Below, in pieces: positions 1-64,000 of a stretch of DNA of 64,000 bases (within the stretch, counting starts at the first letter, position 1; every line of letters starts with the position of its first letter). A program made the position numbers and the translations under genes. The stretch covers positions 22,622,146-22,686,145 of the forward strand of contig JAKCOZ010000001.1 of the NCBI GenBank assembly GCA_022605955.1, in the 5' to 3' direction. Origin of the DNA: Rallus limicola (lineage: Eukaryota > Chordata > Aves > Gruiformes > Rallidae). Below the pieces are notes generated by a model, which was not told where the DNA came from, made no database searches, and saw nothing but the letters and a program-made list of their open reading frames with translations.

Positions 1-700
1 CAAGTTAACCTTTAAATTATTCTGAGAACACCACATTCGATTTGTAGCAGAGGGGGAACAAAAACTAGGAGGCAGGATAAACCACAGAACTCCCGGCAGG
101 AAAGCCCAAGCCTTTAAGAAAGGAAGATGACTCCTTTTAGGGCGTCAGACTGACTTGTCTACTCGCTGAGCACTGTTTACCTTCAGCTAACCGGTATTTT
201 GAGTGAGCTTCTGCTAAGCTTTCGGCATTCTCCCTTATCCCTTCGCCTAAGGTCAAAATAAAACACCTTAAGTTCAAACCAAACTTCCTTAATACCGTCC
301 TGCCGTCCCCCGAAGCCGGCAGGGAAGACCAGAATTAACATTCCTAGGACTTCCAAAGTGCAAACACCAGGATTTGCTTCTTAAAACAAGGCTGCTCCGT
401 GCTGCTTTCCCAAACGGACGGAAGGGAGACACAACCCCCCACCCGCGCCGGCCCCCGGCAGCTGGCACCCACTGCAAGCTGCCCATCCCCCGAGAGCCCA
501 GGCGGGACGCCGGCTGAGAGGAAAAGGGACTCCTCCGGGCACCGAGCCGACCCCAGCACGGTGACGCCGGCTGGGGAGACGACAGGCTAACAGGTCTCTC
601 TCCGCGCTAGGTACCCGAGCCCTGGCCAAAGAGACCCGGGCTGGGCTGAGCGGCCCGGCCCGGCGCACAGGCCGCGCTCCCGCCGGCGGGCACGACTCAC
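1..700 (-). other. Probable first intron of a minus-strand gene leaving the window
   Basis: I see no coding exon or repeat here. The left 300 bases are AT-rich and the sequence turns into a CpG island from about 400. If the donor at 699-700 on the minus strand is real, this stretch is the start of intron 1 of the gene that begins in the shared promoter. Confidence 0.35.
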
Positions 701-1130
701 CTGAGGCCGGCTGCGGCGCCGGCTCCGCACGCTGCCCCACCCCGCTCCGCCGCGCGGCTTGGCTCGGCTGGGCCGGTCAGGCCAGCTCCCCCGCTGAAGC
801 GCCGAGGGAGACGATGAGGACGCGGCTCTTTCCCCTCAGCGAACCCACCGCCCAGGTCGCGGCGAGGGTGGCCCAGCGGCCACGTCCTCAGACGGGTGGG
901 GTGGGGAGCCCAGGCGAGCAGGCAGCAGCAAGGCAGGCAGCAGCTCTGCCGCGACGGCCACCCTACCACGGCCACCAAACCGGCGCCCGCCCCACACCCC
1001 CATCCCCCCTCCCCGCCCCAAGAGAAACCACCCGCCCCCACGTACCGGGGCCGGCGGCCAGCACATCCCTCAGGAAGTCAAGAGGGAGGCGACTCTTCCG
1101 GCGGTAGGGCCCGCGGGCACGGCGGGAGTT
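701..1130 (-). other. SLC37A3: Candidate 5' noncoding exon of the divergent neighbour (SLC37A3 by gene order)
   Basis: Read on the minus strand, the sequence at 706-694 gives a consensus splice donor, CCTCAG followed by GTGAGT, with the exon ending at 701. A second possible donor, GTACGT, would end an exon at 1046. There is no coding similarity, so this would be an untranslated first exon. In vertebrates SLC37A3, an ER sugar-phosphate-type transporter, lies head to head with RAB19; the assignment rests only on that remembered gene order. The upper limit is approximate because no transcription start can be read from sequence alone. An alternative is a promoter-associated noncoding transcript. 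Confidence 0.35.
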
Positions 1131-1329
1131 GTAGTCCGCGCCCCGCCGCCACTAAGGACGGCCCTCCAGCTGTGCCGCGGGGCGCCACGGGCCCCTCGCC
1201 CACCTTCCCCCTCGCAGGGGGCGGGGAGCGAGCGGCGCCGCGCCGCATCCCCAGCTGAGCCCACGGGGCAGGGCAGGCAAAGGAAGAGGAGGGGGCGGAC
1301 TACATTTCCCACCGGCCCCGAGAGAGCCG

Positions 1330-1379
1330 GGGCGGGTACAAATCGGGCGCTACCTGTCCCGGCAGGTGAGCGCCAACAG
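1330..1379 (+). other. RAB19: Candidate RAB19 noncoding first exon with two tandem donors
   Basis: Two copies of CAG followed by GTGAGC lie 14 bases apart, so the exon could end at 1365 or 1379. The coding exon is preceded by a pyrimidine-rich tract and CAG at 1493-1495, giving an acceptor with the exon starting at 1496. Either donor would join to the same 5' UTR without changing the protein. The exon start is not readable. Confidence 0.4.
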
Positions 1380-1513
1380 GTGAGCGGGTAGCTGGGTGGG
1401 GGGAGGGTGGGCGACAGGAGCCCCTTCCCCGGGCCCCCGACATTTGGGTCAGGGCGGCAGCTCTGCCCCCTCACTCCCGCGCTGCCCCGCCGCAGGCCCT
1501 CCCGGGAACCGCG

Positions 1514-4500
1514 ATGCCTTTCTCCAGCTCCGGCGCAGACGATGCCTTCGACTACCTCTTCAAGATCATCCTGATCGGCGACTCCAACGTGGGGAAGACC
1601 TGCGTGGTGCACCGCTTCAAGACAGGGCAGTACAATGAGAAGCAGCAGAACACCATCGGCGTTGACTTCACTGTGCGCTCAATGGACATCGACGGCAAGA
1701 AAGTGAAGGTCGGTGGCTGGAGGGAGCTGGAACTGCTCGTCAGGCAGCACCATTTCCCCATTACTGAGCATGTTGCCATTCCCCTTGGCGCAGGGGAGCA
1801 GCAGGATGCATGGTGTCTCCCGCTCGGCTCTGCTGAAGGCAACAGGCAAGAGCTGGCTGCTTTCTGGACTGGGGGTTTCCCTGAGGGGAGATGAATGTGT
1901 TAGGCTGGAAGGAACCTTTAAAGGCTATCTAGTCCAACCCCTCTGCAATAAGCAGGGACACCTTTAACTAGATCAGGTTGCTCAGAGCCCTATCAAGCCT
2001 GACCTGGATTATCTGTAGGGATGGGGCCTCCACCACCTCTCTGGGCAGCCTGTGCCAGTGATGCCCTGGGGAATGCAGTACTTGAGTACAAGCTTGCCCT
2101 CCTGGCTTCTCTAGATTTACCTGTGGAGAGGGCTTACAGTTTGCCTGCAGGGAGTTCTTTGAATGTCAGCTCTAGTTTGGAGGGGACAACTCTTTCCTCC
2201 CTCAGAGATGTGAGCATTTGAGCTGTGAGTTGAGGAGGGAAAGCCCTCTAGTTTGCAAAGGCTCTGCTTTGATGCATGCTTGATCTGAGGGAAGATGAAG
2301 GTTTGCAAGACAAATGCCAGAATAAATTGTTAGCTAGGACTTACCTCTGTGCACAGATGAAAGTTCAGATGCCTGCCCTTCATTTAGCTCTGCCTTGTCC
2401 AGCCCTGCATCAGGGCTTCTTGGCTCTTCTACCTTTACTATTAGAAGGCTATAATGTTCTGCATCTTTTAGTACAGTTGTTGAAATTGAGTTTCTTGGCC
2501 TCTTTTCAAAACTGGGTTTACCCTTACAGCTTTTTCTTTGGTCTGTGTTTATGGGTATGTAAATATCCTCTTGGATCTCCAGAGGGCAAAGCCATGCTGC
2601 AGGTATAGTGGAGTGAGCTGCCTTCTAGACAAGGGGTTTCAAGAGTGTAGATGCTGCTGGCAGACACCTAGGAAGCAGCATTCCCTGTTTTTTACAACTT
2701 CTGTCCTTTCTCTTACAGATCCAAGTGTGGGACACAGCAGGCCAAGAACGCTTCCGGACAATAACCCAGTCATATTACAGGAGTGCCCATGGGGCCATTC
2801 TTGCCTATGACCTTACTAGGAGGTCCACATTTGAATCCATTCCTCACTGGATTCGTGAAATTGAAAAGTATGGTGCTGCAAACTTGGTGATGATGTTAAT
2901 TGGTAGGAATCTAATTTTAAATATTATGTTGTCTAGCGCTTTTTTTTTAAAAAAAAATACATTTACAACCCTGTTCACTTCCCCTCTTTGATTTAAAGCA
3001 TCTATAAACTATGCATTAAAGAATGTTATAACTAAAGAGATCAGAAACTGTGTCAATGTGACCCAAGCTTAAAAAAATCAGGAAAATCACAGCTTGGTCA
3101 TGACAGGACCAAATCTATTGTATTCAGCAAAACCTTTTTTTTTTTCTCCTTTCCTGCTGGAATAAGGTAACAAACTTGCTGCTAGTTGAGCAAGTGGGGA
3201 TAGCCTTAGTGGGGTTAGAATTGCAGCAGGTCTGACCCTATGCTCCTGGTGCGGAGGAATTTAGCAGCTCAATAATTCAGGACTAAGGGAAAGGTGCAGA
3301 GCAACACAACTCCTCGTTCTCATCTTTCCTCTCTGTTCTCTTGATATACATGCCCAACACTCTGTAATGGGACTCTGATCAGGTAAGACAGTAGATGGGG
3401 ACATGGCTTTTGTAGAGCACAAAGTAGCCTGCTGGCTTTCCTCCTCATTGATTCCACTAGCACTCAAAGAAACTTTGCCCCTTGATGAAAGGAATGGGTA
3501 GAAATTTCTGAGAATGGAGCTGGGAGGGAGCAGTGTGGTTCTTTCCCTTTGTGTTTTGGGTTGTTACTGCTCTTCACTCCCCCAAGAAAGAACCTGCTAA
3601 TGAGAGAACTGGTGTAATGGAAGGACAGAGCTTTTATTTACATCCTGCTGCTGCTGCCTGTTCCACTGTGGCGCTGTGCCAAGTGTGCCCTGGCTCTTGA
3701 GGACAGGCAGCGCTGGGCCCCACGGCGCAGCAGGCTTGGGGCCTAAGCTTCTGCTCCTGCTCCTGGCGAATTAATTCCTTCTGCCACGGTGGCTCTTCCT
3801 GTTCTTCCTCTGAGAAAAACAAATTCTGACCTGCGTGTAACTGCAATGCTTGGCAGGGGGAGCACTAAACTTTGCAGGGCTTTTCTAACTTTACCTGTGA
3901 ATCTAAAGAACAAGACCTGTGTGAGTGTGGTGTAGGGGCTGCTGAGGTTTGATGGGGGATTTTTTTCTTTTAAGAAAAGTTCTGAAATGGGTAAAAATAA
4001 AGCTTTTGACAAGGATCCAGCTCGGTGCCTTTCTTCTGAAGCTGGTGCTGTGTTTGCTTTACTTACTTTGGCACGAAGTCTTTGTACATTTAATTAGACA
4101 TAGTCATTTTGTACACCTTTCTAGTATGAGGTTAAGAAATGTTACCTTTCCCAGCTGGAACTGAAGGGGGACAGAGAGGGGTACTTTTTAAGAAGGCAGA
4201 TAACCCTCAAGCCAGGTGATTTTGGGGAGGAGTTGTGGTTTTCTTTTGTGGGATGGGCTTTTGGGTTTGTTTGGGTTTTTTTCCCTTTTAGAATACCTGA
4301 AAGGGACTTAATGGGAGGGGAGTAAGCTTATACCTCCTTCAAATTCAAGATTTGAATTTGATGACAGATTGTCTTCAAACTATGAACTACAGCCAGTTCT
4401 GCGTGTGCCAGAACTGGTAATTCCCTACGTGCTACAGCTACTTAAAATGCCTTTGTATATTTATCTGAGGTGTTTCTTGGCTTCTGACAGGTTTTGACTG

Positions 4501-5530
4501 AACAGCTTCGAGCAAAAGTTTAATCTATACATGCAGACACTTCTTTAGTATACATTTTAGGTATTAAGGTTGCCAGTGTGAATTCTTGTCTCTTTGACAT
4601 CAGCTTAAAATAACTTAGATTTTAACGTGACTTATTTATATGTCTTTTTATGCTTGAGCTGGTTCTTCCTCAGTTCTGGGTTTTGTGGGGGTTGGTTTGA
4701 GGACATCTGCTTTAGACCAACAGTGTCCCAGCTCTTCAGAGCTGAGCTGCAGCCACTTTGAGAGGGGTCAAAGTACCTAGATGATAGTGTAACGCGTGTG
4801 GCTTTCAGCGAAGGTGGAATACACTTTTATGCAACATTGCTTAGGTTTACAGCATGAAGTCACTACAGCTCTGAGATTTTTAAACTGTTGTTTGTTGGGT
4901 TTATTGGGTTTTTTTTAATGTTTAACTTAAATGTTACCTAATACTTAAAGCCACTAGAGAAAAGTAATCAAAGTTGCTTCCAAATAATCTTCTTGCACCA
5001 CTACCTAGAGCAAGTAATTGGGGTGAGGTTTTGGGGTAGGCTTTTTTTGTCTTTATTTGGGTTTTTAACTCATTTGATATAATCATATTAGCTGCAGTTT
5101 TCATCCAGGTTCTGTTAGTGGCTCTGATGTGCTCACAATCTCGTTTTTCCAGTAACTCATATTCCATAATTCCATTTGTTAACAAAATTGGATGAATGTG
5201 CTGCACTTTAAGATGAATTTTTTGTGAGACTCAATTATTGAGTTCCCTGTTTGCTTCTTTCAAGGGAACAAATCAGATTCGGTGGATAAGCGCCAGGTCC
5301 TGTTTGAAGATGCCTGCACTCTGGCAGAGAAGCATGGGCTCTTAGCTGTGCTGGAGACATCAGCAAAAGAAGCTCAAAACATAGAAGAGGTCTTCACATT
5401 AATGGCTAAGGAGCTAATAGCCCGAAATACCTTGCAGCTTCACGGAGAGACCCCTCCAAACAGCATCTATCTTGATTCCAGGCCAGTGATTGCCAGTCCA
5501 AGTGTGGAGAAGTCCCAGTGCCTCTGCTGA
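1514..5530 (+). CDS. RAB19: RAB19, small Rab GTPase (three coding exons, 214 aa)
   Basis: Coding exons are 1514-1708, 2719-2902 and 5265-5530; phases close and give 214 residues, against 217 as I recall for human. All G-protein motifs are visible: P-loop GDSNVGKT (residues 22-29), switch I TIGVDF (47-52), WDTAGQE (69-75), NKSD (128-131) and SAK (159-161). The protein ends CLC, a CXC-type double geranylgeranylation site that anchors Rabs to membranes. The segments [18 protein letters not shown] and [17 protein letters not shown] match RAB19 more closely than RAB43 or RAB30. Rabs of this group act in Golgi and apical membrane trafficking. The start is the first ATG after the acceptor and is followed by the short serine-rich leader typical of RAB19. 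The gene converges with MKRN1, as in other vertebrates. I see no defect. Confidence 0.95.
1709..2718 (+). other. RAB19: RAB19 intron 1
   Basis: The donor is GTCGGT at 1709 and the acceptor CTTACAG ends at 2718. Apart from the CR1 piece at about 1895-2065 it holds ordinary unique sequence. The open frames reading through both intron edges are accidental. Confidence 0.85.
1895..2065 (-). repeat. CR1 LINE 3' fragment
   Basis: The sequence runs through CTGGAAGGAACCTTTAAAGG, then a 'tagtccaacccc' segment, then 'gatcaggttgctcagagccc', 'gggatggggcctccacca' and 'ctctgggcagcctgtgccagtg'. This is the familiar order of the CR1 3' end read on the opposite strand, so the element points to minus. It is a truncated, mutated copy with no ORF. 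Confidence 0.85.
2903..5264 (+). other. RAB19: RAB19 intron 2
   Basis: The donor GTAGGA is at 2903 and the acceptor TTTCAAG ends at 5264. The phase-1 join restores IGNKSD. The intron is AT-rich, with G/T-rich runs on the sense strand near 4250-4290, 4890-4920 and 5020-5070. I see no RNA gene or coding exon in it. Confidence 0.85.
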
Positions 5531-7070
5531 AGAGAGATTTCAGGAAGAACTTGGAAGTCACCATTCTTCTGAGGCTGTTTGATTTAATTTTATTCAGTTG
5601 ATGAGCACGTGCTGTGTGGCCTCAAGCCATCTCTCTGATATCTCTACCTTGCAGCTTGCTTGTAAGTATCTTCAGAGATCCTTGTCACTGTTGGCAGCAC
5701 GGGCTGCTTTGAACGTGGCAGCTGATGCTTTAACAAACTTCTGAGCCGAGAGGACTCAGGAAGCTGCTGGTCCTTGCCTTAACCAAAGAGAACTTAAAAA
5801 ATTATTGCCTTACTGATATCCTTGTATGATTTTCTGGCTGTGTCAGAAGATAGATCTGCACCAGCATTCTGCATTGATTTGACCCTTCTAAGCTCCATTG
5901 TTTGTTCTAGAGCAAGCACTTTATTCTCTGCCAGCAGCTTTACAAAGTCTGACACCTGCTTGGACAGCACTAACCCATTGCTGCTTCAGCTTTGGTTTAG
6001 AGGTGGTCCTGATGTCAGGCATGTAGCCATCCACCCTGAGGAACAATAGAGTGCACGTCTGGTTTTCACACCTGTACCGATTTCCTCACCAGACAGACCT
6101 AGAGACATCCCTGGGGTTCCACAGCAGGCAGAGGAGGATGCACTAGGGGCCCAGCCTTCTTCCTGGGGTCAGAAAAGTGGCCTTTCCTTTTCTTCTCTAA
6201 TTGAAAGAATAGTTTCAGGTAGTGACTCCTGTCTCACTGTACAGACTGTTTAAGAGTAATGAAGCTTCCAGGGCACCAGTAATGGCCTAAATCACTGCTG
6301 GGGTGAAAGGACCTTTTTTTTCCCCCTTCCCTTCCTAACATTGCCTTGCCTTTGATGCACTTTTTTTAATCAAAAGCCTTCTGTAGTTTGTGTGATGGGC
6401 CCAAGGCAGCTTCAGAGCATGCCTGTAGACTTTCAAGGGAATGTGAAGAAGCGATTCAAGATCCTGTAAAGCTCAGCATGGGGTAAGATGGTTTAATTAT
6501 GTAATCTCACCTTAAAGGGGTAAGGGAATGGTACAGAGCATACCCAAGAGCTACCCCTAGGCGAGGTCTATGTGCTGTTGCTGTGGAGACTTTGCAACTT
6601 GGTAGCAACAGTAGGTTTTGCATTGCTCCTCCTAAATGCAAGCTCTGCTTCTGGGGGGTCACCGCTTCTGTGTACTGGGACACAGTTCTGGTTTTTGGTT
6701 TTGTGGTTTCTTTTCTGTGGTGGCTTTTGTGGTTTGTTTTTTCAGTAGATGGAAATAGGGAAGGAGAGGGAGGAGAGAGGTATTACATGGAGGAAGTTTT
6801 GTGACTGCAGTCTGTATGTACCACAGTGCATCACTCTGAGTAGTTACTGTTATGCTATGAACTGGAAATCAAACTGTGTAATGATAAAATACAGTCAGGG
6901 TTACATGTAAACACACCCAGCGAAGGCTGGTACGCTGCTGGCTTACCAGACCCCAGTCCCCCCCTGCTTCACAAGTTGTGTAAACATGGGGAAAAACATG
7001 TAGCAAGTATTTCTGGAAAATCCTGTTTGAGAAGCACAAAAAAATAAAGCAAAATGAATCACTGACTTAG
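5531..7070 (+). other. RAB19: RAB19 3' UTR with poly(A) signal
   Basis: Sequence after the TGA stop runs without a splice signal to AATAAA at 7043-7048, the first canonical poly(A) signal after the stop. This gives a 3' UTR of about 1.5 kb. The cleavage position is inferred as about 10-25 bases after the signal. Confidence 0.6.
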
Positions 7071-10000
7071 TCTTGCAAATATTTCTAGTAGTATTAATGC
7101 TCCCTCAGGCCAGGTTGTTTGCTGTCACATGTAAAGAGCAGGGGTTAACTTGGCTATGTGTAAAGCAGGGGAGGAATCTTCTATGCTAGCCAATAAGCCT
7201 GCTGCTAAGACCTGCTGCAGAAAAAGCTCCATCTTCTTCAGGTGTCCTTTTTCTGGTCTGTTTAGTGTTCTTTTTAAACTTAATTTCATCTTTATTTGGT
7301 TCTGGTGTAATAATTGCATTTCAGTTTGCACATTTAAGCAACACCAGAAGCTTTCAAAACAGCTGAACATGTTGCAATCTGACTTCCAAACCACTAGTCT
7401 GTATACCTCCTCACTAGGAACACAGTCAACTGTTTAAAATCCAAATTACTCCCAGCAGTAGTTTGTAACATAGCAGGTTTTACTCTTTAAGTACAGGTAT
7501 TGAACTGCTAATACCAGACATGGTATTTGCTGCAAATGCACATCTTCCAGGCAGCCTTTACAGAAACATATTGTGTCCACCTCCAGTTACACTTTCACTG
7601 TCCAAGAAATAGAGGCAAGATCTTACCACCAGAGTATTAACCTTTGCATGGTTCATTGACTTTACTGCCTTAATTAAGAGTTTACTGTATGGAAGTTATT
7701 TTGCTTACCCTCAGTATGGAGACTGCTGCTCTCTGAACTGCCCAGCACCACTGGGTTACAGAGCCCTGGCTGTTCCCTGCCTGCACACAGGCAGCTCCTT
7801 GCAAAGTCCTTCACTGGCAAAAGGCTGAGCAATGCAGGATCCTGGAGAACAGGCTTGGGATTCAGCTTTGAGCTGCTCTGTTCCCTTCCCTTTAACCGAT
7901 GGAATAGGCTCCTTACTGCTCTTCCAGGAATCACCTTAAATAGCTGTCCCTAATGCCATGACAGCAGGAGCGTGACCTTGGTTGGTTCTGTCTGGCATCT
8001 TCCACAAGCCCTGTGGAAAACATTCAGTTGCCTAGTGTCCTTTTTTTAAGCTGTCCTCGTGTGAGCAAAGAGCCAGCTGTGGCAGCTGCCAACAAGGAGG
8101 TTCTTTGGTGTGCATATTAGCACAGTGTCACTCATGAGGTAATGTGTGAAGAAACTGACAAACTCAAAATCCCTTTATTATGTTACTTCAGGCTGTAGGA
8201 CAGCAACCACTAGAGGAAGGAACAGACAGAGCAGAACATCTGCAGCTCTGCCTCCCCCATCACAGAGCAGACAGAGGCATGCTGCTACAATGCAAGTTAA
8301 CCAAGAAACTCCTTAACCACTATTGGTGTGGCTGCTCCCCCACTGTTGTATGCAAATCCAGTGTGCTGCTTGACAGCATCATCAATGCACCTGTAGGTAG
8401 TGTAGCTTACCACAATGGTGGTTTATAATGCTATTCTAAAAACTAGTGTCCCACAGCTCTGAGAGCTGTACATCAATCTTGAGGGTGAGCTTATCTGTTA
8501 AACTTTTATCTACTTGGAAGAAGTACTTCAGTCTCCTTAGCTGTGGCACATTACTTGTGGTGGTATCACAGCCATGCCCAACGAGACTGAAGCAGCACGC
8601 ATCCACCTAACAGGGTAATGCAAAAAAACCCAGGAACTATTTTAAAGTGGAGTAAACTGACACCTCTCAGAAAGGGACTGGGTTAAAAGCAAGCCTAACT
8701 GCAGCCCAGTGACAGGGAAGGCACACAGCGCTGCCTATGTGGTCAAGCTTTTTTATTCATTCACAGGGGATGGGCTCTTAATGACAACAGCTGAGGTTCT
8801 TATCTAGTAATTCCAGTTAATGTTTACATACAGTCAGAACAGAGACAGAGAAAGCAGTTTTCAGGCCCTGAACAGAGAGAGGCTCTCTCTTGTCATGCTG
8901 GTGCTCTCAGACAGGGAACTGAAACTGAAGCTTCCCCCAGCCAGGTGAGTGCTCTGACCCCAGCACTGCCTAGAGGTGTCCCTTGCTGACAGACAGATTT
9001 CTGTATGTCTCAGTTCCCACAAGCCCACACCCAGCTCCAGAGAGGGAGGCTTTAACACTGCTCAAAATTCTGACTTGTGGAACCCTGACCAAGCACCTCT
9101 CTCAAGTGTGTGTGATCACCTAACACAGGCAAGGCTAGGGTATCGCAGGCCCTGCCAGAGTAGTTTGAGACAGGCCAAGAGCCCCTGAAGAGCAGCACAA
9201 CTTTTAATAGGAACTTGCAGTTTGAGAGAGGGAGGATTTTTAGAAGTCTTTTAAAGCCCTTTGTAGTGCTGCTGTTCTGAAATGAATCTTAATTCAGCTG
9301 CCTGCAAAGGTTCTTTCTGTCTGTGCAATCACATCATGCTGCTGCCCAACAGGTCTCAACTGTGCATGACAAACAGCTTGCCCCAAGGTAACTACAGCAG
9401 CGAGCTGTGCCCAGGAACATCACTACTTACCAGCTTTCACCACCAAGTCTCTCTAGCTTTGCTTACCCCAAAGCAAGGCTCACAAGTACAGTTTAATAAC
9501 ACCCCTCTAATACTAGTTACTGGCTTGAAACTGATTTTGTAGCAGCTTGACCCCTGTGCAGTGCAGTCCTGTATTAAATCTCAATCCTAAGGGACAAGGT
9601 GTAGGTTGCCACTTCTTTTAAGCTGCCAGAGCATTAATAATTCCATCTATCCAAGCTTTGCTCCAAACCTCCAAAAAAAAAAAAAATCTACTTTGTACCT
9701 CCATATCAGGAGTTACTTTGAAGGTCATTATATGAACCATCTATCCCCTCAGCAAGACTAGAACAGGCCTTGGGCTACAGTCAGGAAAGGGCTGTGCTAC
9801 TGGGATTTCAACTACAGCAGACAAGGTTTGAAGAAGGGCTCTCTGCTTCTATGACCCCATTCGGACCAAGCAGAATGGGCAGCAGACACTTATTTCACAA
9901 GACAAAGCTTTATATCAATCCATACATATCTATATTCTTGCATAAGCAGTAAGGTCAAGGCTCTTCAAGTGAAAACACTGATCTTTAGACAAGGATTTTT

Positions 10001-11490
10001 TGTTTTCAAAATCAAAGTTTTGCTGGTGGAAGTTAAGTCTTTGTACCTTTTTCACCTTGACACTACTCTCATTGGCCTCTTCAGTGTCTGCACATCGGGT
10101 ATTAAAGTCGTCACCCTCCGTATTTTGACATTAAATGTTTGCCTTGGTTGTACTGAGTTTATCCTCATTCTTACAGAAAGGTGCAGCAGCCTCCTAGTGT
10201 ACTTCTCTCATTCCAAAGGCCCTACTCTTTTTAGTCATTCCAGTTTGGGGGGCAGGGATCATAGTGCAGCAGGAAGCTTAGAAAGGCAGGAACAGGCCTG
10301 CCACCAGCAAGCTGTGAAGTGGAAGTGACACACAGCTTGATGGACAGAGATGCTGTTCTTTCACTTCTGTAACAAGAACGACAGCACGCTTCAGCCTACC
10401 TGTCACAGCACACTTGGCTGCATCAGTCACCTTGCAGCTGACAGGAGAGCCTCCACCAAGCAAAGGGCCTGTTTGCACACTGGGCTTCTCCTGCAGCACA
10501 TACGGAAGTGAGGTTCAGAGCCAGCAGCACCCACCTCTGTGCCATGTGTACGATGCCCTCCCACCCCCCAAGCCCCCCTCCACACCCCCCCCCCCCACCA
10601 AGTAACATATGCCATTTCCACCCCCTTCTGAAGGAAAGCTGATGCACGCACTCAGACTTGTGAAGTTTATTATCTTTTTTGCATCTTGACAGAACACATC
10701 TTTATGTTTGAATGCAGCTTTCCAAGAGGAGGTTAACAGCTTTTAACAACTTACATTCACCATGTACAGGAGGAAAAGCTAGTTCTACTTTCAAGCCTTT
10801 CAGATTTGTCCTGTTTCTTCCCATCTGTTTTAAACGGCAACTGCACAATTAAGTTCAAATCCTATTCTCCCTCCGCTACCTGCCTCTGGGGGGGAAAGAA
10901 AAACCCAACAAAACCAAACATTGTTTAGACTGTTCAGCTTTCCTTAGTCATATCCCTCAGCATCTGAGTATGTATCTAGTAGTTTACTTCCAACTTTATC
11001 TACTTCTGCAGAAGAATGCATTTTTCTGAACACATGTAGGCTTAAAGAGGCACGTGGATTCTCGGGAAGTGGCCTGTAGCAGTGCTTGGACTTTCTCTCT
11101 AGAACAGCATTACAACAGGAAACTAACAACACTAAGAACATGTACCCCAGTTGGCTTTGTTCAGGGCCCAAAAAAAAAAAAAAAAAAAAAGCCTAATCTC
11201 ATAGCAAGGAACTTAGTTCTGAGAAAGCAAGCCTTGTCTGCTGCCTCGAATGGCCCCGTACACTCCTATAGTTCAGCTGTCTCAGCTGTCTGTTCTGAAT
11301 GCGTTCCTCAGGTTACAGGCTCTTTGCTGGAAAGGTTATAACCAAGATAAACGTCGGTATTAGCGTGACACAATTCAGCAGGAGTTGAGATTAAATGACA
11401 GAAATGCCTTTACATTTACAGAAACATACAAAAATAGCCAATGAAGCTAAAGCAGAGAAGCTTCAAACTTAAAAGAAAAGGCAGACTTCT
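7071..11490. other. Intergenic gap between the convergent RAB19 and MKRN1 genes
   Basis: No frame here shows protein similarity or splice-linked exons. There are runs of A (9674-9685 and 11170-11190) and a C-rich run at 10556-10597. Several TTTATT motifs, for example near 8172, 8752 and 10667, could act as distal minus-strand poly(A) signals for MKRN1, so part of the gap may be alternative MKRN1 3' UTR. Confidence 0.5.
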
Positions 11491-11494
11491 TGTT

Positions 11495-12870
11495 TACATT
11501 TTTTTTTTACTTTTTTTATTTGGGAAAAGTGCTTCTTACAAAAGGCAGCTGCAAAACAATACGTTATAGACCTCAGAACAATTTCTCATTCCATTTAAAA
11601 GTGAAAGGAGAGGCAGTCTAGGGGACAAGAGCAGCAGGAGAACAGATCACGGGGCATCCACAAGTCAATAAAAAACAGCAATTATGTTATGCAAGGTTAA
11701 AATTTCTGTGCTGGGGCTTTGGTGGCAAAGTAATTTTTCAATGCACATTACAGCCAGAAACTGCATGACTGCCTTTGTAAGCAGTAACTCACGTAAGCTG
11801 GACAGCTTTACCAGGCAACCTGCCCAACCAGAGGCACGAGAACATCTTGCCAGCTGAGCGGTGTTTCCTAGTGAAGCTCACAGCTTAGGTGGTTACACCA
11901 GGTTCTAAAACTCACAGAGCAATAAAGCTAAAGGGGCCTCTCTGGTGTTCCTCTGACCCGACCTTGGCTAACCGATTTCTGCTCCTGGACAACCCTAATC
12001 ATACACATGAAAGAGAGCTGGTGTATTAGGGAGTGCCATCTATTAAGTTAAGCGATAGTTAAGATCACTGCCACAGACTGAGCTGAGACCACTAAACCAG
12101 TTTCATGTCCAATTGGAGGCTAGACTTCATGCACCAAGAGGGGATGAAAGATGGTTTTGTTAATTTTAACTTACACAGAGTCTCCCCATCCTTGAGGTCC
12201 AACTCTACATTTATCTGTATATACACATAGAGAGTTCTCCTTTCACAAAGACATTTTCCTTTCATGCTAAACACAGTAAAAACCCAGAACGTTCACACCT
12301 GGTTCTGGTTACACAGTAGTAATAGTAATGTGCAAGTAAACAAGAGACCAAAATCACAAATGAATGTGTACATGAGGGGGCTGGAACGGAGCTGATGCCA
12401 GAAAGGAAGGATGTGTAATCTGGCCTGAAATCAAGAAATATTGGTACAAATACAGAAAAGAGGCCATCAGCCAATTAACATCCCCACTGCATGGCCACTG
12501 CTCATTTTTGTATCTGGGCTCTTCAAAATGAGTGTGGAAGTCCTGTAAACACTTTAACCCTGGAACTGGGCGAACTCTGTTGGGTACACAGATGAAGCAA
12601 CAAACCTAAGCTAACTGTTTGACAGTTAAATTCATTTTTACAAAAACTAACATTTTAAAGATTTATTTCTTGTTATTTGTTTAAACAGAGGAAAAAACAA
12701 CACTCCTGGGGTGGGAGGGGATGGGAAGAGACAGACCCTGGGTAAAAGTTGTTACAACAGCACCTGGAATTGATCGGCCTGCCTAGGAGAAACACAGGCA
12801 CTGCCACAACACCACAGGTAATAGCTACTGCCTGAAGCCAAGACAACAGTCCACACTCCACTGACAGGTG
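11495..12870 (-). other. MKRN1: MKRN1 3' UTR
   Basis: From the stop at 12871-12873 the minus strand runs unspliced to AATAAA (TTTATT on plus at 11515-11520). That is about 1.35 kb, a normal length for this gene. Another AATAAA-like site on the minus strand near 12662 could give a short form. Confidence 0.55.
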
Positions 12871-15800
12871 CTATAGATCCAAGTCATAGTAATCTTCCAG
12901 CTCATCATGAAACAAGTCCCATTCATCCTCAGAATCCGTCAGCTCATCGTCACCTCCTGCTGCCAACAGCATAAGCAACATCTCACCAAGCTCAAAGGTC
13001 ACCACCTCATCCTCATCGGTCTCGAAGGGATCGCCGTTCTCGCGCTCCTCGATGAACTCCCAGAAACGATTCCTCCGCTGGGCCTGCAAGTGGAGCACAA
13101 GTTACTTCCACAGGTAACCAAGCAGTACAACATTGGAGCCTTCCCAGAGGCGACAAGAGTTCAACCCTCAGCATACTTTCTAACATACAAGAAACCATGT
13201 CTTCTCATTCAGGGAGACGCTGTCCTCCAGCAGAATTTACCCTTATACATCCCTACTAATGCTGTCCAGCATCTTGGCTTCCAACACTCAAACTATAGAG
13301 CTCTGCCTCCTTGAAATGTCCTATTACAGAGATCTATCAGAAGTTAAAAAAACCAAACCAACCAACAAAACACAAAAGCTGAACAAAATAACCTCCCCAC
13401 CAACATCCCTCCCAAACCAAAGAGCTTCAGCATTTCCCTGTTCTCTTCCCAAGGGAGTGGTTTAACGCACAGCCCTCTCATGCTCTCTCTGTGTAGAAAG
13501 CAGCAGCACTAACCCGGTATCTACTAGATGTACCCACTTTGGGTCTCTGTGGCTCCTCTCGGCGGCCATCAGGGTAGGCATGCTTGTAAAAACAGTTTCC
13601 TCCAAAAGGGCAGCTCCCACGGCCTTCGTCAAAATACCTGCATGGCTTGTTGCTGGAAAGGAAAACATCATAACCCTTACTCACAGCAGACCCCAACCAG
13701 ACTTCAGAACTGCATTTACCCATAGTCTGTAAGGATCTCGGGTACCATTTGGAGCTGAAAGTATTCTGTCTGTAAGGCCTACACACAGAGCGACATATTA
13801 CACAACCTGTGCGGGTCGATGCATGTACAGGGACACCGACACCCTGCAGTGCACAAGCTCACACTACCTTATGGCTACATCGCCACTGTTCTATGTATAG
13901 AAGGGAAAGACTGAGGTCAAAGAACACAGGAATAGCTTTGTGACTATGGTTGCATGCATCTGTGAGCATATAGGTAAGGGCACATTTCACATGTGGTGGT
14001 GGGAACAAGGTGTGAGAGGGCTTTAATCAACACCCTTTACCAGGTATGCCTTTATCTCTGGTGTATCAACCTGACAAAAGGTTGTAGTGTTCATACCTCA
14101 TTGCCTCCTTGTATTTCTGAATCAGTTTCTGCTTCTCTTCCTTCTCCTCCACCCAGTACTCGCTTGGAATGACAAAGTTAGATGTGATCCGACATTCTGG
14201 GCAGGACCTGAGGAAGGAACAGACTGCGCTGCAAAATTTCACATCACAGGGCACTCTCTCTCCTAGATAACAAGCCCTGGCACATATCTATCTTTAAAGG
14301 TGTATTGTACCTATACACTCGCTGTATGGGTTTTTCAATCTAGATTCTCTCCTACACATGAAGATAACCTAAACTCTCATCAAAAACAATGGCAGCTGGT
14401 CAGCTTGTGTCAGAAAAGCTTGAAAAAACACTTCACACAGACTTCTTTTTCTTCAGCATTAAATACATTTATTTTTGCTTGATTTCGGTATTTATTTAAT
14501 TGGAATTCTGTGGGTTTTTTTTAAAACAGCCTTTAAATGGATAAATGTATTGCCAACTGCTAAATGAACTAGAGCAGTAATGAATTACAAAACATACGTT
14601 CTGAACTGGTTAATCTGTTTTCAGATTCCTGGCTAGGTGTCCAAGACATAAACAGTAACCTCTGGACAACATGCTACTAAATAAATGAAAACAGCTTTCT
14701 ACCATTAAGTGAGTTTCGCAAACTTAATCCCTATTAACCAACTCAGAGTGTAAATGTTACTCCTAACAATTATTTCACTTCCAAACTAAGGCTAGTACAC
14801 ATCAAATGCATTCTGGGCAGCCTGCACCTGGAAGTTTGTGGCAAGCTGTCACAAGTTACTAAGCTCTTTAACAAAGCACAACCAAAATGGGAAAGGGCCT
14901 CACTTTATAATCTTGCTCTCAAATTGTTTAGCACTCCTCCACTTGCGGATGCACTTGAGACAGTAAGTGTGGCTGCAGTTGGAGAGGATCCCAAAGCGGC
15001 GCTCACTGGGATTAGCTTTCTCATAAACCACCTCCATGCATATCCCGCACACCATGTCTTTACTGCGCTGGACGGCAAATGAAAGCTCCATGTCCTTCTC
15101 ATGAGCTTCAATGCAAGACTGAAAAGAAGAGACAAAGAAAATGACTACAGAGACAACTGGTCACCGGATGAACTCAAAGCAGGTTTTTAAGCTCGGTTTT
15201 ACTTTGCTATTTTGCACAACAAATTAGTACAATTAAGCTGGAAAATGTTTATCCTAAAAAAATAAAAGAAACCCCAAACAACACACATTTTCTCAGATAG
15301 GGGGAACAATCAATTTCGAGTTCAAATTCCTTTCTTCAGACATTGCTTTTAAACATGAGAAAGGCAATCCATAAGACCATCCACTTTTACTAGGCAAAGA
15401 ACAAAGCTTTAGCATTGTTAAGCACATTGCTCTCCCAGCACAGATAAGGAAACCCAGCTGCTTTTGAATAGGGCCCTGACAGGAAACAGTCCAGTTTACA
15501 ACAGGAATTTCATTCACTGCCTGACCTGTGTGCATCTTCAAATGAAAGGGAATTAGTGACAAGTGATGGTGGGGAGCTAGGAAGCAATAACTTAAAGCTG
15601 TTTAGCACCAGACAGTTGTTTCCTTACCTTTATGTGCTCAGATCTCTGCGCAGCATCAATTGGATGCAAGACCTGCAGCCCACACATATCGCACACATCC
15701 CCATGGATATACACGCAGTTTTCTCCGTAACGACATTCTCCTACGGCAGCGTAGGGGCACAGCTCCTTCTTTATCTCCACATCTACTTGCTGCTTTTCAT

Positions 15801-18800
15801 ATTCTTCCTCAATCACCAGTTCCTGCAAGGGTGCTTCAGCGCAGGAAGTAGCAGCTGGGAACAAAATTACGGACATTAAGCAATGCATTCAGATTTACAG
15901 CAGGGAGAGTAAAGATACATTGTCTTAACACAAAGTAGCCTTTGCTGAAGTTATTAAAAGAGAATTAGAAAAACCAACCACAGTTCTCTTCACGTTTTAC
16001 ATACTCTCAGTCTGAACTAACAAGTTATTTTCTCACTCAAGAAAACAACCAATTTCTTCATCCTTCAACCCAAGGAAAACTAAAGCTATCAAGGTTTCAG
16101 TGGTCACATTCAGACCACTGAACAAACTAAGACCATTTACAAACTAAGTCCACGCTAGATAAGCTGCTGAAGACTGGTGAGACTTAACACTTTAATATAA
16201 ACTCTGGTTAAAGACAATTATAAATACCTTGCTTTAAGAATCAACTGCACACTGGCTAAAGTTAACAGGCTTTCTCCCAGAAATTATACAGCTGAAGCAG
16301 TAAAGGTCTATTCAGCATAACAAAATACTAGCACAGAAACATCACACCAGCAGCTCCTCACAGACAGGTTAATTAGCATGTTGTTGTTCTGCCTGAACAA
16401 CAGACTTTCACTTCTAGACTCCTGTGCATCTGTATGAATGAGGCAAAACATGTGTCTGTACCTTTATCTAACTCTATTCTAGATACTCACTGAAAACCCT
16501 ATCCCAAACAGATAATTGACTGGTCTATCAGACACAGAAGCCTAGCTTTAAGAAACTGAAATTCAAGCGTTTTCATTACATTTTAAGCCAGTCAAGATTT
16601 CGCAAAGACTGATGGGTAAATTCCCTTACCCAATTCTAAACTGAACTGAAAACTCTAGCATTTCTCCTCCCCATTTAGACAACTGCTGCTTCTTCCTGTA
16701 CCTCCTGAATATAGGCTGAATTTATGCCCCCAAAGCCAAGCAGGCTTTTGAGATAACTACATAAGTAGGACAATAAACCAAGTTACACGACAAAGCAGTC
16801 AGTGTGAAACTGAGCAAATACTAAATGCAGGAGAATAAAGCATTACCATATTTGGAATAAACTCCAGGAAGAACAGCAACTGAATGATCTCTGTGGGTCC
16901 CTTCTAACTTAGTATATTCTATGACTCCATTTACATGACCATTAGCTATTACAAGAATAAAATGTCACCCGTGCTATAAGAAAGCATTACTTTCATAAAC
17001 TGTTGAAGCATTAGATTTGGAGAAGTAAGCAAAAACTATCAAAGGCAGACTTGGATCAGTAAAAGTAAAGGACACTCCTCTCAAAAAGAATCAGAGGCTG
17101 CATACTCACAGAGTTTTCACCCTCATGGAGCAAGAGATACAGCAAACGTATCAGTCTGTTAGCTTATGAACATACAGATTAAAAGCAGGAGCTCAGTTTT
17201 GGGGGCTAAGCAAGTATTTAATATCAGCACAGGAAAATCCTGGCTCTCAAAATAAGTTCAAGTCTGCTTCTTGGAACCATCTCTGACTTTAGAGGTCACT
17301 CACACTGATCAGTTTGTTCACTACAAACATATTTTTGAAAAGCAAGTGAATGACAGAATAAACAAGTCAACTGTCAACCTGCTTATTTTTCAGGAGATTC
17401 CCAACCAACCTTCATTACCTCACCTCTTTTTCCCCATGAAGTCTAGTGAACCAGCACCAAAAGTAAAGAGTAACCATATACTAGGTTCTGCCTACTCTTC
17501 TGAGTAGCCGAACATAGTATGAAAATGTGTATTTAATTGAAATCCTCCCCCAGTCTGAAATCCAAAAGTAGTAAATAAAAAACAAAACAACAAAATCACA
17601 ACTACCAGTCAGATTCTATTCCCTCAACTGTCATTTCTGCTGATCTTGTTTGACCTTTACTGAAGAAAAGCTTAGAGAAACTCACAGGATTCGGCTGCCT
17701 CAGTGTGCCTGAATCCCACACCCCCCAGAGCAGCAATTCTCTCTATAGCTGCCTGCTGCTTACAGAACCACTCCTCTCCAGCAGGTGGACCCAACCCCCG
17801 TCTTCTCACTGCCAACAGGAGTTGGCAACTGTTTCACAGTCAACAGGATTCAATTCGTAGGAGGGAAAGGGGGGAACCCACCCTAGCCCATTATCTTCAA
17901 TTCACGCAACACCTGCTTTTCACTCTAGGACACATTCTGCAGCATCCAATACATTCTGCTTGTAGCAGCAGGAAGCAAACATCCAATTCAGCGTTTCTTA
18001 CATTTCTGCCTTTCTACTCTGCCTAAATTATTCCAGAACATCCAGCAGCAGTAGCTAAACAAATAAGGAAACTTGGTGCATCTGTATAAACAAGTGGTTA
18101 TCTGAAGAACTGTCACTATTTTCTTTGCTAGGCCCTGAGGTCATCTTCAAGAAATCACATTTAATTCCCAATTAGAGAATCTTCTACATTAGCAGAATGT
18201 CTTGTCTCACAGTAAAAGATAAGCATTATAGCCCAAGCTGTGCATAAACTGCCTGCCCTGAATATTCAGCCTTTGTAAAACAATTTAACACACGCAGGCT
18301 TCTAGCTAATCTTAAGAAATCGGTTCCACTTCAAAGTTTCCAAGAACCTGTGTATTTCTCCAGGCATTTGACAAGAATAATGGAATACACTGCACATGTC
18401 TTCCTGATCACTACAGCAACATTTCTCCTATAGTTCAAAGACAGCGGCTTCAGAAAAGTGAAGTGTTTTGAAACACTGCTTTTACGAAGCCACCATGGGA
18501 ATTAGCATCATGTAGCGCTGTTCAGAACAGAAACAGACTAGGATGTTTGCACATTAAAATACATGAAATTTCAAAGGATATAAAACAGAGAATTTGGAAC
18601 AAGGTTCAGCAAAGAAAACATTTTTATATATGTGGCAGTCACAAGTTTCCATGAAAAATAAGCCTGAACCCCTAGAAGAAGGAACTGCTTCAAGGTATAA
18701 TGAAATGTTGTTATGGTTCAGGAATTTAGGATAAAGCACCAGCTCTCCTATAAAGAGTAGGAGTATTTAAGAGATCTCTAGCTGTTCAAATCAGCCATGA

Positions 18801-21800
18801 ACTGATTCCAGTAGAGGGCCACCCAGCCATTAAGGGGGTTGAAGCCCATGAAAACAAAAAACAAACAAAAAAAAAAGCCTGCTTCTTATGCTGCGCAGAT
18901 CTGGTTTCCACAATCTCACAGCTGTGTTCAACTACCTAATGGAAAGGAAATAAAAGAGCCACCACAGAGCCAGACTCTTCAGATGCACACAGCAGAAGAG
19001 GCAGAAGGCAAGCGGAGGCAGGGAAAAATCCAATTACATACTAGGAAAGAGTTTTCCCTTGTGAAGAAAAGTCAAACACTACAAAAGCTGCCCAGAGCTT
19101 ACAGTGTTTACAACATTTCTGAGGACAGAGATTTAAGTAAAAAAAGCCCCCATCAGCCTGAAGTAGATGAGCAGGAAATGAACCAGATGTCATGTAGGGT
19201 TCCCATCCACTCTAAATGATTCAATTCTGGTTTAAAAAAAGAGGGGATCATTTGTTTCAATGAACACCAAATTTCTATCTTTTAGGACAATAAAATGACA
19301 TATACACAGGTGGAAGATGAGTTTTCATTCCTCTGGACTATACCCAAGTCAGATATACCAAACAATTCCATTATCAAACGCCTCAACAACACTAGCAAAA
19401 TATTAACACCACTCAATTCCTTTCCTCAAACCAGATCAGACTCCAGCAATATCCTGTAACACTGGGAAGGCAATTCTCTTTTCAGATCTGAGAATGTAAG
19501 TAGTGTTGTGGAGACAAAGAAATATAATCTGAGCACTGTATGACAACTTCATGCTCTTCTGGACACAAGGTGTATGTTTTGATTTTAAACACTCACGGCC
19601 ATAAACCTGCAGTTTTAAAGCTCCAAATACTAGAAATTATGCTGAAGTGAACACCTTCAGTCTACTTTCCACTTAAAACTTAAGTCTCTGTGCTATCTTT
19701 CTGTGGGGACAAATACACTGCTTTAACAGTGTGGTCCCATACAATGAGCTTCTTCAATCTCATTCTCAACATGAGCCATCACAGTATTAGGAAGTCAAGT
19801 CTCAGGTAACTAGAATACATGATTCTCAGTCTGGTCTGAACTGACACGAAACTCATGAAAGCAAGTATTAAGGTTTCAATTCATTCTACAGAAATCTGTA
19901 CCTCCACTGGAAGACATTTAGTAGATTGAAGAAAAAGTCCAACCCAAGCAACAATTAAAAAATAACACCCAAACAAAACAAAAAAACCCCCAAAAAACAA
20001 AGCTAGCAGGTCAGTCTTCCAGAGTAGTGATATTACTATCAACTGCACCATCCCTTGAGAAAAGTCTTCTCCCATCACATGCACACTAAATGTCAAAGAA
20101 GGAGATTTGACAAGTCATTCAGAGCTGTAACAAGAAGCAGTCAATAATACAGAGACTATCTTTAAGTATACCTGGTTTCAGAACAACAGGACAGCAGCAG
20201 AGTAACGTGGAACAACAGTCTGACTATTCACATTGGAAAACTCAAGTGTAGGTTAAGGACAGTTCACTTTGAGTGATTAATAAATATGAATACTGTATGC
20301 AACAAACCCAAAAGCATTACAATAAACGCACTCCATATAAATTGTTGAGCCATGAGTAAAATACACCCCTCCTCTTATCCTGTGATAAGCTTACCACGTC
20401 CACAGTATGGCTGCCCAGGGACAAACTCAACAGCATTCACCCAGTCTTCAGCACCTACTCCCGCAGCTGCCAGATCTACATTTTCATCTTCTATCTCAGC
20501 AAGAATTTCTTCAACTGTTTCAGGGAGTGATGCAAAGTCTGAGGATACTGAGGGATAAATTTTTGCATCTGGAATCAGATCAGTCAATTCTTCCTCTTTC
20601 AGTGGCTTGGTGTGTTCATATCTAAAAAGTTGAAACACATCGTGTCAATTCTCCACAAGAAAATACCACCAATAAAGCAGCCCAAGGTATTGGAAATTAA
20701 CTGATTTAAGTTGTAAACACACTATTTGGAAGGAAAGCGTAGAATGGGCTTGGAAGGAGAAGCCACTGATGAGAGACATGCTTCCACTTCTGTAATCTAT
20801 CAACATTGCTTACAGAAACAGAAGGTACTCCATGATTTTGGAGGAAATGGAGCAGCATGCACAATTTTTAATTAAATTTCTTATTTGTAAGTTAAGTATG
20901 TCCAAAACTGGTCACATACATATTATGCATGTGTAGTATTACTGAATGAGATAAATCAGTTCTTTCAGCTTTAAAAAGGGAAGAGAACAGATACTGCTAT
21001 CTTCAGCTACCTTGTGGAAAGCCACAGGAAAAACATAGCCAGAGGCTTATCAGAGGTGCAGCGATAAGATGACAGTCAGTAGACAAGTCCAAAATGGGAA
21101 GTTACAATTAGATATTAGGAAAAAAGTTCACTGAGAAAGTAGTCAAACTGGAACACACTGGAACAGGTGCCCAGAGAGGCTGCAAAGTCTTCATCCTTGC
21201 AGATATTTAAACTTGAAAGGACAATGCTTTAGGCAACCTGACCTAAAACTGGCTCTGCCTTCAGCGCAGCTCCAGAGATGCCCACCAACAGAAATGATTA
21301 TTTTTCTGCATCTGAGCATCTTGCCTCATTCAGATTTTTTGTTGAATTTAAGCAGTTATTTCTAATGCCTCTTTCAACTTATCATGGAAAATGATGCTCA
21401 GAACACTTTGATCCCCACTGCCCATAAGCAAAAGGAAAATGCATTTCCCCTCAAAAAAAAAAAAATAATCTGTCTTCCAGCAAGTAGTAGACTACAAGTG
21501 AAAACAGATTGCAGGTATACCTTTGAAGTCTGAGATATTAGCTGACTGATTACAAGGACAAAGAGAGGAAATTTTTTGGAGGTCATACAAAACTTTTAGG
21601 CAACTGTGATCCATTTAACTTGTGTCAGATTGGAAACAACAAAGCATCACAGTTCTTGCATATTAAAGAGGTGCTCCCCACCAAATGTCAGCTTTGAAAT
21701 TCTACAGAAGCTACGATGCACAAATTTAAAAGTCTTCAGATCTCTACATCAGTGGCCTCCAAAGTGGTATGTGTGCACCCTATGAGGTGAGCAACACAAC

Positions 21801-24800
21801 CCACTGGGGTGCAGTAAAACACTAGCGCTTCTTGTCTTTATTCTAAAACATAAGAAATTAAGGTTTACTCATATTTAACATACAGATTGATGGAAGCATC
21901 CTCACTCGGTCCATATGCCAGAGGGTCCCACGTATGGTATGCAGGAGGTGTCCTGAAGGAGGAACGGGTGTTTCACCACACAGCAGGGTTGACAGTGGCA
22001 CCCTCGCTGGTTTGTTCACTTTCAGCATATTGCAACACATTGCAGTTGGCTTGTGCCCAATTAAGTGGGCTGACAGATTACATTATCTTGTTTTACCTAA
22101 ACTGACCCTGACAAAACGTACAAGCGGCTTAAAGGTTCCTGCAAATAAACTGTGGAGTGAAGACAATACTGATAATGGGAACAAAAGCAAACAACAAGGA
22201 AACGGCCTACTACGAGCTCTCTGTCAGCCACATTACAAGGTAAAAACAATGTCAACCTAATCACATCTGACAAGAACTCAGGGGGGGAATAAACTGAGAT
22301 TACCAAGAAGACTACCAGAAATATGGATTTACATCCAGTATTAATGATGGACCTTGCCCTCAGTGTATGTCATGCCTCGAGGTATTAGCTAATGGTAGTA
22401 TGAAGCCATCACAGTGAGCAAGGAGGCATTTAAAAGCTGCTAAGCATTCAGAGCACAAAGACAAACCTCAACCATTTTTTCAGAGATTCTGTGTGCCAAC
22501 TGCTTCATGTGGTACTCAATCCAGTACTTTGCAAAACTTCACAATGAATGTCTAGAAGCCACTTTTGAGGGTTCTTACATAACAGTGCAAGACAAAAAGC
22601 TACATACCACTGGACCATTCGTTCTTCCTGCTGTGGTAAAAATGACTGAAATAACACATGGGAAACAATACAGTGACAAAGTAAAACACATTCCTTTGTC
22701 AGCAAAATGCTGTTGGGAAACGCACAGAAAACACTGCTGAAGATTTGAAGAAACAAGTATTGGAACCAGTTTTGCAGCGTGGGAAGTTTGCTGTACAGCT
22801 GGATGGAAGTACAGATGTTTCTAACATGTCTTGACTTTGCTCGATTATTTCAATAATGAAATAAGCAACCGCTTTTTGTGACCCACTAAAGATTTATCAG
22901 AAGAGGTAAATTGTTAACAAATGACTTCTTCAATAAAGACAAGAGATGTACTAGAGGAAATAAATTCTCAACAGTAAATGACTTAAAAGCAGTATTTCAT
23001 TGAAAAACTGCAGGTGTAACCATTGAAGGAGCTGCTGCTTTGACTAAAATAAAAACACACCCAGCAACTCCAGAGTAAGGTTTCAGAGATAGAACCACAC
23101 CAGAAATTCATTCACTGCATTGTTCATAGGCAAGATATTGTAGCAAAAATGGGGCCAGAAGCACATAAACCACTACAGTGTCATCAACATAGTTGATTCT
23201 ATAAAAGGAAGATCTTTAAATAGTTTAATTTTTGCAATACTGTTATGAAATGGAGAGTGACCATGAAAGTCTTCTGTACGACACAGAGGGTTGTTAGTTA
23301 TCTAGTCATAAAGAGCCCAAAAGTTGTCAGAGATGAGTTATGCATTCTTCTTTCACAAAAAGACAACTAGTGTTTCAAATTTGCTGACCTTTTCCATGAT
23401 GACCCGTTGCTGCCTGTGGTATGCTACCTAGCAGATAGTGCAAAGAGATCACACACGCGCCATCTGTTCCTCCAAGGTAGACATTTTAAGAACAAGTAAC
23501 TGCATTTTGAAAGAAACTTGTAGTATGATGAAACACATGATCAAAAACTTGGAGACCACTGATCTATGTGATCAAGAAAGCAACACTGGCAGATAGAAGC
23601 CTATGGAGAGGCTTATTTTTGTTATCTTTCTTATACATAACCACCATATACTAAACATGATAGCAAAGCTAACTATGAACTACCATATGAAGTTATGAAG
23701 CAAATATTTACTCATGCATTAGAGCTGCAACCAGACAGAAAATTAAAACTCCTAAGTTTTAATAAAGTGAATTTAAGATGATGCAAACATCACTAAGCCT
23801 TTGTAAGCTTTGCTACACTAGGAAAGCATGTTTCCTTTCTTCTCATTTTTATTACTTTAATAATCTCAAGTGTCTAAGCCATACTACGTTTTTATAATGT
23901 AGGGTCAATTTGCACAAGCAGCACTTTACAACCTACACGACTACACTCCAGTTACTTTTCCAAAATGGCAGATCCAGGGTTAGAGTAGCAACTCCTGAAA
24001 ACACACAGACAATTGCAGAAAGAAAAAAAGTCGTATCTGTTCAGGCTTTTATGATCACTTACCAAGTGTAATTCGGTTCCATCAGTTCAGCTGGTCTGAA
24101 CGTAGTCTTACATGGCAATTAATTCACCTACTCACATTATTAATAAAAAAAACCCCACACCATGACTGTTCACTGACCCACATTTCTGAAGTTGCAATGA
24201 AAGAGAACACTAAGGTTTATTGCCTTTCTGTGAGCTCCCTACTTAGGGACTCAAGAATTAAATTACTCTGCTACAAGATGGTCAAAAGCCCTTCTTTACC
24301 TGCAATGATCTCCGTAAGCACAGCATCCTCGCTGATAATACCTGCACACCATGGCAGACTGACTAGTGGAGAGATCATGGGAGTAGCGACAGTTGTCTCC
24401 TTCCTTGCAAACTCCATGCATGAAATATCTGTAAGAGAACATCTGTGAATTAAGGAGAGGCAGTGAAGCTGTAAAAAAAAAAAAAAAAGTACTTTGATAA
24501 GAGTTGTTCTATAAATCAAGGTATGCTGAATTAAGACCACCACTAACAACTCATGGAACCACATCCCAGTAAAAACATCCAAAGAACTACTCTGAGGAAA
24601 GTTGAAGCCTGTTCTAGTGAACTGCACTGCACGTTTAGGTACTTAGCAAAGTGTGAAAAAGCCCACAAAGCAAATCTTATCCTGGGCAATGACAAGAGAG
24701 ATGAATGTCTTGGACAAACTAGGTGGGGCCAAAGTTTTACTTGTAGCTCCTGTGTTCCAACACCAACAAAAACCTTAGAGAAGTCCACCACTGAAATAAA

Positions 24801-27800
24801 AATCAAAGTCAGCCACACCCTAAACAAGTTTCCTGAGGGCTTCAATCTGTTTTTAGATTGTAAGTAGTTAACTGAAAAGTAATTTCCTCTCCAAGAATGC
24901 AAAACATGTTTGTGATGGATAATTACATCTGACAAAATGTATACATTACTTTCTGCCAAAGGAGGCAATCAGTAGAAGCACCCTGCTTCAATACTGTACT
25001 GCTTGTCTTGAAAGACCTGTACAGTTCCAAAGCTTTTGAGTTTACTAAATTTTAGCGTATCGAATAATTCAAGTTTAATTGAGCATCCTCAAATTCAGCT
25101 ACTGAAGAAAATTGAACAGTCAATTACAATTTGTTTTAAATTTTAACTCAGAAGACACAAGCTTCTTTTAAATTCAAGGCTCTAACTATTCAGACTCAAT
25201 ATATTCACATCAAAACCACAGCTGAAAATACAAGTTTATGTACATCTTTCACAATCCACACAGAAGTATCAGACAAACTAAAAACCCACAAACAATGAAA
25301 CACCAACCTATGTAAGAATTGGATCCATCAACATGTTTACCAACTCTTCAGTTTAGAAAGAGACACGCTAGCCCCCAAACACCAAGAAAGTTTCAAACTC
25401 TGAACTAATCAGAAGTATCAAAACCTCGTTAACAAGAAAATTTGTTACAGTTTAGGTTTCAATACTAAACACTACTTGATGGAAAACTGATTATACCCTT
25501 TCTAAACTCCTCTTGCTGCTCAAAGGGGTAGTGCTGTCCCCTTCCTGCTGCACACTTCCATTGCCTTGCAGTGGTACCACACCTATGGAGGCAGCACAAC
25601 CATGTCCTCCAACCAGCTGACTTCACAACCACAGAGAGGTCCAGACAGTGCAGGAGACAAAGTTCATCTTTCAGCAGCCCAAACTAAGACTAGAATATCT
25701 CTTCATGAAACAGGTCATTCAAGTCCACACTCCAAAACTTAGTGTCAAGTTGTGGAACTGCATTAACTTCTTCATGGGTATCTAGTCTGGTAAGATTTTT
25801 AGGCAGTCAGACAAGTCAAAGCTAAAAATTCACCAAATGACATAAGCCGAGCTATGCCTACAATCCAGTACTAAGGATATATTAAAACCTGAGGTGAATC
25901 TTAAGAGGGCTGATAACTCTTCCATGTGCAAAAACAGTGGTGTATTCAAGGTACAGAGAACAAACAAAAAATACCTAAAATGATTTAATAAACCACTAGC
26001 TGACACTTGCGATCAAGGTGGAACTCAGCACTCAAAACAATCCCGTCTGTACGCTGTAGCTGCAAAGAAAATAGGTAAGAAACACAGTCCTACATAGAAA
26101 CAAGTGATGCAAGACCAATATAAGACTGCAGGATAGTCTCCCCAGAGAGATGAGTACCACAGTCAGGTTTGCCAGGTGGCTGCACAAACAGCTACGTCAG
26201 CACCCACCGGGAACAAGATGTTGGGAAAAGCACAACAAAAAACCCACCCTCCATAACCAGCACTATCCACTGTGAACAACAAAACAAGCTAGAAAAAACC
26301 CCAAACCCAAAAAGTACCAACCAAAACTCCCACTACCCACACAACACACCCACAGAATCTCACCTCAAAGCAAAAAAACTCAACAACCAAACCCACACCA
26401 AAAAAAAACACCCCAAAAAAGAACCCAAACCAACAAAAAAAATACCCCTCTATAAACTTGTGGAACCAGAACATTAACTGGAATTTCTGCCTTGGTTGTA
26501 AGAAATGAAGACCCACCAATAGGGTAAAAAGTAATTCAGGTTGTTAAATGCTTGTTCTTTAACAACTGTTATCCCCACCCTTGGCTTATTTCCACAGCAT
26601 TGCTTCCCCCATGTGTTGGGGCATGCAATTTCATAGCCACCTGCTGACTCAGATCAGGAAACGGCTTCAGACGTAACCTGACATTCCTTTTACTGCCCCC
26701 ATGGTTATTTTTAATCTAGATCAGATCACTGTTGTGCCCCCACCGCACAGCCCCACTGCTACTTAAGCCACCAAAGTGCTGGGACAAAACTACAGCTGAA
26801 ATAAGCGACCAAGAGAAAGGCCACAGCCTGATGTCAGAATTTCTGTTAAAAAGTCCTTGACCAATACACCTTATCCTAAATACATAAGCCTCAAAAACAG
26901 GCTCTCACACTCCTTATTGGACAGAGGAAACAAAGCTCCAAGTCCTTCTCCTTCTTTCCCATCTCATGTTAGACAATCCTCTGCAAATACAGATTCTATA
27001 TATTTCTGAAAGTTGTCACAATTCATCACATCAAGATGGTAAGCTATAAAGGGAACAAATCCAAACGTGAGACAAATTCAATTTAATTCACACGTCACTT
27101 TTAGAGGCCTGCAATCCCACGCAGCAAACTCAGCAACATTTGAGCAAGCTGGGGTGGGAGGAGAGAAAAATTTATTTCTCTAAGGATTACACCTTTTTTT
27201 TTTCCCCTACTGCTAGAATAACATTATTTCTATTACTTGCCATAACCTAGAGAAAAAGAATTTGCAACGTCTCAATCAAAAAGTCATTGCAGTGTTAAAC
27301 ACATATAACCACAGTGTAAAACCCTGAACACACGGTAGCTTTTTGTCTGTTCTTTATCCCTGTAATCCTGGAAGTGAAATCAATATGCAGTATCTTCTGA
27401 AGCTTGTGAAGCTTGCAGTAACTTCACTTATTCAGGCGTGGTTTGTTCTTTACTTCAGGTCCACTTAACTCTGCTTTCAGGTAACTGTACTTTGTTTATA
27501 CTGAACTACAGGTTTTGCAGAATTAGAACATCCCACCTAACAGACCTCCTTCAAAAACTGAGACGCTACCATGACTGGCAGAGGGGGAACTTCAGAGCAA
27601 CAGCCAACTGCACTCATTAGCTTCTGCGGGTGCCGTACAGAGACAGAGAATTCCCAAGGAAGATGGTAACTGGGGAAGAGGCCAGAGATGCTGTTCTAGG
27701 ACAGCACGTGGGCATTCAGCCACACGAGTGGCTGATGAAATTCTACATGAGTTAGTAACCTTAAGAAAAAAAAAAATGTCTTAATAGGATTTATGTCCTT

Positions 27801-30800
27801 GTCCCTTCTTCTTCATGACCTCCTTGAGCAAGAAGGTAGGGAGGATCCAGACCAGAGCAGTCCTGAAAGGGGCAACACAAGCAGGTTTTAAGAGGTTTGC
27901 ACTCCACACCTTACCAGTAGTGCTGTGCTGAATCAAGGAAGCATACTTTACTGATTCAGATTCCTCATACTAAAAGACAAATACCTGATCTGTTTTTTCA
28001 GAAAGATCAGATGCAAACATGCAGACAGCTTTCAAAATACGTGAAGCAGCTGCTAAGGGTTTTATTTATGTTCAGTTATTAAACAAACTAATGAAATGTA
28101 AACCATTTACGTCAATTTGATGACCTCAACTGTTACTGCATGACAGCGGGGGTGGAAGTAACCGAGCTAACAGTGTCTTGGGGAATAAATGGTGGCTATA
28201 CCATGGCCAATGAAGTGACATCTCCATCTGAAACTAGAAGGACAAAGAAGCTTGGTAACGACCAACATTCTTTCTCTTACTTCGAACACCAAGAACAAAA
28301 GGATCAGAATATTAACTTTAAAGTAGTTATGAAATAGCAGTTTTATTCCCCTGTGGTTTATCCCAGATTAAAAGATCATAACTTATTACACACCACAAAA
28401 GCCTTGAAAACTGCTAAACCACAAAAGCAGCATAAGAACATTATTTTTCATTACCTCTTAAGAAACATGATGAATTCCTACAGTTCACCCTGAGATTTCT
28501 AAACTATAGCTGCAAGAGAAGCACATGGGTAACACCTAAAAATCTAGATGTCTAAGAGAAATCAAACTTGTTCACATTAATCATTGTGTCTCATTTGGAG
28601 ATGTCAATCATCTACCCCAAGGATATTGCAATGGCATAGTTAAAACTCATTAGTCAACCAATCTATCATATCTGGTATTCTAAGGAGCAGCAACAACTTA
28701 CTCCATCAATCCTAAAACTTCCAGTTCTAATTAAAACAAAGAAAAAAGCAGCATTCCTTCACCAACTATGAAGTGCAAAATTCTTATATTGAAGAGACTA
28801 CTATCTCCCAGAAGTTTTTCACGTAGCATTTACTGTCACTCATACGATTTTACGATTCAAGTAAATAAAGCCTATAAACAATTAGAATTGTGCAGTGTTA
28901 CTCAAGACAAAAACTACTCTCCCTAGCGCATTAAAATTCAAACTTCTTTCAAACCAAAATTCAACCTCATCACCTCATAGTTGAATCCTCAAGCTCATTT
29001 ATGGGTAAAACAAGATTTAACATAAGAAATATATTTTCTTCAATGCATCCCATTGAAACCAGACCTAGAAAAACAAAATTCTTATCACACATTCCTAGAA
29101 GCTCAAGTCAGAATTGCTAATTGCATTTTAAAGTCTGAGGAAAGCCCTTCTGCGTACAGCTTGAATGGCTATGGGGAAAAAAACCACCCACACCAAAAAA
29201 AAGTGAGCGATGGGGTAACCAGGAGGGTTAGTAAGGAAGAATAAAGAATGCAGCGGTTCATTAGGTCCAAAGCTAAATTTCATTGTTGTTTAAACTCAAA
29301 TTAAAGCATGTTAACCATTACAAGAGAATAGGTTTTACTTCCCACTAGTCCTGAGTATCTGTAAATAAATATATGCATTAGACAGCCTCACTGCACCACA
29401 GGACACTGATGAGCTTGAATGCTTCAGTACTAGGGCGGTCACTGTCTCGGATAAATTGATTCATTGTGTGTGTTACCTGAGAACATCTCTCTCTCCATCT
29501 CACTAATCCATTTCTCCTAATCTAGCCTCTCGATCTTCAGAAATTATGAGGCAATCTATACAGAGGGAGCACTAACCTACACCCTTGCAGCTCACTTAAA
29601 AGCTGAGCTAAGCATCATTCCCGGTCACTTCCTCATTACTGGCCTACGCTTAACTGCCATGCATCAAATATTAACCCTGTTACTCACAGGCAAAACTCTT
29701 TGTATGCAGAAGTACTCAGAGGGAGCTGAGAAACAGCGCTTCTCAAATAGACATGTTAACAGTTCATTAGCCAAAATAAACAGTTATCAACAGTTAACAG
29801 GAATGCTTTACCTACTGCAGGGTAAAGCATTAACAGCACAAAGGAGACACAGCAAGCAACCTCCTTGTGAAAGCCAAGCAACGGTTCTTAATACTGCTAT
29901 TTCACTCTGCAGCTGGCACAAATGGAAAAATACGCAGAAGAGATATAGATCTCATCAAGATCTACAGCCTGTTCCTTCCCGATATTGTCAAGGGACGTTC
30001 CTTTTTGCTTCCAAGTGACTTTGAATGTGTCTGTCCTGAAACATATTCAGGTTGAACATAATTTAAAATTTTATTTCAGTAAAAATTTAAAAAATATAAA
30101 TACATTTTTAAGTAGCGCTTGCTTTCATATAAACTAATAAGTTTCTATATTCACGGAAGTGTTTTATACTCCTGCAAGACTGCATACAGGCCGGCAGTGT
30201 AAGTTTAAAAATAGTCCATCTGGCAAGGTTTACAATATGCAGCATGATTTGCATAATCCCATATAAAAGATTTATCAGAAATACAGTTTAAAAGAAAATA
30301 TAAATAGAAAATGACGCAGCACACTGAATCTTAATGAAACCCAAGGAGCAGCACTCCTCACATTTTGCGGCCTATCGTGGCTTATTCCCGTTCTCTGGTG
30401 CCATACATTATTCTCGCTATAGCAACCACGAATTGGTTTCCATTTTTAAATTTTGATTCATCTGGGCAGGAACTCCAGACGCTTTGCATTTCCTGCTCTA
30501 CCGCATTTTCTGGAAGGCGGTTAGAGGACTGCCATTCCGCCGCCTCCTTCACACCGACCACTGCGGGCAGATTTTCACACAATAAATAGCGGCCCACGGC
30601 TTTTCACAAGGAGCCCGCAACGCTTCCAAACACCATCACACCCCCCCCCCCCCCGCCCCGCCTGCCCCGGCACGGCAGGAGGACGGGAGTTCCACGCCAT
30701 GTGCACGGCGGAGCCGCAGGGAACACCCTCCCACGGGGCAGAGGCACAAAAAAAGCCACGGCCCGCCCCGTCCCCGCAGCCCGGCTCCGGGAAACTAGGC

Positions 30801-31353
30801 CCGAAGCACGCTCGACGCCAGCCGGTACTTCCGGCAACGGGCCGCCGCCACCGCTACCGTTGCACTACATCCCCCACAACTCCCGCCGCAGTGCCCGGTT
30901 TCCGCCCGGAGCCGCCGCAGGGCGCGGCGCGGCCAGCTGCGCAGTTTGCCGCAGGCCTCCCCCAGGGCGCCTGGCAGGGCAGGGCGGGGCGGGGGGGGGG
31001 AAGGGGGCGCTGCGGCCGCGCGCTGCGCGTACGTGACCGAGGGGGGAGGGGAAAGGCGCGGCGCTGAGGGAAAAGGCCGCGGGGGGGGGGAGGGGGGGAG
31101 GAAAGCGGGGAGGAAAGAAGGGGAGGGAGGAAGGGCGAGGGCGATCGCGATCGCCCCCCCCAGCCGCAAGCAGCGTGTACCTGCAAGTGACCTGCTTGGT
31201 CCAGCCGCCTCCTCCCGGCCCCACGACGGGTGGGGGCACGGCTGCGAAATCGAAGGCCGCGGCCGTCGCTCCCGCATCCGCCGCGGCAGATGTTCCCAGG
31301 GCCGCAGCCGCCGCGGCGCCCGCCGTTGTCCCCAGAGCCACCGCCTCCGCCAT
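12871..31353 (-). CDS. MKRN1: MKRN1, makorin-1 RING-type E3 ubiquitin ligase (eight coding exons, 477 aa)
   Basis: Minus-strand coding exons are 31353-31181, 24428-24300, 20621-20395, 15854-15628, 15118-14904, 14207-14097, 13652-13514 and 13083-12871. All phases close at 477 residues plus stop, against 482 as I recall for human. Domains in order: an Ala/Gly-rich leader (1-50); C3H1 finger 1 (C57, C65, C71, H75); finger 2 (C86, C94, C100, H104); finger 3 (C209, C217, C223, H227); the makorin Cys-His segment ([11 protein letters not shown], 231-241); a C3HC4 RING from C276 to the SCPEC motif; a fourth C3H1 finger ([17 protein letters not shown]); and an acidic tail ending DLDL. Makorins bind RNA and ubiquitinate substrates; p53, p21, PPARgamma and TERT are reported for MKRN1. 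The complete gene structure with large introns argues against the processed retrocopies this family often makes. Confidence 0.97.
13084..15627 (-). other. MKRN1: MKRN1 introns 4-7 and the exons between them
   Basis: Four short introns lie at 15119-15627, 14208-14903, 13653-14096 and 13084-13513. All are GT-AG on the minus strand; intron 7 uses GTTAGT, which places CGG before GCC in the joined frame. Intron 7 carries an A/C-rich stretch at about 13343-13420. Nothing else stands out. Confidence 0.85.
14097..15118 (-). other. MKRN1: RING-finger exons 5 and 6 of MKRN1
   Basis: Exon 5 (15118-14904) holds the first RING cysteines CGIC (276-279) and the core [13 protein letters not shown]. Exon 6 (14207-14097) supplies the last pair, CPEC, and the helix that follows. 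The split codon AA/G joins IIK to SCPEC. All zinc ligands are present, so the ligase should be active. Confidence 0.92.
15855..20394 (-). other. MKRN1: MKRN1 intron 3
   Basis: A 4.5 kb AT-rich intron. It carries a CR1 tail at about 16885-16925 and A/C-rich tracts near 18845-18880 and 19960-20010. No internal exon or RNA gene is recognisable. The 126-residue plus-strand frame at 18839-19219 is low-complexity and antisense. Confidence 0.8.
16885..16925 (+). repeat. CR1 LINE 3' tail (short)
   Basis: The segment 'gatctctgtgggtcccttct' followed by 'aacttagtatattctatgac' matches the end of CR1 elements (gatctctaaaggtcccttccaac, then the attctatg tail). Only about 40 bases remain. Confidence 0.6.
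20995..21285 (+). repeat. CR1 LINE fragment (ORF2 end plus 3' UTR)
   Basis: On the plus strand the sequence passes through 'aatgggaagttacaattaga' and 'tattaggaaaaaagttcact', then 'gtggtcaaac'-like and 'ggaacaggtgcccagagagg' segments, then 'gatatttaaacttgaaagga'. This is the order at the end of CR1 ORF2 (the LDIRRKKFF...VVKHWNRL region). Indels and stops show an old copy inside MKRN1 intron 2. Confidence 0.8.
21750..23561 (+). mobile_element. Decayed hAT-superfamily DNA transposon with terminal inverted repeats
   Basis: The left end cagtggcctccaaagt (21750) and the right end, whose reverse complement is cagtggtctccaagtt (23561), form imperfect terminal inverted repeats of the CAGTGG type used by Charlie-like hAT elements. 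The flanks CTCTACAT and ATCTATGT agree at five of eight positions, fitting an old 8-bp target duplication. Inside, in broken frames, are hAT transposase pieces similar to ZBED5/FAM200 relatives: [25 protein letters not shown], a [15 protein letters not shown] catalytic segment near 22798-22830, and [16 protein letters not shown] near 23098-23160. Many stops and frameshifts rule out activity. It sits in MKRN1 intron 2, antisense to that gene. Confidence 0.85.
24300..24428 (-). other. MKRN1: MKRN1 exon 2, first C3H1 zinc-finger pair
   Basis: The exon encodes [17 protein letters not shown] and [17 protein letters not shown]. These give most of two CCCH fingers, with spacing C-x7-C-x5-C-x3-H. The first cysteine comes from exon 1 and the last histidine from exon 3. 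Both exon boundaries split an arginine codon as AG/A, which is why 129 bases insert without changing phase. Confidence 0.95.
26277..26450. repeat. A/C-only low-complexity tract (G/U-rich in the MKRN1 transcript)
   Basis: About 170 bases consist almost entirely of A and C on the plus strand, in irregular AACCC, CCAAA and ACACCC-like words rather than one fixed unit. The MKRN1 pre-mRNA carries the complement, so it is G/U-rich. It is not a microsatellite with a clear period. Confidence 0.75.
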
Positions 31354-31800
31354 TACTGTTTATCCCACACAGCGGCAGCACCGGAACTTCCGGGAGCACA
31401 TCCTTCCGGGCGGGCGGGCGGGCGGACAGAGCGCAGCCGGGCGGGGGCCGCGGAGCGACGGGGCGGCTGAGGCGGGCACCAGCTCCGCCCCCTCCCTCGC
31501 GCGGCACAAGCACCGCCCCCTCGCCGAACGCAACGCCAGCTCTGATTGGTGGAGGGGGACGCCCAGGCAGGAACGTACGGGCGGGCGCACGCCGGGCGTT
31601 TCTGCCCCTGGGCCTCATTAACGTAACGGCGTGATTGAGCCTTTGGGTGCGCCTGGGACGGGGTTTAGGCGTAGCCTGGCTGCCGGGTCTCTGAGGCCGC
31701 CCCGCCTCAGTCAGTCTCTCGCCTGGCGGTGTGGGGCCTTCAGAGATGCCCGGCTGGGCTGGCTCAGTCCGCGGTGGGAAAGGAGCCTTGCCCCGGAGGG
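30600..31800. promoter_or_regulatory. MKRN1: CpG island and promoter of MKRN1
   Basis: The region is CpG-dense and covers MKRN1 exon 1 and its upstream side. ATTGG at 31545-31549 gives a CCAAT (NF-Y) box on the minus strand about 190 bases before the ATG. GC boxes surround it and there is no TATA box. Within intron 1 there is also ACTACATCCCCCA at 30864-30876, a ZNF143-like core on the plus strand. Confidence 0.65.
31040..31156. repeat. Purine-rich G-run tract ending in a GCGATCGC palindrome
   Basis: The plus strand is nearly all G and A from about 31040 to 31140, with several G runs of eight or more. It is followed by the perfect 18-base palindrome GGGCGATCGCGATCGCCC at 31139-31156. It lies just inside MKRN1 intron 1, so the transcript there is pyrimidine-rich. 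Confidence 0.8.
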
Positions 31801-31930
31801 ACGGGAGAGCCCGTAACACAGCAGTGAGCTGAGGTGGAGGAACGAGCCAAGACCCCTCGAAAGCCCAAACCAAAATCAGCACTAAGCCACTGAAAGAGCT
31901 CAAGTAATTTAGGAAACATTTCCTCCTCCT

Positions 31931-32190
31931 AGAATCATAGAGTCACGTGGGGTGGGAGAGACCCTTTAGATCATTGAGTCCAGCCACAGCCTAACCCTGA
32001 CTAGTCCACCTCCAGATCATGTCCTTAAGGACTTAATCTACACACCTTTTACATACCTGCAGGCGTAGTGACTCCAGCACCTCCCTGGGCAGCCTGTTCA
32101 ATGCCAGACAACCCTTTCTGTAAAGAAATTATGATCTCTGACCTAAAGTTGCCCTGTTGCAACTTTAAGCTATTTACCTGCCATAGTACA
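31931..32190 (-). repeat. CR1 LINE 3' fragment
   Basis: 'agaatcatagagtcacgtgg' is followed by 'gggagagaccctttagatca', 'gtccagccacagcctaa' and 'cctccctgggcagcctgtt'. These are reverse-strand CR1 3' end words in the right order. It lies just upstream of MKRN1. Confidence 0.8.
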
Positions 32191-35100
32191 TCCTGGTTGT
32201 GAAACCAGCATTTGCCTGACCCTGCCTGTTGCTGAGGGTCTTAAACTATATAGTAGACATTAGGCAGTGACAAACAGGGCTTAGGTAAAATGAAGAGAAA
32301 CATCTCAGTGCAATGTTATTTATATTTTGCATATCTATTTGAATATGTATTTAAAAATGAAACACTAAGCCACCAGTTGCTTCAGAAAATACTAGGACGT
32401 TATCCCAGGATGGCAGAACTTCACAAAGTTTGCTAGAGATGTAGGAAGAGGTAAATTGTTTTCATGTTGCCTTAAAACAGGAGTTTTATGTGCCCACGAG
32501 CTGGCATCTTCTGGAGTATGCAGAGCAATGACTGGGGCAAACAGAACCCTAAAGTAAAAAGAGGTGATGAAGCATACATAGAGATTGTAACAGACTTCAA
32601 ACAAGGTAATGGTATGCATCAGAAAAAAAGATTGCCAAAAGCTGAACTTCACAAGATTCAGTGGACAAAAGTCCGGGCACAGAGATGTTTAGCCCTTGGC
32701 AGTAAATATAGCTGGTTGCATAAGATCAACCTTCACCCAGGATAAGGAGCTGGTATCAGCTACAGCCCTTGATCCGGGTTCCTTATGCAGCATTGATTGT
32801 TGGGAGCAGCAGCTGACCCCCTCCTGAGATCATTATCACAGAGATCAATGCCAGATCATAAATTTATTTCCACAAATCACTGTTCGGAGAATACCAGGGT
32901 GCTCAATGAACAACTCAGCTGCAAGAATCAGGAAGACCTTTTCTAAAAAATTCATATTAATAGTAAGTTTCTTATGTTCCAGACCTGATTCCATCTCAGA
33001 GCATTTTTCATAAAATGGTCAATGCTGAAACATAAGTTCAGAAACTGTACCGGGTTTGTATGTTCAGTCTTCCACTGCCTTAGGAACAGCTGGAGGACAA
33101 AATGGGGGAAAAAAAACCATTACTGAAATATTTTACCACCGAGTAAAGTATTAAGATAATCTGGAAATTTGTTTTGGATCCATTAGAATGATCATGAAAA
33201 TCTGCTGATGAAAGTGCAAGGATGTAAATCTTTAGAGACAGGTTAAGTCACTGAGGAGTGGCTTTTCCAGGCCTTTGTATTGAAGGTTAAAGAAATAAAT
33301 GGTTAAATAAGTGTGTTGCCTATGACTCTGCATGTCCCTAGTACATCTCTTGGATACTGGTGGCCTAGAAACAAGCTTCACAACAGAGAGGCACCAATAA
33401 GCACATTCCAGCTCACAGAACTGCTGTGGGTTAATAGACTCTTGCAAATCAGATACACAAGGAAAGGAAAATACTGTCCCAAAACAGACATGCCAATGTG
33501 ACAAAATTAATGTGCAGCTTCTCATTTCCCTAATGCCTTTGGTAGCAATGCCCCTGAGAGAGAAAAGGTTTCAGAGGAGATGGTTACACGGGTAGGAATC
33601 GCTCTGAAATAAAAATGCAATGGTGGCCTGAGGGCCCAGCTCCCAGCACGCAGTAGGAATTTTCCATGGTGATTTCTTTGTTCCCAGTAGCTCCCATTTA
33701 CCCAGCAACCTGTTTAATATTAACCTCTGCTTCAGAGGCCTGGAGGGGGAAGTACCATCAGCAAGGTCTCTGGGTCACTGCCGGCAGACGGGACTGGAGC
33801 GTCAGCTAACACTGCAGCAAGCAGATGAGGGAGTTACACGCAGCCCTTACAATTTCCTACAGAAACTCTCTCCAGCTGTTCTCCAGGGCTTTCTCTTTTC
33901 CCAGTCACACACGCACTGTGGTCCTGTTGCCCTAGCCCTATACCATCATCAGCCATATATCCCATTTCAGAAACATGCTGGGAATGACATGTCCAGCTTG
34001 CCTTGCTGGGGCCAGCCACTATCAAAGCAGACTGTTCTTCTGGTTTAGCAAGCCTCAGTGGCTTTCCTGTAGAGCAAAAGATAGGGTTATCCTTTGAAAA
34101 TTGTCCATTTGCTCACAAATTCAAAACTTGGGATGTGCACAAGACTGTAGGAGTGACCTCAGAGAGCTGCTAGAGCAGCCCCGGTTTGTCTCGGAGACCT
34201 ATGAGCTAAGAACCCAACAGGCTGTTTTTCCACACGGTTTGAGGAGAAAAATGGCAAATCAGGCAACACACTTTTAGCCCTGACTTATCTGATACGGCAG
34301 GCTGAACTGGGTGCTTACTGCTTAAGATTGTCTTGATCTTTAGAGCTGGAAATGAAGTGACCTGTAGCATGCTGAAAAAGTGATAGCACAGATAGGTTTC
34401 TCCAGTACTGCAGTCTTCCCAAATAGATCTAATAAAAAGTAAAAAAGATGTCATTATAATTTCTGTGTACTTTTCAAAAATATAATTTTACCTACACATT
34501 TTCATTTCAATACATCTAGCTACCCAGCCCCCAGGACGAAGATAGCATTCATGAAATCTTTAGCATCCATTTATGGTATCGGAGAGTGCAATCTATCATT
34601 CCTGTAAGTAAATTCCCTGCAGACCGCATAGCAGAAGTCAGAGGCGGATTGTCTTTGTAACATAGCAAGCTTTGTTTAAAGTTTCCCTGGCTGTGTTTAG
34701 TTGAAAAGATTGGAAGGATGTAGAAAATAAGAGGACATGCATGATTGCTGAGCTAACCACAAGTTGTGGGAAACTTCTTTTTAAAGGGACAAGTGTAAAG
34801 TGCAAATGCTGCTTTAACAACCTGTGTTTTACAATTTCCTCATTAATGGATTGCAGTAAAAAATCCCTGACACTGATTACTTCAGCAATACATTAGTAAT
34901 TACTTTAGCTAGCTTTATGCTATGCGTAGAAGCTGCATATAATCATGTCTGTCTTTTATCCTGTAAATCAATTCCTTTGTGGGTAGCCATTTAACTCTCA
35001 ACTCTCATATTTTCTGTGGAATATAAAATCGAAATGCATAAAATCAGTACATTAGATCTGAAAGTAGCATGGCTTTTTTATGAGGGACAAAGATTTATTA

Positions 35101-35499
35101 ATTTGAAAGCCACCCTAGAACTGCTACAATAGATTGTCTTTACAGTAGGAGACTACAGTAGTTTTTCTCTGTTAACCCAGCTTGTGTTCTCGGTGCAGCC
35201 AGGTATCTGCATTGTACAGAGGACTGCCAAAACTGACTTTAGACCCACAGTTTTCCTCACTGGGGCCGCCAGGAGCTGGGTAGAGCTCTTACCCTGAGGA
35301 GAAAGAGTTTAACAGCTGCATTTGGTGAAGTTCAGAAGGGGAGGCATGAATGCAGTTCCTCTGCTTTTTAGGAACAAGCACAAAGAGGCTCAGTCTGCAG
35401 AGGCATTGCTTTAGTGAGCAATGAATTCAGTGATTTAAAAAAACCAAAAATCTAGCGGCCAAGGAATCTGAAAACCGAGAAAAGTCTTTGAAAGAGTGA

Positions 35500-35796
35500 G
35501 GGAGAAATCTGGCACCGTGTGAACAAAACTAATCACAGAAGCTTTCCTCGCCCTGTCGCAAAATGGCCCCCTGCACCCCAGGCAGCAAGCAGTTGCGGAG
35601 CTCAGCTGCGTCTGTGGTTAATAATAAATGGACTCTCTCAGCCAGGAGCACAGGCCTGCGCACCCCCATGCTGCAGCCGCCCCCGTCTCCCCCCCCCCCA
35701 CCCCCCCCCTCCCGCCTTCTCCCAGGGCTGCCCAGGCACCACTCCAGTAACTACCCAGCACCCACCCAGCCTCCCTAGGGAGACGGACGCCCAGAG
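35500..35796 (+). other. Possible untranslated first exon of the pseudouridine gene
   Basis: A relatively GC-rich patch ends in CCAGAG followed by GTAAGAG, a strong donor at 35797. The coding exon at 37661 is preceded by the acceptor TCCTAG ending at 37640, so an upstream exon is required. This is the best donor I noticed between the two genes. A start in the MKRN1 CpG island is an alternative. Confidence 0.25.
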
Positions 35797-36569
35797 GTAA
35801 GAGACACGCTAGGCCATTGCTCCATGAGGTCGTATCGATCAGAAGGGGAGGCGAGCAGGGACGGTTTGGAGGAGGGAGGAAAGCTGTTCTGGGCTGGAGC
35901 TGCTTGCAACTTTCAGGAGGAATCTGCAAAGTTTCTTTACAAGGCAAAAGGTCAGATGGGTCTCGGCTGAAAAACTTGCCAAGCTTCAAAACTCTTTCAG
36001 CCAGCTCCGGGGGTGTGTTGGCTAGGTTTCCAGCCCACATCAACTAATTTATATTGGGTTTCAGGTGGTGACTGGCTGGTTTTTACCCACCAGCCAGCTC
36101 TAGTTGGGCACTCCTGGCTGTTGCACTTTGGAGTTAGGGGAGCTGTTAAAGTTCAGACCACAGCTCCAACAGCTCCTCCGATCCTTGGCCTAACCTTGTT
36201 TGCTTAATGAATTTATTCCAAAGCTGACTTTGCCCCAGAGAGTGCGGGATGTGTACACACACGCACCTAGCGATACCAGAACATTTGCATGAACTGCTCA
36301 GGCAGCTGAACTTAGCACTGCACAGGCAGATGTCATAAGTGTGAGGCAAAAGCTTTCACCACTGCCGTGTCATGCTATGACTCCATAAACTTAATCAGGA
36401 TTTTTGTCTTTAAAAGTGGAAAAAAGTCTTACCGTTTCGGTCAGGTGTGTATTTCTTCTTATGGCAACATCTGTCTTGATGTCTAGGAGAACTGGTCCCT
36501 GTTTTCCTGTTTTACACAGCCCAAGCTGTCATGTGTAGCTGAAGTCTTTAGATTTGGGACACCTCCGTC

Positions 36570-36638
36570 CCCCTCCACACACACCACCACCACACCACCA
36601 CCACCTCCCCCCCCCCCTTCCCCCCCCCCCCCCCCGCA
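36570..36638 (+). repeat. C-rich low-complexity tract
   Basis: CACCAC-type repeats run into C runs of 11 and about 16 bases split by TT. This pattern can form an i-motif, or a G-quadruplex on the other strand. Confidence 0.85.
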
Positions 36639-37660
36639 TCTATCCTAGGTGTAAGGCGGTTCTGTATCCCTGTCATGTCACACTGTATTGAGATCAGAGA
36701 CACACTCTTCTAAATGTAACATGAACACAGTACTCTATTAATTTACCACCTAAATTAGGAATAGGTATGAAGGACTGAAGACAAGAATCCTTTCCTTCTG
36801 ATGAAGGGGTAAAGGAGTTGATGGGATGGAGGGATATGGCCAAATGCCCATGGAAAATATGTGAAGCAGCCAGGCATTGAGTGAAACTGCCCGGAGGCCC
36901 AGTCCAGACCAGTCTTTTAACCTTTACAACTCTCTCTCCCTCTTTCTCTGTTTGGAAATGCATTTAATTAAAGTGAATAGGAGTTGAGGAGTTGCTAAGA
37001 GACCAGAGGAGTTCTGGAGTTTGTTGCCGAGGCTGAATTGCCACTCTGCTTCCAAGGCTTTGCATTAAGAAGGATGATGTAACTGTGAGCATACATAAAG
37101 CACTCCTGGCTCTGGGGAAGCTGGTCTTTCCTCCTTGTAGTTCCAGTCTGGTTTACTCAGTCTGCCTTTATTTTATTGAGCTGCTTGTCTCCTCCTAGAC
37201 ACCCAACAAAACCCAGCTCCATCTCTTTTTAGCATTCTTCTCCCTGTGCCTGCTTTGTAGATTTCTCCTTGTGATCCTCCAGGTTGGAGGTGGCAGTGAC
37301 TGAGCCTGCTGTTTGTCACGAGCAAGTAGCTTTGGAAATTAAAAGTATGCCTACTTCTAAACTCTTTAGTTTGTTACTTCTCATCCTTTCCTCTGCTCCA
37401 CCACGATTTCAGCCCAGCATTGACAGTGGTCTAGGTGAACTCTTCCAACTCCATTTCTGCACCTTAACATTTTACTTTGACACCCTGGCTCACGCTTCAA
37501 ACACCAAGAGTCTCCTGCGATTTCCTGGGCAAGGGTTTTTTGCCTTCCAAGGTCAGGGCAAGAGTTGGTATGTTTAGCTTCCCACAGTCACATCATTGCT
37601 AAATTACCTCTTTTGTTTCTACTTGACTTCTGTTATCCTAGGACCATCTGTACACACAAG

Positions 37661-37745
37661 ATGATTAGGAAGATAACCTATAGCCTAGGAAGGCATGTAT
37701 CTGCTGTAGCATGTGGGACCACCCAGGTGAGAAGATTTCTGCATG
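37661..37745 (+). other. First coding exon: putative mitochondrial targeting sequence
   Basis: It encodes [19 protein letters not shown] and then [10 protein letters not shown]. This is rich in Arg, Lys, Ser and Thr with no Asp or Glu, and it precedes the conserved [10 protein letters not shown] start of the glycosidase. Two donors are nested. GTGAGA at 37727 would break the frame with exon 2, while GTGAGT at 37746 keeps it (G/GT = Gly29) and is therefore chosen. The targeting role is an inference from composition. Confidence 0.7.
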
Positions 37746-40700
37746 GTGAGTACCATATTCTGAAACAGTTCCTGGGAGGAAAACATTTTTCTCTTCTGAA
37801 TGCAGCAAGGACTTTGCTGGCAGTGCTCAGGGAGCACACCAAGGAGCAGCAGTAGTCTCAATGTGTGAAAGTCTTACAGTATACTGAATTACTATGGTAT
37901 CCTTGATGCTTCCACTCTTTTAAAACATATTCTTTGGGCATGGTTGCAGGGCTCAGTGTGTTCCTAGTAATGGTACTTTAAAGTAACGTTACTGGAGCTA
38001 ATGACAACCTAGCTGCAAAACTGGTGGCAGAGGAGCACTCAGTGATGATGATGAAGGTTATTATTCATATTAACAGTAGAGATATTTTGCACATACTTCA
38101 CTTACATAAAACACAGCTTTAGTGTTCATTAAGTTATTTGTGAATTCACCTCAGAGAACAGCTGAAGAGTGGGATAAATTTGTTGTGATGATGACAATTT
38201 GACTTTTATAAAACAACTCAGTAGTTACTGTAAATACCCACACACATAATTTACTTTTCTGCATTTATCCCCAGGTGCTTATTTCAGGATTCATCCCTCT
38301 GTACAGGAAGCCCTGATGGAGGGGAGACCAGTCGTAGCCTTGGAAAGCACCATCATTACACATGGCATGGCCTATCCTCAGAATCTGAGGTGGTAGATTG
38401 TGATGTTCCTTATTCAACAAAGTTGTAAGAACAAGACATATAACTGGTGGATTGGTATCAGTATGCTTGTTCTAGCCAAAACCCTTCTAAAAGTAAATGG
38501 AAATGTCAGGTTGCTAGGCACGCAGAATATGAGCTCCAGTTTAAAACAATTGTATTTGGACTTTTAAGGACACATAAGGGGTACCTATTTATATCCTTAT
38601 CCAACACCTTAAATTTCTGTCTTCCTTTAAAATGTGGCAGCAGATAATGTCATGGTCTGCTGTAAGAGAGCTACCAGGCTTTTCAGCTTCCTCATTTGTA
38701 CAGACATTGAAAACACTGCAGTTTCTTTCAGTATATCTTTTGTAATGCTAAAAGGACTGGAACACAATAGTGAAATCTGTTTGTTAGTGCTACTCAGAGC
38801 TGCCGGTCCCTCTTGCTGCTTTCTGTGCCCTGCATAGAACCCCACCCCACTTCTACCCTTTATTCATTGATGTTCAGTAGATTTGTGTTTTGCTGAGTTA
38901 GTGCCAGAAATCACTGCACTCTCCTCTCCATTCTTTCTTCCAGAAAGTACAGGAATGTTTTGGTATTGATTTTCCATCTTGCTTTTTACCTGATCATTAT
39001 TTTGCCTGACAGTAAAGCTTTTAAAATTTTAGAATGAAGCTTTTAAAATTTGGTTGGGGGGGGGGAGGTTGTTTCAGTAGTTAAAGATTGCTTAGCATAT
39101 GTTCAGATAGCTCAGAAAGTGGGAAGCTGCTGCTCTTAAAAAGGAGAGTGTACCACCATCAAGTATAGAACCTGCAAAGCTTAGCAAGACCTATACTGCA
39201 GCCCTAGAGTATCCTCAGGCTGCAGCGTTTTGTCACTGTTGTTACTCCATATCTAATTGCCTGTGTTGTTGAAAATACATCCCAGTCATATGAACTTGAA
39301 TTACCTGGGGTTTCCGTGGAGGTCTGTGATCTCAGAGGAAGAATAGGTAATAGAGAAAGGTCCTACTTTGAGAAGAACCCTACTTTCAGTAGTCTGTTGT
39401 ACAACTAGATTTGCCTGTAAACCAAGTGATTTTTCTCAAAGCTGAAGCACAGAGCTTGGACATTGCTGCCCTGAAATAAGGAGCTCTGCACTTCTGCAAA
39501 TCCAAGTGCAAAGACTTCGGCTGTTAGGAAGATTCAGAAGAGGAACTGGACTTAGCCAAAATCACAGTAACTATATAAAACTGGGAGTGATAGCCATCAA
39601 ACATGTTGGTTTTCATGTCTGATTGTTTGCTTCACTAATTTTGTGACTGCTGTCTTGTTTGTCTTATTCTAGCATGGCTAGAGAAGTGGAAGAAATTGTA
39701 ACAACAAATGGAGCAGTCCCAGCCACTGTGGGTATTTTAAGGGGTCAGATCCATGTGGGACTCACAGATGAGGAACTGGAGTTCCTGGCAAGCAGTAAAA
39801 GTGTAGTTAAAGTGTCTCGGAGAGATCTTCCTTTCGTTCTCAGCCAGGTGTGGTATGCAGACTTTCTGTTGAGGTGTTTTCTGTGCAGCAATAGCTCTAC
39901 AGCTCTACAGCTTTAAGCCATGTGGCGTTTAAACCTCTTAAAGATGTCGTGTAAAGTGGCATCTTATTGGTAAACTCAAACATCATCCTACATACAAAGC
40001 ACAACAGGGTAGGGGAATAGCAGTCATGAAACAGGGCTCCTGAAAGTCGTTCTGGATCGGCTGGCAAGCCATGAGCACTCGGCTAAGAATATTCTCATTG
40101 CAATGATAAGGCAGAATCATGTTACATGTGACAGGCAGGCCACCCTGAGTAATGCACAGCGCTTAAGGTGACACTAGCTGGCCACAAAGCCTTCTGGTTG
40201 GAAAGCCCTGGAGAACAAAGGCTTTTGCTGTTGTTGGGGCAAGAGCAGCTTACGTAGCAGGGATAGGGATTCCTTGTAGAATATTTGTATCAGAATTTCA
40301 CTCATCAGCTGGTGACAGCCGGCCATTCTGATGTTGCATAGGGTAGACCACAACCATAGCTGCCTGTATGTGGTATTCTCAGGGCCACCCCAGGTGCTGA
40401 CTGTGACTGGTTGTCCCCTGGCAGGGCTTGTCCGGTGGCACTACTGTGTCTGGAACAATGATTGCCGCACACAAAGCAGGGATCCCTGTGTTTGTGACGG
40501 GTGGCATAGGAGGCGTCCATCGGGGAGGAGAGAACAGTAAGAAAATCAATACATTCTACTTTGGGTTGATGCTGTTTTACTTCATTCCGTCTTTGTCCCA
40601 GTCTGTCCTGCAGCAACTGTCTTTTCAGAAGAGATTCAAGTTATTCTCCCTGACAATAGTGCGGTTGTTTTCTCCCCAGTATCTCCTTTCCAGAAGCTTC

Positions 40701-43700
40701 AGAATATTTTTCTTGAGCACTGGCCAGTAGTCAAGAGGGTGGAAGTTTATCCTTAGCTTACATGGGGTAATATGAATATTGTTTGCTGGTGCAACAGGAG
40801 CTGACTGTACCCCTCCCACTTTGTAATGGCTGGATAACCCGATACTGGTGACCGAGCACAGTGTTGTTATCAGCTGAGAAGGAGGAGAGTCTCACTGCAA
40901 AAGAGACTTAGGTCCTGGTCTGTGTCAGAGGTGTGTGCTTTTTTGGAAAATGGCCCAGCCTTGGCAGTGTAGTTTGTGCCTTTGAAATACATTCTTTCTG
41001 CTGAGCCATATATGCACCTAGCATAGCATAAGCACATGGCCCCGCTGAATGCCGTCCCTTTCAGATGTGATATGAATTCCAGACCAGGGAGTTTCCTAAG
41101 GTCAGCAGATCTTCTGTGGCACTTTTTTTGGCAGTGATGTCAATACCAAACATCAAAATCTACTTAAATTATATTCCATTTCCTTGAGCTTCTTCCTTGT
41201 TTTATAACATCTTCTTTCTTTCCTATTGGATTTTTGCATGCTGCTTATTGATGTGATCAAAGAACGGAGAGATACAGTATAAGGTCACTCTGCCCTAAGC
41301 CATATGAATTTTTTTGGTCAATATCTCTTTCAATCTCAACACCTAAAGGCACAACCTAAACCTGTAAAATGTGTTTGTGGTTATAAATGGCTACAAAAGC
41401 AGGCAGTGGCATTCCAGGCAGATTATGGCTTTTTAAGAGGGCAGATCACATCAGCTTGGAGAACGACACAATCACCCATACAACGACTGCTTCTTCTTTG
41501 ACAGCTCTGGATGTGAGCGCTGATTTGACAGAGCTAGGACGAACTCCAGTTGCTGTTGTATCTGCAGGAGTCAAGTCTATCCTCGATATTGGCAGGACAC
41601 TGGAATATCTGGTAGGTAGAGTGGACTTCTGATCCTGAAAGCAGATAATGTTGTACTTTGTGTACAGAATGCCCAGTGGCGTTGGGGCTAGTATTTAGGC
41701 CTAACAGTTTTAGAAGTGACTGTTGAAAGGACGTGAAGCCATATTTACAGTTCTGTAGTTCTGGGGTACAAGACTGAGCTGCTCCCTAACATAAATCTAT
41801 CGATGCCCAAGAGGCTGTTCCAGCAGCTGTTCCAGCTGCGACCAAGGGCAGCACTAGCTATGCCCTGTTTCTCTGTCCTTAAACTTGCATTTCTGGGAAA
41901 ATGCTCCAGAACTGATGGATCAGACAAGCTAGATCCATCAAACACTAAAAATCAGAATTAAAATGGGAATCAAGATGATTTTCAGTAGAGTTGCTTTTTA
42001 AGGTTTGGTATGGTGTAAGCCACCAGGGCCAGCACTTCAGGTGGCAGCCAATGTCAGTACTTCTCAATTGCAAACAGAGCCCATTTACATTCCTGTCAGC
42101 TCATGACATATCGTCAGATCGCAGGTTGTTATGCTGGACTCAGTATTGCACTAATGCCAGCCACAGCTTCTGATCAGCTGTGACCACAAGCAGAGGACGT
42201 GCAAGTCTCCTATGTCTCAATAGGCCAGATCCTATCTGACCAGTTACCTGTCTGGGTCTGCTTTGAAAAATTTTGGTGGTAGAATGGAATAGAATGGGAT
42301 ATATTGAAATAACCAAACCCTGTGCTAACCGAAGGCAATTTCTAGCTGGATAGGAGGAAAAAGCAGCATTCTTTTGGTGAGTCCCCTTTCCCTCCACTGA
42401 TTACCTGCTTGTCTCACCTCCACCGCTGCAGGAGACTCAGGGAGTCTGTGTGGCTGCCTTTGGAGAGTCAAGGGAGTTCCCAGCCTTCTTCTCACGCCAG
42501 AGTGGCTTCCAGGCACCGTATCATGTCCGGGATGAAGAGGAGGCAGCTGAACTCATTGGTGTGTTTCAGAAGGAAAAGGCCCATGCAGGGCCCTCGAAAA
42601 GAGGGTTATAAAAATCACCTTAGATAGGGCACTTTCTTTTTTAACTTTGGAGAAGAGTTTTTCCCTAAAAACAAGCCATCCTGCTTCCCCCATTCCTGCT
42701 TTAGTGCTTCAAGAATAAAGGAGCAGGGAAGCTCAGTCTTTACAAGTTTTTTAACTAGCTGTAGCCACCTTGGCATGCTCATACACATTTTGTTCACACT
42801 GGTGAGGGAACATGTATGCTAATGTGCTTACAGAAACAGTTTCAGGGCTTTCAGAACTAGAATTTGTTTTCTTTAAAAAAAACCTCACAGCTTTGCCCCT
42901 TATATGCTACAGAGGGACTCAAAAGAAATAAGCAGATGTAAATTGATGAGTAGCTGGAAAAGACGCCGTCCTTGGGGCAGCTAAGAACAGGAGCCCTGGC
43001 ACCATGGGTTCCTTCATCTCATGCCCGCTCTTCCCTGTCCTTTTCCTTCAGCATCTAATTCATCCAGGGAGAATTGCTAACGATCTGCCTGTCCTCTCCC
43101 AGCCAGCACGTTGGGGCTAGGCCTGAGAAGCGGGGTGCTGATAGCAGTGCCCTGTCCCCAGGAGAGAGCTGCCTCAGCCCAGGTCATTGAAGAGGCTATC
43201 CAACAAGCTCTTGGTGAAGCCAGGTGAGAAGCAACCTAAGCCCTGTCCTTTGCTCACTCAGTAGTCTTGGAGAAGTAAATGGCTTCAGGGACACTATCAC
43301 AGGGGCTGTAGCCCAGCTTTACCTTGGGCGTGGGTGAGCCTGCAGCGTGCTTTCAACCATAGTTTTATCTAACCTGAAGCTTGTTTTCAGGACATCTCAT
43401 GGGATGTGGTTATGGAGATAAATTATCTACTAGCAGCAGCGCTTCTCCTCTGATGCTCTTTCAGCTCAGCCCTTCTCATCTACAGTCATTTTCTTTTCAT
43501 TTGCAGGTCCAAAGGGATCACAGGCAAAGAACTGACCCCCTTTATGTTACAGAAGATCAGTGAATTAACCGATGGGAAATCACTGGACTCCAGTATCCTT
43601 TTACTGAACAGGGGAAAAAAACCCAACTATGCCAGTGTACTTCATACCTCTCCTGATAATGCTTGTTGGAAAACACTGTCATTTTATTGACAGTCTAGTG

Positions 43701-46700
43701 AGGGGCAAACACTTCAGTATCTGCAAACAGATGAGAGCTTAGCCACTGCATCCTGCTTTTTCTATCCTCGTTTGATTTTGCATTAAAAATTGGAGGCCAG
43801 CACAGACAGGTGCTGGTAGTCCAGAGCCCAAAGAGATCCTTCCCATCTGATCACTGAGCTTGTCTGCTCTGTGATGGAACCTCAGGACCCTGTTGATTGT
43901 GGTGGGATTGCATACTGGAAGGTACCTGGGCTTCCAGGAGCACTGTACACTACATCACACTGCCTTATCCAGCTCTTCATGAGGGTACAGAGTAAGAGAA
44001 ACTTGGAAGAAAAACACCCCTGTCTGAGCAGGAATCCTTTTACACATGTAAATCAAAAGAAGATCTACTGGTTGGGATGCTGGCATGGGCTCTGGGAGAG
44101 TCAGGTTCACATCCAGGCTTTGCTGCCAGCCTTCTAGGGAGACCTGATCAGTTAGGGTAAACAGGTAAAGGGATTTTGGGGTACTAGAGCTCTATGGAGT
44201 CACAAAGTGGGGCTTTCAAAGCCTCTGATACTCTGTCCCTAGAGAAACTGCTAAAAAATATAAATCACTTTTAGAGACTTGGCAAAAAGCTTAGTAGGCA
44301 TCTCCTTTGGGAAAAACTGTCCAAGATCCTCTGGAGTTCTCAGACGCTTGGTTCTAGTTTAAGCATTTCACCTTCTCTTTTCTCTGTGAAGTTTGCTTCT
44401 GTTCCCTAGCTGTCAAATGAAGATGACAGGTTTCCTCTCCATGGACACAGTGGGAGGAAGATGAAAAAAATTAAAGCTTTGGGGTGTTCATGCAGTGCAG
44501 TGTATGTGCCCCCAAAGGACTGTGGTACAGGGGGATCAAATCTGTCAAATCTCAGAGTGTGCATTTTCTGCTCTTTTTCTCTAGGCAGCTCCTACATAGG
44601 CTTTTGACAGGTTGCTCTTGCTGGGTTTTTTATTTTCTTTTCCTCAAAGAAATGCCAAACAGACCTCGCTCTGATCCAGAACAACGCCAGAGTGGGCAGC
44701 TGCATTGCAGTGGCCCTTAGCAAACAGCAGAAGGCCAGAAGGAAGGGGAACCTGCTTCGGCAAGAGGACACAACCCCACCTCAGCCAGTGAGTCCCACGC
44801 AGCCCTCTGTGCAAGGCTGACAGAGCAGGATAAATTTATATCCATTCCCAAAAGTAAAAGGTGACTCAGCCAGCAACCAATCCTGCTTCACGCTGGCAGA
44901 CATTCTCTCTTTAGTATTTTTTTTCCTTCTCAGATAAATATCCTCCTCCTCTCCCATCAACATTTACAGGGAACAAACACTGACAGTGACCTAATCCCAT
45001 TAAGTCGTAGACTATCAAATCCATTAAAACTTTAATCACCTTTTCATCTTTTACTGTGCCCTCATGTACAACTTCAGCTCTATTGTTCCTGGTGCTAGGG
45101 AACTTATGAGTACAGGAGTAGACCTGGAAGAGGGTTGAGGGAAGTTTGAGCTGCTGAGCCACACACGTTTTATAAAAACCTCATTTTGTTGGCCTCCTGC
45201 TCATGATTGCTGAAATGACAAGAGGTACAGCATATCCCAAACAAGATCCATTATAACCCTAATACTCTATTCACTCTCTTGTATTCCGTGTGTGGCACGC
45301 AATTTATAGGAAATCTATTTTAAGAAGTCTTTCCACAGATGAAAAATTTTCTAAAACCCATTTGCAATAGGATTTGTCAACATAAAAGAGGGCAGTGACT
45401 CCAGAGGCAATAACCCAGCATTTGACGGAGTGAGAAAAAAACAGCTGAATGTCCCCAAAGAATCTGGAAACTTCCTGTTTTGTGGAGCTCTACTGCTTTT
45501 TCTGGCTTTGTAGGACAGTAAGACAGTGATCCATAAAGTGTCACTGGGTACGGCAGTTCCTCCAGGGAACTTGTGAGAAATTACTGCATTTTCCTGCCTC
45601 AATCTTCCCCATTTTATTTGCTTTTTTTTATACAGCAGAGCTTGAATGTGTTCTGAGGTTTGGTATGTCAGAAATTACCCCTGAAGAGATGGCTTCAAGG
45701 GCACTAACATGACCAGACCCGTGCAACTTATGTTACTCTATGACCACAGAGAGAAACCATCAGCACCCGTGTGTGTGTGTGTGTTTGTGCACAGTAACAT
45801 CCCACCTGCCACGCTGGGGCTGGCTGCAAACAGGCAGCCTTCAGAAAGCAACGTAGGGAAGAGAATTCAGTACTTTCTCATCAGGATGTACAGACCTGTG
45901 CTTAGTCATCCAAAATATGCACAGGCCTTCACGCTAGAAATTAGGCAGCTCTCAAGGGGGTGGGAAAAGTGACTACAGAAAGCAAAGACGACCTGCAGAT
46001 TTTTTCCCTCAAGTCCTTCCAACCATTTTTTACCTCTTTCTTCCCTCTTAAAGGTGGTGATTGGAGGTATCAACGTTGACTTTATAGCCAAGGCACAGAA
46101 CCCTGTCATCCTGGTACTGTATCTTTAGCAGTTTTCTTAGCACTGCTGCCATTTCCAGCTACGTTTACAGGTGGGCCAAGCCAAAGGAGGGTGGAGAGGA
46201 AGGCGATAACCCTGGGAATAGCCATGTGTCTCTATGCACACACTTGGGAGGTGCAGTGCTGTATATTTGGTGTGATGTCTAGATGGGCAATGGACTGACG
46301 TAGACTGACATACATCCAAATGTACTCTGTTCTCATGCTGAAAGTCACTATCCCCAGCACTCAAGACAGGGACAGAGCAGTGTATCATCTTTACAATCTC
46401 CACATATGACTTTGGCCCCTGCAGTCCATGTTAGGGTGCCTTGGGGCTACTCTCTGATGCCATAAGCCCAAAGAGCTCTTTGGCAGAAGAGCTGCCTCAG
46501 GCACTCTCAAAACACATATGCAAAGAGCTAGAAGCAATGAGTAAAGCCTGTCACTGTGCTATGACAACCTCTCATTCAAGGACAGACCCTCTAGGGAGGA
46601 GATCCCCAGGTAAGAGCCAGCTCTGGGTGCCTGGGACTGTCTTAGCAATGGAAAGCAGCATGAATAGGAGCAAGAGCAGCTGTGCAGAGTACCTTCAGCA

Positions 46701-49700
46701 GTAAGAAACCTTTGAGAAGAGTAGTGCTGACACAGTTACACTTGAACAGGAGATCCAGCTTCCTTAGTTATAAAAGATGAGTCATAAAAAATAAATAAAA
46801 AAAAAGAGTGCTTAAAAAAAAAGATTATTTTAAATGCTACCAGACTCTTTCCTGGTCAATTTAGTTTGACCAAGAAACAACCAAGAAGCAAAAGTGGAGC
46901 AGGCCTGGGATTTCCCTGGGCACATGAAAGACATTTGCATGGCCTATACAATTTTTGTTGATTGAGGCAATGCAGACTGAGGTAATGAGGCTTCCTCAAA
47001 AGTTGTTATGTGTCTTAAATTATTCTATGCTGGTTGGTGGAGCAGGAAGCTGTTGCTGTGAGATGGGGCAGTCTGTGAAGGCTTCTCAGTCAGATGGGGA
47101 AGATGTGCTGGGGAAGCCGTCCTTAAGGACAGCTATTCTGTGTCACCATCTGGTATGATAATGGTCAGGGGTGACATGTGCTGCAGCATCAGTTATGAAA
47201 GCTTGCAAAACCAAAAGTTCAACTGCTTCAGCTGTGATCTGACTGGTAACACACACACCCCACACTCAGGACAAGGAGCTAAGCTGTGGCCTGGAGTGCA
47301 CAGCCATCCCTTGGCACATTACATGTGAATGCAGATCCCTGGACCACCCATGGTGTGGTGAGGGGCCAAGGGCAGCTACAGGCCCGGCCAGGAACACCTG
47401 ATGGGAGAAAAGGAAAAAGGAGGTTTTAATGTTGCATGAAAAAGTGAGGCATTAGCTGCCCTTCTGTATACCAATGAGCCCTAGAGCTGATGGTCCATCA
47501 TGGCAGATACCCAAATGCCAAGCTGCAGGAGGATGTTGGAACTGGCAGCCAAAATGTTCCTGCTGACAGCTGCTGTGGTTAGGCACAGAGGAAAAGGCAC
47601 TCTCAACAGCATAGCTTTGTTTTGGCTTTTAAAGAGATTTTTTTTCAAAGGGCTCAGCACCCAGCAGGTCTCACCCTTACACATGCTGTTTGTTGCAGAG
47701 CACTGGAGTGCTGCTCACACCTCATGCTGTCTCACCAAGAAAGCAGCTGTAATTCCCATGTGACTTTGGAGGCTATCCAGAAGCAAAGTGCTTTATAAGT
47801 GTCTGACCTGCAGAGAAGGATGTGTGACCTTGCTCGGAGAAAGATGCTGGAAGAAGCATTATGGTTACAACTCTCTCAGGGTACCCAGAAGCTGAGCAGA
47901 GCCTCTTTTTTACATTAGGAATTCAAACCTCTGAGGACATAGAAGAAGGTTCCAGAGACTCTCAGTTCTCTGAAATATTGCCAGAAAGCCAGCCCAGTCT
48001 TATTTGGAATCATTTCAGCAAGCCCATTTTCATCTGAGTTCTTTTATCTCAGCCAGCCCCACCCGAGCACAACATAGAAGAGATACCAAAGTACTGTTTA
48101 TGCTTGGCGTTGCCAGCTAAGCTGGCAAGGTGTGATGACAGCCAGCAGTTCCTTTTTCTTCAAATGCAGGCTGCTACTTTCGCTCTTGCTGCACCCACCT
48201 TCTGCTTTAAAGAGGCCCTGTGGGGTTGTACAACAGCAGAGGTCACCCACAGCTGGATTGCTGAGCCTGGTGAGATGTACCTGAGGCTGGTACATCAGCT
48301 GTTAGGGCAAGGCTTGGTGTAAAAAACCTGAAACTCTGCCTTTGGGATTTGTGGGGGGCTGAAAGAGAAAGTCAGCATGCCAGGCAACAAAAGGACTCCA
48401 GGAGTATTTTCAACAGCCCTGTTAACATCAGTTTGGAAAAACAGGTAGTGAAGCTGCATAAAATAGAACTCATGTTCACTGCTGATGGCCTTAGTACCCT
48501 CTTTTCATGGGGTTTTATGGATAGCGAGCTTCAGAGTGCAAATAGCCAAGCTCAATGCTTTTGGAATCTGCAACACTCAACAGGAGACAGTTGCGGATGA
48601 TAGGAATAACGTCATTCCTGGCAGTACCCAGCAATTCCCAAGAAGCGTGAGTAAATGTAACAGAAGGGCATCCAGGTTGATGAGGAGTGACAAGTAGTGG
48701 AAGGATGAACAGAGGCCATAGGTTGCCTGGCAGTTCTGCTCAGGTGGTCTGAGCAGTTTGATGCTTGGAGAACTGCCAGACAGAAAAGCAAAGGCATCAG
48801 GAATTAGCACCAAGTCTTATAGACTGCAGAGCTGGGGAGTGTGACAACAGACAAAAGCCTGGGCTGCAGAAGGGAGTAGTAAAAGAGCACATTTAGCTGT
48901 AAGAGCAGCCTCTTCACTCATAGCTGGATGCAGAAGAAAGCACTGTGTGCAAAGGGCAGGCCTACAGCTTTGCACAGGGGAAGAAGAATCTTTGGGGAGC
49001 TTCAGTGTTAGTTTTGAGAATGCCAAAGAACAGTGACAGGTTGGAGGCTGAGTATTGCTTACTGTGCAATGGCAATGCATTTACGTGTTTAGGAGAGAGA
49101 CAAGCATCTTTGTGTTAGGACAGAGTCTGGCCCAGGAGCTGCTGTGTATGGGCATGCACATGCCTCAGCGCTTGCCACCCAAGCACTCAGCATACTCTGG
49201 AAGGCTCCAAGCTAACTGTGAAGATCATTATGACTACCAGTGGTGGTCTGTCTTCGGAAATGGAAAATAGGTTTCAGGATTTTATAAAACAAAAGCTTTG
49301 AAAGCATTTGATAGTCAGATGAAGCCCATCTGAGTTCTTACTGATGTAATTCTTCTGGCAGATGAATTAGAAAGGGGAGGACATGAGTGAGGGACCACCT
49401 ATATTCTGACAATTTGGCTGTTTGAGAAAGACTGACAGATGGACAGATGAGTCAAAGGCAGAGGCAGGCAAAGAGAGGTGGAAAAGATGGATATATTTGA
49501 TGAGAGAGATGTTTGGGAAGAGAATGATGAGTGCAGAAGTATTCAGACACCATATCCTTCCACAAGTAAAGCACAGAGGCAGCATAGGCAAAGGTAACAA
49601 ATCTCATTTTACCTTTAAAGAGGGAAAAAACCCAACCCCAAAGCACCAAACAACAAAACCCCCACACTGCTTATGGGAGTAGCTAAGATGCCTGGCAGGC

Positions 49701-52700
49701 AGCTGCAGAACCCATCAGGTCTGGGTCAGCAGCTGTGGAGTTCCAGTGCTGATGTAAACAGGTAAATTCAGAGGGCTGCCTGTATTGACTGAAACTCTCA
49801 TTAGTGTTGTTCTAAGAGGTCTTAGCAAATAAAACCAAACTAGCAACACGTGGGGAGACCAAACTGATCTCTCTTCAGAAGCTTGCATTGCTCTCACTCT
49901 GGTAGCTAGATGGCTTCTACCCCCTCTAATAGCTGACCTACATTTCAGTAGCATCAACTTCACATGCTAAGGAAAACATAGTACCTATGCCCAGCAGTCC
50001 TCCCAGTTTTGCCAATTAACAATTTATTCTTCCAGGGTGGTGGGCAAACAAACGCTGGAAGAGTGAGACGAACCTTTGGCGGCGTTGGAAGAAACTTGGC
50101 AGGTGCCTAGTGCTTGGGTTTGCCTGGGGGTGCGAGCCAGCTGCGATCTGTCCCTTGGTATTCATCCTTCAACAGCAGGAGCTCTTGAATGCTGCTGAGC
50201 TCTGGGATGTGTTAGGTGATACACCAGCAGGCAGGCTGCCTGCAAAAGGCGGGGGCATTCCAACAGTAAGAGGGGAAGGAGCTGCAGTCAGGAAAAGAGA
50301 AAGGTCCACAGATATGAAGTTAACTAATATATAGCACAGTGGCCCCAAATCAAAGTTAAATAAGCATCGGTGATGTCCAGTGACTGCCTGGCCCTGGCCT
50401 TGAATTAATGCCAGGTTGCAGTCGCAACAGAAGTATGTCTTAAGCAAGACCTTGAAAGGAGTGGGCTTATTCAGCGGTCACCCATGCACCACAGACAAGA
50501 GGTACTGAAGTGCAGCAGTTGCTGAAGAAGAGAAAGGGCTGCAGCTGTTGGGAAGAGAAAGGGATCACGCTGGACCTGGTGCTCCACCACAAAGCAGCAG
50601 GAGCGTTCGGGTATTGCAACAGTAGATCACAGAATGATTTTAAGATGATTCCTGCCTTTTTGACCTTTCCTCAATCTCCCTAACACAAGTCTACTATCAC
50701 TTCTGCTCACAAATGGAAAAATTTGAGGGGGAGGAAAAAAAAAAAAGCCAGCTGTGCCACCCACTGAGGTAATTTGTGGGAACATGAAGGGAGAGGGGGA
50801 AGCATTTCCCACTAATCCATTCAGATTTGGTGGTTCTAGTAAGATGCCATGGTGGGAACAGCAGTGTGGGAAGGCCAGCAGCAGGAAAGGCCCTGCACAG
50901 AAGCACCACAAGAAAGCCCACACACCTGTGATGGTAAAGGAGATGCTAGGACACAAGTTTCTACCCCTTCTTTTCTTTTCCTGTGCTCCCAGATGTTCCA
51001 AATCCCCCTCCCCCCCCCAAGAACTCAGAGTGTCAGTGCAGCAGGCAGAAGTAGATCACCCCACTCAACCCCTGCCAGTCATTTTCACCTTGAATGTCCT
51101 TCTAGACAAGGACTGGTGGACATTTTCAGTTTTTAAGGAGAGAGCTTTCCTACAGATGCTCATCCTACACAGGCTGTCACTGTGTTCACAGCACTCTGAT
51201 GGATTTATTAACATCTTTTGTTTCCATTTGCTTGTAGATTGCTTAAGCCGTCTTGGGCTGGCTCCACTCTTTCTATCTGCCATAGGGAAGGATGAACATT
51301 CAGAGTCCATCCTGCACTACTGTCACCACATGGTACGTTGCACAGCAGTGACACCTCAGGTGTGGAAATGACCACATTATGTAGTGGGAAAAGTCTTCTC
51401 AAGCCTGGCAGACATAAGAGCCACCTTCTATCTGACTAAGAGTAGGAATAATTCAATGCTCTTTTAGTTACAGACAATGTGAAGGCAAGAAGCCACACCC
51501 CCCCCCCCCCCCAAAGCACAGGCTAGATGTATGTACAGATTGGAGTCTGAACCATGGGCTCTGAATTCAGTTCCAGGGAGTGCTGCTTGAAAGAGAGAGA
51601 GGTAGGTAAATCAGCAGGAACCATGACAACTTCTAGAAAGGCCTAAGCACTCCAAGAAATACACAAAACCTGGCCCTGTGGATAGAAAAGCAATGCCAAA
51701 ACCAGCCTGGTTTGAGTAGAACATGAAACACAGAAAACCTGTATCCAGGAGCCTATGCTGGACACCTTCCAAGGTCTGATTAGTGGGATCCCCCCCAACA
51801 GCTGCAGATACCCCCCTAACTGCACACCAGAGGAATACCTGACTTCAGCAGCAGCTTGTCCCCTGAGGTCAGGGAGCCAGGAGGGGCAGGAGCCCATCAG
51901 AGACAGCAGGGCAGAATCTCACCACCAACCAGGAAGCAGAGCAGACAAGAGAACAACCCCAACCCAAGATGTTAGGCACCTCCATGGTGGAGAGGTAAGG
52001 CTGAAGATGAGCCAGGGGTGTGCATGGAGACCCCAGGTGAGGATGGTCAGGGCCATTAAAAACTATTAGTGCCCTTAGGGCCCTGGTATCCAAACAGAGC
52101 ACATGGGCCCTTAGTTGTGGCTACCTGAGCAACTCAGTAAATAAACTGGTAAGAACAAGGACTCTTTTTGCTTTATAAATAAAGGCTTTATAGCAGCAGG
52201 TCTATAATCCCTCCCTTTCCCAGCACAGCAGAGTTTGTGATATCTAAGTGAGCAGTCTCCCAAGGGAAATTAGCTGACCAGCAGCCAAGCAATCCTTCCC
52301 TGTAACAAAACCCATTACCACCAGTGTTGGAGAGGAGGACCCTTTCCTTAAAATCTCCCAACTTCCCTGTGAGCTACTAGGGGAAGGGTTTGCATTTATC
52401 CATCTGCACGTGTCTTCCAAGAAATGTCCCAAACTCTCTAAGCAGATCATTCAAAAGACCCACAGAGGAAGGATGCCTGGTAGCTATGTCTGTGACACTG
52501 CCGTAAGAATGGCTCCAAACCTGCCCTCCAAATCAGGCTGTGCAGTCAGTGAGGTGGCTGATGTAACCACTGGCTGGAGCATGCCACCAAGACCTACCCA
52601 GCATGTTGGCAGGCATTGAAGTGTCCCACCAGCTATGGGAATGGATAAATGGGTGGCTGGAGCAAGCAGTGCTTCAGCCACTTGACAGAGACACTACTTA

Positions 52701-55700
52701 TGTAACGGGATGGCAGCGACCTGTCACCGTCCTTTACTATGTGATTTCTTGAACCTGTAGCATCTGTTTCATTGCAAATATTAAAAACTAGCCACCTGCC
52801 AGGATTGTCTACACCAAGATACCTCTGAAAAGTTGCATATCTCAAGGGGGAAGGGAGAACAGCAAGCTGATCAGGTGGACACAAAGAATGAGATGAGCCT
52901 TGCAGGGAAGAGAAACATGGTTCTTGTTTAACTATAATTCTCCTCCCTGTTTTAGGACATGAGCGCTGTCCTTCAGCTGGAGGGGAAGAGCACAGCCACT
53001 TACTGTGCTGTGATCACCAGTGCCGGGGAGCTCAGCGTTGGCTTGGGAGATATGGACATCCACCTCCAGATAACCGAGCAATACGTATGCATTCCATCTG
53101 ATTTGTAACCTTTCTCTTAGGAGAAGGAGTGTGGATGTGTGACAAGAGGCAACTGGCGAAGCTGTACTGGGAGGGAGTGGGTGCGCAGAGGGAATGTGGG
53201 AAATCCTGAAGTCAACTCCAGGCATTGGCCACTGAGGTAGCAGTGTGGAGGAGCTACCAAGAGCCCTCTGGTGCTGCTGACCCACATGGAGCTTCTATCT
53301 GTTTCTCCTCCATACAATATCATCACTACTATTGTCCCTTGACATATAGGCCACGATCTTCATTAACTAGTTCCAGCTAACCTATTGTTTTTGGCAACTT
53401 AAAGCCAGCAATAAACCCAGTCTACCTGCAGAAGTAATGGTGTTTCTCCATTTAGAGTAAAAAAAAAAAAAAAACCACCACAAAAAATGGACAGAGCCAG
53501 TTAAAGCAAGTTTTCCTTTTCTATCCTCTCCCTGTTGTTTCTACATGCTGAGTTGTTATTAACAGACACTGCTGCTCAGTGCATCCAAACCTTCCAAATA
53601 TCAGGGCTGATGGAAGCTGCTGTGATTAAGGCCTGATTCACTGAAAGCCCCATCACTGCACCCTCCTTCCCACCTTATTCTTTTGTCGACAAAACAAAAG
53701 CCTGTGCTTCATGACTGACAGCGACAAGGAAATTAAGTGCCATTTACTCACTAGTGGGATATCCATGAGGCAGAGACTTTCTAGGGAAAAATATGGTCAT
53801 CGCTCCTGCTTCCATCCCCACCCTGCCTCTCCCAGGGCTTGTCACAGAAACCCATTACCTGACAGATTAATACTCCTGAGCTTTGGGAAGCAGCTGTGGC
53901 CCAGTGGAAACTCTGAACAAATCTCCTGCTGCAAAGTACCTTGTGGCAGCCCCTCTTTCTGCCAGGATTATGAGAGACATGGGAGGGATGCTTCTTGAGT
54001 GCCTGTAGCACCGGCCTGATGTTCAGGCATTGGTTGAGAGGCCTCAGAGAGCCAAAAGAGGGAACTGCAGCTTCCCACTCTACTGCTCCACTTGTCCCCC
54101 ATCCCTACACGATTTAGTAGGACTCAGGAATAAAACACTGTGATGAACAACCTGTGTCAGGAGGGCACTGTGCACAGAGGACACCTAAATGACATGTGCA
54201 GCAAACAAAGGTGTAGGCAAGGCAGGCATAGTCCAGGGAATCCCATGGTGGCACTGAATAGCAGCATTCCCTTTCCCTGTAGGTCTCTGACTGACCCATG
54301 GGTACGAAAGTGGTCTAGTGAGGACCAGCAACTACCTTTCTCTGCTTGAGTTGAGTCCAGAGGAAGGACAAGAGGCAAGGGAGATGAGACAAATAGAAAA
54401 ATCATTTTTTCTTAGGGAGTCAGGGCCTGTAATATGAGGGAAAATCCTACACCCTGAGCCTGAATAGCAATCATTTTGTCCCTCTGCAATGACTCGAGCT
54501 GTCTCTATTCTGTGTCCTGGATTTTCACCAGGTGTCCCAGTTTAAGGAGAACCTGTGCCAGGCCCCGCTAATTTGCATTGATGGAAATGTGCCTCTTTCT
54601 ACTATTCAGTACGTCTGCCAACTAGCTAGAGAGCATCAGCTAGCAGGTAAGAACTCACCCAGCCCTGGCCTCGCATCTCCTACCCGTGTGTGTGCCAAGA
54701 CCCTCCACACACTTTGTGTGCTCACACTGCTCCTTACCGGAGTTACGGCCTGACGTGCTGTACTGCTCGGCACTCCTTTCTGTACACTGCTCTCTATTTC
54801 AAATGGATGAAACATCCCTGCTTTCTCTGAGTCTTTCTCATTCTGCAGCTAAATTACATTTCCTGTAGCGTAGGTGCTGTAGCCCTTGGGCACTGCCAGA
54901 CATCCAGGGAAAGCTGCTTTTTTGGAATCTCAAAGCAAGCACAAATGAATGTGCTTCTGCCAGTTTGAGCAGCAATATAGTTTGCTTCTCAGAATAAGGC
55001 ACCTTCTGAGAGGATTTCTCTCCCACTTCCCATAAAATGCATACTTCCCCTCCCCTGGTACGCTGGAGACCCTTCCCAAAGCATCCTAAGCATTTGGAGT
55101 TAGGACTTCATTTTTAAAACCAGATCTTGAAGAAGGAGAAAACTTCTTAAGCTTAAAACCTGGAAGAGGCTCCAAAATTGGCTAAAAGGAATAACAAACC
55201 TCAAGTCTGATTATATCTCCCATGAGCCAAAAGCAACAGCATCATTACTGAACCCCAGAAAGGAAACCTTGGGAGCCCTTGTCACCAGCATGGGGGAAAT
55301 AGTATTTCAGTTTTTAATGGATTACATTGTTGTGCAGATCACTCTGAGCCTTCTACGCTGCATCCTGCTCTGATGTAGAGACTAATTAATTAATGAACTA
55401 ACCAATTGCAATGTTGTTTTGAAGTGTGCTATGAGCCAACAGATGAGAACAAGGCCTCTAAGCCATTCCTCTCAGACAGCTGGAAAGCACTCACATACAT
55501 TTCCCCCAACCTGCAAGAGCTAAGAGCAATAAATCGGACCCTTGGGAACCCTCTGCCAGCAGGTATTGAATACTCAGAAGCATCAGTCACACTTTTAGAT
55601 AACCTAGATCCTGGAGAGAAGCATTCTCTGCTCCATGCTCCATTTCAAGCAAATAGGTTATAACACAGTGGGGATTCATAAACACTCGTGCTGTCTTCCA

Positions 55701-57947
55701 CATTACAGCCATCTCTGTGTGGGTTGTATGGCCCTGGCCAGGCTGATGATCTGTCAAAGAGCACAGTAGGCTTAAGGTGGCTCCTTGTCCAAAACCAGAG
55801 AGCCCATTTGCCTCACTTCATCAGCTAAACAAGAACAATCTCTGGTTTATAAACATGTCTCTGAAGCATGATGCTCTGAAGGCACCTACTCCAACAGTAC
55901 TACTCTGTGCAGAAATTAAATACCCAAACCACATGCAGGTGGAAACCTAAGAGCATTGAGACAAAGAAGTCATGCTTCATCACAGTTTTTTTGAACTTTA
56001 AAGACATGTTTAGTCCCAATGAGGAGTGGTTTTCCTCATCATAAGATAGAGGCATGGAAGGCTAACTGTGGAGAATTCCACATTTCCCATGATTTAAAGT
56101 AAAAAAATTCTATCAGCCACATTTCAGAAGTGCTCATAAACAGTAGTGCTCATAAATAGTAGTAGCGGTTCTCATAAATAGGCTGCCAGCCCATAAAAGG
56201 GCCAGTTGAGGTTCTCTGGAGTTATACCACAGTTTTTCCTCCTCCTTGCTCTCTGAAGAGCTGCCATCCAGGTTGGAGGATGTTGTCCAGACTGCAATGG
56301 CCCTGGCGCGCCCTTTGCTGGCCCACCTGCACTGTGTGGTGGTGACCCTCGGTGCTCACGGTGTCCTCCTGTGTGGCAGGAACCTGGGAGGGAGAATCTC
56401 GCTTCGTCCAGGAGCTCACGGACAGGTAAGGGCACAGAAAACAACCTCTGAGCTCTTCACTTGCTTCTTTCTGGGACTATACTGCAATGTTGCTATTTCT
56501 GGTGGCATGGCAGCAGTCCTGGGAAACGTGGCGTCACTGCTGGCAAATATGTATGTTTCGGGGGTGGAATACGCAGCTCTGAAAGAAAACCAAGTTGTCT
56601 GTCCACATGCTGCTGGCTCCTAGCAGCAGTGTTTATAGTCAGCCAGTCTGAAATGCACTTACTGTGAATATTCATGAGTGCAAGCTTCATGTTCAGGAAG
56701 CTTCATTTACATTGCTGATCTCCTTCAAAGCATGAAAAAAAAAATAAAAATTATAGCTTCTTTTGGTTTTCCCTTTCTTTTCTTTTTGGCATCCATACCT
56801 GTGTGGATGGCATCAGCCACACCAGGCCCTATCAGCATTGGCAATAACCACCAACTTCTCTCCCTGCACAGCCTGCTGCTGCCAGCCTCTGTGCCACCCA
56901 CTACCCCGCCATCCACATCAGCAGGGAGGAGATAGTCAATGTCTCGGGCGCCGGTGACAGGTATATTGCTCTCTCCTTTGTCTTCTCCAGCTAAATGTGG
57001 TAGGGCCATAATTGGATTTCTTTTACATTCTGCTGCAAAGGCAAACAACACTCTGCTGCTTGAGGAGCAGGCACCAAGGACGCAAGAACAGGACTGGTTA
57101 CCGGGGTTCCTTGTGAAGCTTGCTAAAGGAAATGCCCCGCTAAGCATCTGGGAAGGCAGTCTTGCCATTATTAGTTTTGCTTTTCTTGAAGATCCAAGAC
57201 TTTCATGGCAATACAGTAGCTCTGAATGAGTCCAGGCTGAGCTGCTAAAAGCAAAGTAAAGCACCTTACATCAAAGCTGCCTTTCTAACTACCTGCTGTA
57301 CTACCACGCTTCCCTAATGGAAGCAGGACTGCCATGTGATAGGTAAAATTGCCCTATAAAAGCATTCCATCAGGGTCTGCATTTGCCTCCAGCAATGGCT
57401 TATGCCTCAGAAGAGCCTAGCTCTGTTCCCACAACACTGCACATAGGAGCAGGAAATGACAGGTATTATTCCTAGCCCCACTGATCAGTCTGTCAGAGCA
57501 ACATCTGATTATACTCCTTGTTAACTTGTCAAACTGTATGTAGCACTCAGGGTTTTATTCTTCTTGCTTCATATGCAACGATAATTGATTCCATCCTTTC
57601 AGTGCCTTGGGCTACACCGCAAGGCTGTACGTGACAGATACTTCCTTTTATTTTTCTACTCTCACCTAGTAATAACTCAACATAGCAACACTTGGGGTTG
57701 GACTCGATGATCTTTATGGGTTCTCTCAGTATATTCTGTGTTTCTATGACTTCTTTTGTGAAACTTACAGCATCCTCAAGTATTTGAGTACAGATCAATC
57801 AATAGCTTCTTCCCAAGTTAGTTTAACCCACTTAACACCAGGGAACACTCCACGTGTCCTGAATCACCTCTGAGATGAGTTGAATGCAACTGCAAACTGG
57901 TCTTCTCCAAAGGAGACCAAAGTGTTGTGGGTATAACAGCAGAGGAA

Positions 57948-57993
<46 letters not shown>

Positions 57994-60060
57994 CTGGGAG
58001 GAACCCTGCAGGGTCAGCCCGTCCTAAGGAAAGCTCAGCTTTGCTCACTCCTTCCAGCAGATGTGCCCAAAACTCTGCCAGCCCCTCCAAGGACACAGCC
58101 TCCTCTCGGCACCATCTGCTCTTCAGGACAATTTTTCTAGAAGCTAATGTAAACTAAACATCTTCAACTTCAGGCTTTTCTTTCCCCTTCTAAAGCTTTA
58201 CTTAAGGGGAAACCAAAGGTGAGATAGTGTGTCATTGCCAAACACCTACATGGAGTTATGCAGGAGTGTTTCCAAATGCTTCCAAAGCTACCTGAAAGCT
58301 AGGGGCCTGTTACTGCTCCCATTCCTGAAGCAGTATGGGTCTGGAAATCCCATTCCCCACAGTTTCCAGGTCCATGTGGGAATTTTCACAGTCCCCTTGT
58401 TCATCCAGGGAGGTCCTTTCTTGAACCCTAGCTGCTCCACTGAGCTGCAGAAATCCCCGCTCCACAGAGTAAGGGTGCCCAAGCAGGCTGGAAATGCTGG
58501 CACTACACTGGTGTACACACCATCTCCACAGGATATAAACTGGTAACATCACCCAAGCCCAGTCCGCTGGCATTTGCAGGGGACTTTGCGGCAGGGTGTA
58601 ACACAGGGTGTAACACATTCATGGCTCAGCCTCTGCGCACCCTCCCAACTTCTGAAGCTCTGGTCAGGGGATGCTGCACATCCAGAAACAGCGATCCAGG
58701 GCACCTCATGCCTTCACCCTTGCAGCTCTCCTACAACTCCAGAGATGCTGCCCGCGGAGCCATGCATGGGAGAAGGGTGCAGCGGCTGTTTGTTCCCTAC
58801 ACCTGGCTGCCGTGACAACATAACAATGCACGGCATTGCTAGGGGATGCTCCCCCAAATATTTACTCTGAACCTCTGGAGCTGCTGAGAGATTGAATGCT
58901 TTATGAAAACCATAATCTTTTGTGCCTTTGTTATGGGTAAAAAGCTGGTGAGGTAATTAGTCAGGGCACAAAAAGGAAAAGTAATCTTTTTCCCTTCCCC
59001 ATAGATTTGCTCATTAATCCCCCTGCCATCACATTTTCCTGCCCTCACTTCTTCCTCTCAGATGTCATTATCTTCCCCCTTCTCTTTCACTTCTTTGTTC
59101 TTTCCTAGCTTCTGAACTTCATTACTGCATTTGGCTGTGAATAAACAGTAATTATTCCCAGTCAATCACCAACACCCCCACATGTATCCATGCCTCAAGG
59201 GAGCCTTCCCCCTGCCAGCCAGGCGGGTGGCAAAATCACCCCCTTCTCCTGATGGCCTCCTTGGTGCCCTGCGAGGCCTGGCGAGTGAGAGGCCTCTTGT
59301 TCCAAGCGCTCACATCGCTTTTATTGGGAAATCTCAAATAGAAACCCACAGCTACAGCTTATAAAAGTCTGATTTCAGCTTTGGATTTCTTTTTTCCCAG
59401 ATGTGCCTGTTGCCCCACTCATGCATATATATGGAAATTTTACCTCTCTTCCCATTTGCCTCTTTGGGGGACAGGGGGGAGTGTTAATGAGGCACCAGCA
59501 AGGGGAAGTGGAAAAGAATAATTAGAGAACAAGGGAAAAAAAGATTCTTCCCTTCTTACACTCTCTTGTTTCCTCCTACCTCACCTGGAAAACTGGGGAG
59601 AAAAATGTGGTGGAATGGGAAAGTACCTCAACTTCTCAATTAAGCAGCAAATAAATAGCACTATTTCTTACACCAAATCACAAAATAAATAATCAAAAAG
59701 CAAAGACTTTTAATTATAACCTCAGCCCTCCAATGTGACTTATTCTGCTTCTCTAAGTGTTGGTTTGGGTCCAAATGATCTCTCTTACCAAAAAAAAAAT
59801 GGCCATGTTACTGAGGTCAAAGCTGTTCCCCAGCATTCAAAACTGTCTGTCTTTCTTTCCACAGCTTAATGGCGGGAATGCTTGCAGGGATGCTTGCTGA
59901 GCATGACACAGATACCTGTGTCCAGATGGGTCTGCTCGCTGCAAGCTTGTCTCTCCGTTCCTATGAGCCCATTTCTCCAGAAATCAGCACTTGCAGTGTC
60001 AGCCAGGAGCAAGCTAAGAAGAGGAGCTGGCCAGAGATGAAGGTATGGAAGATGGACTAG
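37661..60060 (+). CDS. Bifunctional pseudouridine-5'-phosphate glycosidase / PfkB-type pseudouridine kinase (18 coding exons, 702 aa)
   Basis: Exons: 37661-37745, 38275-38389, 39673-39847, 40425-40536, 41505-41611, 42432-42558, 43103-43223, 43507-43592, 44663-44787, 46054-46113, 50036-50102, 51238-51332, 52956-53084, 54532-54646, 55425-55562, 56259-56425, 56872-56960 and 59865-60060. All have GT-AG borders, and the phases close to 2109 bases (702 residues plus TAG). Residues 30-330 are PsuG: the kinase product, pseudouridine 5'-phosphate, is split to uracil and ribose 5-phosphate. Residues 352-690 are a ribokinase-like PfkB kinase that would make that phosphate. The same fusion is known from fission yeast C1861.05 and from some vertebrate annotations. 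The first 29 residues look like a mitochondrial presequence. Key residues of both halves are intact, so I expect two active domains. No standard symbol is certain. Confidence 0.93.
38275..44787 (+). other. PsuG (pseudouridine-5'-phosphate glycosidase) half, exons 2-9
   Basis: Hallmarks in order: [11 protein letters not shown] (E52), VKVSRRDLP (K113), [12 protein letters not shown] (126-137), [12 protein letters not shown] (147-158), [10 protein letters not shown] (D165), [11 protein letters not shown] (K186), [12 protein letters not shown] and [15 protein letters not shown] (N316/N317). By spacing these correspond to E. coli YeiN Glu31, Lys93, metal-binding Asp145, Schiff-base Lys166 and Asn289, as I recall that enzyme; the 52- and 21-residue gaps from Lys113 to Asp165 to Lys186 agree exactly. 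A basic, proline-ended linker (about 329-351) leads to the kinase. Confidence 0.92.
45769..45784 (+). repeat. GT dinucleotide microsatellite
   Basis: Eight uninterrupted GT units inside intron 9 of the pseudouridine gene. Confidence 0.9.
46114..50035 (+). other. Intron 10 of the pseudouridine gene
   Basis: The largest intron (3.9 kb), with donor GTACTG and acceptor CTTCCAG. It holds A-rich runs near 46785-46825 and an A/C-rich stretch at about 49620-49670. The many 60-90 codon frames have no recognisable family. I see no RNA gene. Confidence 0.75.
50103..56258 (+). other. Introns 11-15 of the pseudouridine gene
   Basis: Donors GTGCCT, GTACGT, GTATGC, GTAAGA and GTATTG pair with acceptors TTGTAG, TTTTAG, ACCAG, TTGAAG and TGAAG. 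Low-complexity pieces include C runs near 51500-51512 and an A run near 53460-53475. Repeated 'gtgctcataaa' words occur at about 56131-56180. Confidence 0.75.
57694..57750 (+). repeat. CR1 LINE 3' tail
   Basis: 'ggggttggactcgatgatct' followed by 'ttatgggttctctcagtata' and an 'attctgtg...tctatgac' ending is the diagnostic CR1 3' end in the sense direction. Confidence 0.8.
57949..57993 (+). repeat. Uninterrupted run of 45 G
   Basis: Forty-five consecutive G residues lie in intron 17, about 200 bases after a CR1 tail. The length is unusual for a genomic homopolymer of G. It may form a quadruplex, or its true length may be uncertain in the assembly. Confidence 0.95.
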
Positions 60061-60351
60061 AGCACCGTGGCTTTTTCATCCGTCACTTCCTCGTAACTCC
60101 CAGCATTGCTATTTCCAAGAACTGGCCTGTGTTTTGAGCTTTGAGCTCAAAAGCTGTCTGCTGACCACAGGACTTATGACTCTCAGTGCACACTGCCTTT
60201 TGGGAGGTGAAGTGTCAAGGGAGTGCGTTTGGTGACAACTTGTATTGCACTGTTCATGCTCATGTTCATCTGTTGTTGTTTTCTGTAATTTTTGTGATTT
60301 CTTTTTTGGTGGGTTACAGCAACCAGAGCTTGGTTCTTCTGTCTGCTGCCT

Positions 60352-60423
60352 GTTGATAGTTTCTCTCACCTCCCGCTCTGAGCAGAAGTTGATAGTTTCT
60401 CTCACCTCCCGCTCTGAGCAGAA
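60352..60423 (+). repeat. Exact 36-bp tandem duplication
   Basis: Unit 60352-60387 is repeated without change at 60388-60423, about 290 bases after the stop codon. It starts GTTGATAGTTTCTC and ends GAGCAGAA. Confidence 0.95.
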
Positions 60424-61176
60424 CACTCATGTGTGTTGGTCTTGAGTAAACCCTCAGAGAAGGAAGCCCCAACCCAGGGAAACTTCTTCTGTGTAAAGAT
60501 GGTTTATGGTCTTTCAGACCTCCTGCTTCCCTGCACCTTCGGTCTTTCCTACATTTTCCCCTGAGGGGATTTTTCCTTCCTCTACCTTGTGCCACTGTTG
60601 TCCTTTAGCACGGCAGCCCCTCTGTCACTGACACCCAGATCTTCAGGACCGTGTCTCTTCAGGTGGGCCCAGCAGCAACACCCTCTCTTGCTGCCCATTC
60701 CTGGTTTCTATCCAAGAGTTCCCATGGACCACAATGTGCAGGAAGGTGCAGCTGGCAGGCACATGACATTGTAGGACAACCTCATCAGTCTTCCCAAGAC
60801 AGACAGAAAATGCTGCACTTTCTTGCCCTGAAGCCCAACACCCCTGAAGAAAGCAGGCAAGACTAATTGAAGCAGCACAACCAGGGGCCAAGCTGGTGGC
60901 CTTTACAAGATGACTCCCCCTTGTCTTGCACCCATTCATCTGAACTTAGGGCTTCCTTCCTCCTCCGACCAGAGTGTCAAGAGCAAATACCTCAGAGAGC
61001 TGGAGCAAGGCCCTCACTCCATGCCTCCTTTTCTGACTGCTTGCCATCCACTGGGTAATCAGCACAGAAAACTTCCCACTCAGAGCTGGAGAGGAGCTCT
61101 GGCAGACAGGCAATCCTCACAGAGCGCTGCGGGTGGGGACCGAAACATTCAGTCACACCTTCACTTCCCTGGTAGC

Positions 61177-61221
61177 GAAGTCTCCTGGTACCATTGAGAA
61201 CAAGAAGTCTCCTGGTACCAT
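61177..61221 (+). repeat. Direct repeat of gaagtctcctggtaccat
   Basis: The 18-base word occurs at 61177-61194 and again at 61204-61221, separated by nine bases. Confidence 0.9.
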
Positions 61222-63358
61222 CACAGAAGCTCAGGATAATGATGCTTCCAGGGAGGAGGGGAAGCACAGCCCCTATTCACAGGTGGACACGCAAGCTGCA
61301 GCATAAATGACTCTGCCAAGTTCACAGTGAGCCCAACAGTAAAGGCAGGAACAAGGCAGAGTTCCTTGACCCTGTCTAAGCTAGAGCTACACAGTTACCC
61401 CTCTGCCTTTAACCCTTCTGGCATTTTTCTTAGCAAGAACATCTACACTGGGATCAGTTTTATAGAAGCTAAGCCTGGTCCACAGCCTTTTGACAATTAG
61501 CTAACATAGCCAGCTTGGCTATGGAAGTAATGTTCTCACTCTTCTATTGTGTAGCTTATCTCCCAGAGATAGCTCCTCTAGATGTCTTCTAGATGACTCA
61601 ACTCAAAGGTGAGAAGACATCAGGTCTGCCTCTTTTTTCAGTCTTATGTGGGACCATTGGTGGCTGAAAGGGGAGTAACAGGATGGCAGTGGGACAGTGG
61701 CAGGAGACCTCTGTGTGGGTCTCACAGGGACATTTGCTGGCTCAAGGCTGCTGAGCCATTCCCACACTGGAGGTAAGGAGGACAGTGATGATGTGAACTC
61801 ACCTCGGGTCTGCCAGGGAACACCCACAGAGCAATTGCAAATGGCAAAATGATGTTTGGGGGGGTGGCAGAATGGGAGCTCCACATAGTCTGCAGGTATA
61901 GCGGCTGCAAAGGAGCCTCCCTCTCCCTTACAGCAGCTGCCACTGCAGCGGCCAACCACCACTAGAACAGCAGTGCATGGAAACACCGGCGCTTTGCCAG
62001 TACACCTTCGCCAGCAGTGTGGACAGCAATAGCTGCAGATGTGCAGAAATCCACTCTCCGGTCTCCTGCGTGGTCTCCTGCCTTCCTTTTGCTCACACCC
62101 AGGGGAATGGGCTGGCAGCCCTGAGGAAGAGCCCGCTGTGGTGGACGGCTTTCTTTTCTAACTTGGAAGCCACAGCAGGACAGAGGGAACTGGTCATGCT
62201 GCATCAGCTTTGCACGGGTGTGAAAACACTACATCCTCCTGTGTCTTTCCTCCCACCATGAGGACGCAGTGCAGCCAGCAGGACCACAGGCACTTGTCAC
62301 ACGGGAAAGCTGTCCTCGGCCTGGCTGGAGGTGGCAGGGGCTGCAGTGGCACAACTGCTGCCCCATTCTGCCTTGCTCTTTAATTCAGAGCTGTCTTCAG
62401 CTGGAAGCAGCACTTCATCAGTCCCTCCTTAGCAGGTACACACAACACCTCTGAATAGTAAGCATTTTCCCTGCAGCCTGTGGGATGGGCAAATGTTGCC
62501 CTTCGGTGGATGAGAGGCCAGAACTCAGTGGAAAAAGGCCTTGGGGGTGACCCTCCCTGCTAGTAAGTGGGGCTGAGGGGAAGGGGATAGTCCTGATGCT
62601 AAGGACTGTGACTGCAACTTCTCATATCCAAGAATGCACTGACATGGAAGCTGTGATGCCCCAGAAGGTGCCATCCTTTCCCCATCCAAGAGAGATGCCA
62701 AATATGGCCAAGTATTAAGGAGCAAGTGCATCTCTTCTGGAAGCAATGAGGAAGGCTGACACCCCCCACCCCCACTCCAACACATGATGTACTCAGGATG
62801 CAACTGTGGTTACCGTGGGTAATTGGCCAACAGTTTGCTGGACACTGAAACTCATTAAACCTGATTCCCAGAGGAGCTGGGGCTCAATGCTGGCTGGGTT
62901 TTGAACATGTTGATAGTAAGCCTGGAGTATGAACTCACCTTTTGTTTCATGCAGAGGTCACCCCCCGACAAGGACCCTTGACTGAGGAGCACATCAGTGG
63001 TATCTAACACAGCACAAAAGCCAACTAAAGCTCGGACAAACACAACGCTCCCATGGGCTCTGCTCTTTAATAAGGAATGAGCTCCTACCACAGTGGGTGG
63101 AGGTGTTGATTGGGTGCCTTCTGCCTACCCAGACCACTTTCACCAGGCTCATAGCAACTCCGTCCCCCTGAGCCTGCTGCCTTTCTGTCAGATTTGACTA
63201 AAACTGGGTGAAGAGCAGAGAAGGCACGAGGGGTCAGCTGGAGAATCAACAAAGCTGTATCAGGTCGGTGCTACCTCCTTAGGAAACCAACATCAGAACA
63301 AAACAGCTGTCGTTTCAGAGGCCAAAGGGACCCACCCTGATCTTACATCCCCCCTCTC

Positions 63359-63375
63359 ACACACACACACACACA
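63359..63375 (+). repeat. AC dinucleotide microsatellite
   Basis: About eight AC units, preceded by a C/T-rich stretch, upstream of the terminal TATA-box gene. Confidence 0.85.
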
Positions 63376-63597
63376 TTACTGGCAGCCCCCCTTTACTAAG
63401 CGCTTGCTCACAAGTGGTGTTTAGCCATAAGTGAGAGAGGCCCTGTGCCTGTGTGCAGGCACGCATGTACCTGTCATGAAGTGGGAATGGGGTGGCCGCA
63501 GTGGGAGGGTGCTGGGGTGTTTGGGAGCACAAGGGAGGGGGGTGGGAGGCCCACAGGAGCAGCTGGGTTTGCTTGCAAGCGGGTAGGTGGGACACGG

Positions 63598-63660
63598 CAG
63601 GGGCGGGGGAAAAGGGCTGTGCTAGCCTACCTGGGGTAGGTCCGTCTGCTATAAAAATGA
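63598..63660 (+). promoter_or_regulatory. TATA-box promoter of the terminal gene
   Basis: TATAAAAA at 63650-63657 is preceded by a GC box (GGGGCGGGGG) near 63600 and lies 105 bases before the ATG at 63762. That distance allows a short 5' UTR. A strong TATA box suits a tissue-restricted or inducible gene, unlike the CpG-island promoters of the neighbours. Confidence 0.55.
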
Positions 63661-63761
63661 CTTTGGTTGGATCCAGCAGTAGGGAAGAGAGGTGGCTTCT
63701 GCTCCTGTCTCCAACAGCCTTATCTGGGTAGGAGGATCCAGAGCAAAGCCAGGCCCTGAGG

Positions 63762-64000
63762 ATGAAGGTCCAGGCACTGATGGTTGCTGAGCTCCTCCTG
63801 GTGATGCTCTGCTCAGCCCTGGCACCATCTGAGGGACTGAGAGGCTGGGCTGGTGCCCCGGAGAGACAGCCAGGAGCTGGCAGCCCTGGAGAAGACTCTT
63901 GGCCACCTGGAGATCGAGGGGACAACCTGCCTGGGCAGGGCTTGGAGGGCAGTCCCTCCCTGGCCAGTGCATGGGAGGTGATGGCAGGGGCTCTTCCCAG
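63762..64000 (+). CDS. Start of a putative secreted peptide or protein precursor, cut by the window edge
   Basis: An ATG with A at -3 opens a frame of at least 79 codons that continues past the window or into a splice donor. It begins MKVQALMVAELLLVMLCSAL, a typical signal peptide with likely cleavage after CSALA or shortly beyond (about residues 21-25). The following 55 residues are rich in Gly, Pro, Ser and acidic residues with no cysteine, like the prosegment of a peptide-hormone precursor. The mature part would lie in later exons, which are not visible. I cannot name the family; the length, TATA box and composition are the only support. A chance frame in GC-rich sequence is the alternative. 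Confidence 0.45.
   Translation, partial: MKVQALMVAELLLVMLCSALAPSEGLRGWAGAPERQPGAGSPGEDSWPPGDRGDNLPGQGLEGSPSLASAWEVMAGALP

What the first reader, a model, noticed from the sequence alone, without database searches (positions are those of the whole stretch)
37661..60060. Intact vertebrate gene for complete pseudouridine breakdown in one protein
Eighteen exons join with correct phase into 702 codons containing a full PsuG glycosidase followed by a PfkB kinase. Key residues of both families are present (E52, K113, D165, K186; GAGD with D637). Bacteria use two separate proteins (YeiN, YeiC) and plants use PUMY and PUKI. Mammals are usually described as excreting pseudouridine unchanged. A fused, apparently functional copy in an animal of this type suggests that it recycles pseudouridine from RNA turnover into uracil and ribose 5-phosphate, and that mammals lost the route.
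Basis: partly seen in the sequence, partly recalled or inferred. Interest (0 to 1): 0.88.

Follow-up and report, generated by a model that had tools for sequence, protein, structure and literature searches.

The report
Bird gene that breaks down pseudouridine
This stretch of a bird-like genome holds one intact gene that joins the two enzymes bacteria use to dismantle the modified RNA building block pseudouridine; such fused genes are already known in animals, and their reported absence from most mammals is what makes an intact vertebrate copy worth testing.

Summary
Eighteen exons (37661-60060, +) join across 17 of 17 GT-AG introns into 702 codons with no internal stop. They encode a complete PsuG-type glycosidase (residues 38-327) followed by a PfkB kinase (352-676). 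PsuG matches occur only here in a 1.395-Gb genome. That genome holds at least 150 beta-keratin matches, so it is a sauropsid, most likely a bird. The glycosidase keeps 92 of 101 near-invariant bacterial columns. The kinase matches E. coli PsuK better than seven other E. coli PfkB proteins and keeps 10 of 12 pseudouridine contacts. Simulated neutral decay nearly always leaves a lesion by 2% divergence. Best reading: a working bifunctional enzyme, pseudouridine + ATP to pseudouridine 5'-phosphate to uracil + ribose 5-phosphate. It is not a new kind: fused 'PsuKG' proteins in metazoa, including zebrafish, and their absence from mammals except platypus, are published (PMC9247573). What this adds: a complete bird-type gene model beside a makorin-like and a DENN gene, a presequence-like N terminus, and changed base-pocket residues (T512, D513). 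Activity and expression are untested.

The parts
37661..37745 (+). exon 1, codons 1-29: N-terminal extension, acid-free, resembling a mitochondrial presequence
37642..37660 (+). probable 5' untranslated part of the first coding exon, after a strong splice acceptor; implies an upstream non-coding exon
   Evidence: sequence read; not proven
38275..38389 (+). exon 2, codons 29-67: start of PsuG domain, E52 (= E. coli E31)
39673..39847 (+). exon 3, codons 67-125: PsuG, K113 (= K93)
40425..40536 (+). exon 4, codons 126-163: Psu[10 protein letters not shown] motif, T150, H157
41505..41611 (+). exon 5, codons 163-198: PsuG, D165, D169, K186 (= D145, D149, K166)
42432..42558 (+). exon 6, codons 199-241: PsuG
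43103..43223 (+). exon 7, codons 241-281: PsuG
43507..43592 (+). exon 8, codons 281-310: PsuG, N310 completed at the next junction (= N289)
44663..44787 (+). exon 9, codons 310-351: end of PsuG and linker; a phase-0 intron follows exactly before the kinase domain
46054..46113 (+). exon 10, codons 352-371: start of PfkB kinase, N358 and D360
50036..50102 (+). exon 11, codons 372-394: T376, GGVGRN motif (G387, V388, N391)
51238..51332 (+). exon 12, codons 394-425: kinase
52956..53084 (+). exon 13, codons 426-468: kinase, Y441 and M458 of the base pocket
54532..54646 (+). exon 14, codons 469-507: kinase, N487
55425..55562 (+). exon 15, codons 507-553: kinase, K516, N535, E538 and the two changed pocket residues T512, D513
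56259..56425 (+). exon 16, codons 553-608: kinase, GXXG small ATP loop (G584-G587)
56872..56960 (+). exon 17, codons 609-638: GAGD motif with catalytic D637
59865..60060 (+). exon 18, codons 638-702 and stop codon

Best explanation
This is a single-copy, intact vertebrate gene for a bifunctional pseudouridine-degrading enzyme (the kind called PsuKG). The C-terminal PfkB domain phosphorylates free pseudouridine from RNA turnover with ATP (catalytic D637). The N-terminal PsuG domain then cleaves the C-C glycosidic bond of pseudouridine 5'-phosphate through a lysine (K186) and returns uracil and ribose 5-phosphate. Shown here: gene structure, domain completeness, conserved residues, subfamily placement, copy number at the sensitivity, and neighbours. 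Inferred: catalysis, substrate, expression, direction of flux, and that fusion keeps the intermediate from escaping. Also inferred, less surely (about 0.5): import into mitochondria by the N-terminal extension.
For: 18 exons, 17 of 17 GT-AG introns, 702 open codons. Indigoidine_A and PfkB domains over nearly the whole profile. Best solved relatives are PsuG (8k05, 330 bits; E. coli 4gij, 287 bits) rather than AlnA (179 bits); for the kinase, the plant PfkB 7c1x (AtPUKI; PMC9247573 gives 7C1Y, listed under the same sequence), then pseudouridine kinase 7vkp. E. coli PsuG E31, K93, T130, H137, D145, D149, K166 and N289 are all kept. 92 of 101 columns at least 95% uniform in 80 bacterial PsuGs are kept, and 20 of 23 in 71 neighbouring kinases. 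In bacteria the partner kinase sits upstream on the same strand in 71 of 80 loci, ending within 200 bases of the PsuG match in 70 of those 71. A profile of those 71 kinases scores the window kinase at 192 bits, against 146 or less for RbsK, YdjH, FruK, PfkB, KdgK and Gsk. Of 12 pseudouridine-contact residues of E. coli PsuK, 10 are identical; by the same rows RbsK and YdjH share 5 each and YeiI 11. The N1-contact position (S30 in E. coli by my count) is Thr (T376), as in AtPUKI. Simulated neutral decay leaves 6.6% of copies lesion-free at 1% divergence and 0.35% at 2%.
Against: No transcript, protein or assay data. Two base-pocket residues that are V (68 of 71) and S (71 of 71) in the bacterial kinases are T512 and D513 here, and a third near-invariant residue, G (70 of 71), is H575. 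The kinase has a long branch and its place among pseudouridine kinases is not firmly supported (92/93, below the tree tool's own mark). None of the 17 NCBIfam families matched reaches its cut-off: pseudouridine kinase is first at 81.8 of 540 bits, ribokinase second at 73.9 of 299.65. No other animal sequence could be compared, because the protein database was switched off, so selection was not measured directly. For import: the rest of the protein holds acid-free runs of 42 and 66 residues, longer than the 39 at the N terminus, so lack of acids alone is not telling.
Confidence: 0.85

Rival explanations
1. The fused protein is active, but the kinase half has shifted to another nucleoside or sugar, so the pair no longer runs a simple pseudouridine route.
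For: T512 and D513 replace V166 and S167 of the E. coli pocket. The kinase is only 29% identical to E. coli PsuK and has a long branch. Ribokinase is a close second in NCBIfam.
Against: K516, N487, Y441, M458, N358, D360, N391 and V388 of the pocket are kept. S167 contacts the base only through a water molecule. The kinase is fused to a PsuG whose neighbour in bacteria is a pseudouridine-kinase-like gene. PMC9247573 says that substitutions at other pocket positions between AtPUKI and EcPsuK do not impair binding.
Confidence: 0.1
2. The gene is intact by descent but no longer expressed or needed, a very recent loss.
For: No expression data. Mammals are reported to lack the gene, so loss is tolerated in vertebrates.
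Against: No lesion in 702 codons or 34 splice dinucleotides. Simulation gives lesions in more than 93% of copies at 1% neutral divergence. Most near-invariant residues are kept.
Confidence: 0.03
3. The enzyme runs mainly in the other direction, making pseudouridine 5'-phosphate from uracil and ribose 5-phosphate.
For: PsuG was first named pseudouridylate synthase and is reversible in vitro (recalled; a 1970 title in the reference list of PMC9247573 uses the synthetase name).
Against: A kinase that supplies pseudouridine 5'-phosphate in the same chain makes sense for breakdown, not for synthesis. No need for free pseudouridine 5'-phosphate is known to me.
Confidence: 0.02
4. The gene model is an artefact of bacterial contamination or of chance joining of exons.
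For: None found.
Against: Seventeen GT-AG introns, a 128.4-Mb contig, neighbouring animal-type genes, and domain alignments that run across the junctions.
Confidence: 0.005

Closest known systems
PsuKG, eukaryotic fused pseudouridine kinase-glycosidase (fission yeast, zebrafish, fly, nematode; named in PMC9247573)
   Same: Order PsuG then PsuK on one chain; mostly conserved recognition residues; GXXG small ATP loop as described for yeast and zebrafish.
   Different: Here in a sauropsid, most likely a bird; T512 and D513 in the base pocket; presequence-like first exon. I could not compare sequences with the named PsuKG proteins.
E. coli PsuG (YeiN) and PsuK (YeiC)
   Same: 51% and 29% identity; all eight mapped PsuG positions kept; 10 of 12 mapped PsuK contacts kept.
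   Different: Two separate proteins with the kinase gene first; no N-terminal extension.
Arabidopsis PUMY and PUKI
   Same: Same two activities; 7c1x (AtPUKI) is the best solved relative of the kinase half; Thr at the N1-contact position as in AtPUKI.
   Different: Two proteins, peroxisomal according to the title of Chen and Witte 2020 (reference list). The bird protein has no PTS1 or, in its first 60 residues, PTS2 motif by a simple pattern test.
AlnA (C-glycosynthase relative of PsuG)
   Same: Same family (4ex8, 179 bits).
   Different: Weaker match than named PsuG chains (284-330 bits); no fused kinase is known to me.

Membership tests
PsuG, pseudouridine-5'-phosphate glycosidase | complete Indigoidine_A domain above the Pfam cut-off | tested here: met
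   437.6 bits against a cut-off of 25.2, profile 2-291 of 291
PsuG, pseudouridine-5'-phosphate glycosidase | catalytic set E31, K93, D145, K166 (roles recalled from the E. coli enzyme), plus T130, H137, D149, N289 | tested here: met
   E52, K113, D165, K186, T150, H157, D169, N310
PsuG, pseudouridine-5'-phosphate glycosidase | cleaves pseudouridine 5'-phosphate to uracil and ribose 5-phosphate | not testable with these tools
   needs an assay
Pseudouridine kinase (PsuK/PUKI), PfkB superfamily | PfkB domain with GG(V)xRN motif, GXXG loop and GAGD catalytic Asp | tested here: met
   G386-N391, G584-G587, G634-D637
Pseudouridine kinase (PsuK/PUKI), PfkB superfamily | pseudouridine-contact residues of E. 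coli PsuK (PMC9247573) | tested here: inconclusive
   10 of 12 identical; V166 is T512 and S167 is D513; S30 (N1 contact) is T376 as in AtPUKI
Pseudouridine kinase (PsuK/PUKI), PfkB superfamily | closer to pseudouridine kinases than to other PfkB kinases | tested here: met
   operon-kinase profile: window 192 bits, six other E. coli PfkB proteins 146 or less; direct phmmer: PsuK 76.0 bits, YeiI 54.3, RbsK 39.2; tree agrees without firm support
Pseudouridine kinase (PsuK/PUKI), PfkB superfamily | reaches the curated NCBIfam pseudouridine kinase cut-off (a bacterial and archaeal naming model) | tested here: not met
   81.8 bits against 540; it is the best of 17 families, none of which reaches its cut-off
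PsuKG fused protein | both domains on one chain, PsuG first | tested here: met
PsuKG fused protein | sequence grouping with zebrafish, yeast or nematode PsuKG | not tested
   protein database switched off
PsuKG fused protein | spliced transcript and expressed protein | not testable with these tools
   no RNA data

The most novel reading that the evidence does not exclude
Birds dispose of pseudouridine inside mitochondria with one channelling enzyme. Its first exon works as an import signal, which moves the route from the peroxisome, where plants keep it, to the organelle. Its altered base pocket (T512, D513) tunes which pseudouridine derivatives it accepts. Mammals, having lost the gene, must excrete what birds recycle.
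Probability: 0.27. Interest if true: 0.55.

Novelty: new member of a known kind. Interest (0 to 1): 0.36.

Why it matters
PMC9247573 says it is open whether animal PsuKG proteins metabolise pseudouridine at all, and how pseudouridine from mRNA vaccines is degraded. A complete bird-type gene model gives a ready subject and a natural contrast: vertebrates with the gene against mammals without it. If active, pseudouridine would be a metabolised compound in birds, which would bear on its use as a marker of RNA turnover and kidney function outside mammals (inference).

Tried and rejected
Contamination or chance exons: rejected by gene structure, contig and neighbours. A mammalian source was considered, because it would have changed the meaning. 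It is rejected by 150 beta-keratin matches (150 of 200 candidates scored, the listed rows above cut-off; that PF02422 is sauropsid-specific is recalled). Prokaryotic promoter scan: not meaningful for this genome, not used. Two viral-contig scans confirmed no relative. tRNA and Rfam scans of the window were empty. Papers: PMC9247573 (passages; sections 7, 8, 9 and 11), PMC12411936 (part 1 of 3), PMC8745165 (passages). [quoted passage not shown] 2021 and Preumont et al. 2008 were looked up by DOIs from memory and are not held (the first two DOIs agree with the reference list seen, Preumont's was not checked). For Chen and Witte I saw only its title and what PMC9247573 says of it. Statements about what is in print rest on the five answered searches, 78, 82, 86, 88 and 95. 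One search, for birds and excretion, listed 2 papers, neither about pseudouridine breakdown by its title or start of abstract; I did not read them.

Full report
Observation. tblastn with E. coli PsuG and PsuK against the window gave a colinear series of plus-strand hits from 38.2 to 57 kb. The PsuG exons are mostly strong; the four kinase exons are weak (E 0.00087 to 2.6) and scattered weak hits also fall elsewhere. Reading the surrounding sequence gave one chain of 18 exons, 37661 to 60060. All 17 introns are GT-AG, phases agree, and the joined frame has 702 codons, one terminal stop and no internal stop. Pfam finds a full Indigoidine_A domain (38-327, 437.6 bits) and a nearly full PfkB domain (352-676, profile 5-298 of 302, 115.8 bits). 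The kinase domain begins at codon 352, exactly at the phase-0 intron between exons 9 and 10.

Setting. The window is C1:22622146-22686145 of a 1,395,466,701-base genome in 1102 contigs. Seven candidates were scored and six matched Indigoidine_A; all six lie in exons of this gene, so it is single-copy at this sensitivity. At least 150 beta-keratin matches (150 of 200 candidates scored) mark a sauropsid, most likely a bird (the inference from beta-keratin is recalled knowledge). On the left lie a Rab gene (Ras domain above cut-off in three open frames) and, on the minus strand, a makorin-like frame whose four Pfam matches, MKRN1_C among them (24.8 bits, cut-off 25), are all just or well below cut-off; I name it MKRN1 from recall as well. 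On the right, DENN-domain exons on the minus strand lie at C1:22696414-22696602 and C1:22704545-22704778, 10 to 19 kb past the window's end. I recall RAB19-MKRN1-DENND2A as the human order, so the gene probably sits in a conserved interval; that was not tested against a mammal. CpG islands lie at about 0.25-1.75 kb and 30.5-32 kb. None lies at the ATG, but a strong acceptor 19 bases upstream of it suggests a non-coding first exon, perhaps in the island at 30.5-32 kb. In the 3.9 kb after the stop the only AATAAA/ATTAAA on the plus strand is at 62854.

Glycosidase half. It is 51% identical to E. coli PsuG over 310 positions, with E31, K93, T130, H137, D145, D149, K166 and N289 all kept. Among solved structures, chains named PsuG score 284-330 bits, an uncharacterised relative 191 and the C-glycosynthase relative AlnA 179. 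Against 80 bacterial PsuGs (the best 80 of 591 found), 92 of 101 columns that are at least 95% uniform are kept. The nine that differ are S57T, P61A, R77T, A130G, P204C, G250S, N256V, L294M and I311L, written as bacterial residue, window position, window residue.

Kinase half. In bacteria the neighbouring gene tells the partner: 71 of 80 loci have a PfkB relative upstream on the same strand, 70 of those 71 ending within 200 bases of the PsuG match, and no open frame in the 80 loci matches both halves. Of the nine without one, L058 holds only about 0.67 kb to the left of the match; the other eight hold 3 kb there. A profile of the 71 kinases scores E. coli PsuK at 331 bits, YeiI at 273, the window kinase at 192, RbsK 146, YdjH 131, FruK 90, PfkB 78, KdgK 58 and Gsk 14. 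Direct comparison gives PsuK 76.0, YeiI 54.3, RbsK 39.2 and less for the rest. A tree puts the window kinase among the operon kinases, but on a long branch and without firm support. In NCBIfam no family reaches its cut-off; pseudouridine kinase (81.8 bits) leads ribokinase (73.9). The window keeps 20 of 23 kinase columns at least 95% uniform; the three that differ are V512T, S513D and G575H.

The E. coli PsuK-pseudouridine structure (PMC9247573 section 7) names N14, D16, G41, V42, N45, Y97, M114, N143, V166, S167, K170 and D256 as contacts. The window has N, D, G, V, N, Y, M, N, T, D, K and D: 10 of 12. By the same rows YeiI has 11, RbsK 5 and YdjH 5. The N1-contact residue, S30 in E. coli and T26 in Arabidopsis, is T376. 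The two differences, T512 and D513, are real departures: the bacterial kinases have V in 68 of 71 and S in 71 of 71, and the plant kinase also reads EPVS there. PMC9247573 reports recognition residues well conserved in yeast, zebrafish and nematode PsuKG. Whether T512/D513 is shared by vertebrates could not be tested.

Is it alive? Starting from this coding sequence, 2.7% of random substitutions make a stop. With modest indel and splice-site rates, 6.6% of simulated copies are lesion-free at 1% neutral divergence, 0.35% at 2% and 0.05% at 3%. The indel rate and transition bias are my assumptions. The gene has therefore been under constraint until recently or still is. Direct selection tests need orthologues, which were not available because the protein database was switched off.

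Localisation. Residues 1-39 hold no acidic residue and six R/K in the first 33. The best 18-residue hydrophobic moment there exceeds 98% of windows in the protein. 104 of 100000 random draws of 39 residues from the rest of the protein match on charge alone. Against this, real stretches of the protein contain acid-free runs of 42 and 66 residues, so shuffled draws overstate how rare this is. There is no PTS1 pattern, and no PTS2 pattern in the first 60 residues. The whole resembles a mitochondrial presequence and differs from the peroxisomal plant pair (title of Chen and Witte 2020, reference list). It is a prediction from simple measures, not a trained predictor.

Mechanism. Pseudouridine from RNA turnover is phosphorylated at the 5' hydroxyl by the C-terminal kinase and then cleaved by the N-terminal glycosidase to uracil and ribose 5-phosphate. 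Fusion would keep the phosphorylated intermediate, reported as toxic in plants (same title), from accumulating. Only the anatomy is shown; catalysis and channelling are inferred.

Known or new. PMC9247573 states that in metazoa, amoebozoa and fungi the two homologues reside on a single chain and that mammals generally lack them except platypus, and it names the fusions PsuKG. PMC12411936 describes a fused gene in Candida albicans and its knock-out (part 1 of 3 read). The finding is therefore a new member of a known kind. Its value lies in the complete vertebrate model, the open question of activity in animals that PMC9247573 itself raises, and two features not mentioned in the parts of the papers I read: the presequence-like first exon and the T512/D513 pocket.

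Noticed in passing
window 1370-5527 (+): Rab GTPase gene (Ras-family matches in open frames 1370-1891, 2629-2988 and 5228-5527), probably RAB19 by recalled sequence and position; CpG island at its 5' end.
   Followed up: partly
window 13481-31359 (-): Makorin-like gene on the minus strand (sub-cut-off MKRN1_C and CCCH-finger matches at 13481-13858). Its likely first exon lies in the CpG island at 30.5-32 kb (an open frame at 30868-31359 gave no Pfam match), head to head with the pseudouridine gene.
   Followed up: partly
window 57949-57993: Uninterrupted run of 45 G in intron 17, a place where assembly or sequencing errors are likely.
   Followed up: no
window 60352-60423: Perfect tandem duplication of a 36-base unit about 290 bases after the stop codon, probably in the 3' untranslated region.
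   Followed up: no
window 60040-60044: In-frame AAG|GTATGG in the last exon is a possible alternative donor; another C terminus cannot be excluded without transcripts.
   Followed up: no
L095 269-457 and 8400-8633 (C1:22696414-22704778, -): DENN-domain gene convergent with the pseudouridine gene, probably DENND2A by recalled synteny; a 426-aa open frame at L097 7096-8373 (-) may be its large exon.
   Followed up: partly
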